Part shown: positions 1 to 64,000 of the stretch, piece after piece
Layout: each line of letters starts with the position of its first letter
How positions within the stretch are numbered: the stretch's first letter is position 1
Assembly: GCA_016214905.1 (NCBI GenBank)
Contig: JACRMQ010000009.1
Span: 1-64,000 of the forward strand
Origin: Ignavibacteriales bacterium
GTDB lineage: Bacteria > Bacteroidota > Ignavibacteria > UBA10030 > SZUA-254
Length of the DNA stretch: 64,000 bases
Reading direction: 5' to 3'
The notes under the pieces: generated by a model
Database searches by the model: none
The model's input: only the letters and a program-made list of their open reading frames with translations
Told to the model about the DNA's origin: nothing
Made by a program: the position numbers and the translations under genes

Positions 1-291
1 GTAGCAAAGAAGAAATTCAACGATGCGCAAAAAGCGCGGGTTGAGAATACAGGTGTTCTTCTCGCCGCGGGTTTAATCGCGGGTGAAGCTTTAATCGGAT
101 TACTTTTTGCCGGACTTGCGGTTGGCGATATCAAGTACGATGCATGGCTTCCTGCGATATTTGCGGGATTCCCGTTCCCGTTCTACGTCAGTTCGCTGGT
201 GTTCCTGTTTATCGCATGGCTCTTGATCCAGATACCGGTCAAGAACGCGGGCAGACCGGATGAGCCGGCTCCACCGACAGCGGTTATGTAA
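1..291 (+). CDS. OPT-family oligopeptide transporter, C-terminal end (partial)
   Basis: An open frame enters from the left edge and stops at 289-291; 96 residues are visible. It contains two hydrophobic stretches, one with the pattern AAGLIAGEALIGLLFAGL and one running through FYVSSLVFLFIAWLLIQ, followed by a short Pro-rich polar tail. A penultimate helix with the AAGLIAGEAL pattern is typical of the last part of OPT (oligopeptide/metal-chelate) transporters in bacteria. The N-terminal part lies outside the window, so substrate and full domain structure cannot be judged. A hairpin directly downstream (305-337) probably ends the transcript. The family call rests on this one motif. Confidence 0.65.
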   Translation, partial: VAKKKFNDAQKARVENTGVLLAAGLIAGEALIGLLFAGLAVGDIKYDAWLPAIFAGFPFPFYVSSLVFLFIAWLLIQIPVKNAGRPDEPAPPTAVM

Positions 292-304
292 TATTGTTAT
301 TCTA

Positions 305-337
305 ATTCCCGTCCCATTTGGTTATTGGGACGGGAAT
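305..337 (+). terminator. Strong hairpin after the transporter gene
   Basis: A perfect 12-bp inverted repeat (305-316 with 326-337, core TCCCGTCCCA) encloses a 9-nt loop 14 bases after the stop codon. There is no long T run, only a TCTTTTCATT stretch further on, so it may be a weak terminator or an mRNA-end stabiliser. It separates the transporter from the PqqD-like gene. Confidence 0.55.
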
Positions 338-365
338 GAGAATCTTTTCATTATTTTAAGAGAGT

Positions 366-725
366 ATGAACCAAAACGAAACTGAGAGAATAAACCTTTT
401 AGATTTAAAACCATCGAGAAATCTGAAGTGGGAAACAGGTGAAAAGAATGAAGTAATTTTATTCGTTCCGAAATTTCAAAATCGGTTATTAGTGAAATAT
501 ATAATGCCGAACATCAAGAGACCCTATTTCAAAATAAAACTTGATGATCACGGAAGCTTTATCTGGAATCTATGCGATGGTAACACAACCGTCGGAAAGA
601 TAGCCGAAGAGATGAAAGGAAAATTTGGCGAAAGCTTCGATCCATCCTATGAAAGAATAGGTAAGTTCGTAAATCAGTTGGTGAGGGATAAATTTTTAAC
701 TATTGAGAATATCAAAGTAGTTTGA
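366..725 (+). CDS. PqqD-family protein
   Basis: This encodes 119 residues. The middle and C-terminal part (about residues 55-115) follows the PqqD pattern: D-x-x-G-S-F-I-W-N-L-C-D-G-N-T-T-V, an amphipathic helix, then a helix ending in LVRDKFL. PqqD-like domains are peptide chaperones that present ribosomally made peptides to radical-SAM enzymes. In Bacteroidota and relatives, stand-alone PqqD-like proteins also occur without a pqq cluster, and here no PqqE, PqqA or radical-SAM gene lies within reach. The N-terminal 50 residues are basic and not recognised. The start has a purine-rich AGAGAG just upstream. It appears to be a single-gene unit between the hairpin at 305 and the AT-rich gap before pepD. 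The partner is unknown. Confidence 0.65.
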   Translation: MNQNETERINLLDLKPSRNLKWETGEKNEVILFVPKFQNRLLVKYIMPNIKRPYFKIKLDDHGSFIWNLCDGNTTVGKIAEEMKGKFGESFDPSYERIGKFVNQLVRDKFLTIENIKVV

Positions 726-825
726 CGCTTAAAATTTAGATGCTGTTCGGAATTTCGAATATATTTCGGGATTTCTTATTAAGTATTATTACTAATAAAA
801 ATTGAAATAAGAAGGAGTAAAAATA

Positions 826-2283
826 ATGTCAAATGCAATAAATGGATTAAAACCGGAGCTTGTTTGGAAATACTTTGCAGAGATAGCGAAGATTCCTCAC
901 GGTTCAAAAAACGAAACCGCAATTTCAAAGTATGTTTATGATACAGCTAAGAAATTCGGTCTGGAAGCAAAGCAGGATAAATTCGGAACGGTACTTGTAA
1001 AAAAACCGGCTTCACCCGGATTCGAAAACAAAAAAAGCATCTGCTTGCAAGGACATCTCGATATGGTTTGCGAGAAAAATGCGGATAAAGTCCACGATTT
1101 TATGAAAGACCCTATCGAACTTGTACGCAAAGATAATGTGATAATGGCAAACGGCACAACGCTCGGTGCCGATAACGGAATCGCCGTTGCAACTAACCTT
1201 GCAATCATGGAAGATAAATCATTGAAACATGGTCCGCTTGAATTTTTATTTACTATTGATGAAGAAACCGGACTCACCGGTGCGAACAATTTACAAAAGG
1301 GCTTTGTGCAAAGCCAGATATTGCTGAACCTTGATTCGGAGGAAGAAGGTGCTATTTACGTCGGGTGTTCAGGCGGGCGTGATACACTTGGAACATGGAA
1401 AGTAAATTTCGAAAAAATTCCCGCACCTTACATTGCTGCAGAAATTTCGGTCAAAGGATTAAAAGGTGGTCACTCAGGACTTGAAATAGATAAAGGTAGA
1501 GGTAATGCGATTAAGATAATAAACCGGGTTCTCATTGCTCTTGGTGAAGTTAGCGCGCGTCTCTCAGCTATCAACGGTGGAAATAAACGTAACGCCATTC
1601 CGCGCGAATGCACCGCGCAGGTTTTTATCCCCAAAACAAAAATCGGCTTGGCGAAGGAGATTGTTGCTAATTGTAATATCGTGATGAAAGCTGAGTTAGC
1701 AACAGTTGAAAAAGATTTAATAGTCAGCATGGTAGAATTGCCCAAGGTGAAGAAGGGCAAAGTTGTGAAGAAAGCCCAGCAGGTAAAAATATTGCAAACA
1801 ATCGCAGCGTTGCCGCATGGAGTAATAAAAATGAGCGCCGATATCCCGGGGTTGGTTGAAACATCAACCAATGTCGCTGTTATTGCCACTACAAATAAAG
1901 GTATATCCTTAGCAACAAGTCAGCGAAGTTCGGTGGCATCAGAGATTGACGAAATTGCATTTGGCGTGAAAGCAGTTTTCGAATTGGGTACAGCGAAAGT
2001 TGAACAATCCGATGGATACCCCGGCTGGAAACCGAATCTCGATTCTCCGATTTTGAAAGTCGCAAAAGCGACTTACAAATCGCTCACCGGTAAAGAACCA
2101 CATGTCAAAGCGATACATGCCGGACTTGAATGCGGAATCATTGGAGAAAAGTATCCCGGTATGGATATGATCTCTTTCGGTCCAACGCTGGAAGCGGTTC
2201 ATTCACCCGACGAAAAGATTTATATCGATACAGTAGAGAAGTTCTGGAACTTCCTGTTGGCGATATTGAGGAACGCGAACTGA
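826..2283 (+). CDS. pepD: Xaa-His dipeptidase (M20C, aminoacyl-histidine dipeptidase)
   Basis: A 485-residue cytosolic metallopeptidase of the same length as E. coli PepD. It hydrolyses dipeptides such as carnosine-type Xaa-His and feeds amino-acid recycling. The M20 metal and catalytic signatures are present: H77 and D79 in LQGHLDMV, D116 in LGADNG, E146-E147 in DEETG, D170 in LLNLDSEEEG, and a C-terminal HAGLECG with the late metal histidine. The lid domain sits between about residues 185 and 390. The start is well supported by AAGGAG at 812-817, eight bases before the ATG. It is followed by a palindromic repeat (2306-2328) and seems to be transcribed alone. No irregularity was seen. Confidence is high for the family and slightly lower for exact substrate preference. 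Confidence 0.92.
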   Translation: MSNAINGLKPELVWKYFAEIAKIPHGSKNETAISKYVYDTAKKFGLEAKQDKFGTVLVKKPASPGFENKKSICLQGHLDMVCEKNADKVHDFMKDPIELVRKDNVIMANGTTLGADNGIAVATNLAIMEDKSLKHGPLEFLFTIDEETGLTGANNLQKGFVQSQILLNLDSEEEGAIYVGCSGGRDTLGTWKVNFEKIPAPYIAAEISVKGLKGGHSGLEIDKGRGNAIKIINRVLIALGEVSARLSAINGGNKRNAIPRECTAQVFIPKTKIGLAKEIVANCNIVMKAELATVEKDLIVSMVELPKVKKGKVVKKAQQVKILQTIAALPHGVIKMSADIPGLVETSTNVAVIATTNKGISLATSQRSSVASEIDEIAFGVKAVFELGTAKVEQSDGYPGWKPNLDSPILKVAKATYKSLTGKEPHVKAIHAGLECGIIGEKYPGMDMISFGPTLEAVHSPDEKIYIDTVEKFWNFLLAILRNAN

Positions 2284-2305
2284 CATCAATTTAATCCCAT
2301 CCTAA

Positions 2306-2328
2306 CCTTCCCCTTGTTAAGGGGAAGG
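2306..2328. repeat. Palindromic dispersed-repeat-like element after pepD
   Basis: A perfect 10-bp inverted repeat, CCTTCCCCTT / AAGGGGAAGG, with a 3-nt loop. It lies in a C-rich/G-rich patch (about 2296-2340) that stands out from the AT-rich surroundings. The patch reads TTAATCCCATCC on the left and AACGGAAGGGG on the right, and a related, more degenerate patch lies at the right edge of the window (63957-64000). Such elements are common as dispersed intergenic repeats in Bacteroidota-like genomes. It could also act as a transcript end for pepD, although no T tract follows. Confidence 0.6.
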
Positions 2329-2340
2329 AACGGAAGGGGT

Positions 2341-2565
2341 TATTATTAAAAAATACCCGATCTTTCGATTGGGTGCTATCTTCTCCACGACTCAATTTGG
2401 TTATATGCGACTCATTTTCATTGACGACTAGAAGTTGGAAATGAGTCACACGTTCTTGTCGCCTATTTGAATTGATGAAAGAATCAAACCTTTGCATCTT
2501 CCCTAAAATTTCTATATTTTAATTGAAATCATTCTAGCAAAACTCCAATAATTCCTTAATATTTT
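2341..2565. other. Intergenic region with a weak inverted repeat
   Basis: This non-coding stretch lies between the palindromic element and the MFS gene. It holds one further inverted repeat, GACTCATTT at 2409-2417 with AAATGAGTC at 2439-2447 (9 bp, 21-nt loop). That could be an operator for the transporter or a degenerate repeat. The remainder is AT-rich. No convincing promoter pair was identified. Confidence 0.35.
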
Positions 2566-3918
2566 ATGTCTGAACGACCTTTACCTTCTGCCCTTTACCG
2601 CTGGATGGTTCTGCTTTTCATCAGTTTAGCAATGTTCGGTAATTACTATATTTACGATAGTATAAGTCCGCTCGCTGATCTGTTGAAGTCACAACTTTGC
2701 TTCACCGATTCTGAAATTGGGCTGCTCAACGGGATTTATAGTTTCCCCAATATCATTATGGTTTTGATCGGCGGCATCATCATAGATAGAATTGGCACGC
2801 GGAAATCCGTTTTTATCTTCACCGTACTGATAATGTTAGGTGCGGTAGTAACCGCGGTCAAAGGAGATATTTTTTGGATGGCTTCGGGTCGACTTATTTT
2901 TGGTCTCGGCGCCGAATCGATGATAGTTGCTATCACTACAATAATTGCCCGATGGTTCAAGGGTAAACAGCTTGCATTTGCTTTCGGATTGAATTTAACT
3001 ATTGCCCGACTCGGATCGTTCATGGCACTGAATGCACCTTCGTGGGGAAGAAGTTTGTACGATTACTGGCAATCGCCGCTCTGGATTACTGTCGGCGCAG
3101 GAGTGTTTGCGGTGATTTGTATAATAGTCTTTTATATAATGGATGTTTACGCGAATAAAAAATTTACTATGGAGGGAGAAGGTAATCAGGATAAAATAGA
3201 GATTAAAGAAATTTTTAAATTCGGTGTTTCATTCTGGTACATCACTGCACTTTGTGTTACATTTTATTCGGCAATGTTTCCGTTTCAAACGTTTGCAATA
3301 AAATTTTTTCAGGAAGCACACGGAACTACACGCGAAGTGGGCGGGAATCTATCGAGCATGTTGACACTTGCGGCAATGATCTTCACGCCGCTTTTCGGGT
3401 TGTTAACTGATAAAATTGGGAAGCGTTCTTTGATGATGATGTTTGGCTCGCTTCTAATTGTTCCTGTATACCTTATCATGGCATACAAAATTGATCTTGC
3501 TTCGTTCATTGGTTTGCAAGGTGGTTTGACTGTAAACATTGCATTCTTTGGAATCGAACAAGCGGTCATACCTTTTTATCTAATAATACCAATGTCGTTA
3601 ATGGGGATTGCCTTCTCTCTAATACCTGCGGTTATGTGGCCCTCAGTCGCGTACATCGTCGATCCTAAAAAATTAGGAACAGCTTACGGATTGATGACAA
3701 TGATACAAAATATTGGATTGTTCGGGTTTAATCTTCTGATCGGATGGGCGAACGATTTTTCAGGAGCAAGCGCTGCAAATCCGAATGGTTACACACTCGG
3801 CATGTGGATATTTACTTCGTTAGGATTTTTTGGATTGCTTTTTGCGTTCTTGTTAAGGCAGCGAGAAATGGGAATACATGGTCATGGTTTAGAAAACGCA
3901 AGTGGTTTAAAAAAATAA
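2566..3918 (+). CDS. Major facilitator superfamily transporter
   Basis: A 450-residue polytopic inner-membrane protein with twelve evident hydrophobic segments, the usual MFS architecture. The loop after helix 2 has the motif-A-like sequence IDRIGTRKSVFIF, and the second half repeats it as LTDKIGKRSLMMM, which shows the internal duplication. A conserved RLIFGLGAESM segment in helix 4 resembles carriers related to eukaryotic MFSD1-like dipeptide carriers and bacterial nitrate/sugar-type MFS proteins. The next gene is an M29 aminopeptidase 18 bases downstream, so import of peptides or amino-acid derivatives is plausible, but this is inference from context. The start ATG follows an AT-rich leader with no strong ribosome-binding site. 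Substrate is unassigned. Confidence 0.85.
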   Translation: MSERPLPSALYRWMVLLFISLAMFGNYYIYDSISPLADLLKSQLCFTDSEIGLLNGIYSFPNIIMVLIGGIIIDRIGTRKSVFIFTVLIMLGAVVTAVKGDIFWMASGRLIFGLGAESMIVAITTIIARWFKGKQLAFAFGLNLTIARLGSFMALNAPSWGRSLYDYWQSPLWITVGAGVFAVICIIVFYIMDVYANKKFTMEGEGNQDKIEIKEIFKFGVSFWYITALCVTFYSAMFPFQTFAIKFFQEAHGTTREVGGNLSSMLTLAAMIFTPLFGLLTDKIGKRSLMMMFGSLLIVPVYLIMAYKIDLASFIGLQGGLTVNIAFFGIEQAVIPFYLIIPMSLMGIAFSLIPAVMWPSVAYIVDPKKLGTAYGLMTMIQNIGLFGFNLLIGWANDFSGASAANPNGYTLGMWIFTSLGFFGLLFAFLLRQREMGIHGHGLENASGLKK

Positions 3919-3936
3919 TTATTGTAGGAAATATCT

Positions 3937-4911
3937 ATGAATGCATCTTCTCACCTTTATTCTGCCTCTCTCATCGCTGTCCGCGATTGCATGGGTACAA
4001 AACAAAATGAAAAAGTCCTTATTGTAACCGATGAACCACTTCGAACAATCGGTTATTCACTATGGCAAGCTTCAAAAGATTTAGGAACTGAGGTGATGCT
4101 GATTGAAATGCTTCCGCGCAAAACCAACGGAGAAGAACCTCCGGTTGAAGTTGCCGAGTTGATGAAGAAGGTGGATGTAGTTTTGTGTCCAACTTCAAAA
4201 TCGTTGACACATACCGATGCGAGACGAAACGCCAGTGTAACTGGTGCCCGTGTTGCAACGCTTCCCGGTGTAACGGAAGAAATAATGATTCGTTGTATGA
4301 ACGCCGATTACAATAAAATCGCCGAGCGGACATTCAAAATTTGTAAGATGATGGAGAAAACCGAAGTGATTCGTGTAACAACTTCATTGAGTACTGATAT
4401 AACAATGCCGATCAAAGGGCGTGAAGCACATGCAAGTTCAGGACTTTTTAGAGAAAAAGGTTTATGGGGAAATTTGCCGACGGGTGAATCATATCTTGCC
4501 CCGCTCGAAGGATTATCAAATGGCGTTGTTGTAGTCGATGGATCGATGGCAAGTGTAGGTATGGTGAACACACCTATCAAAATAATAGTAAAAGATGGAT
4601 ACGCCACAGAAATCACCGGCGGCGATGAGGCAAAACGATTGCGCGAATTATTGGAACCGCATGGTAAGGATGCATACACGGTGGCTGAATTTGGAATCGG
4701 CACAAATGACAAGGCAATTCTGACAGGGAAAATCCTAGAAGATGAAAAAGTGATGGGAACAATCCACATAGCGTTCGGTGATAATAAATCTATGGGTGGA
4801 TCTGTGCGTGTCGCCAGTCATCTTGATGGATTAATTAAGCAACCGACAGTTTGGTTCGATGACAATATGATAATGAAAGATGGAAAGTTTTTGATTAATT
4901 TCGAATTGTGA
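3937..4911 (+). CDS. M29-type aminopeptidase (leucyl aminopeptidase/AmpT family)
   Basis: This encodes 324 residues of the COG2309/M29 type. The N-terminus LIAVRDCMGTKQNEKVLIVTD is the usual opening of the family. Metal-ligand motifs are visible in the C-terminal half: GNLPTGES (Glu), VAEFGIGTN (Glu), TIHIAFGDN (His) and SHLDG (His/Asp), matching the two-metal site of M29 peptidases. These are cytosolic enzymes removing N-terminal residues from peptides. Some relatives act instead as ring-cleaving NicX-type dioxygenases, so the reaction is not certain. It starts 18 bases after the MFS gene and probably shares its transcript, suggesting a transport-plus-hydrolysis pair. It is shorter than classical thermophilic M29 enzymes (about 410 residues), consistent with the short family branch. 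Confidence 0.78.
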   Translation: MNASSHLYSASLIAVRDCMGTKQNEKVLIVTDEPLRTIGYSLWQASKDLGTEVMLIEMLPRKTNGEEPPVEVAELMKKVDVVLCPTSKSLTHTDARRNASVTGARVATLPGVTEEIMIRCMNADYNKIAERTFKICKMMEKTEVIRVTTSLSTDITMPIKGREAHASSGLFREKGLWGNLPTGESYLAPLEGLSNGVVVVDGSMASVGMVNTPIKIIVKDGYATEITGGDEAKRLRELLEPHGKDAYTVAEFGIGTNDKAILTGKILEDEKVMGTIHIAFGDNKSMGGSVRVASHLDGLIKQPTVWFDDNMIMKDGKFLINFEL

Positions 4912-4996
4912 ATATCTCAGTAAACTTTTTACTATCAATTATGTCTAATTTTCAGCCTATTTCCTTAATTAATCAAATAATCACCATATACGTCAA

Positions 4997-6415
4997 ATGA
5001 AGAAAAAAATATTTATATATTCAGGGGTTGGTATTATCATAATCGCAGTTGCGGTTTATTTCTTATTCTTTAACGGCAATTCAAATAAGATTGAGTACCG
5101 GACAGAAAAAATTACACGAGGTGATATCTCTGTTCAGGTTAGAGCGACAGGTACAATCAATCCTGTCCGTACGGTTCAAGTCGGTACACAGGTTTCAGGT
5201 ATCATAGAAAAAATTTACGTCGATTTTAATTCAGTTGTAAGATTAGGACAACCTATTGCACAGATTGATTCAACATTTTTGTGGGCTTCGGTGAAAGAGG
5301 CGGAAGCGAATTTCGAACGAAACCGCGCCCAATTAAACGAAGCTCAGAGGACATTGAATCGAACAAAAGAACTATTTAAGAAAGATCTTGTATCTCAAGC
5401 CGATCTGGATGCTGCCCAAACCGGGTATGAAGCGGCGGCAGCTCAGTTGAAACAATCCGAAGGTTCAGTTGAACGCTCACGAGTGAATCTGAGATACGCC
5501 GTAATAAGAGCACCGATAGATGGTATTGTTATCTCGCGAGATGTCGATGTCGGTCAAACTGTTGCATCTAGTTTTCAAACTCCGAGAATGTTCACGATCG
5601 CTCAGGATTTAAAAAAGATGCAGGTCGAAGCCAGTGTTGATGAAGCCGATATCGGACAGGTGAATATCGGTCAGGAAGTTTCGTTCACAGTCGACGCTTA
5701 TCCACAGCACGATTTTTCAGGTGAAGTCACTCAAATTCGTCTAGCACCGGTAACTGTACAAAATGTCGTAACATACACAGTAATTATCAGCGTTAGCAAT
5801 GATGACATGAAATTACGCCCGGGTATGACTGCAACAGCGACTATACTAGTTGACAAAAGAGAAGACGTATTACGTGTGCCGATGCTTGCAACACGATTTC
5901 AACCACCAGCTGAAGTGTTGGAAAAAATGAACGGAAAATCGGATGATGAAAAGGGACAGAAAAAAAATATTGAAGCGGATAATCAAGCTGGTGGAGGTAA
6001 TAAAGGTTCGGTTAATAGAAATATTCCGGAATTCCATCAAGGTGAAAGGCAGGGACAGCCGAGAGAATTTGGAGAAAGAGGTGGCGAGTTTAGACGTGAT
6101 CGAAGAATGAGAACGAAAGATGAAGAGAAAAATATTGATGCAATGTTTAAAAATAAAACACCGGATAAAGTCATAAAGAAAATGTCGCGCATTTGGATTT
6201 TATCCGAAGGGAAAGAATTAAAATCGGTATCGGTGAGAACCGGAATTGGTGATAGCCGTTGGGTTGAGTTGCTGGGTGAAGAATTGAAGGAAGGAGATGA
6301 AGTAATCATTGGGACAATCGGCGGCAATAATATGGCGGGTGGCGGACAACAGACGAATCCTTTCAGCCAACAGCGCGGAATGATGATGGGCGGCGGCGGA
6401 ATGGGTCGGAGATGA
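4997..6415 (+). CDS. MacA/HlyD-type periplasmic adaptor of an efflux system
   Basis: A 472-residue adaptor with an N-terminal membrane anchor (about residues 5-25), a biotinyl-lipoyl-like half domain starting near IRATGTINPVRTV, a long alpha-helical hairpin (about 90-155, rich in Ala/Glu/Gln), the second lipoyl half (YAVIRAPIDGIVISRDVDVG) and beta-barrel domains. It would bridge the inner-membrane permease and an outer-membrane channel. An unusual low-complexity insertion of about 75 residues (roughly 310-385), rich in Gly, Glu, Gln and Arg, interrupts the C-terminal membrane-proximal domain, and the tail is again Gly/Met-rich. The permease gene begins 8 bases downstream, so the two are co-transcribed. 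No TolC-type gene lies nearby. Substrate unknown; macrolide export should not be assumed. Confidence 0.85.
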   Translation: MKKKIFIYSGVGIIIIAVAVYFLFFNGNSNKIEYRTEKITRGDISVQVRATGTINPVRTVQVGTQVSGIIEKIYVDFNSVVRLGQPIAQIDSTFLWASVKEAEANFERNRAQLNEAQRTLNRTKELFKKDLVSQADLDAAQTGYEAAAAQLKQSEGSVERSRVNLRYAVIRAPIDGIVISRDVDVGQTVASSFQTPRMFTIAQDLKKMQVEASVDEADIGQVNIGQEVSFTVDAYPQHDFSGEVTQIRLAPVTVQNVVTYTVIISVSNDDMKLRPGMTATATILVDKREDVLRVPMLATRFQPPAEVLEKMNGKSDDEKGQKKNIEADNQAGGGNKGSVNRNIPEFHQGERQGQPREFGERGGEFRRDRRMRTKDEEKNIDAMFKNKTPDKVIKKMSRIWILSEGKELKSVSVRTGIGDSRWVELLGEELKEGDEVIIGTIGGNNMAGGGQQTNPFSQQRGMMMGGGGMGRR

Positions 6416-6422
6416 TAATTAT

Positions 6423-7643
6423 ATGATGAGATTTTTTGAAATATTACGGATAGCTTTTGATGCCCTATTGCGGAATAAAATGAGATCGCTTCTCACGATG
6501 CTTGGGATAATAATCGGGGTAGGAGCTGTGATTGCCATGATAGCCGTTGGTGAAGGTGCGCGTGTACAGGTTGAGTCGCAGATAAGCACTCTCGGATCGA
6601 ATGTTCTTATGGTGTTTCCGGGATCTTTGGGCCGCGGTGGTGTAATGAGCGGCAGCCAAACCGGAACAGGATTAACCGAGGAAGATCAAAATGCCGTAAA
6701 AGAACAATGTCCTGCTGTTGCGTACGTCAGTCCACAGGTTGGAACAGGCGGGCAACTTGTATATGGAAATAAAAATTGGGGAACAAGAATACAAGGAGGC
6801 ACAACAGATATATTTCCGATCCGCGATTGGCAGTTAATTGCAGGTGATTTTTTCACAGATCAGGATGTTCGCGCGGCAACTAAGGTTTGCGTCATAGGAA
6901 AAACCATCGGTGATCAGTTATTTGAAACCGAGGATCCGATCGGACAGACTCTCAGGATCAGAAGTATTCCATTCAGAGTTGTAGGTGTTTTGAAATCGAA
7001 AGGTCAAAACGCGATGGGTCAGGATCAGGATGATGTTGTTCTGATTCCGTACACCACTTTACAGAAGCGATTAATGGGGCACACTCATTCATGGGGGTTC
7101 ATTGTTTCAGCTGTTACAAAAAAACAAATCCCTGAAGCACAGCAGCAAATAACCGATCTTCTGAGAGCGCGTCATAAGTTGGGTTTTGGCGATGAAAACG
7201 ATTTTACTATTCGGACACAAACAGAGATTGCCGATGCTCAATCTGCAACCGCAAATATAATGACGATTCTTCTCGCCAGCATAGCGTCAATTTCTCTTCT
7301 GGTTGGAGGAATCGGAGTGATGAATATAATGCTCGTTTCGGTTACGGAACGAACGCGTGAAATTGGAATACGGATATCCATTGGTGCGCGACAGAGAGAT
7401 ATTTTGACTCAATTCTTAATGGAAGCTATTGTAATGAGTTTGCTTGGTGGTCTAATCGGAATCTTATTCGGCGTTGTTGCGTCGAACCTTGTTTCTAAAT
7501 TTGCGGGATGGCCCACATTCGTTACAACACAATCAATAGTTATGGCGGTATCGTTCTCTATGGTGGTAGGAGTATTTTTCGGATATTATCCGGCAAGAAA
7601 GGCATCAGGTCTTAATCCGATCGATGCATTGAGGTATGAATAA
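6423..7643 (+). CDS. MacB/FtsX-type ABC transporter permease
   Basis: A 406-residue permease with the MacB architecture: the opening helix with RNKMRSLLTMLGIIIGVGAVIAM (split here as RNKMRSLLTMLG and IIIGVGAVIAM), a periplasmic core of about 230 residues (MacB-PCD type), then three helices, the first followed by SVTERTREIGIRISIGA, the signature of FtsX-fold permeases. Unlike E. coli MacB it has no fused ATPase domain, and no ATP-binding protein is encoded on either side in this window. The nucleotide-binding subunit must come from elsewhere. It is coupled to the adaptor gene 8 bases upstream and is followed 16 bases later by the six-repeat HTH gene, which may be co-transcribed. Confidence 0.88.
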   Translation: MMRFFEILRIAFDALLRNKMRSLLTMLGIIIGVGAVIAMIAVGEGARVQVESQISTLGSNVLMVFPGSLGRGGVMSGSQTGTGLTEEDQNAVKEQCPAVAYVSPQVGTGGQLVYGNKNWGTRIQGGTTDIFPIRDWQLIAGDFFTDQDVRAATKVCVIGKTIGDQLFETEDPIGQTLRIRSIPFRVVGVLKSKGQNAMGQDQDDVVLIPYTTLQKRLMGHTHSWGFIVSAVTKKQIPEAQQQITDLLRARHKLGFGDENDFTIRTQTEIADAQSATANIMTILLASIASISLLVGGIGVMNIMLVSVTERTREIGIRISIGARQRDILTQFLMEAIVMSLLGGLIGILFGVVASNLVSKFAGWPTFVTTQSIVMAVSFSMVVGVFFGYYPARKASGLNPIDALRYE

Positions 7644-7659
7644 TTTATAGGGGGTTATT

Positions 7660-8538
7660 GTGACTAAGGTATGGACGGAAGATGAAATAAAACTTTTAAA
7701 AAAATCTTATCGGACACGCGGGGCTAAGTATGTTGCCGATAAGATCGGCAGGTCAACCGATTCTGTTACCATGAAAGCGGGGCAACTTGAAATCCATGTT
7801 AAAAATTTAAAAAAATGGGAGGAATGGGAAGATAATTATCTACAACGGCATCACGAGGATCGAACTAACGGATCGATCGCTCGTTCTCTCAAAAGAACAA
7901 TCCCATCGGTTCTTGGAAGAATGAAAAAATTAGGACTAACCGGACCTCGCCACGAACGATGGACCGAAGAGCAAAAAGAATTACTCCGAAAATATTATCC
8001 TGATAGATCGATTTCACTCACCGATATTGCAAAGATGATCGGCAGATCAAGGTACAGCCTGCTTATTTATGCGCAATACCTCGGGGTGCACAGACCCCAA
8101 CATGATCATGAATGGTCAAAAGAGGAACACCGCTTTCTTGTAAAAAATTTTAAAAAGAAATCAAACAAGGAACTTGCAGAAAGTTTAGGTTTAACTTTAA
8201 GTGCGGTCAATCATTACTTGAGTCGCCATGGTTTGAACCGACGGGCAAAACCGCGAAGGTGGACTGAAGAAGAAAAAGAATATCTTCGTACCAGCTACAA
8301 AAATATTCCAACCTGCGAGATTGCCGAAAAATTACAACGAAGTAAAGATAATATTATCAATTACGCCGGTGAATTGGGATTAAGTTCAGGTCCAAGTAAA
8401 TTATGGAGTGAACAAGATAAATCCTATGTTATAGAAAATTACGGTCGTGAGCCGATCGAAAAGATCGCCGAAATTTTAGGCAGAACTCCCAAAGCTATTG
8501 ATGCGTATATCGTGAAGCATAAATTATTGCAAAAATGA
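7660..8538 (+). CDS. Protein of six tandem SANT/GcrA-like helix-turn-helix repeats
   Basis: This 292-residue protein is built almost entirely from six repeats of about 48 residues beginning at W5, W53, W101, W152, W201 and W249. Each has the form W-T/S-E-E-x(4)-L-x(3)-Y, then I-A-x-x-L-x-R-S, then a recognition-like helix ending L-G-L. This resembles Myb/SANT or GcrA-type DNA-binding helices. Nothing else is fused: no sensor, enzyme or membrane part. It is basic, consistent with nucleic-acid binding in the cytoplasm. The GTG start is supported by AGGGGG at 7649-7654 with five bases of spacing. It lies 16 bases after the permease gene, so it may regulate that efflux operon, but this is inference. 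Individual repeats differ, with repeat 4 lacking the R-S of the turn. Confidence 0.75.
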   Translation: MTKVWTEDEIKLLKKSYRTRGAKYVADKIGRSTDSVTMKAGQLEIHVKNLKKWEEWEDNYLQRHHEDRTNGSIARSLKRTIPSVLGRMKKLGLTGPRHERWTEEQKELLRKYYPDRSISLTDIAKMIGRSRYSLLIYAQYLGVHRPQHDHEWSKEEHRFLVKNFKKKSNKELAESLGLTLSAVNHYLSRHGLNRRAKPRRWTEEEKEYLRTSYKNIPTCEIAEKLQRSKDNIINYAGELGLSSGPSKLWSEQDKSYVIENYGREPIEKIAEILGRTPKAIDAYIVKHKLLQK

Positions 8539-8598
8539 ATCAATCTTGCGTCTCATTTTTTAAATCGAAATGTAATTATTTCTACAATGATTAAATAG

Positions 8599-10614
8599 AT
8601 GGCTTTTCAACTTATCTCTGATTTTAAACCGGACGGTGATCAACCGCAGGCGATTAAAGAATTATCTGAGGGTCTCCTGCGCGGCGATAAATATCAAACC
8701 CTTCTCGGTGTTACAGGAAGCGGAAAAACTTTTACGATCTCGAACGTCATCGCACAAATAAATAAACCCACGCTCATCATGTCTCATAATAAAACTCTCG
8801 CTGCTCAGTTGTACGCGGAGTTTAAGCAATTTTTTCCTAAAGATCGCGTTGAATTTTTTATTTCCTATTACGATTACTACCAACCCGAAGCATATTTGCC
8901 GGTAACCGATACTTATATTCAAAAAGATTCGTCGGTGAACGACGAGATAGACAGACTTCGTCTCAAGGCAACAAGCGCATTGCTAAGTGGTGATTCAAAC
9001 GTGATCGTGGTTGCTTCTGTAAGTTGTATCTACGGCATCGGCGCGCCGGACGAATGGCTCGATCAAATGATCCGCGTTAAAAAGGGAGACCGGATTGAAC
9101 GAAGCGTTTTACTAAAAAAACTTATCAGCATTCATTATTCAAGAAACGATTTTGATTTCAGCAGGGGAACATTTCGTGTCCGCGGTGATATCGTTGAAAT
9201 AATCCCCGCTTATGAAAACGAAGAGGCATTGCGGATCGAACTTTTTGGTGATGAGATCGAAAAAATATCTCGTATAAACCCCCTTACGGGTCAGTTTGTT
9301 TCAGAAAGTGAATTTGAGATCATATATCCGGCCAAGCATTTCATAACCACACCCGCGACTTTAGAACGCGCTATAATAGATATTGAAGCTGAGATGAATG
9401 AGCAAGTGAAAACTTTTAAACAACTCGGAAAGCTTGTCGAGGCACAGAGGATAGAGCAACGTACCAGGTTCGATATCGAAATGATGTGCGAGGTTGGATA
9501 TTGTTCCGGTATAGAAAATTATTCCCGTCACATCGCGGGCAGACCACCGGGATCGCGGCCACATTGTTTGCTGGATTATTTTCCGAAAGATTTTCTACTT
9601 GTGGTAGATGAATCGCATGTCTCTGTTCCTCAAATCGGCGGTATGTGGCATGGCGACCGCGCACGCAAAACAACATTGGTCGATTTTGGATTTCGGTTAC
9701 CTTCGGCGTTAGATAACAGACCGCTCACTTTTGCTGAGTGGGAAAATATTATTAATCAGGTTATTTTTGTTAGTGCAACTCCGGGTCCGTATGAACTGAG
9801 CAAATCTAATGGAGTCATCGTTGAACAGATAATTCGTCCAACCGGACTTGTTGATCCCGAAGTAGAAATCCGTCCCATTAAGAATCAAATTGATGATCTC
9901 ATTCATGAAATCCGCGAGCGCACAAAAAGAAAAGAACGGATTCTAGTTACAACGCTGACGAAAAGAATGGCAGAAGATTTATCAAAATATCTCAGTGATA
10001 TAAAAATTAAGGTAAGGTATATTCATTCTGAAATAGATTCGTTAGAGAGGGTGGAAATATTGCGCAACCTGCGTTTGGGTAATTTCGATGTGTTGGTAGG
10101 TGTAAATTTATTGCGTGAAGGATTGGATTTACCTGAAGTATCGTTGGTGGCGATTTTAGATGCTGACAAGGAAGGTTTTTTAAGATCAGATAAATCATTG
10201 ATACAAACGGCAGGCAGAACAGCCCGGAATTTAAACGGGAAAGTTATTCTCTACGCCGATATTGAAACCGGATCGATGAAACGTATGCTGGATGAAACGC
10301 GGCGGCGGCGCGAGAAACAAATCGAATACAACAGAAAGCACGGTATTACCGCGAAGACTATTTACAAAACGACTGAAGAAATTCTTGCTGCCACATCGGT
10401 TGCGGATGTGAAAGCTTCGCGAGACGCTCGGCGCGAAAGAGAAAAGGTGCCGATTGTCTCGGAATCCGTTTTTAAATATATGACGAATGAGCAACGCAAA
10501 GACCTTATTGAAGAACTTCGGTTGGAAATGAGAAAGGCATCGAAAGATCTGGAGTTTGAAAGAGCGGCAGATTTAAGAGATGAAATTACACGAATGGAGA
10601 AAATGATTAAATAA
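8599..10614 (+). CDS. uvrB: UvrABC system protein B
   Basis: A 671-residue excision-repair helicase-like protein of normal length. The Walker A motif is in [14 protein letters not shown] (near residue 40). The beta-hairpin that clamps damaged DNA shows as [10 protein letters not shown], helicase motifs include VVDESHVS and VSATPGPYE, motif VI is the QTAGRTARN stretch, and a C-terminal UVR domain that contacts UvrC ends the protein (about 630-670, [14 protein letters not shown]). It loads onto lesions with UvrA and recruits UvrC for dual incision. A comF-type gene follows 10 bases later and is probably co-transcribed. No uvrA or uvrC is in the window. No missing motif was noticed. Confidence 0.97.
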
Positions 10615-10624
10615 AACGGGTTGT

Positions 10625-11350
10625 ATGATGGAGGCAGAATTACTGAATATATTCCGACAATCTTTTGTTGATCCTCTTAAGGATTTTATCTTTCCACCCG
10701 TTTGCCTCGCATGCAATAAACGCATGGAAAATAAAACAGAACGTGTATGCCGCCAATGTTGGGATAGCATATTACGCATCGATTCATTGCATCCCACATG
10801 GAAAGAGATTAAATCAAAATTCGACACTGAAAGTTTGATAAAAGATTTAGCATCGGTTTTTTTATTTGAAAAGGAAGGAACATTACAGCAGCTTATTCAT
10901 CTTCTAAAATATCAGGGGATGAAATCTTTAGGAATACGATTAGGTGAAGAATTGGGGAGTAGATTACTACTCAATCAATTCTATGCCGACGCTGATTACC
11001 TGATACCAATTCCTTTGCACAGACTCAAATATCGCGAGCGTGGGTATAACCAAAGCGAATATATTTGTAGAGGCATGTCGAACATCAATAAAATTCCTTT
11101 AAATATTTCATTAGTGATCAGACAGAAGTACACGCAAACTCAAACTCAACTAAATCTCATTGAACGAAAAGACAATGTGGGAGACGCTTTTAAAATAAAT
11201 GAAAAATATTGTAATCTAGTTGAAGGGAAAAGATTCATCATTGTAGATGACGTTATCACAACCGGATCGACCATAAATTCGTGTGCAAAGGTGCTTCTTA
11301 CATCCGGTGCCGATCGTGTTCTCGCTGCTTCGGTGGCGTTAGCAGAATAG
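10625..11350 (+). CDS. ComF-family phosphoribosyltransferase-like protein
   Basis: A 241-residue protein with an N-terminal four-cysteine zinc ribbon (CLACNKR and CRQCWDS) and a type I phosphoribosyltransferase fold whose PRPP loop reads FIIVDDVITTGSTINSC. This is the standard ComF/GntX layout. ComF proteins assist uptake of single-stranded DNA during natural transformation in some bacteria, but homologues are widespread in non-competent species and the exact reaction is not settled. It begins 10 bases downstream of uvrB, so a DNA-handling role is consistent. There are two adjacent ATGs at 10625 and 10628, and the first was chosen. Normal length for the family. Confidence 0.85.
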   Translation: MMEAELLNIFRQSFVDPLKDFIFPPVCLACNKRMENKTERVCRQCWDSILRIDSLHPTWKEIKSKFDTESLIKDLASVFLFEKEGTLQQLIHLLKYQGMKSLGIRLGEELGSRLLLNQFYADADYLIPIPLHRLKYRERGYNQSEYICRGMSNINKIPLNISLVIRQKYTQTQTQLNLIERKDNVGDAFKINEKYCNLVEGKRFIIVDDVITTGSTINSCAKVLLTSGADRVLAASVALAE

Positions 11351-11390
11351 GAACATTCCGGCAAAGAGTTTATTTATATGTGAAATCCCT

Positions 11391-11441
11391 ATAGCCGCGA
11401 GCGAATCTACAGTTGACACTGAAGAATTTCTAATCAATATT
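11391..11441 (+). promoter_or_regulatory. Candidate promoter upstream of gap, next to a TAGCCG repeat fragment
   Basis: In the 208-base gap before gap, TTGACA at 11413-11418 is followed after 17 bases by AATATT (11436-11441), a reasonable -35 and a mediocre -10. Just upstream, ATAGCCGCGAGCG (11391-11403) resembles the TAGCCG cores of the palindromic elements at 16066 and 61654. The promoter would leave a leader of about 110 bases before the gap start. Promoter rules differ in Bacteroidota-like sigma factors, so this is tentative. Confidence 0.3.
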
Positions 11442-11558
11442 CCTTATAGTCAGGTTATTCGCATTTGTATTTCATTCCCATCTTTGGTAAATTATTGCAA
11501 TAAATGATTAAATTTCTAATCTAAAAACGAAAATATTCAAACGAAATGGAGATTCTCA

Positions 11559-12614
11559 ATGGCAGTTAAAGTAGGCATCAATGGATTCGGACGAATCGGG
11601 CGACAGGTGTTCCGGATTATTCGCGATAACTATCCCAAGACTTTGGACGTAGTCGGGATAAACGATATCGGAGATCTGAAGACGATGGCTCATCTTTTAA
11701 AGTACGACACTAACTACGGCAAGTTCAACGGTAAAGTTGAAGTCGGTGAAGGTGAACTTATTATTGATGGTAAAAAAATCAAAATGTTCAAAGAAACCGA
11801 ACCGGACAAACTTCCATGGAGTAGTGTGGGTGTTGATATAGTAATTGAAGGAACCGGACTTTTCACGATAAAGAAAGACGGTGTGAACAAAAAGGGAAAG
11901 ATTGTAAAAGGTGCCGAAAACCATATCACAAAAGGTGGAGCCAAGAAAGTAATTATCACAGCCCCCGCCGAAGGTGAAGACCTGACTGTCGTTCTTGGCG
12001 TGAATGAGAAAAACTATGATCCAAAAAATCATAATGTTATTTCAAATGCTTCTTGCACAACTAATTGTCTCGCACCGGCAGTAAGGGTGGTTCACGATAA
12101 ATTTAAAATCAGCAAAGGATTGATGACAACGATTCATGCGTACACAAATGATCAGAAGATTTTAGATTTACCTCACAGCGATTTACGTCGTGCCCGCGCT
12201 GCCGCGATGAACATTATTCCGACAACAACGGGGGCCGCAAAAGCATTGGCGTTGGTTATTCCTGAATTAAAAGGAAAGTTCGATGGTTACGCTCTGCGCG
12301 TTCCAACTTCAACAGTTTCCGTCGTGGATTTTACAGCGCAGATAGAAACTCCATGCACTACCGAAGAATTGCGACAGGTATTTCGTGATGCGGCAAACGG
12401 ACCGATGAAAGGTATTCTTGCCGCGATTGATGAACCACTTGTGAGCATCGATTTTAAAGGCGATCCGCATAGCTCATCGGTAGATTTGCCGTTCACACAG
12501 GTTCTCGGTAAAGAGAAGAGCGATTTTATTAAAGTCGTTACATGGTACGATAATGAGTGGGGTTACTCTGTTCGAACAGCAGATCTGGCTAATCTTATTG
12601 CTTCGAAACTATAA
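11559..12614 (+). CDS. gap: Glyceraldehyde-3-phosphate dehydrogenase, type I
   Basis: A 351-residue glycolytic enzyme that oxidises glyceraldehyde-3-phosphate with NAD+. The Rossmann motif is [14 protein letters not shown], and Asp36 after the second strand (VVGIND) points to NAD rather than NADP. The catalytic cysteine is C166 in SNASCTTNC, and the C-terminal WYDNEWGYS motif is present. The protein is about 15 residues longer than usual because of a Lys/Gly-rich insertion (about 105-125, [14 protein letters not shown]) in the segment before the [10 protein letters not shown] strand. A GGAG ribosome-binding site precedes the ATG. pgk follows 20 bases later, the classic gap-pgk operon, ended by the terminator at 13822. 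Confidence 0.97.
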
Positions 12615-12634
12615 GCGAAATAAAAAATTTATAT

Positions 12635-13810
12635 ATGAATAAGAAAACTGTAAAGGATATTGATCTCAAAGGTAAACGCGTTCTGATGCGTGTCGATTTC
12701 AATGTCCCAATGGATAAAGGAATCGTAACCGATGATAAACGTATACGCGCGGCACTTCCAACGATCCAATATGTTTTTGATCAGGGCGCTTCGTTGATAG
12801 TGATGAGTCATTTAGGTCGTCCCAAAGGAGTTGGCTTCGAACCTGAGTTTAGTTTGAAACCGGCTTCTGAATCGCTTTCAAAATTGTTGAACAAACCGGT
12901 AAAGATGGCGCCCGATTGTATTGGAACAGAGGTTGAGTCACTGGTGAATAATTTGAAACCGGGTGAACTGCTTATGTTGGAGAATGTCCGTTTCCATAAA
13001 GAAGAAGAAAAGAACGATCTTGAGTTTGCAAAAAAACTTGCCATGCTCGGAGATGTATATGTGAACGATGCTTTCGGTTCCGCGCACCGCGCTCATGCAA
13101 GCACAGAAGGTGTTGCAAAATATATTCCCGCAGTTTCAGGTTTTCTCATGCAGCAGGAATTGGAATATTTAAGCAAAGCCACAATGAATCCCGAGCGGCC
13201 GTATGTTGCTATTCTTGGCGGCGCTAAGATCAGTGATAAGATCGCGGTGATTGAGAACTTATTGACTAAGTGTGACACACTGATTATCGGCGGCGGTATG
13301 GCGAATACTTTCCTCGCCGCAAAGGGATTCAACATGGCAGAAAGTTTAGTGGAAAAGAGCGCTGTTGATACTGCGAAAAATATTATAGCCAAAGCAGGTG
13401 ATAAACTTTCATTGCCTACGGATGGCGTTGTTGGTTTTAAATCCGATCCGCAAGCCCAACCGAAAATTGTTGATGCTGATAAAGTACCAAGTGGCGGAAG
13501 CATGATGGATATCGGTCCGATGAGTATCGAAAAATTCAGTGCAATTCTGAAAAATGCAAAACTTGTCGTCTGGAACGGCCCGATGGGAGTTTTCGAAGAT
13601 CCGCGGTACTCGGAAGGAACGTTCGCGATTGCGAAGCTCTTGGCTTCATGCGGCGCAACCACCGTCATTGGTGGAGGTGATAGCGCGTCGGCAGTAAAAA
13701 AATCCGGAGTTGCAAAACAAATGTCTCATGTATCTACAGGTGGCGGGGCTTCACTCGAATTTCTGGAGGGGAAAATTCTTCCCGGTGTAGCCGCGTTAAT
13801 GAACAAATAA
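12635..13810 (+). CDS. pgk: Phosphoglycerate kinase
   Basis: A 391-residue, monomeric, cytosolic enzyme of normal length that transfers phosphate from 1,3-bisphosphoglycerate to ADP. The N-terminal motif [14 protein letters not shown] is the PGK signature, HLGRPKG follows, and [12 protein letters not shown] marks the substrate arginine/histidine region. The C-terminal nucleotide-binding domain includes [10 protein letters not shown] and the glycine-rich [11 protein letters not shown] and [13 protein letters not shown]. It sits directly downstream of gap and upstream of a strong intrinsic terminator, so it is the last gene of a two-gene glycolytic operon. Confidence 0.98.
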
Positions 13811-13821
13811 TAATTTAAATT

Positions 13822-13870
13822 GTGCCGTGTGAATAGTTCAAAGTAACATATTTTCTCACGGCACTTTTTT
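13822..13870 (+). terminator. Rho-independent terminator of gap-pgk
   Basis: GTGCCGTG (13822-13829) pairs perfectly with CACGGCAC (13857-13864) and is followed at once by TTTTTTATTT. The loop is long (27 bases) and can extend the stem imperfectly. It begins 11 bases after the pgk stop codon. Confidence 0.85.
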
Positions 13871-13938
13871 ATTTAGGGTGAGGATGAAACCCAAACGGTT
13901 TCACTTTCGTTTATAATAGAAAAGGTTTATATTATTCC

Positions 13939-14841
13939 ATGTCATACTATCGATACTCCAGTTCAAGCTATTCCAGACCCTCGTTTTTCGGCGGGTTTAA
14001 GTTTTTTCCTCCTGTAATCAAAGCCCTTCTGATCAGTAATGTAGCAGTATATTTTCTTGCGAGCTTCTTCAGTTTATTCCGCATTCAAGGAATGCCATTG
14101 TCTGTTTTCATAGATACGATACTTCCTTTATATCCGATCGGAAGCGGATTTTACGTGTGGCAGTTGTTCACATATATGTTCATGCACGGCGGACTGATGC
14201 ATTTACTTTTCAACATGTTAGCTTTGTGGATGTTCGGCATGGAATTGGAAAATCTGTGGGGCTCAAAGAAATTTTTCTTGTACTACATGCTGTGTGGTCT
14301 TGGCGCAGGTCTGTCGAATCTTTTTATCGCTCCGTTGTTTGCCGCGGGCGGTCCAACTGTTGGCGCATCAGGCGCTGTCTACGGTGTTCTTATTGCGTTT
14401 GGCATGTTATTTCCCGAAAGACCGATCTTTATTTATTTTCTCCTTCCCATTCGAGCGAAATATTTTGTTCTGCTTTATATCGGTATTGAAATATACGCGG
14501 GTGTTACCGGCACAATGGACGGCATTGCGCACTTTGCTCACCTCGGAGGTGCCGCGGTTGGTTTTCTGTATCTGATTGCCGAACGGAAGGGCTTTTCATT
14601 TGATCGTTTTATCCCAAGACGTAAAATGACTTATGTAAGCGGTGGAAAGGAATATGAGTATGCGTCGTCGGGAAGAGCGGATATAGCGGATGCAAGTTAC
14701 TTCGATCTGCGTGATGAAAGAAAATCTGATGCTGAAAAAAGTGTTGATGATATTCTCGATAAAATTAATCAGCATAGTTACCAGAGCCTGACCGAAGAAG
14801 AAAGAAGGATATTATTTGAAGCAAGCAAGAAACTGAATTAA
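13939..14841 (+). CDS. Rhomboid-family intramembrane serine protease
   Basis: A 300-residue inner-membrane protease with six hydrophobic segments in the first 215 residues. The catalytic pair is visible: Ser144 in GASGAVYG and His201 in HFAHLGGAAVG, along with the conserved HGGLMHLLFNM segment in helix 2 that carries the oxyanion-side histidine and asparagine. After the last helix comes a soluble tail (about 215-300) ending in a small helical module, VDDILDKINQHSYQSL and TEEERRILFEAS, which is typical of Bacteroidota-type rhomboids (DUF6576-like). Substrates are unknown. It appears to be a single gene between the pgk terminator and ispG. Confidence 0.9.
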   Translation: MSYYRYSSSSYSRPSFFGGFKFFPPVIKALLISNVAVYFLASFFSLFRIQGMPLSVFIDTILPLYPIGSGFYVWQLFTYMFMHGGLMHLLFNMLALWMFGMELENLWGSKKFFLYYMLCGLGAGLSNLFIAPLFAAGGPTVGASGAVYGVLIAFGMLFPERPIFIYFLLPIRAKYFVLLYIGIEIYAGVTGTMDGIAHFAHLGGAAVGFLYLIAERKGFSFDRFIPRRKMTYVSGGKEYEYASSGRADIADASYFDLRDERKSDAEKSVDDILDKINQHSYQSLTEEERRILFEASKKLN

Positions 14842-14923
14842 CTGATTCACGTATCAGGATTCACGCTGCTTTAAATACCGTTATTACAATTATTACAATA
14901 TTTTCAATCAAATAATCTTTACA

Positions 14924-16027
14924 ATGCAAAATAACCCTCAATCTATAGAGCACGCCTCACACAAAGTTGGAATTCGGCGAGTGACTCGTCAAGTTAATGT
15001 TGGCGGAGTTCTTGTCGGGGGCAATGCGCCAATCTCTGTTCAAACCATGACTAAGTCGAAGACATCGAATGTCGCAGCTACAGTTGCGCAAATTAAGCAA
15101 GCGGCTATTGCAGGATGCGATATTGCCCGTGTAACAGTGAACGATGAACCCGCTGCCGATGCTATTGCAGAAATAGTTAAACAATCTCCAATACCGGTTG
15201 TTGCGGATATACATTTCAATCATATCTTCGCTCTGAAATCTATTGAAGCGAATGTTGCTAAAGTTCGATTGAATCCTGGGAATATCGGTTCAAGAGACAG
15301 AATCCACCAAGTTCTCACAGCCGCGAAAGCAAAAGGAATTCCGATACGAATAGGTGTGAATTCCGGTTCGCTTGAAGAAGATATTCTGGAAAAGCACGGT
15401 TATCCAACAGCCGAGGCATTATTCGAAAGCGCTATGCGGCATGTTGAGATTTGTGACGAGTTTAATTTTAAAGATGTGATAATCTCTGTGAAGTCGACAG
15501 ATGTGAAGTTGATGATTGAAGCATATCGGTTAATTGCACAGCGGACAGATATTCCACTGCATCTTGGGGTAACGGAAGCCGGACCAACGAAAGTTGGAAC
15601 GATCAAATCTGCAGTTGGGATCGGAACTCTTTTAGCGGAGGGGATTGGAGATACAATCCGTGTTTCTCTCACCGATGATCCTGTAAAAGAAGTTGAAGTT
15701 GGGAAGGAAATTCTTCGCTCATTAAGTTTAGCAACACGTAATGTGGAATTGATCGCCTGTCCGACGTGCGGCAGATTAGAAGTTGATCTATTCGGTATAA
15801 TGAAAGAACTCGAGGAAAAACTTTCTGGTGTGAAAAAACCGATTAAGATAGCCGTTCTAGGTTGTGTTGTTAACGGACCCGGTGAAGCAAGTGAAGCCGA
15901 CATCGGCATTGCGGCAGGAAAGGGAGTTGCTATTCTTTACCGGAAGGGTGTGGTAGTGAAAAAAATAAAAGAGGAGGAAATTGTTTCTGCAATTTTGGAG
16001 GAGGTTGAAAAATTCCAGCCGTTATAA
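14924..16027 (+). CDS. ispG: 4-hydroxy-3-methylbut-2-en-1-yl diphosphate synthase
   Basis: A 367-residue enzyme of the methylerythritol-phosphate route to isoprenoids. It reduces the cyclic diphosphate MEcPP to HMBPP using a [4Fe-4S] cluster. The cluster ligands are visible: C279 and C282 in ACPTCGR, C314 in GCVVNGPGE, and Glu321 as the fourth ligand. The N-terminal TIM barrel carries VSVQTMTKSKTSN-type residues around 40-50 (here ISVQTMTKSKT). It is the compact bacterial form, without the large insertion found in plants and some Bacteroidetes. Functionally it feeds the polyprenyl diphosphate synthase encoded at 16963-17940 on the other strand. An AT-rich leader with short ATTACAAT repeats precedes it. 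Confidence 0.96.
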   Translation: MQNNPQSIEHASHKVGIRRVTRQVNVGGVLVGGNAPISVQTMTKSKTSNVAATVAQIKQAAIAGCDIARVTVNDEPAADAIAEIVKQSPIPVVADIHFNHIFALKSIEANVAKVRLNPGNIGSRDRIHQVLTAAKAKGIPIRIGVNSGSLEEDILEKHGYPTAEALFESAMRHVEICDEFNFKDVIISVKSTDVKLMIEAYRLIAQRTDIPLHLGVTEAGPTKVGTIKSAVGIGTLLAEGIGDTIRVSLTDDPVKEVEVGKEILRSLSLATRNVELIACPTCGRLEVDLFGIMKELEEKLSGVKKPIKIAVLGCVVNGPGEASEADIGIAAGKGVAILYRKGVVVKKIKEEEIVSAILEEVEKFQPL

Positions 16028-16065
16028 TATTTCGTTACGGATATAAATTCAATCGAGCATACTAT

Positions 16066-16164
16066 TGTAGCCGCGGACTTTTATATGGTATCTTAAGCTA
16101 AATGTCCGCGTGAATGCCAAAGATGCAGCCATCTCAATAAAGCCGTGAGGAGATTGCGGCTACA
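16066..16164. repeat. Nested palindromic element downstream of ispG
   Basis: Outer arms TGTAGCCGC (16066-16074) and GCGGCTACA (16156-16164) are perfect inverted repeats. Inside, GCGGAC (16073-16078) pairs with GTCCGC (16104-16109), and AGATG/CATCT forms a third small hairpin near 16123-16136. The whole 99-base block is more GC-rich than its surroundings and non-coding. It looks like a dispersed palindromic repeat and could fold as a cruciform RNA at the end of ispG transcripts. Confidence 0.55.
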
Positions 16165-16249
16165 CGGGGGTAAAAAATGTCTGCGTTGTTTGTCAAACAA
16201 TTTCTGTTTTCACCTGTATTTTGCAACGTAAATTATTTATAATCATAAT

Positions 16250-16753
16250 TTACTTTGTTATTATTTCTAAATATTTTTTACCAATAATAAAGAAACTTCT
16301 TTTTTTCTTGATAGATACCAATTGATCACGACTAATTTTACTCAAGGCATTTTTCTTTTGTGATTCTTCTATTTCAGTACCATTCAATACAATCGGTACA
16401 TCAATGTTTAAATAGAATCTCAAAATATCAACACACTTAGCTGTATCATCATCTTTAAATTTAAAATTATACCATCCTTCTTTTCTCACTGCATCGAATA
16501 AATGTTCGTCTTCAAATATTTCTTCAGAAATTGCTATGCCATCTAGTATATAAAGATTTTTCGAATCTTGACAAAATATGATGAATCCTAATGAATCAAG
16601 ATGTAAAGTTGTAGAGTCTATGGCTCTAAACGATATTCCATAGGCAGCCCGATGCAATGCTCCCACAAGTCCTCGTTTCTGAATCTGGTTACAATAGTTG
16701 CTGTCAATACCGAGAAAAGTACACAGGATTATAATAATTGTGTAATATTTCAT
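16250..16753 (-). CDS. Orphan secreted protein of unknown function
   Basis: This encodes 167 residues with an N-terminal hydrophobic segment (residues 4-15, YYTIIIILCTFLG) suggesting export. The body has no domain I can name. The last 50 residues, VPIVLNGTEIEES followed by ALSKISRDQLVSI and IIGKKYLEIITK, faintly follow the P-I-V-x-N-G ... I ... I-x-S-I ... G-x-K ... I-x-I-T-K rhythm seen in TonB-receptor plugs and related periplasmic modules, but this is not enough for an assignment. The gene is clearly more AT-rich than its neighbours and is flanked on both sides by palindromic repeats (16066-16164 and 16905-16966), which may mark an insertion or a recently acquired segment. It is transcribed in the same direction as the polyprenyl synthase but separated by 209 bases. 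Confidence 0.6.
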   Translation of the reverse strand: MKYYTIIIILCTFLGIDSNYCNQIQKRGLVGALHRAAYGISFRAIDSTTLHLDSLGFIIFCQDSKNLYILDGIAISEEIFEDEHLFDAVRKEGWYNFKFKDDDTAKCVDILRFYLNIDVPIVLNGTEIEESQKKNALSKISRDQLVSIKKKRSFFIIGKKYLEIITK

Positions 16754-16904
16754 TTTATTATCTCTAAATATTTAAGACACCAAAATTTGTTTTCACAGAT
16801 CATATACAGATGCGATTGATATACATAACAATTGTGCTGGGGAATCTCAAGTGGTATTAATTTATAATGGGAATGCTTTGAAATCGGTGATGTTTCTTCC
16901 GGTG

Positions 16905-16966
16905 GTAGAGAGCGATCTCAGATCGCACGATGTAGCCGATGAGTGTGTTTACGAAACGCACTCTAC
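16905..16966. repeat. Compound palindromic element overlapping a gene end
   Basis: Outer arms GTAGAG (16905-16910) and CTCTAC (16961-16966) enclose two perfect or near-perfect hairpins: GCGATC/GATCGC with a TCA loop (16912-16926), and GAGTGTGTTT/AAACGCACTC with an ACG loop (16941-16963, one G-T pair). A TGTAGCCGAT segment between them recalls the element at 16066. The right end covers the stop codon of the polyprenyl synthase (16963-16965 on the minus strand), so it may stabilise or end that mRNA. Confidence 0.6.
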
Positions 16967-17940
16967 TTTTCCCTCTCCATCACAAACTTAACAAATTCCT
17001 GCAGAGATGTCTTGGAAGAAGAATCGGGAAGTGGTGCAACTGATTCAAGTGCGAGTTTAGAATATTCATCCGCGCGTTTGATCGTGTAGTCGATTCCTCC
17101 ATATTGTCTTGCAAAATCGATAATTGTTTGAAGCTCTTTCTTTTTTGCTCCGTTCTTTATTGTCCGCACAATATCCTTTGCCTCTCCTTTGGGTGCCTGA
17201 CTTAACGAGTAAATTAACGGCAGTGTAAGTTTTTTCTCCTGCACATCCAACCCGGTAGGTTTACCTGTAATGCTCTTGCGGCTCGTGTAATCGAGCAGAT
17301 CATCGCGAATCTGAAAAACCATTCCAAGGTTTTCCCCGAACCGATGCATTGCCCTATGAACAGATTCATCTTTTGTTGCACTTGTGGCACCTATTTCGCA
17401 GCATGTTGCAAAGAGAGAGGCAGTTTTATCTGAAATAATTTTTAAATAAGTTGTTTCATCGATATCGAGATCGCGGCTTTTTTTGATCTGTAATATCTCC
17501 GCTTCACTCATTCGTCTGACAGCATCGGAGGTAATTTTTAAAAATTGAAAATCGTTGTTGTCGAGTGACAAAAGCAAACCTTTTGCAAGCATATAATCAC
17601 CCATGAGAACTGCGATTTTATTTTTCCATACCGCATTGATGGAAGGAAAGCCGCGCCGAGTATCTGCATCATCAACCACATCGTCGTGTATAAGTGTTGC
17701 CGTGTGCAATATCTCAACCTGCGACGCTCCACGGTGTGTACTATCGTTTATTCCGCCGCAAGCTTTTGCAGTCAGAAGCACAAGAGCAGGGCGTATTCGC
17801 TTTCCTTTTTGCTTCACAATGTAACGTGCAATTAAATCAACAAAAGCGATTTTGGATCGTATCGCTTTCTTAAAATGAGCGTCGAAGATTTCTAAATCTT
17901 TATCGATCGGTTCTAATATTTCTTTTAAATCCATATTCAA
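16963..17940 (-). CDS. Long-chain polyprenyl diphosphate synthase
   Basis: A 325-residue all-helical trans-prenyltransferase that adds isopentenyl units to an allylic diphosphate, giving the side chain of menaquinone. The first aspartate-rich motif is D86-D87-x-x-D90 in IHDDVVDDADTRRG, and the second is D213-D214-x-x-D217 in IRDDLLDY. The KGKRIRPAL motif near residue 48 binds isopentenyl diphosphate. The small residues upstream of the first motif (Leu-His-Thr-Ala) fit a long product (C30-C40) rather than farnesyl diphosphate, as in IspB/HepT-type enzymes. tatC lies 11 bases upstream on the same strand, so the two are probably one transcript. Product length is inferred. Confidence 0.9.
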   Translation of the reverse strand: MNMDLKEILEPIDKDLEIFDAHFKKAIRSKIAFVDLIARYIVKQKGKRIRPALVLLTAKACGGINDSTHRGASQVEILHTATLIHDDVVDDADTRRGFPSINAVWKNKIAVLMGDYMLAKGLLLSLDNNDFQFLKITSDAVRRMSEAEILQIKKSRDLDIDETTYLKIISDKTASLFATCCEIGATSATKDESVHRAMHRFGENLGMVFQIRDDLLDYTSRKSITGKPTGLDVQEKKLTLPLIYSLSQAPKGEAKDIVRTIKNGAKKKELQTIIDFARQYGGIDYTIKRADEYSKLALESVAPLPDSSSKTSLQEFVKFVMEREK

Positions 17941-17951
17941 ATTATAATTAA

Positions 17952-18728
17952 TTATGCTAATGCTGCGTTATCGCGTTTTCGTTTGGCGATTGCGGCTATC
18001 CCAATGCTTATTTCATATAGCAACAACATCGGCAGTGAAAAAACTCCCATCGTAAACGGATCGGTTGTTGGGGTTACTATCGCGGCGACAACCAATATAA
18101 CCACAAACGCATGGCGGCGGTACTTGCGCATGAATTTCGGTGTTAAAATTCCTAGCCGTGAGAGAAAATAAGAAACCATCGGTAATTCGAAAATTAAACC
18201 GGAGATTAAAATTAATTGTAAGACGAAACTTACATATTCACTCACCGAAATCATATTCTGAATAGTTGATGTACCGAACGTGGCAAAGAACTGAAGCATG
18301 TACGGCATCATGATAAAATAGGCGAAAGCAACACCTGCAAAGAAACATATCGACGAAAAGAAAACGATTCCCCAAATATATTTTCTTTCCTTCGGCATAA
18401 GTCCGGGTTGTATAAATTTCCAAACCTGAAATAAAATCCATGGCGCGCTGAGAACAATGCCCGACATTAAAATAACCACCATGTAAAAAGTTATTTGTCC
18501 GTACGGAATTGTATTAATAAGCACAAGCGGAGGATTTGTGAGGCGGCTGGGACGGAGTATCGCCTCATTGACAATCCAATCGGAAAAGAAACCACAAATT
18601 GCAGTAGTTACCAGAAGCCCGATAACTGCTTTGACAATTCGCCATCTCAATTCTTCAAGATGGTCGAGGAAAGTCATTTCATTTTCCGTTTCGTCTGAAG
18701 CACCGATATTTTTATTTCGCCATTGCAT
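17952..18728 (-). CDS. tatC: Twin-arginine translocase subunit TatC
   Basis: A 258-residue inner-membrane protein with six transmembrane segments and the family signature near the N-terminus, MTFLDHLEELRWRI, whose glutamates help bind the twin-arginine signal peptide. The middle segment FAYFIMMPYMLQFF is also typical. TatC receives folded precursors and recruits TatA to make the pore. No tatA/tatB gene lies in the window, so the rest of the system is encoded elsewhere. The gene is followed after 11 bases by the polyprenyl synthase. A leader of about 20 polar residues precedes the conserved motif, which is longer than in E. coli. Confidence 0.95.
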   Translation of the reverse strand: MQWRNKNIGASDETENEMTFLDHLEELRWRIVKAVIGLLVTTAICGFFSDWIVNEAILRPSRLTNPPLVLINTIPYGQITFYMVVILMSGIVLSAPWILFQVWKFIQPGLMPKERKYIWGIVFFSSICFFAGVAFAYFIMMPYMLQFFATFGTSTIQNMISVSEYVSFVLQLILISGLIFELPMVSYFLSRLGILTPKFMRKYRRHAFVVILVVAAIVTPTTDPFTMGVFSLPMLLLYEISIGIAAIAKRKRDNAALA

Positions 18729-18785
18729 GATTGGTTCAAATAAATCTAATTCGGAGAGGAGATCAAATGAATAGGCGCTTTAATA

Positions 18786-20075
18786 TTATTGAACATAAAG
18801 TGGAAATTTCACACAAAGTTCTTTCACTTTTTGTTCTACTTGTCGGGCAATATCAAGATTACCGATATTTCTCAAAACTTCATCGATCAACTCACCAACA
18901 ATCTCCATCTCCGGTTCTTTCATTCCGCGTGTTGTCAGAGCAGGTGTGCCGACACGAATACCGCTCGTTATTAACGGACTCTTATCATCGAACGGCACGC
19001 CATTTTTATTAACAGTGATTCCGGCAGGATCAAGAGCTTCCTGCGCTGCTTTGCCTGTGAGGTTTTTATTCCTTAAATCAATTAGCATTAAATGGTTATC
19101 GGTGCCACCGGAAATAATATTATATCCCAAACTCATCAATTTAGCGGCGAGTGCTTTTGCATTTTTAATTACCTGTTTCGCATATTCTTCGAATTGTGGT
19201 TGCAAATTTTCGCCAAACCCGACTGCCTTTGCAGCAATAATGTGCATTAAAGGTCCACCCTGAATTCCGGGAATAACCATCGAATCAATTAATTCCGACA
19301 TTATCTTTCTTCTTCCTGATTTCGGTGCAACAATGCCGAATGGATTTTCAAAATCTTTACCCATTAAAATTAATCCGCCACGCGGACCGCGAAGTGTTTT
19401 GTGTGTTGTTGAAGTTACTACATGGCAATGGGGAAGAGGATCGTTTAATAATTTTTTTGCAATCAATCCCGCCGGATGTGCGATATCTGCAAACAAAAAC
19501 GCACCAATTTTATCTGCGATAACACGGAATGCTTTATAATCGATGTTGCGCGAGTAAGCGCTTGCTCCAACTGTGATCATCTTTGGTTTTTCTTTTAAAG
19601 CGATTGACTCAACTTCATCATAATCGATGTAGCCGGTTTCCTTTTTAACACCATAGGCCACAAAATTGTAAAGCTGGCCTGAGAAATTTACCGGTGAACC
19701 GTGTGTGAGATGTCCACCATGAGAAAGATTCATGCCCATAACTTTATCACCCGGTTTTACAAAAGTGAAATAGACCGTCATGTTTGCCTGTGAACCGGAG
19801 TGCGGTTGAACATTCGAATACTCGGCACCGAATAATTTTTTCGCACGGTCTCTTGCCAAATCTTCTGCCATGTCCACATATTCACAACCGCCGTAATAGC
19901 GTTTGCCAGGATAACCTTCAGCATATTTATTTGTCATAACCGAGCCGATTGCTTCAAGGACGGCGCGGCTTACGAAATTTTCGGAAGCGATGAGTTCGAG
20001 TTTGGTATTTTGGCGATTGGTTTCGTTCTGGATAGTATTAAAAACTTCGGGGTCTTGCTGGCGTAAGGTGTTCAT
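18786..20075 (-). CDS. glyA: Serine hydroxymethyltransferase
   Basis: A 429-residue PLP enzyme of usual length that interconverts serine and glycine and charges tetrahydrofolate with one-carbon units. The PLP lysine is K226 in [14 protein letters not shown]. Other signatures are [10 protein letters not shown] near residue 30, the [13 protein letters not shown] substrate loop (53-65), PHSGSQANM, and [10 protein letters not shown] with the aspartate that binds the pyridine nitrogen. It is cytosolic. rpiB lies 30 bases upstream on the same strand, so a shared transcript is likely. Confidence 0.98.
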
Positions 20076-20105
20076 GGTGTTTCCCGTTTTTGTTCTGAAA
20101 ATAAT

Positions 20106-20543
20106 TTAAAGATTTGTTAGTGAATGAATTTTTTTGACCCGGATTTTATGTCTTCCTCCTTCAAAAGCAGTCGAGAGGAAAAAATTTACAATTTCTGCAA
20201 CGATTTCCCATTCTGTTAAGCGAGCTCCAATGCAAAGGATGTTGGTGTTGTTATGCGCCCGTGCCCAGATTGAGGCTTCTTTTGATTCAATATTTGCAGC
20301 GCGGATACCTGAATGTTTGTTCGCCGTGATTGCCATACCAATACCTGTTCCGCAAACTAAGATACCGTATTTAGAATCACCCTTGCTCACACTTGTTGCA
20401 ACTGCATGAGCATAATCAGGATAATCGCACGACGTTGTTGAATGTGTTCCAAAATCATGGAATTTAAAATTCATCGAAGTGAGAAGCGTTTTTATCTTCT
20501 CCTTATATTCAAAACCTGCATGATCGGATCCAAGTGCAATCAT
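20106..20543 (-). CDS. rpiB: Ribose-5-phosphate isomerase B
   Basis: A 145-residue enzyme interconverting ribose-5-phosphate and ribulose-5-phosphate in the pentose phosphate pathway. The N-terminal motif IALGSDHAGFEYK carries the substrate aspartate and histidine. C64 in LVCGTGIGMAI is the likely catalytic base of the RpiB type, and ARAHNNTN holds the conserved histidine. Length is normal. It sits between the barrel gene (6 bases upstream) and glyA (30 bases downstream) on the minus strand. Confidence 0.95.
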   Translation of the reverse strand: MIALGSDHAGFEYKEKIKTLLTSMNFKFHDFGTHSTTSCDYPDYAHAVATSVSKGDSKYGILVCGTGIGMAITANKHSGIRAANIESKEASIWARAHNNTNILCIGARLTEWEIVAEIVNFFLSTAFEGGRHKIRVKKIHSLTNL

Positions 20544-20549
20544 ATTTGT

Positions 20550-21821
20550 TTACTCCTGAGGTGGGCGCTCAAACCAAACTTCGCCGCCGCTGAGCGAAAC
20601 TGAAAGCCGAAAGATATTATCTTTTTGCAACTGATTGTCTGTTGTGCCACGAAAGCTGTATCCGAGATTTACGTTCAAGCGTGTATCTGTAAACAAAGGC
20701 GCTCCAAATCCGATTGTAAATCCTAACTCATTTAACGGTTCATTCTTCAACTTATAATAAGAAGAATTGTAAAATATTCCTGCCCGGTATGCGACCCGCT
20801 GGAAATACGGAGATGAAAGATCGCGTTTGTTAAGAAACTCTAATCCTCCGGATATACGGAAACTATTTCTGATCTCTGATGAACTGTTTCTGAAGAGAGA
20901 ATATTTTTCCCAATTCTGATAGAAGAAATCACCCGCATAAAGTATCTTCTCTGTTGAATATGCGATGCCACCGCCGAACGATAAAGGTATTTCTAATTTC
21001 CCGGTAACCGCATCTGCGCTGTCTTTTAGAAATATCGTTGAGGTGTTGAATGAGTAAAATTTCTGTTCCTTCGCTTTCAATGAAGCGCCGGTTGAAATAA
21101 TTCCGCCGATGGAAAGCATTTGTGATTCGGAAAGGTTCAGAATTGATTTTAATCCCGTGTATACAAATCCTGCCGTTGCACCAAAACCATTCGCTTCGAC
21201 GGTTCGTGTAACTTCACTGCTTGTGTAGTTTGAACCGGTGAAAAGCTGCCTGGTCGTATAATTAAGCGTGCCTGAGTAATAATCAATTTTTAAACCGAAG
21301 TTTAATTCTGAACCGATTTTGACAGACGCGCCAAGATTTGTTTGAGATATTCCGCCATCACCTAGATATTGAATGTTATAATTGAGTGTGTCGAAAGTAT
21401 TCGGAGTGATTGTATTATAATTTATTCGACTGAACGGAATAAGCCCGAAGCCGAGTGTTACACCATTGCTTGGTAAGATGGGCAGAGTAACCATTAAACC
21501 GCTGAAGGTAACACCGCTGAAAAATCGTGATTCGTTATTGTCTTTAGCCGAAATTCCCTCATACGAAGCGCCGAACGAATATCGTGTGCGATTGATCTGC
21601 GTCCATGCCGCAGGATTCATCCTGTTGATCGAAGCGGAGGTCAAGACGGCGAATGACGCACCACCCATTCCATAAGCACGACTTGAAGGAAAATATTGCA
21701 ATTCTCCTATCCCATACCGTGAACTGCCGATACCGCCGTTACCGGCAAGTAAATATTGAAATCCGATAAGAATTGAAAACGAAACAATGAATATTCTCGA
21801 GTATAAAATTTTCCGTTTCAT
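20550..21821 (-). CDS. Outer-membrane beta-barrel protein (PorV/FadL-like fold)
   Basis: A 423-residue protein with an N-terminal signal peptide (about residues 1-26, ending LLAG). The start of the mature part, RAYGMGGASFAV followed by SINRMNPAAW, is the N-terminal pattern seen in FadL/OmpP1 and PorV-type barrels of this phylum. The rest is alternating amphipathic strands with Gly and aromatic residues, and the C-terminus has IFRLSVSLSGGEVWF. It probably sits in the outer membrane as a barrel of about 14 strands. Function is unknown: candidates are a hydrophobic-compound channel or a paralogue of the T9SS shuttle PorV. It lies 2 bases after the DNRLRE-like lipoprotein gene and upstream of rpiB, so an envelope pair is embedded in a metabolic operon. 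Confidence 0.75.
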   Translation of the reverse strand: MKRKILYSRIFIVSFSILIGFQYLLAGNGGIGSSRYGIGELQYFPSSRAYGMGGASFAVLTSASINRMNPAAWTQINRTRYSFGASYEGISAKDNNESRFFSGVTFSGLMVTLPILPSNGVTLGFGLIPFSRINYNTITPNTFDTLNYNIQYLGDGGISQTNLGASVKIGSELNFGLKIDYYSGTLNYTTRQLFTGSNYTSSEVTRTVEANGFGATAGFVYTGLKSILNLSESQMLSIGGIISTGASLKAKEQKFYSFNTSTIFLKDSADAVTGKLEIPLSFGGGIAYSTEKILYAGDFFYQNWEKYSLFRNSSSEIRNSFRISGGLEFLNKRDLSSPYFQRVAYRAGIFYNSSYYKLKNEPLNELGFTIGFGAPLFTDTRLNVNLGYSFRGTTDNQLQKDNIFRLSVSLSGGEVWFERPPQE

Positions 21822-21823
21822 AA

Positions 21824-22972
21824 TTATGGTAACTTTGTGTAGATGATTGATAATTTTGGTTTCAGTTGTGATGCCGCCTTATTGTTGAAAATAGAAAAAT
21901 GATCGAACGAATAATTCTCAGAATAAGGTCTGATGAGCAGACCGTGGTTCGGTTCACGAACAAGCCAGCTTTGCACGATGGTTTTTATATCGGCACGATA
22001 AATTTTATATCCGTTCTTGATTACAGGTGAGCAAAGTGTTCCGAGAGCGGTTGAATCGAAAGGATAGTAATTTTTTCGAATCAAGTGAACTAAAAGTGAA
22101 TCGTGGGTGCGCGAAATTGACAGAGGATCACTTGTATCGGATGATAGTTCAAGTATCGCGCGAGTTATGCTGATATGTTTCGGTAAACTATTCAAGTTGA
22201 ACTGAATTTTCCCGCGATAACCGATCCCGCTCTGTACTAAAATTGTTGTATCTACAATCGGTATTGCCGCATTCGAGACGAATGTGGTTTGTACCGCATT
22301 TTTTATGAAATGTTTGATCGTATCGCCTGTGATATGATATGCAATCGTAAGCTTTGGTGATTTATCCGCAAGTGTTAAAAATCTGGATCCTATAATAATA
22401 TCGCTGCCATCTAAACCCGGCACCAAAAGAATACCGTTGGGCTTATCTATCTTGTTCCGAACCCATTTCTCAGCGAGAGAATCTATCGGGATGTTGATGT
22501 TTTTTAGTCCGGTAAATGATTGTTGAAAATCATATTTGACAGTCGGGTTATAGGAACCATCCAACGAATCCCACAAAAAAGTAGATTGGTCCCAATTTAC
22601 ATTCATCTCATAGATTCCGAAGCGAATGTTCCCGATGGTATCTGGGACGGAATAATTGAGATTGAGAGTAACATACGCAGTGTCTATGATTGCCGAATCG
22701 GGAACTGATGTTATTTCAGAGAATTGCATAAGGCCGCGAGATTCGATATTTGAACCTCCGGTTGAATACTTTCCTACCATAATATGTGAAGTGCCGCTAA
22801 ATCGGTATAAAAAAGATGTATCGGCAGTTGAAAATAATTCAGTAGTTGCCACCGAAAGTGTGTCGTATGGTGAGATCATCCCGGTGCCGAGGATGCCCGG
22901 ATCATCGCTGCATCCGGGGAGAATACCGGCAATGATTATTGCTAAAATAAAAATATAATTTATGTATTTCAT
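21824..22972 (-). CDS. Secreted lipoprotein with DNRLRE/DUF4270-like repeats
   Basis: This encodes 382 residues with a clear lipoprotein signal (lipobox LPGC, Cys21). The mature protein begins with SDDPGILGTG, then shows two beta-rich units of about 150 residues, each with the pattern D-T-A-Y-V-T-L-N-L or R-A-I-L-E-L followed by I-x-x-W and a late H-G-L-L-I motif. This recalls DNRLRE and DUF4270 proteins, beta-sandwich modules found on cell-surface proteins of Bacteroidota. It would be anchored in the outer or inner membrane. Its start overlaps the gmhB stop by four bases (22969-22972), so translation is coupled, and the barrel gene follows 2 bases later. Function unknown. Confidence 0.65.
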   Translation of the reverse strand: MKYINYIFILAIIIAGILPGCSDDPGILGTGMISPYDTLSVATTELFSTADTSFLYRFSGTSHIMVGKYSTGGSNIESRGLMQFSEITSVPDSAIIDTAYVTLNLNYSVPDTIGNIRFGIYEMNVNWDQSTFLWDSLDGSYNPTVKYDFQQSFTGLKNINIPIDSLAEKWVRNKIDKPNGILLVPGLDGSDIIIGSRFLTLADKSPKLTIAYHITGDTIKHFIKNAVQTTFVSNAAIPIVDTTILVQSGIGYRGKIQFNLNSLPKHISITRAILELSSDTSDPLSISRTHDSLLVHLIRKNYYPFDSTALGTLCSPVIKNGYKIYRADIKTIVQSWLVREPNHGLLIRPYSENYSFDHFSIFNNKAASQLKPKLSIIYTKLP

Positions 22973-23571
22973 GAGGTTTTGATGGTTTCAGGTGATTGTT
23001 TGTTAATATTTTCTCGTATAAAATTCATTGCTTCAATTAAATCATTCGCAATAAAATCTATGTGAATATTGTTAAGACGACAGATTTTTAATTCTTCATT
23101 GCCATAACCGGTAAGGACAAGAATCGTTCGTGCGCCGCAATTGTTCCCGGTTTGGATGTCGATCATTTTATCTCCAACAACAAAAGATTTTAACAGATCG
23201 ACATTGTGGTCTTTTGCCGCCTGATGAAGCATTCCGGTTTTCGGTTTACGGCATTCGCAATCTCTTCTGTATCGCTCAGATCCGAATTCGGGATGATGCG
23301 GGCAGTAATACAATCCATCAATCCTGGCGCCTTTGTTTTTAAGCTGAGTCGTTAATTCAGAATGAATTATTTCAAGTTCATTTTCGGTTAAAAGACCGCG
23401 AGCAATACCCGATTGGTTTGTGACGATGAAGAGAAGTAAGCCAAGTTCGTTCGCAAAGCGAATGGCTTCGGCTGATTCAGCAAGAAGTTGAATTTGTGAG
23501 GGGGAACGAAGATAATCCACTTCTTCAACGATCGTTCCATCGCGATCTAAAAAAATGCCGGCGCGGTTCAT
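22969..23571 (-). CDS. gmhB: D-glycero-D-manno-heptose-1,7-bisphosphate 7-phosphatase
   Basis: A 200-residue HAD phosphatase that removes the 7-phosphate in heptose biosynthesis for the lipopolysaccharide core. The nucleophile motif is D9-R-D11-G-T, motif II is IVTNQSGIARG, and the structural zinc site specific to GmhB is visible as CPHHP and CECRKPK. Motif IV is FVVGDKMIDI. It overlaps the preceding glycogen-synthase-like gene (23568-23571) and the following lipoprotein gene by four bases each, so the three are translationally coupled. Related HisB-type phosphatases share the fold, but the zinc loop and the GIARG motif favour GmhB. Confidence 0.88.
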   Translation of the reverse strand: MNRAGIFLDRDGTIVEEVDYLRSPSQIQLLAESAEAIRFANELGLLLFIVTNQSGIARGLLTENELEIIHSELTTQLKNKGARIDGLYYCPHHPEFGSERYRRDCECRKPKTGMLHQAAKDHNVDLLKSFVVGDKMIDIQTGNNCGARTILVLTGYGNEELKICRLNNIHIDFIANDLIEAMNFIRENINKQSPETIKTS

Positions 23572-24434
23572 CCGTTGTTCTTTGATAGATCCCTATAAAT
23601 ATCGATGAGTGTTTGGGCGATATGCGAGTGCCCTGAACCATTTTCAGACTTCATCGATACGATGGCTGACTTCCGTTTATGCAAAATTTTTCCAACATCG
23701 TCGCAGGGTTCTTTCCAAATACCTTTATCGGCTCTGCTTCCGAATGTCGTGATTACATCTGCAAACGATAAACCCATCTTCATGAAGTTCAATCTATCCG
23801 AGTCTTGACCGTTACCGTTATTCCGAAAGTGATCAAATGGGAGCCCCGATTTATCTAACGAGCTTTTTGGAAACGAAGCGTGGGGAGACATGTTGTAAAC
23901 AGTAAATACTGTCCGGACATTTTTAAAATAAGGATCATTTTTATAGATAGTCTTTAAATAAGCCGGAATCAAGCCTGCCTGCCAATCGTTACAATGAATA
24001 ATGTCGGGTTGCCAATGGAGACGTTTCAAAGTTTCCAAGACACCGCGGCAGAAAAAAATAAATCGTTCATCATTGTCGGGAAAATATTTTTTTGTTTCAG
24101 GATGAAAATACAATCCATCGCGGTCAAAATACCGATCGTTCGAGAGAAAATAAACAAGAACTTTATGATTATCGCTGCACAAGTATGATGATTTTACATG
24201 GGCATGCTCGAACGTGGCGGCGATCGGGACTTCAATGTCTTTCATGCGGAGGAGGTTATGCAGTTGAAAACGCCGATTACTGATTGAGCTGTATCCCGGC
24301 AGCATAACCCGGATATCATGGCCGAGCGATTTCAATATTTTTGGTAAATTGCCTGCAATGTCACCGATGGCACTTGTCTTGATAAATGGATCGGCTTCGC
24401 TTGCTACAAAAAGTATCCCTATTGGTTTTGGCAT
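23568..24434 (-). CDS. Glycogen/starch synthase-like protein, N-terminal GT5 domain only
   Basis: A 288-residue protein matching only the N-terminal Rossmann half of GlgA-type glycogen synthases, which normally have about 480 residues. It shows GILFVASEADPFIKT at the start, HCNDWQAGLIPAYLK in the middle and the TVYNMSP / FPKSSLDKSGLP region. The ADP-glucose motif K-T-G-G-L is altered to K19-T-S-A-I, and the second GT-B half with the nucleotide-sugar site is absent. The gene has a proper stop and overlaps gmhB, so it is not simply cut by a frameshift here. It probably lacks glycogen synthase activity on its own. A binding, regulatory or envelope-sugar role is possible, given its coupling to gmhB. 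Confidence 0.7.
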   Translation of the reverse strand: MPKPIGILFVASEADPFIKTSAIGDIAGNLPKILKSLGHDIRVMLPGYSSISNRRFQLHNLLRMKDIEVPIAATFEHAHVKSSYLCSDNHKVLVYFLSNDRYFDRDGLYFHPETKKYFPDNDERFIFFCRGVLETLKRLHWQPDIIHCNDWQAGLIPAYLKTIYKNDPYFKNVRTVFTVYNMSPHASFPKSSLDKSGLPFDHFRNNGNGQDSDRLNFMKMGLSFADVITTFGSRADKGIWKEPCDDVGKILHKRKSAIVSMKSENGSGHSHIAQTLIDIYRDLSKNNG

Positions 24435-24513
24435 GATGTCCGATTATTATGAGGAAATCTGATAGATTTGCAATACAATTTACGAATATTTCGCCAAAAA
24501 AACAACAATATTC

Positions 24514-24542
24514 TTGACATTCTTGAAAACTTTCTATATATT
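24514..24542 (+). promoter_or_regulatory. Sigma70-like promoter upstream of porU
   Basis: TTGACA (24514-24519), a 17-base spacer and TATATT (24537-24542) form a near-consensus -35/-10 pair, in the 211-base space between two divergent genes. The transcript would start near 24549 and run into porU after a leader of 100-160 bases. The spacer includes TTCTTGAAAA and the flank TTCAAGAAAA, an imperfect inverted repeat (TTCTTGAA at 24519-24526, TTCAAGAA at 24545-24552) that could be an operator. Confidence 0.5.
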
Positions 24543-24708
24543 TATTCAAGAAAATATTTCATCAACCGGAGCTTTCTTTATCGATTTTGTTAAAGGTTAA
24601 CATCAAAAAGTCCATAACTGCGTAAGCAGATATCATTTTTTTAATTTGTCATCAATATTGAAACCTTTAACATCATATATAGAGAGAGAAAATCGGTTAA
24701 TCCACCGA

Positions 24709-27700
24709 ATGTCTCACATAAGTCGATATTCGGTTTTTTGTTTTTATAACTTGCCGATCTTTAGAATATCCTTAGGAATTTTAATCATCCTGCTATCGTG
24801 TTCAACTATACTGGACGCTCAAGATGTGCGCGTAATTCAGTCTGATGCGGCAGGTTGCACTATTCAGTTCTCTCCAACTTATTCTTCACCGGAAACTCTT
24901 TTGGTCGATGGATTTCAAACAATCCGCTACAGTTTCGCGAAAGCAATCCATTATTCTGAAGCAAAATCCGGAGAACCGGAAATTCTGGTCCGCTCAACTC
25001 TTGTACAGATGCCCGGATTGTTAGGTAATACGGTTTCGATACTGCAAAGTGAATATGAAGAAATTCAGAATGTTTTAATTCCGCCGGTACCTTATTCTGC
25101 GCGGAATTCAGTTGGAATGACTGCTGAGTATCGTTTTGATCCGGACTTATACAATCGGAACGGATTCGCTCCAGTCAATTTAGCGTGGATCGATCATATC
25201 GGAGAAACGCGAGGAATGTTCTTGGGATCGTTGCGTATATCTCCAATCCAATTTGATCCTATTCGAAAAATATTACGTAGATATACACGATTGGTTATTC
25301 GAGTGAACTTTGGAATACCCGATCTATTACATCGTGCCGGTCAGCTCCGCAACGATCTGACTGGGAGCAATATCATAAATCAGTCCATAGTAGCGGTTAC
25401 CGATCGACTTACAACAAGCGGTAAAGTTAACAGTGTTCTTAGCGAAGGGACATGGTATCGGTTCGATGTAAGAGAAGACGGAATGTATAAGCTTACAGGT
25501 CAAATTTTACTCAATACCGGAGTACCTGCAAATACTGATCCGAACACAATCAAAGTGTACTCAAACGGCGGTATGAGAACACCGATCGATGTTAGTACCT
25601 ACTATCCGGATGATCTTGTTCAGAATGCTGTCGAGATTTTTGATGGTGGTACAGCCGGACATTTAGACCCGACCGATTATATAATATTTTACGGAAAAAG
25701 TTCGCGCGGATGGAAATATAATCCGTCATCTAAGATGTTTTCACATTATATCAATTATTTTGATGATCGGAGTTTTTATTGGATAACTTACGGTGGTGCT
25801 ATCTCGAAGCAAGTTGCGAAAGTTACGAATCCATTCCAGACTGCCGGATTTGTCCCCCAGACCGTTGAAGCTAAAATATTCCGTGAAGATGATAAATCGA
25901 ATTTATTCAGTTCAGGGATTGAGTGGATGGGAGAATCTTTTCTCGGAGGCGGGCAGATTGTGTATCGTCATCAGCTCCCCGGTTTGGATCTCACCCAACC
26001 GATGCGCTATAAATTTAATATCGGTGCGTTATCGGTAGCGTATTCATCATTTGAAATTTATGAGCATGATTCACTGCTGTCTACCTCATCTATTCGCGGT
26101 GATGGCGGCGACTATCCGAATTATATATCCGTCACAACGCCGTTTATCGGAAGGATTCCAAACTTTACAGATGGACAATCGGTATTGAGATTCCGGTATA
26201 ATAATTCTTCAGCGGGGCGCGGTTATATCGATTGGTATGAAATATTTTACCGGCAAGTGCTGAGGGCTCAGAATGATATATTTTCGTTTCATACGAATGA
26301 TACAAGTGCGATCGCTGAATACCGTGTCTCAGGTTTCGGCGGTGGCAACGTTTTTGTTTTTGATGTTTCAAAATATGACAGTCTTATTAAAATAGAGACC
26401 ACTCAAATTTCAATGGATACCTGCACATTCCAATTAGCATTGAATGCCGGAACAACGAGGGAAATATTTGCAATTGGTCAGAATGGTTTTAAAATACCAG
26501 GAACTATAACATCCGTTCAAAATCAGAATTTACACGGTGACGCTAACGAAGCAGAGTTCGTTATCGTAACACATAAAGATTTTATTTCTACTGCCGAAAG
26601 GTTAAAACAACATCGAGAGGGAAAAAGTAAAAATCCGATCTCGACTCAAGTTTTCGACATTGAAGAAATTTACAATGAATTTGGCGGAGGTTCAAGTTCT
26701 CCCGTCGCGGTCAGAAACTTTTTGAAATATGCTTACCTCAACTGGCAAAAACCTCCGAAATATCTATTGCTTCTGGGAGACGGAGATTTTGATTATAAAC
26801 GCACATTGGGATCAGATGAACCAAATTGGGTTCCACCGTGGGAATCTACTGAATCGTTTATTCAATTGTATTCGTATGCAAGCGATGATCTCTACGGTGT
26901 TTTTTTTACGGGAGAAAGAGTGAACCTTGGTATCGGCAGGTTACCGGTTCGATCCGTAACCGAAGCGAATAATGTTATTGATAAAATAATTGAGTATGAA
27001 ACTGAGTCTGTTCCGGATATCTGGAAACTCAGATTTACTTTTGTTGCAGATGACGGACCGGGTGTACCAGATAGAAATGATCGATCAATTCACATGGCGC
27101 ATGCTGAAGGTATCGCTGCCATGGTCCCGGCATTGTTTGAGAAAAGGAAGATATATATCTACGAAAATCCGACAGTATATACACCAGCCGGTAGGCGTAA
27201 ACCAACAGCGAATCTTGCAATTCGAAATGCAATAAACCAAGGGAGTCTTGTTTTAAATTTTGCCGGGCACGGAAATCCGCGCCTCTGGACACATGAAGCT
27301 ATTTTTGTTAAAGAAACCGATTTTCCCTTGCTGACGAATAAGGGAAAATATTTTTTCTTAGTTGCGGCAACATGCAATTATTCGAATTTCGATTTGCTGA
27401 CAGATCAATCAGGGGGTGAATTACTCATGTTAATGAAAAATGCAGGCGCAATTGGCGTTTTCTCGGCTCTTCGCCCGGTTTACGCAGATGCTAACTATGC
27501 ACTGAATGTTGATTTATATACGCATCTTATAGATACAACACGTAACGGTACTGTTAAAACAAAACGGTTGGGAGATATCATCTTCCAAACCAAGCAGCAA
27601 TTTCCTGATCTTGTGAATGATAGGAAATATTTTCTTATTGGAGATCCTTCTCTGGAGCTTCAGTTCCCGAAACTTGTCGCTTCTGTAGACAGCATAAACC

Positions 27701-28737
27701 ATATTGCCAACACTGAACCTGTCCGGCTTCAGGCGTTGAGCAGGACTGAGATAGATGCGACAATCCGGGATACAAGTTCAAATCCACTTCATCAAATTTC
27801 AGGTCGAGCACAACTCGCGGTTTACGATGCCGATAGGACTAATATAATCAATGCTCCCGAATTGGGGAACGGTTTTAAATATTCTACCTCAGGTTCTATA
27901 TTATTCCGTGGCCAGGATACAATCGTTGGTGGAAATATGAAAGGTGAGTTTATTGTTCCTAAAGATATTTCTTACTCGAATTCTCCGGGCAGGGTGGTTA
28001 TTTATTTTACAAGCGATTCTGCCGACGGCGCAGGATTCACGAAGAATATTCTTATGAATGGCACAGATACAAATGCCGTTGCGGATAATAAAGGTCCTCA
28101 GATTGCATTATATTTCGACCGACGCAGTTTCAAACCTGGCGATGTTGTGAGTTCATCACCGATGCTATTAGCCGACTTTGTTGATTCAAGCGGAATAAAT
28201 ACATCGGGTGGTGGAATTGGGCACCGACTTGAAGCATGGTTAGATAACAATTCAGAGAGCATCGATCTTTCTGAATATTACAAGAGTAAAGTCAATACCT
28301 ATCGGCTCGGGTCGGTGGAATATCCGCTCGGATCACTCAGTAATGGAACTCATACTCTCCGATTGCGTGCGTGGGATACATATAATAATTCTTCAACTGA
28401 AGAGACGATGTTCAACGTGGTATCTGGCGCGGGATTATCGCTCTCAAATATTCTTAATTATCCTAACCCTATATCGAACGCTACATATTTTACATTCGAG
28501 CATAATCAGGTAAACGCCATAGATGCTGAAGTAAAAATCTACACTGTTGCCGGAAGAATGATTCAATCGGTATCACGCAAAGGAATAACGGATCGCTTTG
28601 TGAAGATATATTGGGATGGATTTGATAAGGATGGAGATCGTTTGGCAAATGGGGTCTACTTATATAAAGTGACAGCTAAAACGTCAGACGGTCGATTTAA
28701 CTCAGAGAGTGTTGGAAAATTAACAATTTTACATTGA
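24709..28737 (+). CDS. porU: Type IX secretion sortase PorU (C25 gingipain-family peptidase)
   Basis: A protein of about 1340 residues. An upstream TTG at 24646 would add 21 residues, but the ATG at 24709 gives a cleaner signal peptide (hydrophobic ISLGILIILLSCS, then AQDVRV). The C25 catalytic dyad is visible in the last third: histidine in LNFAGHGNPRLW (codon at 27268) and cysteine in VAATCNYSNFD (codon at 27373). PorU removes the C-terminal signal of T9SS cargo at the cell surface and attaches the cargo to anionic lipopolysaccharide. The C-terminus has an immunoglobulin-like FlgD/T9SS-type domain (NYPNPISNATYFTF ... WDGFDKDGDRLANGVY). porV follows about 120 bases downstream, the usual pairing. 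The promoter at 24514 probably drives both. Confidence 0.9.
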   Translation: MSHISRYSVFCFYNLPIFRISLGILIILLSCSTILDAQDVRVIQSDAAGCTIQFSPTYSSPETLLVDGFQTIRYSFAKAIHYSEAKSGEPEILVRSTLVQMPGLLGNTVSILQSEYEEIQNVLIPPVPYSARNSVGMTAEYRFDPDLYNRNGFAPVNLAWIDHIGETRGMFLGSLRISPIQFDPIRKILRRYTRLVIRVNFGIPDLLHRAGQLRNDLTGSNIINQSIVAVTDRLTTSGKVNSVLSEGTWYRFDVREDGMYKLTGQILLNTGVPANTDPNTIKVYSNGGMRTPIDVSTYYPDDLVQNAVEIFDGGTAGHLDPTDYIIFYGKSSRGWKYNPSSKMFSHYINYFDDRSFYWITYGGAISKQVAKVTNPFQTAGFVPQTVEAKIFREDDKSNLFSSGIEWMGESFLGGGQIVYRHQLPGLDLTQPMRYKFNIGALSVAYSSFEIYEHDSLLSTSSIRGDGGDYPNYISVTTPFIGRIPNFTDGQSVLRFRYNNSSAGRGYIDWYEIFYRQVLRAQNDIFSFHTNDTSAIAEYRVSGFGGGNVFVFDVSKYDSLIKIETTQISMDTCTFQLALNAGTTREIFAIGQNGFKIPGTITSVQNQNLHGDANEAEFVIVTHKDFISTAERLKQHREGKSKNPISTQVFDIEEIYNEFGGGSSSPVAVRNFLKYAYLNWQKPPKYLLLLGDGDFDYKRTLGSDEPNWVPPWESTESFIQLYSYASDDLYGVFFTGERVNLGIGRLPVRSVTEANNVIDKIIEYETESVPDIWKLRFTFVADDGPGVPDRNDRSIHMAHAEGIAAMVPALFEKRKIYIYENPTVYTPAGRRKPTANLAIRNAINQGSLVLNFAGHGNPRLWTHEAIFVKETDFPLLTNKGKYFFLVAATCNYSNFDLLTDQSGGELLMLMKNAGAIGVFSALRPVYADANYALNVDLYTHLIDTTRNGTVKTKRLGDIIFQTKQQFPDLVNDRKYFLIGDPSLELQFPKLVASVDSINHIANTEPVRLQALSRTEIDATIRDTSSNPLHQISGRAQLAVYDADRTNIINAPELGNGFKYSTSGSILFRGQDTIVGGNMKGEFIVPKDISYSNSPGRVVIYFTSDSADGAGFTKNILMNGTDTNAVADNKGPQIALYFDRRSFKPGDVVSSSPMLLADFVDSSGINTSGGGIGHRLEAWLDNNSESIDLSEYYKSKVNTYRLGSVEYPLGSLSNGTHTLRLRAWDTYNNSSTEETMFNVVSGAGLSLSNILNYPNPISNATYFTFEHNQVNAIDAEVKIYTVAGRMIQSVSRKGITDRFVKIYWDGFDKDGDRLANGVYLYKVTAKTSDGRFNSESVGKLTILH

Positions 28738-28855
28738 ATAATTATCAGGTGTTTGAAGTTGCTTATAAAAATCAAAGGTAGTACATTTAATAAAATGGTT
28801 GGAGAATCCAATAGAATATTCATCATTTAATCGTAATTTTCAAAAGGTAAAAGAT

Positions 28856-30028
28856 ATGAGATCAAAAATATCCGGGAAAAAGATATCCCACATTTTCTTC
28901 ATTTCTGTTGCGCTTATTATGTTTGCGTCGCAGATGTTCGGGCAAGGTGAATCGGCTGTGCCTTTTCTGCTTATTGCTCCTAATGCCCGTGCAGACGGTA
29001 TGGGCGAATCGGGCGTTGCTCTTTCGGATGACGGAGCGGCATCTTACTGGAACCCCGGCGGACTCGCATTTGAAAAATATCAAGAAATCAGTATCACCCA
29101 TTCTAATTGGTTGCCTCAATTTCATTTATCCGATCTCTTTTATGAATTTCTGGCGTACAGAAATAATATCGAAGATTGGGGTGGCACGGTTTCCGGGAGT
29201 ATTATCTATTTGAATCTCGGTGAATTCAACCGCCGTGGTGAAAACAACGAAGACCTTGGGACTTTCAAAGCTTACGAGTTTGCCGTAACAGCAGGATACG
29301 CTACTAAAGTTATATCTGAACTCGGAGTTGGAGTGAATCTTCGATTTATTTACAGCGCTCTCGATCCGCAAAAATCTCAGAATCAGGCGCGTGGTGTTGC
29401 ATCAACCGTCAGTTTTGATCTGGGTGCACTCTGGAAACCACAATCGCTGGTGCTTCCGGGTCTCGGAGATATTGAGGATCGATTCGCAGTCGGTTTAAAT
29501 TTGTCTAATCTCGGTCCGAAGCTTACTTACATTCAACAAGCTCAAGCAGATCCGCTTCCAACCAATTTGCGTCTTGGATTCGCGGTGAAAATAATCAAGA
29601 GTGAATTTAACAACATCACTGGTACACTCGATTTCAGCAGAATGTTGGTGCGTCGGTATCCCGCCGATACTTTAAAGGATGCTGAAGGTAATCCGGTTCA
29701 ACCATTGGTTGTAACGGAATCTCACGTCGATAATCTCCCGAAGTCGTTGGTTTCTGCATGGGGATCCGGAGGATTGAAAAAAGTTACAATTGCAGGGGGA
29801 CTTGAATACTGGTACGGCAGTCCGAAATTATTCGCGTTACGCTGGGGATATTTTTACGAACATCCGAACTATGGAAACAGAAAGTTCATGACTTTCGGCG
29901 CAGGTATCCGGTACGATATCTATGGTTTCGATTTCAGTTATCTGTCGGCAATCGAAGAAGGTCATCCGCTAAGCGAAACGCTCCGCTTCACACTTATCAT
30001 GTCGTGGGGTGGCGAGGACGAAGAATAA
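28856..30028 (+). CDS. porV: T9SS shuttle/outer-membrane protein PorV
   Basis: A 390-residue barrel protein. An in-frame TTG at 28799 could add 19 residues, but the ATG at 28856 has AAAAGG eight bases upstream and leads straight into the signal peptide (SHIFFISVALIMFASQMFG). The mature start AVPFLLIAPNARADGMGESGVA and the SYWNPGGLAF motif are the PorV hallmark. Alternating strands follow to a C-terminal LRFTLIMSWG. PorV binds the SprA channel, accepts cargo by its C-terminal signal and carries it to PorU. It lies directly downstream of porU and is closed by a hairpin at 30066-30093. Length and context fit PorV better than a general FadL protein. Confidence 0.9.
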   Translation: MRSKISGKKISHIFFISVALIMFASQMFGQGESAVPFLLIAPNARADGMGESGVALSDDGAASYWNPGGLAFEKYQEISITHSNWLPQFHLSDLFYEFLAYRNNIEDWGGTVSGSIIYLNLGEFNRRGENNEDLGTFKAYEFAVTAGYATKVISELGVGVNLRFIYSALDPQKSQNQARGVASTVSFDLGALWKPQSLVLPGLGDIEDRFAVGLNLSNLGPKLTYIQQAQADPLPTNLRLGFAVKIIKSEFNNITGTLDFSRMLVRRYPADTLKDAEGNPVQPLVVTESHVDNLPKSLVSAWGSGGLKKVTIAGGLEYWYGSPKLFALRWGYFYEHPNYGNRKFMTFGAGIRYDIYGFDFSYLSAIEEGHPLSETLRFTLIMSWGGEDEE

Positions 30029-30065
30029 TCAAGTTTTATTTCATCAAAGAAATATAATTTATAAT

Positions 30066-30093
30066 TGAATCGACACCTGCGGGTGTCGATTCA
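30066..30093 (+). terminator. Intrinsic-terminator-like hairpin after porV
   Basis: A perfect 12-bp stem (TGAATCGACACC with GGTGTCGATTCA) closes on a TGCG tetraloop, 38 bases after the porV stop. The following sequence, TTCTTTA, is only weakly T-rich. It separates porU-porV from the next four-gene group, whose first start codon is at 30129. Confidence 0.7.
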
Positions 30094-30128
30094 TTCTTTA
30101 AGCAATCAATAATTCAGGCGAGACAACT

Positions 30129-33100
30129 GTGCAAAATAAAATCATCGCGATAATACTTATCTCGTTTTTCATAGGTCCATTATTATCATTCGGTCAAAAT
30201 AAATTTCAACCGGTTTTTGATCATTCGTTAACGGTTGAGCAAGATTATTTTTCTCAAACTGTCTCGAAACCAGAAACTTCGCTCAGAGTTCTTGCGGTTA
30301 TGGTTGATTTCCAAACAGACACTGATTCAAGAACCACAGGAGATGGTCATTTCGATCTTCACGACACGTCAAAAAAATTTCTTGACGCACCGCCTCATAA
30401 TTGTGCTTATTTTAAACAACATCTTGCATTCCTAAAAAATTATTATGAAAAAGTTTCAGACAATGTATTAAATGTCTCTTTTGAGTTGCTCGACAGCATT
30501 TACTGTCTACCTCATGAAATGAAATATTACAGTCCGTCAAAATCGAGCAAGAAAAATGTTGAGCTCGGTTATCTCGTCAAGGATACGTGGGAATTGGTAG
30601 ATTCGATCGCTGCAGCAACTCACCAGCATGTAGATTTTCAACAGTATAATACTTTCATAATTTTTCACGCGGGTGTTGGAAGAGATATCGATCTTGCATC
30701 ACTCTACGGTTACGATCCGACACCTTATGATATTCCTTCGTTGTACGTAAATCTTAAATCGATGCAGGTAATGTATAATGATGATAGTTTCGCAGGTATT
30801 GCGGTCGATAGCGGACGATTTCACATTACTAGTTCAATGATTTTACCGGAAACCGAAACGCGCGATCAGGTGCCATTCCCGTTAGGAATTAACGGTTTAG
30901 TTGTTGCATCTGTTGCTAGCCATCTTGAACTGCCGGATTTGTTCAATACGAAAAACGGCAGATCTGCAATCGGGCGCTTCGGATTGATGGACGGTCAGGC
31001 AATTTTCAGTTGGAACGGGGCGTTCCCGCCGGAACCTTCTGCCTGGGAAAAACAATATTTAGGTTGGATTAAACCAATTGAAATAAAAATTTCTGATTCG
31101 ACTTATATTTTACCTGCAAAAAGTTTAGCGGGAAGTTTAGATACAACATTGAAAGTCAGTATCAGCTCGAAAGAATATTTTTTAATTGAAAATAGAAACC
31201 GCGACGCAAATCGCGATGGTGCGATTGTTACAATGGTTGTTGGCAAAGACACGATTAAAAAACAATGGCTAAGAGATACGTCAAATTTTAATTCCATTGA
31301 CCAGGATTCTTTGTTCGGAACGATTATCGATGTCGATGAATTCGACTGGAGCTTGCCGGGTGGTGTTGACAGCCGGACAAAAACATTTTATGACGGTGGA
31401 ATTCTCATCTGGCACATTGATGAAAATATTATTGATCAGAATATTGCTACAAATACGATCAATGCCGATGTCAATAGGCGGGGAGTTAATTTGATGGAAG
31501 CCGACGGCTCGCCAGATATCGGTCAATCTTATGGTTTATTGGATCCGGGTTCAGGAAGTGAAAACGGCACCGCACTCGATTATTGGTTCTCAGGCAATTC
31601 AGCCCCGTTAAGAAAATACGACACGACAGGTTTTACACCAACATCTTATCCGAGCAGCAATAGTAACACCGGAGCTAACAGTCATATTTACATTAATCGA
31701 TTTTCGGAACGCGGTCCGAGCATGAGCGCAAGAATAAAAATTGGGGATGAGCAGATTTTACCGCTTCCCCAATTCCCGAAATTTGTTGGGAAAAATTATA
31801 AATGCAACTCAGTCACTGCACTGGGATATGAATCCGGAAATCAGGGATTGATAATTTCGGCAAATCCGCCTGATGACACTGTGGCCCATGAATATAATTC
31901 ACCTGCTATTTATGCATGGAAATATGACGGCTCGCCTTTAATAGCCGGTGTTGATTCTACATCTTTGTCGCCGTTACAATATCCGAGCGCGAAGTTTGTT
32001 GGAAAAACTGCGATAAAAGATTTTTCTGGCGATTTCATTCCTGATCTCGCTACTGGTGTTTGGGTTGATAATTCTCCGTTACAAAGTTATCTCCTCGGCT
32101 GGTCGATGGTTGATAGCCAACCCGATCAAAAATTAGACACATTATTTTCATTCGGTGTTGTGCACGCTATATCGACTTCAGCGGTAATTTCAGATTCATT
32201 CGTTGCTTATGGTACGAAAGGCGGATCAATATATTTTGTTAAGAGCAGCGGTAGTATTACAGGTGCAGTGAGTTTAAATGTTTTCGATTCAACCGAGATT
32301 GTTGGGTTAAATCTACTCACTAGCAATAGCTATATAGCTTTGTCAGCTATAGGGGATGTTCGGAAAATTTCTCCATACACTTCAGAAGTGTTGAGCCCCA
32401 TCAAACAATTTGGTCATACTTTTAATGCTCCAGCAGCATCGGCATTAATTTCCGGAAATTCATATTGGAAAGATCAGATAGGGCGTTGCATTGCCTTTGC
32501 ATCGAGCGATGGATACATTTATCTCGTTGATAGTTCATTAAATTTACTAAATGGATTTCCGATTGCAACCGGTAGCGAAATTAATAATTCTCCCGCAATC
32601 GGTGATGTTGACGGTGATAATATAAAAGATATTGTAGTTTTCGGCGGAAATAAAATATACGCCGTGAACGCGACGGGAGCGTACTTAGATAATTATCCGA
32701 TAACAGTTCCAAGTCAAAAACCAATTCTTACATCTCCCAGCATTGCGGATGTTAATGGAGACGGACTTGTTGATATTGTTGCGGTTACACAGGAAGGAAT
32801 TGTTGTAGCATACAATTCACAAGGAAGGATGGTAAACGGTTTCCCGCTCCTCTCCGGACCAAACAGCGGATCTACACCTGCAGTTTTTTATATGAATAGT
32901 GTCTGCCTCAGTTGTGTTGATATAGGATTGGCTGTCGGCTCGGATGACGGTTTTGTTTATGCGTGGAAAACCGGTGGAATAGTTACAGGTCTTACCGCTC
33001 CTCCAATTATGCCTTGGCCCCAATATCTTCACGATGCACAGAATACCGGAATGAGCGCCGAAGTGAGTGCTCCAATTTCCAAAAGCGATAATTATTTGCC

Positions 33101-33383
33101 TGCAGAGCGAGCATACAATTGGCCCAATCCCGTAACAGCAGCCGATAATTTTATAACGCATTTCCGCTACTATGTAAAAGAAAACTCGACCATCCGTATA
33201 AAAATTATAGACCAGGCAGGTGATTTAGTTACACAATTTGAAAAAACCGGTGTTGGTGGAATCGATAATGAGTTTGAATGGGATGCATCCGCTTTACAAA
33301 GCGGAGTATATTATGTGCACGTTGAAGCAAACGGATCATCAGGCAGCGGTCATTCAATTTTTAAAATGGCAATAGTCCGGTAA
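30129..33383 (+). CDS. Secreted M6-protease-like protein with degenerate zinc site and T9SS sorting domain
   Basis: A 1084-residue exported protein. A signal peptide (IIAIILISFFIGPLLSFG) is followed by an immune-inhibitor-A-like M6 region (about 55-400, LRVLAVMVDFQTD, FIIFHAGVGRDID, FGLMDGQAIFSWNG). Where active M6 enzymes have H-E-x-x-H-x-x-G-L-P-D, this protein reads A260-S-V-A-S264-H-L-E267-L-P-D270: only the LPD end remains, so proteolysis is unlikely. The second half contains FG-GAP/VCBS-like propeller blades (AIGDVDGDNIKDIVV, SIADVNGDGLVDIVA). The C-terminus is a type A T9SS sorting-like domain (YNWPNPVTAADNF ... LQSGVYYVHV). The start is GTG at 30129. It is the first gene of a four-gene group with gaps of 0-18 bases, directly after porU-porV, so it is a likely cargo or accessory factor of the secretion system. 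Confidence 0.8.
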   Translation: MQNKIIAIILISFFIGPLLSFGQNKFQPVFDHSLTVEQDYFSQTVSKPETSLRVLAVMVDFQTDTDSRTTGDGHFDLHDTSKKFLDAPPHNCAYFKQHLAFLKNYYEKVSDNVLNVSFELLDSIYCLPHEMKYYSPSKSSKKNVELGYLVKDTWELVDSIAAATHQHVDFQQYNTFIIFHAGVGRDIDLASLYGYDPTPYDIPSLYVNLKSMQVMYNDDSFAGIAVDSGRFHITSSMILPETETRDQVPFPLGINGLVVASVASHLELPDLFNTKNGRSAIGRFGLMDGQAIFSWNGAFPPEPSAWEKQYLGWIKPIEIKISDSTYILPAKSLAGSLDTTLKVSISSKEYFLIENRNRDANRDGAIVTMVVGKDTIKKQWLRDTSNFNSIDQDSLFGTIIDVDEFDWSLPGGVDSRTKTFYDGGILIWHIDENIIDQNIATNTINADVNRRGVNLMEADGSPDIGQSYGLLDPGSGSENGTALDYWFSGNSAPLRKYDTTGFTPTSYPSSNSNTGANSHIYINRFSERGPSMSARIKIGDEQILPLPQFPKFVGKNYKCNSVTALGYESGNQGLIISANPPDDTVAHEYNSPAIYAWKYDGSPLIAGVDSTSLSPLQYPSAKFVGKTAIKDFSGDFIPDLATGVWVDNSPLQSYLLGWSMVDSQPDQKLDTLFSFGVVHAISTSAVISDSFVAYGTKGGSIYFVKSSGSITGAVSLNVFDSTEIVGLNLLTSNSYIALSAIGDVRKISPYTSEVLSPIKQFGHTFNAPAASALISGNSYWKDQIGRCIAFASSDGYIYLVDSSLNLLNGFPIATGSEINNSPAIGDVDGDNIKDIVVFGGNKIYAVNATGAYLDNYPITVPSQKPILTSPSIADVNGDGLVDIVAVTQEGIVVAYNSQGRMVNGFPLLSGPNSGSTPAVFYMNSVCLSCVDIGLAVGSDDGFVYAWKTGGIVTGLTAPPIMPWPQYLHDAQNTGMSAEVSAPISKSDNYLPAERAYNWPNPVTAADNFITHFRYYVKENSTIRIKIIDQAGDLVTQFEKTGVGGIDNEFEWDASALQSGVYYVHVEANGSSGSGHSIFKMAIVR

Positions 33384-33389
33384 CATCTT

Positions 33390-34049
33390 GTGCGGTCGAT
33401 TATTTTTATTTTACTATCATTATTTCTCGTCTCTTGCCGCGAAATCGAATCACCTGCCGATCTCGGAAGCATCAACGGTTATGAAGTCAGAGGCAGGGTT
33501 TCAACCGCGAACGGGATACCGATCGATAGCGTTCAAGTCAGTTTATATTACTATTACGATTATGTCGGTAACAAACAGCTTGATACCGTGGAGATAATAA
33601 TAACAGACACGATGCAAGTTCTTGATGTTACCGTTTTTACGAATAAATTCAAAGAGGTGCGAAAAATATTTTCAGGAAGATGGGGAATACTCGGTCCCGT
33701 TCATCACATTTACTGGAACGGTCGCGATGATAACAACTTGCCCGCACCGAGCGGTTTATATTACATGGTCTTCACTCTCGATAGTACCGTTGTAAAACAA
33801 AATAAAATGATTATCGACGGAAATGTTACAACTGTTACAGATTATTACGGCAGGTTCGCTTTACCGGACGAAACTCTTCCTGTCGGCGTTCTTTTCGATG
33901 CCTATAACGACGATGGAAGTTTTCACGGGGTTTTAAAAATTGAACCGAAGATCGCGCTCGTATTGAATAAACGGCAAAGCGTTGCAACGTATGAATCGAT
34001 TTACCTGACGAACAATACAATCACATCACTCGCTCTGACATTAGAATAA
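33390..34049 (+). CDS. Lipoprotein with FlgD-like fold, unknown function
   Basis: A 219-residue protein beginning at a GTG 6 bases after the pseudoprotease gene. The signal peptide ends in the lipobox LVSC (Cys16). The next segment, YEVRGRVSTANGIPIDSVQVSLYYYY (a carboxypeptidase-regulatory-like beta sandwich), is followed by a FlgD-type module: HHIYWNGRDDN, then LPAPSGLYYMVFTLD. The FlgD/T9SS-type fold suggests a structural or docking role at the cell surface. It directly abuts the next gene (stop at 34049, ATG at 34056 after a GTG-like 34050 option), implying coupled expression. No enzyme motif was seen. Confidence 0.6.
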   Translation: MRSIIFILLSLFLVSCREIESPADLGSINGYEVRGRVSTANGIPIDSVQVSLYYYYDYVGNKQLDTVEIIITDTMQVLDVTVFTNKFKEVRKIFSGRWGILGPVHHIYWNGRDDNNLPAPSGLYYMVFTLDSTVVKQNKMIIDGNVTTVTDYYGRFALPDETLPVGVLFDAYNDDGSFHGVLKIEPKIALVLNKRQSVATYESIYLTNNTITSLALTLE

Positions 34050-37000
34050 TTGGCTATGAAATATTATATACTCTCCATTTTTATTTTCATTCTATCTTTA
34101 ACTCTTTCAGCTCAAGAAGATTTTTATCACCCCGAGCTTGAATGGCGGACGATTCAAACCGAACATTTTAATATCCACTACCATCCCGGGGTTGAAAGAA
34201 CCGCGCGTGTTGTGGCAAAGATTGCGGAAGATATTTACGAACCCGTGACGTCCTTCTATCAATACAAACCCGACAGTAAAATAAGTTTTATAATGAAGGA
34301 TTACGATGATTTTTCAAACGGCGCGACTTATTTTTTCGATAACAAGATAGAAATATGGGCATCTGCGCTCGATTTCGATCTTCGAGGCTCACATAATTGG
34401 TTGAGAAATGTTATCACGCACGAATTTACGCACATGATTCAAATTCAGACCACTTTAAAATTCGGACGTAAAGTTCCGGCTTTTTATTTGCAATGGCTGC
34501 AGTACGAATCGGAGCGGAGGACCGATGTTTTGTATGGTTATCCGAACGGTATTGTTTCTTATCCCGTATCCGGATTTGTTGTGCCGGCATGGTTCGCTGA
34601 AGGTGTAGCTCAATATAACCGACGGGAATTTGCGTACGACTGGTGGGATGCGCACAGGGATATGATACTTCGAATGTACATCCTCGACGGCAACATGCTG
34701 TCGTGGAATCAAATGGCGACTTTCGGTAAAACAAGTCTTGGAAATGAATCGGCTTACAATTCAGGATTCGCGCTTGTGCGTTATATCGCCGAACGTTATG
34801 GCGAAGATAAACTTCGGGAAATATCTTATAATCTTCGTTCACTCACTGCTTTCTCCATAGATGGAGCGATTGAAAAAGCGATCGGTAAAGGCGGTAAAGA
34901 ATTGTACAACGAGTGGATTAATTACCTGAGAAACGATTACGGTGAAAGAATTTCTGGCGTGAAAGCAAATCTTATTTCGGGAGAGATAATCGGAAGCGTT
35001 GGTTTTGGAAATTTTTATCCGCACTTCTCACCTGATGGTAAATCGATTGCGTATATCAGTAATAAAGAATCGGATTATTTCGGTACTTCATCTCTGTATC
35101 TCTACGATATTAATTCAAAAAAAGAAAAACTTCTAAAAGCGGGAGTAAGATCTAATTTTTCCTGGAGTCGGGATGGTAAAAAAATCTACTACTCAAAACT
35201 CACGCGCGATAACCCGCATTGGTCGAATATTTTTGATATCTTTTGCTTCGACCTTGAAAGTGAAGAAGATACGCGGATAACAACAGGGTTACGCGCGGAC
35301 GCACCTTCGGTATCGCCGGATGGAAGTAAAATTGTTTATGTTTCCGGGGCAGATGGAACTTTAAATATTTCCACGATGGATTTAGACGGAAATAATGTTA
35401 AGCAGCTTACATCTTATAAAAATGGTGAGCAGATTTTTAATCCGTCGTGGTCGCCTGATGGTTTAAAAATTCTTTTCGATTACTCTATAAAAGACGGTAG
35501 AGATTTGGCATTAATACCGACAACAGGGGGGCAAATCGAATTTGTTTTCTCAACCCCCGACGACGAACGAAACGGTACATTCACTTCTGATGGGAAAAGT
35601 ATTATATTTTCATCCGATAAAACCGGTATCTTCAATATTTATGAATACGATATTGAGACTAAGCAGGTGGTTCAAAAATCAAATGTATTGGGAGGAGCGT
35701 TCATGCCGAACGCAACCGCAGATGGACAGATCGCTTTCGCTTCTTACACTTCCACAGGATATAAAATCGCATACATGGAGACGATGCAATGTCTGGGTAA
35801 CGTACCATCTTATGTTCGTTCGCAAACATTTCAATCACACACCACCGATACTTCTTTAAGCAGTTCACGCAATTGGAAATCACTCCGGTTTTATGATGAC
35901 ACACAACTCCCCGAATTTAAAGAAGGATCGTATAAGGCATCATCGTCAGGGTTGGCGTTTATTCCATTTCTGCGTGTCGATAATTATAATCCTAAAAATA
36001 AGGGAATCGACATGCTCAAGTTGGGATTGTACATGTACTCTTACGATGTTCTCGACAGATATGGATTTTTTGCCGGCGGCGCGATCAATAAAAAAGGTGA
36101 ACGCGATCTATTCTTGACATTCGATTATCGCGGAAAAGTGCCGGGGCTATTTCAACTTGGAGCGGAACCGACTGTCGCGTTTGAAGTGTATAATATAACG
36201 CGGAAGACAGATGTCTCAATCGGATTCCCGTTAGATACATTATCGGTTGGGGTAACATACAATCTGCTTGAGTTCGATGCCGTGTTCAGGCATAAATTAT
36301 TTTTAGAAAATCTTGATCTTGAACTTCGATATGCTCACAGCAGGTATAGTGCTACTATCGGTTCTTTCATTCTTCCCGATCCATCGCCGGAAATCGGCAA
36401 TCCATTGATTCCCGCATTCAGCGATTTATACCTCATCGGTAATAACATTTCTGCCAACTTTGAATTTCGAGCTTTAAAACCATCACGAACAACCGAGATA
36501 AATCCGATTGGCAGGAAAATCCGATTGAAGTATGAATTCGAAACAAATAAATATAATCCTACCGGTGAATATGATTATAAAGATGGAGCATTAATTGCCA
36601 GATATCAGCGAGTAAGATTTCATCGACTAGAAACACGGTGGACAGAATACACGAAACTTCCCGGATGGAAGCATACGCTATCGGCACAGTTGCGTGGCGG
36701 TACCATATTTGGTCCACCTCAGGATAATTTCTTCAATTATTATATCGGCGGTTTGGCAGGTATGAAGGGATATACTTTTTACTCGCTTGGCGGTAATGAA
36801 TACGCGATGGCAAATGCCACTTATCGATTTCCGATCTTTGAAGATATTGACACAAGAATTTTACATATGATCTTCAACCAGCTTTACGGTGCGGTTTACG
36901 GAGATATCGGTAATGCCTGGACGGGTGGCGGATTGACGGGTAAAAAATTTAAAAAAGATGCCGGTGTTGAATTACGACTCGAAGCATTTTCGTATTATGC

Positions 37001-37142
37001 TTTCCCGACAAGAATATTTCTGAGTGCAACTTACGGTTTCGATAAATTTAATTATCAGATGGAATCGAGCAAGAAAATAGTAACATACGGAAAAGAGTGG
37101 AGTTTTCACTTCGGCGTACTTTTCGGATTCGACTTCGATTAA
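34050..37142 (+). CDS. Zinc peptidase - PD40 propeller - Omp85-like barrel fusion
   Basis: This encodes 1030 residues with a signal peptide (YYILSIFIFILSLTLSAQ). Residues 25-300 are a gluzincin-type peptidase (peptidase MA-like) with H124-E-F-T-H128 and the third ligand E184 in PAWFAEGVAQY. Residues about 310-600 hold at least four PD40/TolB-like blades (YPHFSPDGKSIAYIS, PSVSPDGSKIVYVS, NPSWSPDGLKILFD, TSDGKSIIFSS). Residues about 620-1030 are beta-rich and end like an Omp85/BamA surface-antigen barrel, including GGLAGMKGYTFYSLGGNEYA, which matches the R/K-G-Y loop motif of that family. The result would be an outer-membrane barrel presenting or holding a peptidase and propeller. All zinc residues are intact, unlike the neighbouring M6-like protein. 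Translation starts at the codon touching the lipoprotein stop; an internal ATG at 34056 is also possible. Confidence 0.8.
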   Translation: MAMKYYILSIFIFILSLTLSAQEDFYHPELEWRTIQTEHFNIHYHPGVERTARVVAKIAEDIYEPVTSFYQYKPDSKISFIMKDYDDFSNGATYFFDNKIEIWASALDFDLRGSHNWLRNVITHEFTHMIQIQTTLKFGRKVPAFYLQWLQYESERRTDVLYGYPNGIVSYPVSGFVVPAWFAEGVAQYNRREFAYDWWDAHRDMILRMYILDGNMLSWNQMATFGKTSLGNESAYNSGFALVRYIAERYGEDKLREISYNLRSLTAFSIDGAIEKAIGKGGKELYNEWINYLRNDYGERISGVKANLISGEIIGSVGFGNFYPHFSPDGKSIAYISNKESDYFGTSSLYLYDINSKKEKLLKAGVRSNFSWSRDGKKIYYSKLTRDNPHWSNIFDIFCFDLESEEDTRITTGLRADAPSVSPDGSKIVYVSGADGTLNISTMDLDGNNVKQLTSYKNGEQIFNPSWSPDGLKILFDYSIKDGRDLALIPTTGGQIEFVFSTPDDERNGTFTSDGKSIIFSSDKTGIFNIYEYDIETKQVVQKSNVLGGAFMPNATADGQIAFASYTSTGYKIAYMETMQCLGNVPSYVRSQTFQSHTTDTSLSSSRNWKSLRFYDDTQLPEFKEGSYKASSSGLAFIPFLRVDNYNPKNKGIDMLKLGLYMYSYDVLDRYGFFAGGAINKKGERDLFLTFDYRGKVPGLFQLGAEPTVAFEVYNITRKTDVSIGFPLDTLSVGVTYNLLEFDAVFRHKLFLENLDLELRYAHSRYSATIGSFILPDPSPEIGNPLIPAFSDLYLIGNNISANFEFRALKPSRTTEINPIGRKIRLKYEFETNKYNPTGEYDYKDGALIARYQRVRFHRLETRWTEYTKLPGWKHTLSAQLRGGTIFGPPQDNFFNYYIGGLAGMKGYTFYSLGGNEYAMANATYRFPIFEDIDTRILHMIFNQLYGAVYGDIGNAWTGGGLTGKKFKKDAGVELRLEAFSYYAFPTRIFLSATYGFDKFNYQMESSKKIVTYGKEWSFHFGVLFGFDFD

Positions 37143-37160
37143 AGAAAGGAATTTTAAATA

Positions 37161-38060
37161 ATGCGGAATATCGCTTTCATAATATTCAACATCATCTTCA
37201 TATCAATCGCTGTTTCACAGCAAAGCGATTCATTTTATGTAACCGGAAACCGGCAAGTTGATTTTTGGGGCACTCCCGGCAAGTTTTTAACTCTTAATCA
37301 AGATAAAATTGCCTTGCAGCAAGATAATTTTTCAAACAGGGAAGAAATATCTCCATGGCTTGCTGCCGCGATGTCGTTGCTGGTACCGGGTGCGGGTGAG
37401 ATTTACGCAGAAAGTTATACAAAAGGTGGAATATTCCTCGGTGTCGAAGTTGCATCATGGATTGTTGCCGGTGTTTATAACAGCAAAGGAAATAAACAAA
37501 CCGAGTGGTTTAAAAACTACGCTAACGAGCATTACAGTCCCGTTCGCTACGCTGAATGGGTTTGGAGAAACATCGGTTCATTAGCGCCCGGGTTGGATAC
37601 ATCACAATATCATTTGTATTATCGTCCGCCAACATCTTCCGAGAAGCCGCCGTTCGATTGTTTGAGTTGGATGGAGTTAAACAGTTTGGAAGGAGAGATC
37701 GCAAGCTTTACGCATCGATTACCTTTGTACGGTGAGCAGCAATATTTCGAATTGATCGGGAAGTATAAACAATTCAGCAAAGGGTGGGACACTGAAGATC
37801 CGTACGAACCCGACCACCTTACCCCGAGCGATCAGTTTTATTATTATGGCGTGGAATTCAATAAAGCCGATAAGTATTATAAAATTTCCGATATGTTCAT
37901 ATCGGTAATAATCGTCAATCATATCGTAAGCGCATTCGATGCTTATCTTACAGCATCGCATTATAACAATGTTTTACATGCAGATGTGCAATTAAAAATG
38001 CAGCCGACTATTTATGGCGTGGTTCCAACAGCCGAAGCTCATTTAAAATTTACTTTTTAA
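37161..38060 (+). CDS. DUF5683-like membrane-associated protein
   Basis: A 299-residue protein with a signal peptide (FIIFNIIFISIAVSQQ). The segment ISPWLAAAMSLLVPGAGEIY and the following TKGGIFLGVEVASWIVAGV are the P-G-A-G-x-x-Y and K-G hallmark of DUF5683-type proteins, giving two hydrophobic helices. A third hydrophobic stretch (DMFISVIIVNHIVSAFDAYLTA) lies near the C-terminus. The rest is polar with a Tyr-rich central part. Function unknown. It is the last gene of the group that starts at 30129, 18 bases after the fusion gene, and ends at a symmetrical hairpin shared with lptG (38069-38104). Confidence 0.65.
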   Translation: MRNIAFIIFNIIFISIAVSQQSDSFYVTGNRQVDFWGTPGKFLTLNQDKIALQQDNFSNREEISPWLAAAMSLLVPGAGEIYAESYTKGGIFLGVEVASWIVAGVYNSKGNKQTEWFKNYANEHYSPVRYAEWVWRNIGSLAPGLDTSQYHLYYRPPTSSEKPPFDCLSWMELNSLEGEIASFTHRLPLYGEQQYFELIGKYKQFSKGWDTEDPYEPDHLTPSDQFYYYGVEFNKADKYYKISDMFISVIIVNHIVSAFDAYLTASHYNNVLHADVQLKMQPTIYGVVPTAEAHLKFTF

Positions 38061-38068
38061 ATTTGGAA

Positions 38069-38104
38069 TAATTTCGATTAACTGGTGATAGTCAATCGAA
38101 ATTA
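38069..38104. terminator. Bidirectional terminator between convergent genes
   Basis: Perfect 11-bp arms, TAATTTCGATT (38069-38079) and AATCGAAATTA (38094-38104), surround a 14-base loop. The AT-rich arms supply short T runs on both strands. It follows the plus-strand gene by 8 bases and covers the lptG stop codon (38102-38104 on the minus strand). Confidence 0.65.
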
Positions 38105-39187
38105 CTTGGGTACTTTGAAAAGGACAAATAATCCGGCGAGCAAGAAAACAATATTAGCAAGCCATGCCGTCAACAGAGGATGCAAATCTCCGTTGTATCC
38201 GAATGCCTGACTTACCTGCAGGAAAATCATATACATAAATGAAATTCCGATTGCGATTCCGAACTCAACTCCAAGTCCGCTTCTGCGTTTGACGGAGGAG
38301 AATGGAATTCCGAACAGAACAACAATAACGCTTGCGAAAGGGAATGCGATTTTACCGTAATAATCAACCATCCAGCGGGAAACCTCGTGACCTGCGCGTT
38401 GTTGATTTGTGATAAAATGCTTAAGATCGGGGTAATTCATTTCTTCCGGCTTTTCTTGTTTTTTCTTGATATCATCGGGGGTGAAATTTAGTACACCGAT
38501 ATCGAATATTTTGAACTGAAAAAGATTTTCAGTCGCGTTGTAGAATTTACGTTCCGAGCCATTTACAAGATGCCATCGTTTTGTGCTATCGTTCCAGCAC
38601 ATTTCATCCGCGTCGTACCGTACACGCAGCATAGTGGGATCCACCGGATCAAAATCCTGAATGCTGACACGCATTGCAACATTTCGAGTGTCATCAAACA
38701 TCCCGATCGATAATATCCTGTCTTTTGAATCTTGAATATATATATTGCTTTTTGATACGAAGCGTATATCTTTTTGAAAATATCTTCTCCCTAATTCAAC
38801 TTTTTTCTTATTAGCGTAAGGAACAATCCAACCGTTAAAATAAATAGAAACACCGCTGATTAATACAGCGAAAACCAGCATAGGTGCCATGAATCGAAAA
38901 AGAGATACTCCTCCCGATTTTAAAGCTGTTAATTCATTATAAGTCGACATCCGGCCCGTTGTGAAAAGCGAACTAAGCAGTGTGGCAACAGGTGTCATCA
39001 GTTTAATGATCTCAGGTACAAAAAATAAATAGTATTGAACGACCATCCAAACAGAAGCGTTAGCATCTATGAAATCATCGAGGTTATCCATCAAATTAAC
39101 TGCGACAAAGATAACGGTAATTGCCAACAGTGAGAATGCCCAGGTGACAATAAATTGGTGCAGTACGTATCGATCAAGTTTTGTCAT
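38102..39187 (-). CDS. lptG: Lipopolysaccharide export permease LptG (YjgP/YjgQ family)
   Basis: A 361-residue inner-membrane permease. The start, LDRYVLHQFIVTWAFSLLAI, and the three N-terminal helices are followed by a periplasmic beta-jellyroll domain (about 130-270) and three C-terminal helices, the standard LptF/LptG design. With LptF and the ATPase LptB it extracts lipopolysaccharide from the inner membrane. It overlaps lptF by four bases (39184-39187), so the two are translationally coupled. LptB is not encoded nearby. It was assigned G rather than F by position and by its shorter periplasmic domain; the two are paralogues. Confidence 0.88.
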   Translation of the reverse strand: MTKLDRYVLHQFIVTWAFSLLAITVIFVAVNLMDNLDDFIDANASVWMVVQYYLFFVPEIIKLMTPVATLLSSLFTTGRMSTYNELTALKSGGVSLFRFMAPMLVFAVLISGVSIYFNGWIVPYANKKKVELGRRYFQKDIRFVSKSNIYIQDSKDRILSIGMFDDTRNVAMRVSIQDFDPVDPTMLRVRYDADEMCWNDSTKRWHLVNGSERKFYNATENLFQFKIFDIGVLNFTPDDIKKKQEKPEEMNYPDLKHFITNQQRAGHEVSRWMVDYYGKIAFPFASVIVVLFGIPFSSVKRRSGLGVEFGIAIGISFMYMIFLQVSQAFGYNGDLHPLLTAWLANIVFLLAGLFVLFKVPK

Positions 39188-40575
39188 GTTCTATCGAAAG
39201 ATTCCGATTCGTCAATTTGCGAAGTGCGTAAAAATTTTGGAGAATATTTCCGCAGCGCCGCCCAATTAATCGCGGGTGTTTCACGTCCGGTACGAATTGT
39301 GAGATAAACACCAAGTATGAAGAGGATAATGTTTGCCATCCACATTCCTAACCAAGGACTGAGCAGGTTGCGGTCTGCTAATTTTTCGCCGCCAATAAGC
39401 ATCGCCCAGTATATGATAAAAAATCCCAGACTGAACGTTGCTGCAACGCCAAACGTACCTTTCCGCGCGATTATACCGAGCGGTGCACCTATTAGAACGA
39501 ACACTATGCATGCTGCCGGGATAGAATATTTTTTATATATCTCGACGAGATATTCATCGATTCTCCGGTTGTTATATTCGATGAGAGATAACTGATTCGA
39601 GATTTGCATTCTAACATTACGCACTTTGTTGAGTGCGAGTGTAAGAGCGCGTTGATGTTGTTGATCGGGTGTCACAGACGTTGATAACTTTCGTGAATCC
39701 AATAATGAGGATGTGGGATGATTATCGCCGATCATCGTTTCGCGTTCAAGATATATATTCGCGTTGGTAAGACTATCGACAATCTTTTTCATTTCATCGG
39801 AGCTCATTTCTCGATCACTTCTATCGAACGCCCCCATACTCGATCTTTCAAACTCGAATCCTTCGGCATCCATGATTATGCGGTGTCTGTCGAAGCGCAT
39901 TCGCTGGTATGGTGACTTATCACCAGATCCCAGTTGATTAATTTCGCCATCGTATAAATCCATGACAAGTTTTCTGTAATCTGGTGTAAACGAAACTTTA
40001 CCTTTCTCCGCCGTCACGACAACATTTGTTGAAGGATCTGTGTAATCGTAAATCGTGATGCCTTCCAGATTGTTCGATTGTTCGAAAGTTTTTCGTGCAA
40101 GAATGCTGTACCCAGGGACATCCTGTGAAAATAATCCTGATTGAATTGTGAGAGTCGGTTTTGTCCTGCGGATATCGATCATCAAAATCTTGAAGCGATG
40201 ATTGGCTTCGGGAAGAATTTTATTGTTGAATTCTATCAGAAATATAGTTAACAATAAAGATCCGATAAGTACCGGCGCGATCATTTTATACAAGCTCATT
40301 CCGCTTGCCTTCATGGCGGTAATCTCGTTCTGGGAAGACAATTTTCCGAAAGCCATCAAAGATGCAACCAGCACAGCCATTGGTGCGGCAAGAACAACCA
40401 TCCACGATAGACTCAGCATCAACAGTTCTCCGATTACAACCGGACTTAATCCTTTGCCGACTAATTGTTCAATTGCACGCATCAAAAATTGAAGCAAAAA
40501 GATAAACATTAAAGTCAGGAAGGCGAAAATGAACGGTCCGAGATGTGCTTTCAATATGTGATAGTATAGTTTCAT
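39184..40575 (-). CDS. lptF: Lipopolysaccharide export permease LptF (YjgP/YjgQ family)
   Basis: A 463-residue permease of the LptF type with LKAHLGPFIFAFLTLMF at the start, the family segment MLSLSWMVVLAAPMAVLVASLMAFGKLSSQNEITAMKAS (here shown in parts, APMAVLVASLMAFG and NEITAMKASGMSLY) and a large periplasmic insertion (about 130-345). The ATG at 40575 has GAGG just upstream; a TTG at 40617 would add 14 residues of doubtful character. The periplasmic domain is about 100 residues longer than in LptG, with a polar, charged loop (RSDREMSSDEMKKIVDS). It is the first gene of lptF-lptG and is divergent from sprA. Confidence 0.88.
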   Translation of the reverse strand: MKLYYHILKAHLGPFIFAFLTLMFIFLLQFLMRAIEQLVGKGLSPVVIGELLMLSLSWMVVLAAPMAVLVASLMAFGKLSSQNEITAMKASGMSLYKMIAPVLIGSLLLTIFLIEFNNKILPEANHRFKILMIDIRRTKPTLTIQSGLFSQDVPGYSILARKTFEQSNNLEGITIYDYTDPSTNVVVTAEKGKVSFTPDYRKLVMDLYDGEINQLGSGDKSPYQRMRFDRHRIIMDAEGFEFERSSMGAFDRSDREMSSDEMKKIVDSLTNANIYLERETMIGDNHPTSSLLDSRKLSTSVTPDQQHQRALTLALNKVRNVRMQISNQLSLIEYNNRRIDEYLVEIYKKYSIPAACIVFVLIGAPLGIIARKGTFGVAATFSLGFFIIYWAMLIGGEKLADRNLLSPWLGMWMANIILFILGVYLTIRTGRETPAINWAALRKYSPKFLRTSQIDESESFDRT

Positions 40576-40915
40576 ATCCTCGATTCTTAATATAGTGGCT
40601 GGCAATAGATTTTCCAAAGGGAAGATCTATTGATATTTTTCAAAGCCTGTAGAATCAGGCAAAATAGTGCAATTGGTTGAAAAACATCTTTCCAATCCTG
40701 ATCCGTATTGAGATATCTTCTAAAAATCGGTTATTATGATTTATTTCGGGCATTTATCAAATTATCCTTGCAATTAAGTCGACTTTTTCCTACATTTTCT
40801 ATGTAATTATTTATCATTATTGGTTTTAATCGCTTACGAATGCGAAAGGAGTCGTTGGTATCGGTTCTTGGTAACAGGTTAATAGTAAGATAGGTGTTGT
40901 TATAGAAATTATTTT
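40576..40915. other. Divergent promoter region between lptF and sprA
   Basis: About 340 bases separate the two divergent starts. The only promoter-like pair I found for sprA is TTGCAA (40768-40773), 17 bases, TACATT (40791-40796), each box four of six to consensus. The stretch is AT-rich and holds no long open frame, repeat or strong hairpin. A minus-strand promoter for lptF could not be picked out by eye. Confidence in the boxes is low. Confidence 0.35.
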
Positions 40916-43900
40916 TTGCAGGCAACATCTGCTAAACGTAGAAACATACAGGATCGAATTAACAACGTGGCTCTTTTAAGCAAACAATCACGCCGTCAAT
41001 CATTGTTTCCCCCGCGAATTATATATCGTGTTTGGATTATTATATTCGCTTTGCTACAATTTTGCCTCGTTGCGTACTCGCAAGTTCCACCGCCATCGGC
41101 TCTACCCAAAGATTCATCCGTAATATCCGATACAACGAAACCGAAACAAATTCCCGATACCTTACAAGAAAAACCTGAGGTTCGTCCAAAAATCCAAATT
41201 TCTGATTCAGCAAAAAGGATACAGGAATGGATGAAAGCCATGGAGGACACATCAACTGCATTCAAAGACACGTTATATAAAGAAGATACCGAAGCATGGA
41301 AAGAGTTTAAAGATTCAACCGCGCGCGTTACGCAATGGGTGCACAAGAGGCAGGATGTGCCGATGGTTGAATTTTTCCCTCGACCAAAATATTCGCTTTA
41401 TCTCGATACCAAATCACCCGCGTACAAACGGGAATTCCAGATCGATTCAACCGGTGAGATTGTTACCATAAAAGAATCTGTGAACGGATTAGATGTAAAA
41501 GTCCCGCTTACGATGCGGCTCTCGGAATATATTCAACAACGTATCGAGCATGAAAAACTAAACGGCTGGCGATCGATTGCCGGGCAATACACGCTGAAAC
41601 AGGAGAAGGATGATTTGTCCGGGATACTAAGCTCGCTGACAAATATTTCCATTCCCGTTCCGGCAAATCCGCTAACGAACATTTTCGGTGGTAATGAGAT
41701 TAATTTGCGCATCGGCGGAAGTGTCGATATCAGAGGTGCGTTCCGAAACACAAAATCGGATCAAACCACTATATCAACTTTAGACCGGTCGAGAAATGAG
41801 CCGGATTTTAACCAAACGGTTCAAATAACTGTCGGCGGAACGATTGGAAAGAAACTCAGCATAAATGCCGATTGGAACACACAGCGTACGTTCGAATATG
41901 AAAACCAGTTAAAAATTAAATATACAGGTTTTGAGGATGAAATAATTCAAAGCATAGAAGCCGGCAACGTTTCAATGCAAACACCTTCTCTTGTAGGTGG
42001 AGGGCAGGCGCTTTTCGGCATAAAGGCAAAATTACAAACGGGTCCGTTAACACTCACAACTCTTCTATCTCAAAAGAAAGGGCAGACGAAGGAGATCAGC
42101 GTTTCGGGTGGAGCAACTTCAACAGAAAACATAATTAAACTGCACGAATATAGCAGACGGCATTTCTTCGTCGATACTTTATATCAGGATCTTTTTGAAA
42201 ATCTACATAAAGAATTTCCACCGGTTTTAACTCCGGAAAATGAACAAAACCGTATAACACTTCTTGATGTTTGGATAAGCAGTATGAACAATGCCGCTCA
42301 ACGTGATGGATTGGTAAGAACAGGTTTCGCGTATATCGATTTACCTCCGCATGAGCGCAATAAACGGTATACACAAAACGATATTGAAAATTTATCTAAA
42401 AATTCCGGTCGTTTTGAAGGAGGTAACTTCATCAAATTGGTTATCGATAAAGACTATACATTCGATCCGTATAGCGGATATATCACCATGATATCAAATG
42501 TTGATGATGCCCAGCAGGCAATCGCTGTGACTTACTCTACAGCAAGTGGTGAAGAGTTTGGCGGGAATATTGTCGATGACGATACAACAATGTACATGAA
42601 ATTAGTTAAGCCCAAATCATTATTTACTAATTTTAGCTGGGACCCAGCTTGGAAACTGTTGTTGAAGAATTTCTATTCGGTTAAAGCCACGAACTTAAAA
42701 AAAGAAGGTTTCGATTTAACTCTCTGGCGGAATTCGGATGGTGGAGGTGCAGATCAGGATCAGATTGAAGGAAAGAACTTGTTGCAGGTATTAGGATTGG
42801 ATAGGTACGATGGAGATAATGCGCCGAATCCTGATAATAAATTTGATTTTCTTCAAGGTATTACAATCGATCCTAAGCTTGGTGAAGTAATCTTCCCGCA
42901 TCTCCGGCCATTTGATTCAACCATCGTCCGATATTTCAGGCAGATTGGACAGTTGGTTCCAGACTCGCTTCTATTCAGTGATATTTATGATACCACGGCT
43001 GAAGCAGCGCAAAGGAATGCTGAAAGAAATAAGTATTACATAAAAGTTAAAGCCGTCGGTGATCAAAAAAGCAGGTATAGTTTAGGGTTCAATATCGTTG
43101 AAGGTAGTGTTCAGGTTCTTCTTAACGGTAAAGTGCTAACCCCCAAAGTCGATTACACGGTCGATTACATCACGGGTGAAGTGAATATTCTAAATGGCGA
43201 TGCGATGCTTCCTAACGCGAACGTACAGGTTAAATTTGAACAAAATGATCTGTTTCAAATAGCTTCGAAAACTTTAATGGGTGTTCGCGGTGAGATTGCA
43301 ACTTATCCGGGTACAAATATCGGATTTACACTATTAAATTTGAATCAACAAACTTTGAGCGATAAAGTTCGTATAGGTGAAGAACCAACTAATAATACTA
43401 TGATAGGTGTGGACGCGTCTACCTCTGCAAATCTGCCGTTGCTAACAGATGTGCTTGACGCTCTGCCGTTTTTTAGAACTAGAGAAATGTCTACCATAAG
43501 ATTCGCAGGTGAAGCTGCGTATATGATACCTGATCCTAATACGAAAAAAAGCACAATCGCAGGTGATAATGGTGCAGCTATCGCTTTCGTTGATGATTTT
43601 GAGGGCGCCCGTAGAACAATACCGATGCCGATAATGTATTCCGCCTGGACGATGTCTAGCGCTCCGGAAAAAGCTTCATCTCTGATCGGATTATCGAATG
43701 AAGAAAAATCATTCAAGCGTGCACAAGCGGCATGGTATAACCGTTTACCGACAGATGTATATTCAGAAGATATTTGGCCCAACCGTAAAACCCGTGCGGG
43801 TCAAAATCAGGTTACGGTTTTAAATTTTGATTTCGATCCGAATCATAGATCTGCATATAATTATTCACCCAATCTTGATTCAACATTAAACCGAAGCAAT

Positions 43901-46900
43901 TCCATAGAGCGTAGAAAGAATTGGAATGGGATAATGCGTTACGTCGGTTCAATCGCATCCGGTTTATTGGATCAAAATATAGAATATCTTGAAATTTGGA
44001 TGAAGGATACTTCATCTAATATGGATGATTTGCGGAGAGGACGTTTATATATAGATCTTGGTCGGATTAGCGAAGATGTAATACCAAACCGAGTATTGAA
44101 TACCGAAGATGCAAACTTAAACGGTATCCGAAATCAAGGTGAAGATATCGGTATAGATATGTTAAACGACGCACAGGAGCAAAGCACGTATGCCAATTTT
44201 CTTGCATCTAATTCGGGTGATCCCGATGTAGATCCCGGTGACCCAAGCAGCGATAATTATCAACCATACGGTGATGGAACCAATTTAAGAAAATTCAATG
44301 GTACCGATAAAAACGAGACAGATCCCACCGGACTTCTGCCTAACACAGAAGATTTAAGCGGTAACGGGAGTTTAGATGGGGCGGATCAATATATAGAGTA
44401 TGAGCTCCCTCTTGATACTGTATATTACGATTCTTTGGGTATACTGAGATCGAACCCTTATCTTGTTGGAGGAGGAAATGAAAGATGGTTTCAATTCCGA
44501 ATTCCATTAATTGACTCCGGTAACATTGTTGGCGGAACCGATCCGCAATCGATTCTACGAACGGTTCAGTATATTCGTTTTTGGGTCTCCGGTCTTTCAG
44601 AGCCGGCATCATTGCGTTTTGCTGAAATAAATCTGGTTGGTAATCAATGGGAGCAACGAATTGCAAACGACACACGTATGAAAGCGTCGGTTGTAAATGT
44701 GGAAGATAACCAGCAATACGCTCAGGAGTGGTATCAATTAGGTATTCAACGTGAAAAAGATCGCACCGACCCGAATCAGGTTATCGAGGCAAACGAACAA
44801 TCGCTCGCGTTATTAATCGACAGTCTTCCAAAAGGTGTTTATCGCGATGTACGGAAACAATTCACCTCGCGCCCACTCGATCTGTTTAATTACAAGGCGA
44901 TGAAGATGTTCGTTCATGGCGATCCTCAGTTCGATGATATCGTATCTACCACCTACGATCCGGAGGGTGTACCTAATCCCGGTTACGACGCAGAATTATA
45001 TGTGCGATTTGGTTCCGATACGATGAACTATTATGAATATCGCCAGCCGATATACAAAGGTTGGAGTGTGCCGAAGAACAACGTCGATATTAATTTTTCA
45101 GAGTTAACATCTGTTAAAGCTTCAAAACCCGATACATTCAAAGGTGTATATAGAATTCCAATTATTCCCGGTGATAAAACGCGAACCTATGGTGTGAAAG
45201 GCAATCCATCTCTCAGAAAAATAGTTGAGATTAGCATCGGCGTCAGAAATATCGGTAAACCATATCTTCATGGTCAGGTCTGGGTGAATGAATTGCGCCT
45301 AGTAGATGTTGATGATGCCCCCGGTATCGCGTATCGATTCGATACACAATTGAAACTTGCCGATCTTGCTCAGGTAAATTTCAATTACGGTCAAACAGAT
45401 CCGTCGTTCCACGGGCTCGATCAACGATTCGGTGATCAGACTACCAAAATTAATTGGGCGGTGAACGCCAATATCACTCTCGATAAATTTTTACCATCCG
45501 AATGGACTCAGGCGGGAACCTCGATTCCATTCTCGTATTCTCATACAGAAAATCTGATCAAGCCAAAGTATCTGCCGAACACCGATATTGTAGTGGCAGA
45601 AGCGGCGAATCGTGCGGCGGAATCGTCTGAAAATCCTGATGCTGCAAAAAATGTTCTAACACAATCGCAATCGCTGCAGGTCCGCGATAATTACGCTATC
45701 TCCAACTTTAAGATCGCCCCGCCCGTCGACGCATGGTACGTTCGTGAGACGATAAGTAAATTAGGTATTGGGTTTAATTACAGTACGGGTCGCGACCGTG
45801 ATCCTGCTTTTATCTCGAAGCAAAACTGGCAATGGTCTCTGCGCTTGAATTACGCAGTTTCGTTGCCGACTAATTTCTATATCCAGCCCTTTAAAAAACT
45901 TTTTGCTGGAATTTATTTACTCGAGGACTACAAAGATTGGAAATTATATTTCATTCCTATCACAAGCATATCTGCGAACACCGGCGGAAGCAGATCTCGT
46001 AATTTGGAATTTCCACGCGCTAAAGGAAGCGCTATCCGCGATACACGCAGCTTCAATGCGGGTAAAGGATTCGGATTCGGCTGGAAATTCACTGAGGGTG
46101 GTATTGCAAATATTTCGGGCGACTACGGATTATCGGTCGATAGAAATCTCCAGTACCTCGATAATGATTCTGTGGGAAGAGATTTTAAGACTATTCTTAA
46201 AAATCTTCTTTTCGGCGGACGCGACAGCAGATACGGACAAAAATTTTCTATAGCGTTTAAACCCAAGCTTCCGAATATTCTCGATATTCCGAAGTACTTT
46301 GATTTGAACGCGAGTTATTCCGTAAATTACAGCTGGACAAATTCATTCCAGAAAGGTGATATAGGAAAAGGTGCCGGCTACGATAACAGTTTGAGTTTAT
46401 CTTTTACATTCCGCCTGAAAGCACTTACCGATCCATGGTTCGCTTTTGCCGATAAAGCCTCGCAACCACAACGACCTGTAGAGCAAAAACCTAAATTGGA
46501 AAAAGACAAAGCAGGTGCTGTACCCGATTCCGCAAAACAAAAAACCGAGCCGGCTGTAAAAGAGCCCGGTGAAAGTAACACGGCGAAACTGCTCTCACAA
46601 GCAGGAATGATTGCAAAATATTTCATTAAAATTCCTTTACTCGATTTTGAATCGATTTCTATTGGGTATTCACAGTCGAACGGATCGAAGCATAGTGGAG
46701 TTCTTGGCGCAACCGGTTTCAAGAATTTCTGGGGCAGAATGCCATTCCAGGGTTCTCGCGTCGATTACGGACCATCCCGCATTTTCCAACTCGGTCTAAT
46801 CAACGATCCGCATGGAACATTGCAATTTGAGCCGCGTTCCAGTTTTCCATTCTTAGGTTGGAAAGTTAATAAAGGTCTGCGAGCCGCAAATGCTGTTTTA

Positions 46901-47944
46901 TCAGATAATTTTTCACAAGGAAATAATATTACTTTGCGAACAAACCGCCAGCTTTGGACAGGCGCATCTATTGATTTAAACTGGAAAGTGAGCTGGCAAT
47001 ACAACCGTTCAACAACTTTGGAAACCGATGCTCTTGGTAATCCAACTTATAAACAACCTGTCATAACCGGAAGTGTAGAAAGATCATTTTTATCGATTCC
47101 ATCGGTGCTTTTCTTCAAGGTGTTCAAAAGCAATATGGAAAATGTCGGAAAGAAATATGACGAAATTATGGCAAGCGATAAAACATCAGATCAGGATAAA
47201 GCGGTTAAGACAAGAGAAGCTATTTCCAAAGCTTTTGAAAACGGAATGGAAGCGCTGCCTTTCCTCTCGAAGATTATCGGTCCATACGTGCCGCGTCCTA
47301 ACTGGACATTCCGCTGGGATGGTATAGAAAAAAGCGTAGGATTAACATCGTTTCTCGACAGATTGTCTTTTGAACATGCTTACACATCTGGATTCCGCAA
47401 AGATTACAGAAGCACTTCGAGCGGAGAGCAAGAAACTAACGGCGAGCGTATTAATTATGGATTCACACCGTTAGCCGGAATGAATATGACTTTCAAGCAA
47501 TTGCTGAAAGGAAATTTATCTGGCAATTTCAAATATAACTCAAACACGTCGTACGATTTGAATCTATCATCAACCAGACCGAATATCGTTTCAACATTGG
47601 CGCAGGAAATTTCTCTTTCATTAACCTATTCGCGGCGCGGATTTTCTATACCGTTATTTGGTTTAAATCTTTCAAACGATGTAGATATAACTATGACATA
47701 CTCGCGCACGAAGAACTCACGCCGTCAATACAAACCCGAAGAACTTTCTATAAATCCGGACGGGCAACCTCAAGACGGCAGTACACGTACACTTATGGAG
47801 CCGCGCATCAGATACGTTTTAAGCAGCCGGGTTACAGCCGCAATATTTTACAGATATACAAGCACACAGCCCGATGCAAGCGGCTCGTTAATTTTCGGAT
47901 CAACCACTAATGAAGCAGGAATCGATATCCATATCTCTATTTGA
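40916..47944 (+). CDS. sprA: Type IX secretion outer-membrane translocon SprA (Sov)
   Basis: A 2342-residue protein, the giant 36-strand barrel that forms the T9SS pore across the outer membrane. A long basic N-terminal extension precedes the signal peptide (YRVWIIIFALLQFCLVAYSQ split here at RVWIIIFALLQF and CLVAYS). A Pro-rich segment and the SprA N-terminal region follow (around 180-400, INADWNTQRTFEYENQLKI-type repeats, here KLSINADWNTQRTFEYENQ), then the very long beta-rich body with repeated Gly/aromatic strands. The start is uncertain: TTG at 40916 or GTG at 40967, neither with a good ribosome-binding site. porX follows 63 bases later. Length agrees with FCB SprA proteins. Partner PorV is encoded 11 kb upstream. 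Confidence 0.92.
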   Translation: MQATSAKRRNIQDRINNVALLSKQSRRQSLFPPRIIYRVWIIIFALLQFCLVAYSQVPPPSALPKDSSVISDTTKPKQIPDTLQEKPEVRPKIQISDSAKRIQEWMKAMEDTSTAFKDTLYKEDTEAWKEFKDSTARVTQWVHKRQDVPMVEFFPRPKYSLYLDTKSPAYKREFQIDSTGEIVTIKESVNGLDVKVPLTMRLSEYIQQRIEHEKLNGWRSIAGQYTLKQEKDDLSGILSSLTNISIPVPANPLTNIFGGNEINLRIGGSVDIRGAFRNTKSDQTTISTLDRSRNEPDFNQTVQITVGGTIGKKLSINADWNTQRTFEYENQLKIKYTGFEDEIIQSIEAGNVSMQTPSLVGGGQALFGIKAKLQTGPLTLTTLLSQKKGQTKEISVSGGATSTENIIKLHEYSRRHFFVDTLYQDLFENLHKEFPPVLTPENEQNRITLLDVWISSMNNAAQRDGLVRTGFAYIDLPPHERNKRYTQNDIENLSKNSGRFEGGNFIKLVIDKDYTFDPYSGYITMISNVDDAQQAIAVTYSTASGEEFGGNIVDDDTTMYMKLVKPKSLFTNFSWDPAWKLLLKNFYSVKATNLKKEGFDLTLWRNSDGGGADQDQIEGKNLLQVLGLDRYDGDNAPNPDNKFDFLQGITIDPKLGEVIFPHLRPFDSTIVRYFRQIGQLVPDSLLFSDIYDTTAEAAQRNAERNKYYIKVKAVGDQKSRYSLGFNIVEGSVQVLLNGKVLTPKVDYTVDYITGEVNILNGDAMLPNANVQVKFEQNDLFQIASKTLMGVRGEIATYPGTNIGFTLLNLNQQTLSDKVRIGEEPTNNTMIGVDASTSANLPLLTDVLDALPFFRTREMSTIRFAGEAAYMIPDPNTKKSTIAGDNGAAIAFVDDFEGARRTIPMPIMYSAWTMSSAPEKASSLIGLSNEEKSFKRAQAAWYNRLPTDVYSEDIWPNRKTRAGQNQVTVLNFDFDPNHRSAYNYSPNLDSTLNRSNSIERRKNWNGIMRYVGSIASGLLDQNIEYLEIWMKDTSSNMDDLRRGRLYIDLGRISEDVIPNRVLNTEDANLNGIRNQGEDIGIDMLNDAQEQSTYANFLASNSGDPDVDPGDPSSDNYQPYGDGTNLRKFNGTDKNETDPTGLLPNTEDLSGNGSLDGADQYIEYELPLDTVYYDSLGILRSNPYLVGGGNERWFQFRIPLIDSGNIVGGTDPQSILRTVQYIRFWVSGLSEPASLRFAEINLVGNQWEQRIANDTRMKASVVNVEDNQQYAQEWYQLGIQREKDRTDPNQVIEANEQSLALLIDSLPKGVYRDVRKQFTSRPLDLFNYKAMKMFVHGDPQFDDIVSTTYDPEGVPNPGYDAELYVRFGSDTMNYYEYRQPIYKGWSVPKNNVDINFSELTSVKASKPDTFKGVYRIPIIPGDKTRTYGVKGNPSLRKIVEISIGVRNIGKPYLHGQVWVNELRLVDVDDAPGIAYRFDTQLKLADLAQVNFNYGQTDPSFHGLDQRFGDQTTKINWAVNANITLDKFLPSEWTQAGTSIPFSYSHTENLIKPKYLPNTDIVVAEAANRAAESSENPDAAKNVLTQSQSLQVRDNYAISNFKIAPPVDAWYVRETISKLGIGFNYSTGRDRDPAFISKQNWQWSLRLNYAVSLPTNFYIQPFKKLFAGIYLLEDYKDWKLYFIPITSISANTGGSRSRNLEFPRAKGSAIRDTRSFNAGKGFGFGWKFTEGGIANISGDYGLSVDRNLQYLDNDSVGRDFKTILKNLLFGGRDSRYGQKFSIAFKPKLPNILDIPKYFDLNASYSVNYSWTNSFQKGDIGKGAGYDNSLSLSFTFRLKALTDPWFAFADKASQPQRPVEQKPKLEKDKAGAVPDSAKQKTEPAVKEPGESNTAKLLSQAGMIAKYFIKIPLLDFESISIGYSQSNGSKHSGVLGATGFKNFWGRMPFQGSRVDYGPSRIFQLGLINDPHGTLQFEPRSSFPFLGWKVNKGLRAANAVLSDNFSQGNNITLRTNRQLWTGASIDLNWKVSWQYNRSTTLETDALGNPTYKQPVITGSVERSFLSIPSVLFFKVFKSNMENVGKKYDEIMASDKTSDQDKAVKTREAISKAFENGMEALPFLSKIIGPYVPRPNWTFRWDGIEKSVGLTSFLDRLSFEHAYTSGFRKDYRSTSSGEQETNGERINYGFTPLAGMNMTFKQLLKGNLSGNFKYNSNTSYDLNLSSTRPNIVSTLAQEISLSLTYSRRGFSIPLFGLNLSNDVDITMTYSRTKNSRRQYKPEELSINPDGQPQDGSTRTLMEPRIRYVLSSRVTAAIFYRYTSTQPDASGSLIFGSTTNEAGIDIHISI

Positions 47945-48007
47945 TACTATTTGTACTTTGGTTGTTTCTAATTTTACTTTCTGCTATTTTAATTATTGAG
48001 GTGTTTC

Positions 48008-49585
48008 GTGAACACACAAACTGCTATAAAAGGTCGGTTACTCTGGGTCGATGATGAGATCGAATTATTACGTTCTCATATACTATTACTTTCCGAAAAA
48101 GGATACTCCGTTGAAACTGCAACAAATGGTGAAGATGCAGTTTCGCTCGTAAAAACCAAACCGTTCGATTTGGTTTTTCTTGATGAAATGATGGCAGGCA
48201 TGGGTGGCTTGGAAACGTTATCGAAAATAAAAGATTTACGTCCAGAGTTGCCTGTAATTATGATCACTAAAAACGAAAGCGAAGGACTGATGGAGGAAGC
48301 GATCGGCGGGAAGATAAGCGATTACCTTACGAAACCCGTTAATCCAAGTCAGGTTTTACTCGCGGTAAAGAAATTTTTAGAAGGGAAAAAGATAGCGGGC
48401 GCCACTGTTTCGCGCGATTATATAAAAGAGTTCAATTCTATATCTCTCGCCCTTAGCGATAATCTTACTTTTTCTCAGTGGACAGAGATTTATACGAAAC
48501 TCGTAGATTGGTCGATGGAACTGGATCAACACCCGGGTTTAGGATTAAAACAAACTTTAACCGATCAATTTCGCGAGTGCAACGGAGCGTTTTCAAAATT
48601 CATCGAACGAAATTATCGTAATTGGCTCGAGCAACAAAAGCGTCCGGTATTATCGGTGGATGTTGTAGAGCGTTACCTGATTCCGGAATTGCGTGATACG
48701 AATAGGTCAGTATTTTTCTTCGTTATCGATTGTTTGCGTCTTGATCAGTGGATGGTGATGGAAACAGCGCTTAGAGAATTTTTCGACATATCGCGCGATT
48801 TCTATTATTCAATCTTACCGACTGCAACACCATATTCACGCAATGCAATCTTCAGCGGCACCTGGCCTTCGGAGATTGAATTACGTTTCCCGGAAATCTG
48901 GGAAGAATGGGAAGACGATGATAACAGCAGAAATAGGTTTGAACATAGATTTTTAGATAATCTTTTAGAAAGGCGCAAAATCCAACTCAAGCCCGAATCA
49001 AAGTACGTGAAAATTCTTGACGCGGAGTTTGGGAGAAGCATCGAGCAAAATATTAATTCTTATACAAAGAACCGGCTCACATCGATTGTGGTGAATTTTG
49101 TAGATATGTTAGCTCACGGCAGATCCGATTCTCAACTGCTAAAAGAAATTGCGCCCGATGAATCGGCATATCGTTCTTTGACTGCATCGTGGTTTACGCA
49201 TTCAACGCTGTTTTCTATGCTTAGAACATTATCCCGACAAAAAAATGTTACTGTAATTCTCACCACCGATCACGGCAGTATCAGAAGTATGCGTGGAGTG
49301 AAAGTAATCGGCGATCGGGAGGCGTCGACTAACCTTCGTTACAAATTCGGCAGAAACCTTAAAGTAGATAGTCATCACGCAATGTTTATTAAAAATCCTT
49401 TGGAATACAAACTGCCCAAAAGAAGTGTAACTATCAATTACATTATCGCGAAAGAAGATTATTATTTTGTCTATCCAACCGACTATCATCAATACTTGAA
49501 TAAATACAAAGATAGCTTCCAGCACGGCGGTATTTCAATGGAAGAAATGATATTACCGGTCATCAAAATGAAACCAAAGCAATGA
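48008..49585 (+). CDS. porX: PorX: response regulator with PglZ-type phosphatase domain
   Basis: A 525-residue two-domain protein. The receiver (residues 8-125) has the acidic pair in LLWVDDEIELL, the phosphorylated aspartate D59 in LVFLDEMM, the threonine in VIMITKN and the lysine in DYLTKPVN. The PglZ/alkaline-phosphatase-type domain (about 200-525) shows FFFVIDCLRLDQW, the threonine nucleophile in PTATPYSRNAIFSG and TTDHGSIRSM with metal ligands. PorX is the T9SS response regulator known from Porphyromonas, where the kinase PorY controls it and the PglZ domain has phosphodiesterase activity. GTG at 48008 has GAGG (47998-48001) six bases before it and is preferred over TTG at 47996. It lies directly after sprA and overlaps tsaE by four bases. 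No PorY lies in the window. Confidence 0.9.
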   Translation: MNTQTAIKGRLLWVDDEIELLRSHILLLSEKGYSVETATNGEDAVSLVKTKPFDLVFLDEMMAGMGGLETLSKIKDLRPELPVIMITKNESEGLMEEAIGGKISDYLTKPVNPSQVLLAVKKFLEGKKIAGATVSRDYIKEFNSISLALSDNLTFSQWTEIYTKLVDWSMELDQHPGLGLKQTLTDQFRECNGAFSKFIERNYRNWLEQQKRPVLSVDVVERYLIPELRDTNRSVFFFVIDCLRLDQWMVMETALREFFDISRDFYYSILPTATPYSRNAIFSGTWPSEIELRFPEIWEEWEDDDNSRNRFEHRFLDNLLERRKIQLKPESKYVKILDAEFGRSIEQNINSYTKNRLTSIVVNFVDMLAHGRSDSQLLKEIAPDESAYRSLTASWFTHSTLFSMLRTLSRQKNVTVILTTDHGSIRSMRGVKVIGDREASTNLRYKFGRNLKVDSHHAMFIKNPLEYKLPKRSVTINYIIAKEDYYFVYPTDYHQYLNKYKDSFQHGGISMEEMILPVIKMKPKQ

Positions 49586-50016
49586 ATCGTCAATTAACAA
49601 CGCACTCAGAGTTGGAGACAATTTCTGCGGGCAAAGAATTTTCCGAATTAATCCGTAGCAGAACCGTTGTGGCGCTTTCAGGCGATTTAGGTGCTGGAAA
49701 AACACGATTCATAAAAGGTGTTTGCGAAGGATTGGGAGTAACGGAACATGTGGCAAGTCCTACGTTTACGATCGTGAATGAATATCAGGGTCGGTCTTTG
49801 AAAATATTTCATTTCGATTTCTACCGAATTAATTCAGCAGCAGAACTTCAGGAAATCGGTTTTGAAGAATATGTTCAAGCAGGAGGAGTATGCCTGATTG
49901 AGTGGGCTAATAGGGTAAAAGAAATCTTACCGGATCAACGAATCGATATGACTTTCTCTTTAGGAAAAGATGAGAATGAACGGATAATCATAATAAATGA
50001 AGTGAAGCCGGAATGA
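49582..50016 (+). CDS. tsaE: tRNA t6A biosynthesis ATPase TsaE
   Basis: A 144-residue P-loop protein of the YjeE/TsaE family. The Walker A motif is SGDLGAGKTRFIKG (near residue 34-47), followed by VASPTFTIVNEYQG and LKIFHFDFYR, the usual family blocks, and IEWANRV late in the sequence. With TsaB and TsaD it supports formation of the threonylcarbamoyl modification on ANN-decoding tRNAs. It overlaps porX at the start (ATGA, 49582-49585) and tsaB at the end (50013-50016), so all three are translationally coupled. TsaD is not in the window. Confidence 0.95.
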   Translation: MNRQLTTHSELETISAGKEFSELIRSRTVVALSGDLGAGKTRFIKGVCEGLGVTEHVASPTFTIVNEYQGRSLKIFHFDFYRINSAAELQEIGFEEYVQAGGVCLIEWANRVKEILPDQRIDMTFSLGKDENERIIIINEVKPE

Positions 50017-50735
50017 AATTGCTAAGTATTGAGACGGCAACAAACTTGTGCGCTGCGGCAGTGATTGATGAATCGGCAATCCTTTCGGAGAGATCATTAT
50101 CAACACCTCAAATCCATTCCGAGAAGTTAGTACCAATTATCGATGAATGTTTACGAGAAGCAAATTGCGATCTTTCCGATCTAGATGGAATTGCCGTATC
50201 GATTGGTCCCGGATCGTTCACCGGATTACGGATAGGATTAAGTGTTGCAAAAGGATTATCATTTGCCTCCGGGAAGCCGTTAGTGGCAGTTAGTACATTA
50301 AAAGCATTCGCTTATGAATTTTACAGAAAAAGAAAGACCGGTAACGCAGAAAGCATCTTATCTTTAATAGATGCGCGGCGTGATGAAGTTTATGCGGCAT
50401 TGTATGATATATCGGCAGGAGGATTGAGCGAGGTGATTCCGCCCGCCGCGTTTTCATTGAACCGGATCTTCGAATTATCATCCACCGGAAGAACGGTATT
50501 GGTTACCGGAGACGGAACCGAGAAATTTAAAAAATATATTGAAAAAGTTGAATCAAAAGATGCATCTGCTTATATTATTCCATCCCCCGGATCGAGCGGC
50601 GCAAGTGCGGTTGGAGTTGCATTACTTGGAATAGAAAAACTCAAACGCAGGGAATATGAAAAAATTGATTTATTAGAACCACTATACGTAAAAGAGTTCT
50701 ACACAATTGTTCAACAACCTAAGGTTCAATCGTAA
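50013..50735 (+). CDS. tsaB: tRNA t6A biosynthesis protein TsaB
   Basis: A 240-residue member of the ASKHA fold that dimerises with TsaD and is itself a non-catalytic partner. The N-terminus LLSIETATNLCAAAVI and the block VSIGPGSFTGLRIGLSVAKG are diagnostic. The loop LIDARRDEVYAALYD is the TsaB-specific signature. Length is normal. It overlaps tsaE by four bases and touches accD (stop at 50733-50735, start at 50735), so expression is tightly linked. Confidence 0.95.
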   Translation: MKLLSIETATNLCAAAVIDESAILSERSLSTPQIHSEKLVPIIDECLREANCDLSDLDGIAVSIGPGSFTGLRIGLSVAKGLSFASGKPLVAVSTLKAFAYEFYRKRKTGNAESILSLIDARRDEVYAALYDISAGGLSEVIPPAAFSLNRIFELSSTGRTVLVTGDGTEKFKKYIEKVESKDASAYIIPSPGSSGASAVGVALLGIEKLKRREYEKIDLLEPLYVKEFYTIVQQPKVQS

Positions 50736-51580
50736 TGGCATGGTTTCGACGCTCAAAAGCAAGTATAAGCACCGACATTCAGAGGAAAGATATTCCGGAT
50801 GGAATGTGGACGAAGTGCGATGGCTGCGGTGAAATAATCCACAAAAAACAACTCGAACAACAATTCTACACCTGCATAAAATGTAACTACCATTTCCGGA
50901 TTGGAAGCAAAGAATATATCCAGTTTCTGCTCGATGAAGGAACATTCAAAGAGCTGGACCGGAAGATGAAATCTAAAGACCCGTTGAATTTTAAAGATTC
51001 AAAAAGTTACAAAGAACGTGTAAAAGATTCGATCAAGAAAACGGAATTGTTCGATGCTGTACGAACCGGGTCGGGGAAAATTGATCAACAAGATGTTGTT
51101 GTTGGTGTGATGGATTTCAGCTTTATCGGCGGCAGCATGGGTGCGGTTGTAGGAGAGAAGGTGGCGCGGGCTATCGATAAAGCACGCAAAGATAAATCTC
51201 CACTCATTATCGTTTCTTCGAGCGGTGGGGCGCGGATGATGGAAGCTGCTTACTCACTGATGCAGTTGGCTAAAACGAGCGCGAAGTTAGCGCAACTTTC
51301 CGATGACGGTATTCCGTTCATCTCTATATTGACAGATCCAACAACAGGTGGCGTAACCGCGAGCTTCGCCATGTTGGGAGATTTAAATATTGCCGAACCG
51401 GGCGCACTAATCGGTTTTGCCGGTCCGCGTGTTATCCGCCAAACCATCGGAAAAGATTTACCTCCCGGATTCCAGCGATCCGAGTTTCAGTTAGAACACG
51501 GATTTGTGGATGTGGTTGTCCATCGGAAAGAGATGAAGGAGACCATTTCAAAAATATTAAAGCTTATTTGGAAATCGTAA
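50735..51580 (+). CDS. accD: Acetyl-CoA carboxylase carboxyltransferase subunit beta
   Basis: A 281-residue subunit of the carboxyltransferase that makes malonyl-CoA for fatty-acid synthesis. The N-terminal zinc ribbon uses C28, C31, C47 and C50 (KCDGCGE and CIKCNYHF). The crotonase-like catalytic core includes VVSSSGGARMMEAAYSLMQ, with the oxyanion glycines, and LTDPTTGGVTASFAMLGD. The last motif FAGPRVIRQTIG is typical. AccA is not encoded nearby. It follows tsaB with a one-base overlap and precedes the tonB operon. Confidence 0.96.
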   Translation: MAWFRRSKASISTDIQRKDIPDGMWTKCDGCGEIIHKKQLEQQFYTCIKCNYHFRIGSKEYIQFLLDEGTFKELDRKMKSKDPLNFKDSKSYKERVKDSIKKTELFDAVRTGSGKIDQQDVVVGVMDFSFIGGSMGAVVGEKVARAIDKARKDKSPLIIVSSSGGARMMEAAYSLMQLAKTSAKLAQLSDDGIPFISILTDPTTGGVTASFAMLGDLNIAEPGALIGFAGPRVIRQTIGKDLPPGFQRSEFQLEHGFVDVVVHRKEMKETISKILKLIWKS

Positions 51581-51657
51581 ATGCTTGGATTTATCAATTG
51601 GCTGTTGCAACAATCGAAGAACGATTACCGTACCAATCGCAAAGGATATTTGTTTGA

Positions 51658-52488
51658 TTGAAAGGTTTTTTACGCAATAAAATTTTTACCGATAAAACTG
51701 AAAGCGAGATACAAATAAAGGCGCAACGATCAAACTATTTCGATACAGAGCATAAAAGAATAAGATTTATTGCCGCGTTCATCAGCATATCTTTGCATCT
51801 GATGGCAATAATTGGTTTGATGTTTTATCAAAATTATCAGGTAAACAAAATCGGATTATCAGAAGAAATGCAGTTTGGCGGAAGCGGTGGCGGCGGTGGA
51901 GAAGGCGCTGAAGATGACGCCATCCAATTTGGACCTCAAGGCGAATCAGGCCGAAATGGAAAGCAAGATGATATGCCTAATCATCAATTTACGCTTTTGC
52001 GTATTCATGTTTACAACGATCTTGAAAAAGCAATTCCGGTTCCGGTAAAAGAAGTACCAAAGCCGATTACTTCAAAAAAGAAAAAGAGTAAACCTGTTCT
52101 TGCTGAAAATATGCCAACGCGCTGGCTTCGACGCGGAGTAGGTCCTGGTTCAGGCGGAGGTGCGGGCGGCGGAAGCGGAGGAGGTATAGGTGCAGGTCAA
52201 GGGTATTCGATCGATTGGGGTGGGAATGGTTCTCGTCGGTTATTAAGCGGAAGATTACCGAAGTACCCATCCGGCACAGATAAAGAAATGCCCGTGCGTT
52301 TGGAGTTTTCTGTTTTATCTGATGGAACGGTTTCTAATGTAGTACCGGTTATGAAAAGTGATGAGTTGTTGGAACGGGCAGCGATTGCCGCGCTTCAAAC
52401 ATGGCGATTCGATCCGCTTCCGTCTCAGATCGAGCAAAAAGTACAGGTTGGAAAAATAACATTTAAATTTGTATTGCAAAAGGAGTAA
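51658..52488 (+). CDS. TonB-family energy transducer with glycine-rich linker
   Basis: A 276-residue inner-membrane protein with one transmembrane helix (about 37-58), a Gly-rich stretch right after it (EMQFGGSGGGGGEG), a Pro/Lys-rich segment (KAIPVPVKEVPKPITSKKKK), a second Gly-rich linker (about 157-180) and a C-terminal TonB-like domain (RLPKYPSGTDKEMPVRLEFSV ... ALQTWRFDP, about 195-275). Such proteins carry energy from ExbB-ExbD to outer-membrane receptors or to TolA-like envelope complexes. No exbB/exbD is in the window. The TTG start at 51658 has AAAGGA 11 bases upstream and overlaps the stop of a tiny 26-codon frame after accD. The next three genes are envelope proteins, so it is likely the energy partner of that group. 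Confidence 0.8.
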   Translation: MKGFLRNKIFTDKTESEIQIKAQRSNYFDTEHKRIRFIAAFISISLHLMAIIGLMFYQNYQVNKIGLSEEMQFGGSGGGGGEGAEDDAIQFGPQGESGRNGKQDDMPNHQFTLLRIHVYNDLEKAIPVPVKEVPKPITSKKKKSKPVLAENMPTRWLRRGVGPGSGGGAGGGSGGGIGAGQGYSIDWGGNGSRRLLSGRLPKYPSGTDKEMPVRLEFSVLSDGTVSNVVPVMKSDELLERAAIAALQTWRFDPLPSQIEQKVQVGKITFKFVLQKE

Positions 52489-52494
52489 AAACAA

Positions 52495-54366
52495 ATGATG
52501 AAATTTCGAGCGTTATTATTAGTCACTTTATTTTCATTCTTATCGATCAATGCTCAGGATATAAAGCGCATCCAACCGGAGTGGTGGTTCGGCGGTTCGG
52601 TTGGAATGAATTTCAATTTCTACAGCAGCGATTTCCATAAAATAAACGAATTGAACGACTTTACTTCATCATTCACTAAAGGATCGGGAACAGGATTATA
52701 TCTTGCTCCATTGATCGAGTATCGACCGGATCCCGTATGGGGTGGAATGCTGCAATTTGGATTTGATGGAAGAGGAGGAGACTTTAATGATATCAGAGAT
52801 ACATCAGGTAATATTTCACTCGGAACGTCGATGAACTATCTTAGCTTAGAGCCAAGTGTTCGGTTTTCCCCCTTTGACTATCCGTTATATTTCTTCGGCG
52901 GACCACGTATCGGATTTAATGTTGCAAAATCTTTTTCGTTGAAGAAAACTCCCGGCAACACAACTGAGGGAGATTTTACAAATATTCGCGGAACAACGAT
53001 AGGCGGTCAGCTTGGCGCAGGTTACGATTTTTTACTCACCAGGTATGAGAACCCGTGGCAGGTAATTGCATCGCCATTTCTTGCATTGCATTTCGGTCAG
53101 GGACCAAGCTCGGATATTGATTGGTCGCTTACAACATTGCGTCTCGGGGTGGCTGTTAAATTCGGCAACACGAGTGAAATAAAATCAAAAGTTGAGCGTG
53201 AAGTGCAATTTTCAGTCCGGGCTCCGAAAATAATTCCGAATGAACGGCGTGTCCAGGAAACTTTTCCATTACGAAATTATATATTTTTCGATGCAGGGTC
53301 GGCTGTTATTCCGGAACGATATATCAGGTTGGAACCGGAACAGGCAAATCAATTCAAGGAAGAACAATTGCTTCAACCTGAACCTAAAGATTTAACCGGA
53401 AGATCACGCCGGCAATTAACCGTTTACCATAACATCCTCAATATCCTTGGAGATCGGTTGCGAAAATATCCCGACACAAGAATAACTTTAATAGGTTCGT
53501 CGGAACAGGGTGTTACAAGTGCTGAAGAACTGGCTTATTCTGTGCGCCGGTATCTGGTTCAAGTTTTTGGAATAAATGAAAATCGAATTACAATTAAAGG
53601 TTCAATGAAGCCGAATACACCGTCTGTTCTGCCCGGTGCAACGCGCGAATTAGGATTAGTTGTTCCCGAAGATCGCCGTGTAGAAATATCTTCATCATCA
53701 TCCGAACTACTTGAGCCGGTGCAAATAATATCTTTACAGGAAGAACCGCTGGACAGCGATGTTTTATTCTCGGTCGCCAATGCTGAGGATTATTTCGCGT
53801 CATGGTCAGTGGTTCTCACCGATGAAAACAGCAAAGTCACTAAATTCGGTCCGTTTACCTCTCACCAGGAACGTGTGCCGGGGAATGTGATCATGGGATC
53901 TAAAGTAAGAGGACAATATAAAGTTACCCTGGAAGGATTAACAAGCGATGGACAAGTAGTGCGGAAAGAAGAGACCATGAAACTTCTCAGGTCGGATGAA
54001 CCCGAAGAAGCTCCCGGTTTCCGATTCAGTATTCTGTTCGAATTTGATCAATCAAAAACCGTCGCGACTTATGAAAGATTTCTCACCCAGCAAGTTATCC
54101 CTTTAATTCCTGACGGAAGCAGTGTTATTATTCACGGTCATACCGATATTATCGGAGAAGAAAGTCACAACCTTCAATTATCTCAGGGCCGTGCTCAAGA
54201 GACGATGAACATTATCGGACAAGGATTGGCGAAGGTAAGGAAGAGTAAAGTTAAATTCGATACATACGGTTTCGGAGAAGATGTTCGCCGGGCACCGTTT
54301 AACAACAATCATCCTGAAGAGCGGTTCTACAACAGAACCGTTATAATTGATATCGTTCCGGATTGA
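52495..54366 (+). CDS. Outer-membrane protein with barrel and two OmpA-like domains
   Basis: A 623-residue protein. A signal peptide (LLLVTLFSFLSINAQD) is followed by a porin-like barrel (about 25-235), then two periplasmic OmpA-type domains. The first (about 263-370) reads YIFFDAGSAVIPERY ... NILGDRLRKYPDTRITLIGSSEQ. The second, more canonical one (about 505-620) has LFEFDQSKTVATYERFL, IIHGHTDIIGEESHN and LSQGRAQETM, the peptidoglycan-binding pattern with the aspartate and arginine. Between them lies a spacer with an Ig-like beta segment (SWSVVLTDENSKVTKFGPF). Two OmpA domains in one chain are unusual. The gene follows tonB by 6 bases and is followed by the TPR gene with an overlap or a gap of 14 bases. 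Confidence 0.8.
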   Translation: MMKFRALLLVTLFSFLSINAQDIKRIQPEWWFGGSVGMNFNFYSSDFHKINELNDFTSSFTKGSGTGLYLAPLIEYRPDPVWGGMLQFGFDGRGGDFNDIRDTSGNISLGTSMNYLSLEPSVRFSPFDYPLYFFGGPRIGFNVAKSFSLKKTPGNTTEGDFTNIRGTTIGGQLGAGYDFLLTRYENPWQVIASPFLALHFGQGPSSDIDWSLTTLRLGVAVKFGNTSEIKSKVEREVQFSVRAPKIIPNERRVQETFPLRNYIFFDAGSAVIPERYIRLEPEQANQFKEEQLLQPEPKDLTGRSRRQLTVYHNILNILGDRLRKYPDTRITLIGSSEQGVTSAEELAYSVRRYLVQVFGINENRITIKGSMKPNTPSVLPGATRELGLVVPEDRRVEISSSSSELLEPVQIISLQEEPLDSDVLFSVANAEDYFASWSVVLTDENSKVTKFGPFTSHQERVPGNVIMGSKVRGQYKVTLEGLTSDGQVVRKEETMKLLRSDEPEEAPGFRFSILFEFDQSKTVATYERFLTQQVIPLIPDGSSVIIHGHTDIIGEESHNLQLSQGRAQETMNIIGQGLAKVRKSKVKFDTYGFGEDVRRAPFNNNHPEERFYNRTVIIDIVPD

Positions 54367-54380
54367 TTCTTTTGAGTCGA

Positions 54381-57380
54381 ATGATGAGAAAATATTTTGT
54401 AATATGCATCGGAGTTGCTTCAACATTCTTTAGCGTGTTCGCGCAGGTTCCGACCGTTGAGCAATCGCTTTTTCCATCGAGTAAGCGGTCTCCAGATCAA
54501 TGGATGGATATCCATGGTTATCACGCGGCACGTCAACAGGCAGAAGAATTATTGAATTCCGCAACATCATCCGAAGATAAGAAGAATGTACTTTTTATTC
54601 TGAGCCAATCGGCTTTCGAGGATCAGGAATATGAGATCGCATATCAATGGTCGAAAAAATTCATGGATGATTATCCGAACGATGTGTACTTCGGCTCTGC
54701 CTTATTCGTGAACGGAGTAAGTGCTTTCCAGATTTCTCGGACTGAAGAATCAAATTCCATGCTGACACGATTTCTTGAAAAAGTACCGGATCACCCTAAA
54801 CGCGGTGCCGCATTTTTCTGGAGAGCGATGTGCAAATTGGAAATTGGAAACGAAGAGGGTGCTCAATCCGATGTTAAGCAATGCTACGCAGATTCTGCCG
54901 CTTACTTGTACCACGATCTGGCACTTTACGGCTGGGCTCTGTCCTTGGAGCGTTCCGGTAAGTATACCGAAGCAATTAAATTGCTCGAACAGATACTGCG
55001 CGATTATTCATCAAGTCAATATATTAATAATGTTAAGATTCGTCTCGCTTCAATATTTTTGAGAATTGGTGAGCCGGAAAAAGGAGTTGTAGTTCTCGAA
55101 AATGTTGAACCATCACCTCCGCAAAGACAAGAATATTCGTTAATCCGCGCCGAATCTAACGTTCAATCCAACAGATACGAAGCTGCACAAATCGATTTCT
55201 CACAATTTATTGATCGCTACCCAAAAAGTAAATACACCCGTAACGCGCGATATGGGTTAGCGTGGGCGTATTTAAGACAAGGAAATTATTCTGCAGCCAG
55301 AAAAGAACTCGATTCTCTTGGAACCGGAAACGATTCACTCGCATTTATTTCTTTGTATCAAAGCGCGGTTCTCGCTTTACTTCAAGATAAGCAGCCTGAT
55401 GCTTTAGTCAGATTCGAATCATTGACGGAGAAATCACCGTACGATCGGATATCGGAGAATGCGTATTTTCATATCGGTATGACTCATTATAGATCCAAGC
55501 GATATAAGGAAGCCCGCAGGGCATTTCAACTTGCCGCGAGATTATTCCCCGAAAGTATTAACCGTGCACGTTCGTATAGAATGCTTGGTGAAACGAATAT
55601 GGCGTTAGGAGATTTTTCCAATGCACAATATGCTTTTTCACGCGTCCGCCAATTAAACGGCGAGACGCAGTACCTGCAACCGTCAATGTTTCAAGAGGCG
55701 GTTTGCCTTTACCATTTGGGACGTTTCAAAAGCAGTAGTGATCTGCTGGAGGAATTTCTAAAGAGATATCCGGATGAAAAGAAATCTCCACAGGCGTTAG
55801 TATGGCGCGGTGAAGCGTTATATCAGGATGGAAAATTTTCCGAGGCAGAGTTGTCGTATTCAAAAGCGCTTCAGAATCATACCGACAATCCGCAGAGAGT
55901 TGACGCGTCTTACGGATTAGCATGGTCGCTTTTTGAGCAAAAGAAATTTTCCAGAGCTGCTGCCGCTTTTAGCAGATTCATAGATGAAAATAAAAATGAC
56001 GATAGAGTTCTTGAAGCTACACTCAGGCAAGCCGATTGTTTTTATTTTTTAGGTGAATATGAAAAATCGAATTCACTTTATGGCTCGGTAGCGGAAGTAA
56101 AAAAGAACAGCAGATATGCTGAGTACGCGGAATTTCAAATCGCCATGGCTTACATCCAACGCGGTGAATCGGAACGAGGGATAGAACAACTCCGTCTTTT
56201 CATCACCAAATTCCCAGAATCGTTATATAACGAAGTTGTGCAATTCAATATCGGCTGGACTTATTTTTCAAAAAATCAATTTACCGACGCAATCGCTGAG
56301 TTCAGAAAGTTATTCCATCTATTTCCGCAAACTCAATTGATGCCGCGGGTCTTGTTCAATATGGGAGATGCCTTTTACAACTTAAAGCAATATGATAGCG
56401 CCCGCGTTTATTACGGAAGGGTAACAAAAGAATTCCCATCGAGTCCGCTTATGAGCGATGCACTGCAAGGACTTCAATTCACTTACGAGGCTGAGGGTAG
56501 ACCAAAAGCTGCATTGGCGGAAATCGATACGTTGATGCTTGCATCCAATGGAGGCATTTCACAGGAGGAACTTGTTCTTAAGAAGGGTGATATATTATTC
56601 AGTCAGGGAGATTTTGGCGGCGCTGTTCTTCAATATCAAAAACTTTTTGGAATGAAACCTAATCGAGATATGATGGCAAAAGCATATTATCAAACCGCAC
56701 GCGCGTACGAGATGGAAAATAACGCACCCGAAGCGGCACGGTATTATCAACGCGTACTTCTCGAATACGGCGATATGGATTTTTCTCCGAATGTTGCTCT
56801 GGCTCTCGGTATAAATTTACTTAAATCTAAGGAATATAAAAATGCGGCTGCATCATTAAGCAGATTCGGCGATCAATATCCCCACTCTCCGTTGTTATCC
56901 GAAGCCGATTACAATTACGCCCTGGCGCTTTTGCACCAGCAGAAAAAAGAAGAAGTGATCAACGCTTTTCAAAAAGTGATCGATCAACAGCCGGATGATA
57001 TATTCGCCGATCGAAGCAGATTACAAATAGCCCGTGTGTATTTCAATTCGAAACAACATAGAAAATCGCTCGATACTCTCGAACAAATAATCAAACGCAG
57101 AAATGACGATGTTGCCGCAGAAGCGCTGTTGATGGTGGGCGACAATTATCTTTCATTAAGCAAACCTGCCGATGCTCTCCAGGCATTTAAAGATGTTTAT
57201 GATCAATATTCGGAATATCCGCTTTTAGTTGAACGCGCGCATTTCGGCGCCGGAGCTTGTTACGAGAAATTAAGAAATAAAAAATCCGCTCGTTCAGAAT
57301 ACGAACTGGTTGTCAAATCCGGTTTAGATACTGCAATCAAAAAAGATGCTGAAGGAAGAATCAGGAGGTTGCGAAAATGA
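54381..57380 (+). CDS. Large exported tetratricopeptide-repeat protein
   Basis: A protein of about 999 residues. ATG at 54381 opens a signal peptide (YFVICIGVASTFFSVFAQ); a TTG at 54363 would overlap the preceding gene. The rest is a long run of TPR-type helical pairs, over twenty by eye, with hallmark spacing such as AFFWRAMCKLEIGNEEGAQSD, YGLAWAYLRQGNYSAARKEL and ALVWRGEALYQDGKFSEAEL, and the YPxS(K/P)-type turn between units. Such proteins are periplasmic scaffolds, as in BamD/CpoB-like TPRs, and many resemble Tol-Pal system proteins. It overlaps the barrel gene by four bases (57377-57380). No catalytic motif. Partner unknown; position suggests it organises the TonB/OmpA/barrel neighbours. 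Confidence 0.8.
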   Translation: MMRKYFVICIGVASTFFSVFAQVPTVEQSLFPSSKRSPDQWMDIHGYHAARQQAEELLNSATSSEDKKNVLFILSQSAFEDQEYEIAYQWSKKFMDDYPNDVYFGSALFVNGVSAFQISRTEESNSMLTRFLEKVPDHPKRGAAFFWRAMCKLEIGNEEGAQSDVKQCYADSAAYLYHDLALYGWALSLERSGKYTEAIKLLEQILRDYSSSQYINNVKIRLASIFLRIGEPEKGVVVLENVEPSPPQRQEYSLIRAESNVQSNRYEAAQIDFSQFIDRYPKSKYTRNARYGLAWAYLRQGNYSAARKELDSLGTGNDSLAFISLYQSAVLALLQDKQPDALVRFESLTEKSPYDRISENAYFHIGMTHYRSKRYKEARRAFQLAARLFPESINRARSYRMLGETNMALGDFSNAQYAFSRVRQLNGETQYLQPSMFQEAVCLYHLGRFKSSSDLLEEFLKRYPDEKKSPQALVWRGEALYQDGKFSEAELSYSKALQNHTDNPQRVDASYGLAWSLFEQKKFSRAAAAFSRFIDENKNDDRVLEATLRQADCFYFLGEYEKSNSLYGSVAEVKKNSRYAEYAEFQIAMAYIQRGESERGIEQLRLFITKFPESLYNEVVQFNIGWTYFSKNQFTDAIAEFRKLFHLFPQTQLMPRVLFNMGDAFYNLKQYDSARVYYGRVTKEFPSSPLMSDALQGLQFTYEAEGRPKAALAEIDTLMLASNGGISQEELVLKKGDILFSQGDFGGAVLQYQKLFGMKPNRDMMAKAYYQTARAYEMENNAPEAARYYQRVLLEYGDMDFSPNVALALGINLLKSKEYKNAAASLSRFGDQYPHSPLLSEADYNYALALLHQQKKEEVINAFQKVIDQQPDDIFADRSRLQIARVYFNSKQHRKSLDTLEQIIKRRNDDVAAEALLMVGDNYLSLSKPADALQAFKDVYDQYSEYPLLVERAHFGAGACYEKLRNKKSARSEYELVVKSGLDTAIKKDAEGRIRRLRK

Positions 57381-59047
57381 AAACAATCCGTTCTTCTAAT
57401 AATTTAAAATCGTATTTCCGATTTATCGACGCATTACTTATTCTTGTTCTTTTTTGTGGGTCACTAAGCGTGGCGCAAGATCAACCGGTCCGAAAAGACA
57501 CGGCAATGTTGCCCAGATTGGAAATTCCTGAAATAACGATTGTAGGAAAGAAAGCGATAACATTACCGTTCGCGCGTAAGGGCGAAATATATTCGACAGA
57601 AATATTCGAAGCATCACTACCCGATAGTTCGCTGATCGAAGAGCGGACAGGTCCCGCTTTTCCTTTGGGAACGCTTCCACGATATGAAGAATCGTTCGTA
57701 CCGTTTCATCTTTCTGCACAAGGTTCGTTCGGGAGTTTTGCGACCCTTCATGGCAGCATTTACGCTGATTATAAAAAACATAATTGGGGATTATACGGTA
57801 ACGGTGAATTGAAAACTTCGAACGGGCATGTAACCAATGCGGATGGAAAATCGATTGATCTGAATTTCAAAGCTTATGCACTCGTTGAAACCGATAACGC
57901 ATTTCTAGGTTCATTCCGAACGCTTGGTGGCTTAAAATTCTACCACGATTCATACGGTTTGTACGGTATTAAAAATTCATCCGTTGATAGGTCGAGAACC
58001 GCCGTTAATTTTTCCGCAGAATTACATTCGGTAGAACGCGAATCCGGATATCTCGATTTGAACCTGTCAACTGATATTTGGTCGATCAAAGACATATATC
58101 CGTTGAACAATTTTTCCAGCTCAACGGTCTCACCTAAATTTGAAGGAACGTATGGGATCAATTTTGGACAAGTGAATCTGAATACAGGATTGCATTACCA
58201 GAGTTCATCGCTTAATTTCAATTACCCGGTTCAAACACCATCCCTGCTGAGTGTATTGATCGGCGCTCAATGGAATTTAACTCCAATTTGGAAATTAGAG
58301 TTAGGCGGATCGTTTATCGAAGGAAGTAATTCTAACGGCGGCAGTCGGACATTCATTCGTCCTTTCGCATCATTGCAATGGCAAATTGACCGAGATAGAC
58401 AATTGAGCGTTTGGTTTAAACCGGAAATGAATATTGATTCATATAATGAATTGATGAATTCTAATCCATATCTTATGCGCCAAATTATAGTTAATCCCGA
58501 GGAAAGATCGGTAAATTTCGGAAGCCGGTTCTGGTACAACAGTGAATTATTTACGGTAGAAATTAAAGGCAATGCCTTGGTTTCTTCCGGCAAACCGGTT
58601 CAGGTGTCGAACCTCGGACTTGTTGATTTGGTATATGTGAATTCTGAACAATTCATTCTCAATCTGGATGGAATTGTTTATCCTACCGAACCAATTCAGA
58701 TTCATCTCTCCGGTGTGTTACAGCCATCGTACGAAAGGGGAAAAAGTACTCAACTTCCGATGATACCTTTAGCAAAGATGGGTGCAAGGGGAGAGATAAG
58801 TTTAAATTACCCTGTTACACTTTGGTCGGGCATTGAATTTTGGAGCAGGCAAAATGCAACACTCAATGGTTCAACCAAATTGAAAGAAAGATTGCTTCTA
58901 AATGCGGGCGTATCAACAACGATTATTCCCCGGATTTTAATTTCTTTAGAAATTTCGAATATCTTCAACAGAAAATATGAATGGTGGAGCGGCTACATCG
59001 CTCCCGGTATATCTTTCCTTATCGACGCAAAATTTAACATCCGATGA
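57377..59047 (+). CDS. TonB-receptor-like outer-membrane barrel lacking a plug domain
   Basis: A 556-residue exported protein (signal peptide FIDALLILVLFCGSLSVAQD). After the cleavage site comes LEIPEITIVGKKAITLPFARKGE, which resembles a TonB-box/early-receptor sequence, but no plug fold (no PGV or RG motif) follows. The rest is a barrel of amphipathic strands, ending with ISNIFNRKYEWWSGYIAPG, a C-terminal block typical of TonB-dependent receptors. So it appears to be a receptor barrel without its gate, which could be an open channel or a structural barrel. It overlaps the TPR gene at its start and panC at its end by four bases each. No ligand can be inferred. Confidence 0.7.
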   Translation: MKTIRSSNNLKSYFRFIDALLILVLFCGSLSVAQDQPVRKDTAMLPRLEIPEITIVGKKAITLPFARKGEIYSTEIFEASLPDSSLIEERTGPAFPLGTLPRYEESFVPFHLSAQGSFGSFATLHGSIYADYKKHNWGLYGNGELKTSNGHVTNADGKSIDLNFKAYALVETDNAFLGSFRTLGGLKFYHDSYGLYGIKNSSVDRSRTAVNFSAELHSVERESGYLDLNLSTDIWSIKDIYPLNNFSSSTVSPKFEGTYGINFGQVNLNTGLHYQSSSLNFNYPVQTPSLLSVLIGAQWNLTPIWKLELGGSFIEGSNSNGGSRTFIRPFASLQWQIDRDRQLSVWFKPEMNIDSYNELMNSNPYLMRQIIVNPEERSVNFGSRFWYNSELFTVEIKGNALVSSGKPVQVSNLGLVDLVYVNSEQFILNLDGIVYPTEPIQIHLSGVLQPSYERGKSTQLPMIPLAKMGARGEISLNYPVTLWSGIEFWSRQNATLNGSTKLKERLLLNAGVSTTIIPRILISLEISNIFNRKYEWWSGYIAPGISFLIDAKFNIR

Positions 59048-59895
59048 AAATTATTGAAACAATCGGCGCAATGCAATCTGAGGCAGATGAAATCAGATTG
59101 AACCACAAGATCATCGGAGTTGTTCCAACTATGGGATATCTTCATGACGGCCATTTAAGTTTGATAAAAGTAGCGAAGCAAAATGCCGACATCATCATCG
59201 TTACAGTTTTTGTCAATCCCACTCAATTTGCACCGCACGAAGATTTTCATTCATACCCTCGCGATATTATTCGTGATGCACGATTAGCCGAAAGTGCCGG
59301 AGCCGATATTCTTTTTGTTCCATCCACGAGCGAGATCTATCAGTCTGATTTTCTAACGAAAGTAAATGTTGAATACCTTAGTGCGAAGTTAGAAGGTAAA
59401 TCGAGACCGGGACATTTTCAGGGTGTGACCACGATTGTTGCGAAATTGTTTAATATAACGAAACCGCATATCGCGATATTCGGACAAAAAGATGGGCAGC
59501 AAGTTATAATGATCAAGCGAATGGTTCAGGATTTAAACTTTGGTGTTAAAATAATCATTGCTCCCACAATGCGGGAACCCGACGGACTTGCAATGAGTTC
59601 ACGAAACACTTATTTAAGGCCGAGCGAGCGATCTGAAAGCACGGTTCTTTTTGCCTCTTTGAAAGAAGCTGAAAATCTGATAAATAAAGGTATACGAAAT
59701 TGCTTGACCATCAAAGAGAATATGAGTAAATTGATATTGTCCAGGAAATCAGCGGATATCGATTATATTTCAATTGCCGATCCTTCAACTTTGGACGAAT
59801 ATGAAATACTTGAAGAAGGTCGGCAGGTGTTGATATCGCTCGCTGTTCGAATTGGAAAGACCAGACTTATTGACAATATTTTAATAAATATTTAA
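59044..59895 (+). CDS. panC: Pantothenate synthetase
   Basis: A 283-residue enzyme that joins pantoate and beta-alanine using ATP, a step to coenzyme A. Signature blocks are VVPTMGYLHDGHLSLI (HxGH-type nucleotide motif), VTVFVNPTQFAPHEDF, IAIFGQKDGQQ and AMSSRNTYLRPSER. Length is normal. It overlaps the barrel gene by four bases (59044-59047), which is an odd partner for a vitamin gene, and the uridylyltransferase gene follows 9 bases later. panB and panD are not in the window. Confidence 0.96.
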   Translation: MKIIETIGAMQSEADEIRLNHKIIGVVPTMGYLHDGHLSLIKVAKQNADIIIVTVFVNPTQFAPHEDFHSYPRDIIRDARLAESAGADILFVPSTSEIYQSDFLTKVNVEYLSAKLEGKSRPGHFQGVTTIVAKLFNITKPHIAIFGQKDGQQVIMIKRMVQDLNFGVKIIIAPTMREPDGLAMSSRNTYLRPSERSESTVLFASLKEAENLINKGIRNCLTIKENMSKLILSRKSADIDYISIADPSTLDEYEILEEGRQVLISLAVRIGKTRLIDNILINI

Positions 59896-59904
59896 ATTTA
59901 TTGT

Positions 59905-60681
59905 ATGCCCGAAATTCAGAAACAAAGACCATTAGCTGTTGTTATTCTTGCCGCGGGAAAAGGAACAAGAATGAACAATACTGAAAAAGCAAAGGTGATG
60001 TACGAGATTGAAGACAAACCGATGGTGGAATATGTCGTTGAACTCGCATCAACTCTCGGCGCGGCTAGAATTCTGATTATTGTCGGCTGGCAAAAACAGA
60101 TGGTTATCGATCACTTCGCGAAATTAAGTTATAAGGTTGAATTTGTTGAACAGGTAGAACAACTCGGGACCGGACATGCCATTCAGCAAACAATTGACCC
60201 TCTCAAAGATTTCGAAGGTGATATTTTAGTCTTATCCGGAGATGCTCCTTTGCTCACGGAAAAAACAACTAAAGCATTGATCGGTTATCACTATTCAAGC
60301 GATGCCGTTGCTACAATCCTAACTGCCGATTTGACCGATCCAACCGGTTACGGTAGGATTGTTCACAACACAGATGGCAGTGTGAAGAAGATCGTCGAGC
60401 ATAAAGACGCCACACCGAAAGAAAGAGCCATTCAGGAAATCAATTCCGGTATTTATATTTTTGATAAGACGAAACTGTTCGAATCTCTTCCGAACCTCAA
60501 ACCGAATAATGTTCAAAAAGAATATTACCTCACCGATGTGTTCGAGATGTTTTGGAAGAACGAATGGTTGGTGTCTGCCGTGAAAGCGCTTGATCCTGTT
60601 GAAGTCGGCGGTATCAACGACGCGAAGCAATTAGAGGAAGCGCGTAAAATTCTTCAATCGCGGATGTCGGCTGAAAAATAA
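59905..60681 (+). CDS. GlmU-like uridylyltransferase domain (no acetyltransferase)
   Basis: A 258-residue nucleotidyltransferase. It has the N-terminal sugar-nucleotide transferase motif VVILAAGKGTRM, a GTGHAIQQT substrate loop, LVLSGDAPLL with the metal aspartate and GYGRIVHNTDGSVKKIVEHKDAT, all matching the uridylyltransferase half of GlmU. The C-terminal left-handed beta-helix with acetyltransferase activity is missing, so it corresponds to a single-domain UDP-N-acetylglucosamine pyrophosphorylase type enzyme. It would supply UDP-GlcNAc for peptidoglycan and lipopolysaccharide if glucosamine-1-phosphate is acetylated elsewhere. Other sugar-1-phosphate substrates are possible. It ends an operon and is followed by a palindromic element. 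Confidence 0.82.
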   Translation: MPEIQKQRPLAVVILAAGKGTRMNNTEKAKVMYEIEDKPMVEYVVELASTLGAARILIIVGWQKQMVIDHFAKLSYKVEFVEQVEQLGTGHAIQQTIDPLKDFEGDILVLSGDAPLLTEKTTKALIGYHYSSDAVATILTADLTDPTGYGRIVHNTDGSVKKIVEHKDATPKERAIQEINSGIYIFDKTKLFESLPNLKPNNVQKEYYLTDVFEMFWKNEWLVSAVKALDPVEVGGINDAKQLEEARKILQSRMSAEK

Positions 60682-60696
60682 TATTATTAAGTATTG

Positions 60697-60825
60697 GAGA
60701 CATCTGAAAAAAAGCATAGCAGTCATGGTGAGCCTGTCGAACCATGACGTTTTGATTCAATTTCACGCTTCGACAAGCTCAGCGTTACAAAGTTTCTTTT
60801 TGTCAAAGAATTTTTCAGAAGCCTC
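60697..60825. repeat. MITE-like palindromic element between convergent genes
   Basis: A 129-base block with outer arms GAGACATCTGAAAAA (60697-60711) and TTTTTCAGAAGCCTC (60811-60825), matching at 13 of 15 positions as an inverted repeat. Inside are GTCATGGT/ACCATGAC (60722-60748), TGAGCCTGTCGAA/TTCGACAAGCTCA (60729-60741 with 60769-60781, one mismatch) and ACGCT/AGCGT (60765-60785). It contains no open frame. The T-rich right arm may also act as a terminator for the upstream operon and for the opposing gene. Confidence 0.65.
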
Positions 60826-60830
60826 TATTA

Positions 60831-61493
60831 TTAAATCATTTCAAATTTATCAATACCGTTTTTACAAGCCGGACATTCGGTGATCTCTTCGGTCGTCTGC
60901 AAATATCCGCAGCAGGGGCAAACTTTGTATGTCAGCAAAGGCATTTCTTTTCCTTGCGTAAGAGCATAGCGTAATAGCTCTGCATGTTTTCGTTCGGCGT
61001 CTTGAACTGCGCGAAATTGTTTAACTGCTTCGACACATTTTTCGCAATCTGCCATTTTTATAAGCGTTGGATAAAGAGAATTCACGGCGAATTCTTCCAT
61101 GCTTAACGCCATCTTAAGTGTTTGCCTCCAAGTTCCCACAATAATATTTTCAGCTTTAGTGGCAGCCGGTTTAATATCATGCTTTTGCATGAGGATTAAA
61201 TTATTCTGTGAGTGAATTTCTTCCGAACGGAGGAGAGCACGGAACAACTTCGCAATCGAAGATAATTTATTCTTTTCTGCTTCCTGCAAAAAAGCTTTGT
61301 AAATTATAGTTCGTTGGATTGTTTTTCCGTAAACCGTTTGAAGCTGTTGAAGAGTTGCTTCTGGTTTGGATTCTTTTTTCAAAACCGCTTCTTCATTGCA
61401 GGAACAGTAAAGCACAATTATCAACGGAATAAAAAATAGTGTGGTAGTGACGAGATTGGATTGATTGGCGGATAAGATTCGAATGTGTTTCAT
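60831..61493 (-). CDS. Exported rubrerythrin-like protein with incomplete diiron site
   Basis: A 220-residue protein with an N-terminal hydrophobic export segment (TTTLFFIPLIIVLYCSC) that may be a lipoprotein signal (Cys32) or a membrane anchor. A ferritin-like four-helix region follows. Compared with classical rubrerythrin, E91/H94 (SEEIH), E133 and E167/H170 (DAERKH) are present, but the first ligand Glu is replaced (Lys57/Thr58) and the second Glu of the E-x-x-E pair is Ala136. The C-terminal rubredoxin-like domain is intact (C192, C195, C207, C210). Rubrerythrins reduce peroxide in the cytosol, so an extracytoplasmic copy with a degraded site suggests a changed role. The gene is convergent with the uridylyltransferase gene. 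Confidence 0.78.
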   Translation of the reverse strand: MKHIRILSANQSNLVTTTLFFIPLIIVLYCSCNEEAVLKKESKPEATLQQLQTVYGKTIQRTIIYKAFLQEAEKNKLSSIAKLFRALLRSEEIHSQNNLILMQKHDIKPAATKAENIIVGTWRQTLKMALSMEEFAVNSLYPTLIKMADCEKCVEAVKQFRAVQDAERKHAELLRYALTQGKEMPLLTYKVCPCCGYLQTTEEITECPACKNGIDKFEMI

Positions 61494-61653
61494 ACGATAC
61501 CTCTTTCTAAGAGAAGACGATGAATTAACCCGAATTTCGTTTATTTGTAAGGCAGAGCGATCGATTCAGTAACCATTAGTAACTTAACAACCATTTTTAC
61601 AAATGTCAACTCTAATTTCCATTATCTCTCAACTCCAAGTAATTTAAATAGTT

Positions 61654-61685
61654 ATAGCCGTGATCAATAATAGAATCACGGCTAT
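61654..61685 (-). terminator. Hairpin downstream of the TonB-dependent receptor gene
   Basis: Perfect 11-bp arms, ATAGCCGTGAT (61654-61664) and ATCACGGCTAT (61675-61685), with a 10-base loop, 27 bases beyond the receptor stop on the minus strand. Downstream on that strand is AACTATTTAAATT, only weakly T-rich. The TAGCCG core resembles the palindromic elements at 11391 and 16066. Confidence 0.6.
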
Positions 61686-61712
61686 TCTGAATATTTTGTA
61701 AAATTATACCAT

Positions 61713-63863
61713 TTAGAAATTCCAGCGTAAATCGAACGAACCTATGAAATTTCTGGGAAGTCCCGGTTCGAGGAATATCGGATTCAGTTTCGCCTGATCA
61801 TAGTCGGGATTTATGAATGCTGAGGCAGCATAAGATTTGTCGAGGATATTATTCACACCGAAGAATCCGTTTACAGATAACTTTTCCGCAATAATCTCGA
61901 TTGAGTTTATTCCAATAACGGCATTCAAATTATTGTAAGCGGGAACCGAAAGAATGTTGCCGTCATCGGCATAATATTTCGATAATCCCTGTATACTTAT
62001 TTCAGTGAAGAGATTCGCAAAGAAAGTGGGAGAATACCGCAGGGTGCTCTTGTACATCATTCCGGGAATGCCCGCTATCTTATTATCTTTTAGATTTCTA
62101 TACTTGCCCGGTTTATTATAATAGGTTGAATCGATAATGTACTCACTGTAAATGTTGTCCGTTACTGTGAACGCACATTGGAGTGATATACCATGTGTCG
62201 ATTGAACTGTCAGTCCTATCTCCGTTCCCATGCGCCTGCTTTTACCGGCAGTAAAATAAAACCTGCCACCGCTGTACGGGATAATATCATTTTTAACATC
62301 TATGTAATAAAATGCTGCGTCGTAAGTGATCGTGCTGAGAAAATTATTTTCAAATGCGATGATATGTTTTGTTCCAACTTCAATCGTGGTTGAACGTGAC
62401 GGTTCGAGAAGCGGATTGAGCGAGGTGATAGTGTCCTGACCGAACGTGCTTGGCGGATCGGTTTCATTGCCGGCAGGGATTTCAATTCCACCGCCAAGAT
62501 TGGCGTAGATGCTGTGCATCTGTGAAAACCTGTAGGTGATACCTGCCTTCGGTGTTATGCGTGAGAACGATTTTGTTGCGCTGAGTTTCGGATTCAGATA
62601 ATCTTCGTTGTAGTATGTAACATCATCGAATCGAGCACCGAGGACAAGACTAAAATTATTTAACATCAACTCATCCTGTCCAAAAATACCAAAACTGTTT
62701 GCACCTTCGCGCTTGTTGGTTTTTAAACTACTCCCGCGAGTTCCATCCACCAAGCTGTAAAATAGTATTGAGCCATCCTGATAAGCTTCGTCGGTGCCGA
62801 GAAGAAATATATTTTTCATCTTATCATCCATGACCCACCGATTCTGATAAGTGATGTTGCCGCCAACATGATACCTGTTGAAATCGCGGAACGTGTTTCG
62901 TTCAGACCGTTGAAGATATTTTGGGCTGACATGAATCGAAAAGGTAATTCCGTTATTATCATCGAGATCGTGAGATAATCGTGCACCTAAGCGCCCAAGC
63001 CGGTTGAAGCGCCGTTCATCTCGCTGAAGGTATGTAGGTTTGTAGTTAAGTGTATCGCCTTGAGCTTGTTTCGGATTATTATCGAACTGCTGCTGAGTGA
63101 GCGGTCCAGGAATTCTGAATAAATTGCTCGATCCGGTTAGAAAGATACCGAGAGTAGTTCGCTCTCCCAGTAATGAAACTATTCCCGTATTAACGAACGA
63201 CCGGGTACTGCCGGAGTGCTCACGCCACCCATCGGAATTAATATTCGAGATCGATAAGAAAAACCGTCCGTTCCCTATGAACGTGCCAAGATTCATCGAC
63301 TCTTTGCGGTAGCCGAAACTTCCGAATGATGATTGCACGTGTGCAAATGGATTTTCAAAAGAGGTGTTCGATGTAAGATTGAGTATGCCGCCAGCCGCGT
63401 TCCCCCAGAGGGTGGATGCATTCGAACGAATAACTTCGATACGTTCAATACTTGAGAGATCAATCAGATCGAAAGAGGTTCTTCCGTCGGGTTCGGTTTC
63501 GGGAAAACCATCGAGTATGACGCGTATACCGCGCGAAGTTCCGGCGTTCGAACGTTCACCGGCGCCGCGCGCCCCAAAACCGCGAATCGCAATACGCACA
63601 TCCTGATTTCCGTAGCGTGATTGAGTAAGGACACCGGGAACAATACTCAACACTTCATCTAATCCGTACCCTTTTTTCTTGTTAAGTTCCAATCCGGCAA
63701 CAGGTGTAACAGCGAGCGGAATTTCAATCCATGGCTCGGTGAGGCGGGTTGCAGTAATGGTTATCGGTTCAAGCGTATATTTAACACTGTCTTTTAATGT
63801 CTGTGCGAAGGAATTTTGTAGAAATAAAATGAACAATAATCCTATTAAATATTTTTTTATCAT
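61713..63863 (-). CDS. TonB-dependent outer-membrane receptor
   Basis: A 716-residue receptor. The signal peptide (YLIGLLFILFLQNSFAQ) is followed by a TonB-box-like stretch, LEPITITATRLTEP, and a plug (about 50-160) with GYGLDEVLSIVPGVLTQS, VRIAIRGFGARG and IERIEVIRSNASTLWGN-type blocks. The rest is a 22-strand barrel with C-terminal ...IGSFDLRWNF, ending in the aromatic residue expected of outer-membrane proteins. Similarity of the plug is to FecA/CirA-type siderophore receptors, but the ligand cannot be read from sequence. ATG at 63863 has AAGGA nine bases upstream; an in-frame TTG at 63872 would leave no spacing. It stands alone on the minus strand. Confidence 0.92.
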   Translation of the reverse strand: MIKKYLIGLLFILFLQNSFAQTLKDSVKYTLEPITITATRLTEPWIEIPLAVTPVAGLELNKKKGYGLDEVLSIVPGVLTQSRYGNQDVRIAIRGFGARGAGERSNAGTSRGIRVILDGFPETEPDGRTSFDLIDLSSIERIEVIRSNASTLWGNAAGGILNLTSNTSFENPFAHVQSSFGSFGYRKESMNLGTFIGNGRFFLSISNINSDGWREHSGSTRSFVNTGIVSLLGERTTLGIFLTGSSNLFRIPGPLTQQQFDNNPKQAQGDTLNYKPTYLQRDERRFNRLGRLGARLSHDLDDNNGITFSIHVSPKYLQRSERNTFRDFNRYHVGGNITYQNRWVMDDKMKNIFLLGTDEAYQDGSILFYSLVDGTRGSSLKTNKREGANSFGIFGQDELMLNNFSLVLGARFDDVTYYNEDYLNPKLSATKSFSRITPKAGITYRFSQMHSIYANLGGGIEIPAGNETDPPSTFGQDTITSLNPLLEPSRSTTIEVGTKHIIAFENNFLSTITYDAAFYYIDVKNDIIPYSGGRFYFTAGKSRRMGTEIGLTVQSTHGISLQCAFTVTDNIYSEYIIDSTYYNKPGKYRNLKDNKIAGIPGMMYKSTLRYSPTFFANLFTEISIQGLSKYYADDGNILSVPAYNNLNAVIGINSIEIIAEKLSVNGFFGVNNILDKSYAASAFINPDYDQAKLNPIFLEPGLPRNFIGSFDLRWNF

Positions 63864-63956
63864 GAAAGCCAATCCTTATTAATAAAAATAATATTCAGTT
63901 CTAAATAATCGAATATGATTATTCAATCATTTATCTGATGATGATTTTAATTTAAT

Positions 63957-64000
63957 TCCCGCGTTGGTTAAGGAGGCGGGATTGGAGGGGATTTTATGTA
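63957..64000. repeat. Partial palindromic repeat at the window edge
   Basis: TCCCGC (63957-63962) pairs with GCGGGA (63976-63981), followed by TTGGAGGGGATTTTAT. The G-rich/C-rich make-up, the central GGTTAAGG and the flanking TTTAATTCCC resemble the element at 2296-2340, so both look like members of one dispersed family. The element is cut by the window end. Confidence 0.4.

Follow-up and report, generated by a model that had tools for sequence, protein, structure and literature searches.

Omp85 proteins are known best for assembly and secretion. What does an Omp85-type barrel do when it carries a peptidase of its own and is encoded among T9SS genes? The question is raised by an open reading frame (34050..37142, + strand) in a 64,000-nucleotide stretch of an Ignavibacteriales genome, hereafter the window. 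A preliminary description held that its product, here called the peptidase-barrel protein, combines a signal peptide, an intact HEFTH...E site, PD40 blades and a C-terminal Omp85-type barrel in one chain, and that it belongs to an undescribed envelope system. The features of the locus are given below, residue numbers of the peptidase-barrel protein being counted from 34059.

24646..28737, + strand: PorU, T9SS sortase (NF033707, 961 bits)
28799..30028, + strand: PorV, T9SS outer-membrane shuttle protein (NF033710, 272.7 bits, cut-off 250)
30129..33383, + strand: M6i, inactivated M6-like protease with FG-GAP repeats and a T9SS type A sorting domain (NF052323, 831 bits; TIGR04183, 26.6 bits, cut-off 23)
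33390..34049, + strand: small lipoprotein-like protein (no family over cut-off in Pfam or NCBIfam)
34056..34115, + strand: Sec-type signal peptide of the peptidase-barrel protein, MKYYILSIFIFILSLTLSAQ (read by eye, no lipobox Cys)
34122..34970, + strand: gluzincin (Peptidase_MA_2) domain, residues 22-304 (Pfam E 5.9e-9, over cut-off)
34419..34433, + strand: HEFTH zinc site, residues 121-125 (H121, E122 and H125 invariant in 24 members)
34470..34574, + strand: clade-specific predicted beta-hairpin, residues 138-172, inserted between the zinc-ligand motifs
34590..34604, + strand: WFAEG, third zinc ligand motif, residues 178-182 (W178, E181 and G182 invariant in 24 members)
34971..35798, + strand: TolB-like beta-propeller, residues 305-580 (PD40, Pfam E 2.9e-22)
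35934..37139, + strand: BamA-type 16-strand Omp85 barrel, residues 626-1027 (AF2 model, superposition, weak profile match)
36759..36773, + strand: GMKGY, residues 901-905 (G901 and Y905 invariant in 24 members)
37161..38060, + strand: DUF5683 protein, the usual downstream neighbour (PF18935, 5.8e-9)

The frame is open throughout and gives 1030 residues when counted from a TTG, the ATG at 34056 being, from the sequence, the likelier start. Structure prediction and HMM searches, which the preliminary description had proposed, were run, and profiles, alignment and AF2 model together confirm all four elements in the order signal peptide, intact gluzincin peptidase (HEFTH...WFAEG), TolB-like propeller and BamA-type 16-strand barrel; the last three parts match M30/M1, TolB and BamA folds, respectively. 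The whole-protein AF2 model has a pLDDT of 85.4, with values below 50 at residues 1-4 and 8-21. PDB sequence searches with the protein matched propellers alone, and a viral fold search gave no useful match.

The N-terminal domain has the marks of a gluzincin, an HExxH followed by a downstream Glu ligand and, in the model, an M1/M30-like fold. Folded alone (pLDDT 82.1), it found M30/M1 peptidases as its fold matches: lugdulysin (M30) superposed with Z 17.4 and rmsd 3.7 over 233 residues, and M1 aminopeptidases with Z 13.5-15.5. Peptidase_MA_2 was detected in all 24 aligned members of the family, a sample picked for near full-length relatives and not for barrel-only kin. Moreover, among 137 distinct homologue ORFs (153 collected, some genomes being in two collections), 136 have exactly 52 residues between HExxH and WxxEG, and the remaining one is cut by a contig end. 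The protein is probably proteolytically active.

The propeller superposes on that of TolB (3iax) with Z 27.6 and rmsd 2.4 over 242 residues, and the NCBIfam TolB propeller model matches at 1.6e-43, below the equivalog cut-off. In the predicted model, the last third of the protein contains 16 strands of at least 9 residues, in line with the barrel first proposed, and aligns to BamA (8xnb) with Z 23.5 and rmsd 3.5 A over 314 residues (BamA chains overall, Z 21-23.5). The NCBIfam BamA model matches at only 0.0016; profile comparisons were weak, with Prob 54 and E 1.3e-4 for a local BamA set, of whose 19 ORFs 4 fall short of the listed frames (PorV control, Prob 0.2), and Prob 15.6 and E 0.0017 for a BamA-like set. 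Of 20 genomes, 6 have an orthologue at or over the cut-off of PF01103 (Omp85), in one case only when neighbouring matches are counted in, and the copy studied here falls below; scanned protein by protein, none of the 24 aligned members matched PF01103 at E 0.01. The barrel assignment therefore leans on the predicted structure, the 6 of 20 genomes and the weak profile match. GMKGY, replaced in other members by MRGY, MRSY, ARGY and similar variants, is the counterpart of the Omp85 L6 motif, (V/I)RG(F/Y). No POTRA domain was found in the protein by Pfam and NCBIfam scans, residues 22-580 being peptidase and propeller.

An Omp85 barrel without POTRA domains, preceded by a propeller closest to that of TolB, is the architecture of the WD40-Omp85 subfamily, defined in 2014 by Heinz and Lithgow, who could only guess at its function (PMC4104836). 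With its N-terminal TolB-like propeller and its Omp85 barrel, the peptidase-barrel protein matches this subfamily in architecture. We considered, and rejected, the idea that the propeller-barrel fusion is itself undescribed, as the published group has it, without a peptidase. To speak of an undescribed envelope system is consequently too strong, the more so as an NCBIfam model of the M6-like partner exists already. The separate 'Metallo' Omp85 group of the same paper rests on PF00149, termed a metalloprotease domain by its authors.

The gene was originally placed directly behind porU-porV and beside a lost-activity M6-like protein. The T9SS neighbours are confirmed, but the M6-like gene and the small lipoprotein-like gene intervene, the latter lying between M6i and the peptidase-barrel gene in part of the loci only. 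M6i is indeed a lost-activity protein: NF052323, which matches at 831 bits, is titled 'T9SS-dependent M6-like inactivated metalloprotease', and HExxHxxGxxD is missing from all 76 M6i relatives, in contrast to the intact site of the 136 peptidase-barrel ORFs that cover it. A survey of the gene order with porU/porV found it conserved: in 80 of 87 testable genomes, the peptidase-barrel gene shares the strand of PorU and lies downstream at a distance of 4.2-6.0 kb (the place of PorU is listed for 87 of the 105 genomes that hold both genes, the other 18 being outside this distance count). Among named loci with enough room, 51 of 54 included PorU, and the DUF5683 gene lay downstream in 58 of 66 loci with room for it.

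The link to the M6-like protein suggested at the outset proved very tight. Among 343 distinct genomes of the phylum ('Bacteroidota' in GTDB's sense, inferred from match labels), which are mutually related and do not make 343 independent tests, 152 hold both proteins, 191 neither and none one alone. In a 296-genome set, the peptidase-barrel protein and M6i are found in the identical 114 genomes, again with no genome that has just one of the two. For the peptidase-barrel protein, the best E in these 114 is <= 6.1e-94, against 5.4e-41 in the next genome; for M6i, the corresponding values are <= 3.8e-107 and 2.4e-13. Within family f32, both occur in 69 of 82 genomes and neither in 13, with no discordant case. 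A contig scan for homologues gave 546 confirmed matches, and the best 80 of them carry the labels Ignavibacteria, Bacteroidetes/Chlorobi or unclassified. The absence in genome G288 was examined as a contig gap, which was rejected, the contig running on past PorV with other genes.

Could this association reflect operon inheritance only, the protein being a general quality-control protease of the outer membrane? In 101 of 114 genomes the two genes lie side by side, so that joint losses can be single deletions, and the losses in g117 look like that. In addition, two paralogue clades outside the porU-porV cluster share the architecture and keep intact zinc sites. On the other hand, the co-occurrence is without exception in the genomes searched and persists even where the genes are not neighbours, in up to 13 of 114 genomes; 3 of these (G157, G071 and G322) are possible contig breaks, whereas in the single-contig genome G063 the two genes lie 862 kb apart. 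It is also kept in the 9 of 114 genomes where PorU is absent, yet the order PorV-M6i-peptidase-barrel-DUF5683 is retained. The paralogues compared also lack the hairpin described below. We regard a purely general protease as quite improbable.

Is the protein, then, a part of the T9SS, or a stand-in sortase that removes the CTD? Its place in the porU-porV block (80 of 87) and its presence in 9 of 13 tested sortase-less f32 genomes would speak for such a role. However, 105 genomes have both it and PorU, and it is absent from 91 of 196 PorU-positive ones. In the other 4 of the 13 sortase-less genomes, SprA, PorV and CTD cargo are retained although the protein is missing; moreover, it is predicted to be periplasmic. 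Its presence is thus independent of PorU, and we find this role scarcely credible. Both a T9SS core component and a sortase substitute were rejected on these PorU counts and on the g117 losses; the gene is nonetheless encoded with porU/porV.

We next consider how the protein may be arranged in the envelope. In superpositions such as those with 8bnz and 7nri, the N-terminal part overlays POTRA5 of BamA (residue 25-26 of the model falls on residue 367 of the chain), whereas with 8q0g and 7tsz that place is filled by residue 389 of the propeller instead of the peptidase; these placements come from one predicted model without inter-domain error values and suggest a periplasmic peptidase. They bear on the proposal of an autonomous secretion device, in which the barrel, like a type Vd system, would bring the peptidase and propeller of its own chain, or the neighbouring proteins, out to the surface. 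An enzyme joined to an Omp85 barrel, a conserved zinc site and a partner, M6i, expected on the surface are all compatible with such export. Nevertheless, N-terminal residues sit at the POTRA5 place in several superpositions, the neighbours PorU and M6i already have T9SS sorting domains, and the enzyme domain of PlpD, as described in PMC11116518, remains periplasmic. The proposal thus finds little support, and we hold self-export to be very unlikely.

A conserved insertion of about 26 residues between the zinc ligands is found in the orthologues and is missing from the paralogues compared, the spacing of the ligand motifs being 52 in the former and 24 or 26 in 18 of 18 of the latter. It corresponds to the predicted hairpin (strands 141-148 and 164-171 in the AF2 model; 11 of 35 residues invariant). 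In 13 of 32 Omp85 superposition rows, the alignment begins at residue 138-143, where the BamA barrel starts, and in 9 of 32 it begins instead at strand 1 of the protein's own barrel; on these first-aligned-residue values alone, the hairpin may lie at the barrel seam.

An assembly factor deserves more weight. The barrel would insert or mature M6i, PorV or another outer-membrane client as BamA does, the peptidase only clearing stalled clients, so that the protein would amount to BamA, BamB and BepA in one chain. The BamA-type barrel, the TolB/BamB-like propeller and the position beside porV agree with this; Heinz and Lithgow compare the WD40-Omp85 group to a BamA-BamB fusion (PMC4104836), and the BepA protease is described as acting at BAM (PMC13067283). 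Yet Pfam and NCBIfam detect no POTRA domain, M6i resembles soluble cargo rather than a barrel, and 4 of 4 tested g117 genomes keep PorV and SprA without the peptidase-barrel protein, which is thus not needed for their existence. All together, we consider assembly as the primary function unlikely.

We lean, with modest confidence, towards a periplasm-facing outer-membrane zinc metallopeptidase of the WD40-Omp85 kind that works with the T9SS-exported pseudoprotease M6i. The BamA-type barrel would anchor the protein in the outer membrane, with propeller and gluzincin domain at its periplasmic mouth, and the T9SS (SprA/PorV) would deliver M6i, a secreted M6-type pseudoprotease. Because M6i, given its type A CTD, should end up on the surface and the peptidase is probably periplasmic, contact needs the barrel or periplasmic passage; M6i could bind the barrel complex at either stage and present or regulate substrates, which the peptidase-barrel protein would cut on the periplasmic side. 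The hairpin, by touching the seam, might couple the state of the barrel to the active site. The likely job would be maturation or quality control of outer-membrane or T9SS cargo complexes. A bolder version, which we think doubtful, is a trans-outer-membrane pair, in which the T9SS sets the inactive M6 protease on the barrel's outer face and the hairpin relays this through the seam, switching the periplasmic peptidase; if true, this would be a form of regulated proteolysis in which an Omp85 barrel serves to sense the cell surface.

If the metallopeptidase reading is correct, this conserved Omp85 branch consists of proteases that are anchored in the membrane and firmly tied to an inactive protease delivered by the T9SS, which would link secretion to outer-membrane proteolysis. 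The M6i partner and the catalytic site offer a direct, testable handle on WD40-Omp85 function, and the T9SS gene sets that lack a sortase lend themselves naturally to testing the need for PorU.

Parts of this arrangement are known from other systems, which we compare as far as the cited texts were available. PlpD, a patatin-like Omp85 protein (type Vd), likewise has an enzyme domain on an Omp85 barrel, periplasmic, with a lid from the enzyme that moves between the barrels of the dimer; it differs in being a lipase with POTRA and no propeller, and its accessible description mentions no T9SS or pseudoprotease partner (PMC11116518). BamA with BamP of Flavobacterium johnsoniae shares the BamA-type barrel, and the BamP loop, which enters the barrel and exits at the seam, is a precedent for a seam-binding insert, but these are separate subunits with POTRA domains and no peptidase (PMC12611786). 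BepA (M48) is also a zinc peptidase at an Omp85 machine in the periplasm, although of a different family and unfused to the barrel (PMC13067283). The M30/M1/M61 gluzincins, such as lugdulysin and aminopeptidase N, share the fold and HExxH...E of the N-terminal domain, to which the present protein adds the propeller, the outer-membrane barrel and the hairpin between the ligands. TolB shares the propeller fold, whereas here a peptidase forms the N-terminal part and the neighbouring genes scanned are those of the T9SS, not Tol-Pal. A literature search covering few subscription papers and no preprints returned PMC4104836 alone as relevant to the pair or to a peptidase-WD40-Omp85 architecture; as published there, WD40-Omp85 is given no peptidase part, partner or gene neighbourhood, and the main text never uses the word 'peptidase' (0 occurrences). 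Compared with that group, the present clade has M6i and the hairpin. The partnership with M6i looks to be what is new, and it points to an active/dead protease pair, so far unstudied, that is tied to the T9SS.

The reading frame at 34050-37142 (+) is open throughout and encodes 1030 residues counted from a TTG; an ATG at 34056 gives a good signal peptide, as judged by eye, and residues are numbered here from 34059. A preliminary description had proposed that a peptidase, PD40 blades and a C-terminal Omp85-type barrel are fused in this protein. The first two parts were borne out by Pfam matches to Peptidase_MA_2 (E 5.9e-9, above the cut-off) and PD40 (E 2.9e-22); NCBIfam added a TolB propeller (E 1.6e-43, under the equivalog cut-off) and a weak BamA match (E 0.0016). 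Across an alignment of 24 members, 32-68% identical to the window copy, Peptidase_MA_2 was present in all and PD40 in 23, and the zinc residues H121, E122, H125 and E181 were invariant. We collected 153 homologous reading frames, 137 of them distinct: HExxH was followed by exactly 52 residues and WxxEG in 136, the remaining one being truncated by a contig end.

At the sequence level the barrel is only weakly recognisable as Omp85. The Pfam scan detected Omp85 in 0/24 aligned members at E 0.01; at or above the cut-off it was found in the orthologues of 6 of 20 genomes, the window copy not among them. In profile comparison the barrel's matches were weak: Prob 54 (E 1.3e-4) to the local BamA and Prob 15.6 to a BamA-like set, with Prob 0.2 for a PorV control. 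Structure prediction agrees with the proposed barrel: the full-length AF2 model (mean pLDDT 85.4, pTM 0.84) contains 16 strands of at least 9 residues between 633 and 1022, and in searches of the PDB, Foldseek included, the predicted barrel resembles BamA 8xnb at Z 23.5 (rmsd 3.5 A over 314 residues), with Z 22.7 for Flavobacterium johnsoniae BamA (9n2d) and 21.2 for Bacteroides thetaiotaomicron BamA (9hiv). The propeller resembles TolB 3iax at Z 27.6 (rmsd 2.4 A over 242 residues). Modelled separately, the peptidase domain (pLDDT 82.1, pTM 0.79) matched the M30 gluzincin lugdulysin at Z 17.4 (rmsd 3.7 A over 233 residues); its Z scores to M1 aminopeptidases were 13.5-15.5. The alignments behind the two models held 24 and 18 rows.

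In the superpositions, model residues 25-26 aligned with BamA residue 367 (8bnz, 7nri), which we take to lie within POTRA5, and propeller residue 389 was placed at chain residue 370 (8q0g, 7tsz). The N-terminal domains most likely occupy the POTRA position of BamA, at the periplasmic mouth, and from the model we infer a periplasmic placement of peptidase and propeller.

Two more proteins encoded in the window's genome share this build and have intact zinc sites; they are 1064 and 966 residues long. Two paralogue groups with the peptidase-propeller-Omp85 build occur in the window's order (L002 and L003, on contigs C3 and C7 of genome G000, and L205-L220). All 18 paralogues read, each from this order, keep HExxH...WxxEG with a spacing of 24 or 26 residues, against 52 in the protein under study, and lack its insert. 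These extra ~26 residues are predicted to form a beta-hairpin (strands 141-148 and 164-171 of the AF2 model); invariant columns number 11 of 35 in the stretch 138-172, 52 of 280 over the peptidase as a whole and 31 of 402 in the barrel. Because 13 of 32 Omp85 superposition rows start at model residues 138-143, opposite the BamA barrel start, the hairpin may sit at the barrel seam, a lead drawn from alignment start positions; of the other rows, 9 start in the first strands of the barrel itself (629-659), 8 at 25-96 and 2 at 389.

Genes of the neighbourhood, including those of the type IX secretion system (T9SS), are as follows.

24646: PorU, the sortase
28799: PorV, the outer-membrane shuttle protein
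30129 (+): M6i, an inactivated M6-like T9SS cargo
33390-34049 (+): small lipoprotein-like gene, matched weakly by FlgD_ig, DUF4369 and CarboxypepD_reg
34050-37142 (+): the protein under study
37161: DUF5683 gene, directly after it in gene order
38102-40617 (-): two adjoining genes between DUF5683 and SprA, presumably the LptF/LptG permeases
40916: SprA
47996: PorX

The protein had been described as lying directly behind porU-porV; both are upstream, in a conserved order, but M6i and the lipoprotein-like gene intervene. In the gene-order survey of homologues, 80 of the 87 genomes with both positions listed had the orthologue on the strand of PorU and 4.2-6.0 kb downstream of that gene. Among the named loci, the best 80 of 546 confirmed matches (Ignavibacteria such as Melioribacter and Ignavibacterium, Candidatus Chrysopegis and unclassified Bacteroidetes), those with contig room had M6i (63/66), PorV (57/60) and PorU (51/54) upstream, and DUF5683 downstream (58/66); relatives of both 38102-40617 genes occurred in 14 of the 80, with SprA beyond in 9 of these. 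The lipoprotein-like gene is not universal: some loci have it between M6i and the orthologue, others do not.

A BamG family protein (NF053685, 252.3 bits, cut-off 250) is encoded at 20550-21821 (-), upstream of the T9SS genes; BamG is a BAM subunit in Bacteroidota. At 52495-57380 (+), an OmpA-like protein precedes a TPR protein whose PorW/SprE match stays below cut-off (NF052312, 111.7 bits vs 250); the two are possibly divergent peptidoglycan-link parts of the T9SS.

The survey covered 296 genomes from the window's phylum with a completeness of at least 90%. The orthologue was found in 114 (best E <= 6.1e-94; next genome 5.4e-41) and PorU above cut-off in 196; both were present in 105, the orthologue without PorU in 9, all of family f32, and PorU without the orthologue in 91 (Fisher p 5e-15, kinship not corrected for). 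Since these 91 genomes hold PorU without it, a T9SS core part is ruled out as its identity. Separately, 13 f32 genomes (G117, G136, G161, G172, G203, G223, G254, G277, G285, G297, G312, G320, G332) carry sortase-less T9SS gene sets: all have SprA and PorV above cut-off and 5-32 type A sorting-domain matches, and neither PorU at E 1e-10 nor Peptidase_C25 at E 0.001 was detected in them; the same-family controls G215 and G144 contain both.

In M6i an M6-like region and FG-GAP repeats are combined with a T9SS sorting domain of type A, and the start resembles a signal peptide by eye. HExxHxxGxxD was found nowhere in its 76 relatives, one of which has an unrelated HExxH elsewhere, which argues that what is, on its motifs, a dead secreted protease pairs with an intact membrane protease. 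M6i (NF052323, E <= 3.8e-107) occurred in 114 of the 296 genomes, identical to the 114 with the orthologue. Weak matches in 17 further genomes (E 2.4e-13 to 1e-10) were excluded as distant and probably reflect the shared sorting tail; that in G203 may come from the M6i stub found in genus g117 (next paragraph). Family f32, at least 80% complete, gave both genes in 69 of 82 genomes and neither in 13, the same genomes by both searches; 47 of the 82 were additional to the survey. Over the combined 343 genomes, related to one another and all from the window's phylum, 152 had both, 191 neither and none either gene alone.

The two genes adjoin on one strand in 101 of the 114 genomes and are apart in 13, some of which may be contig breaks (G157, G071, G322); in G063 they lie 862 kb apart on a single contig. 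Such unlinked genomes weigh more, because losses at adjoining genes can remove both at once. Losses of this type can be seen in genus g117, where the pair is gone between PorV and the right-hand neighbours in four genomes with the flanking genes kept; two of these also lack DUF5683, and one retains an M6i stub of ~65 codons.

The build, zinc site, predicted folds, gene order and M6i co-occurrence were established by computation. We propose that the peptidase would be turned towards the periplasm, that M6i would act as its regulator or substrate presenter, and that the pair would mature or clear outer-membrane or T9SS cargo. For an insert reaching an Omp85 barrel, PlpD with its lid (PMC11116518) and BamP, whose loop lies in the BamA seam (PMC12611786), provide two models, and BepA indicates that a protease can act at BAM (PMC13067283).

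The system had also been thought undescribed, which goes too far: Heinz and Lithgow already define WD40-Omp85 proteins and compare them to a BamA-BamB fusion (PMC4104836). Their 'Metallo' group is based on PF00149, termed a metalloprotease domain there, whereas the peptidase studied here is a different domain; the word 'peptidase' is absent from the main text of that paper. The open-access literature yielded no other relevant-looking paper on a peptidase part or an M6i link of WD40-Omp85 proteins. The propeller-Omp85 kind is already known; the peptidase part and the M6i link of the protein at 34050-37142 would be additions to it.
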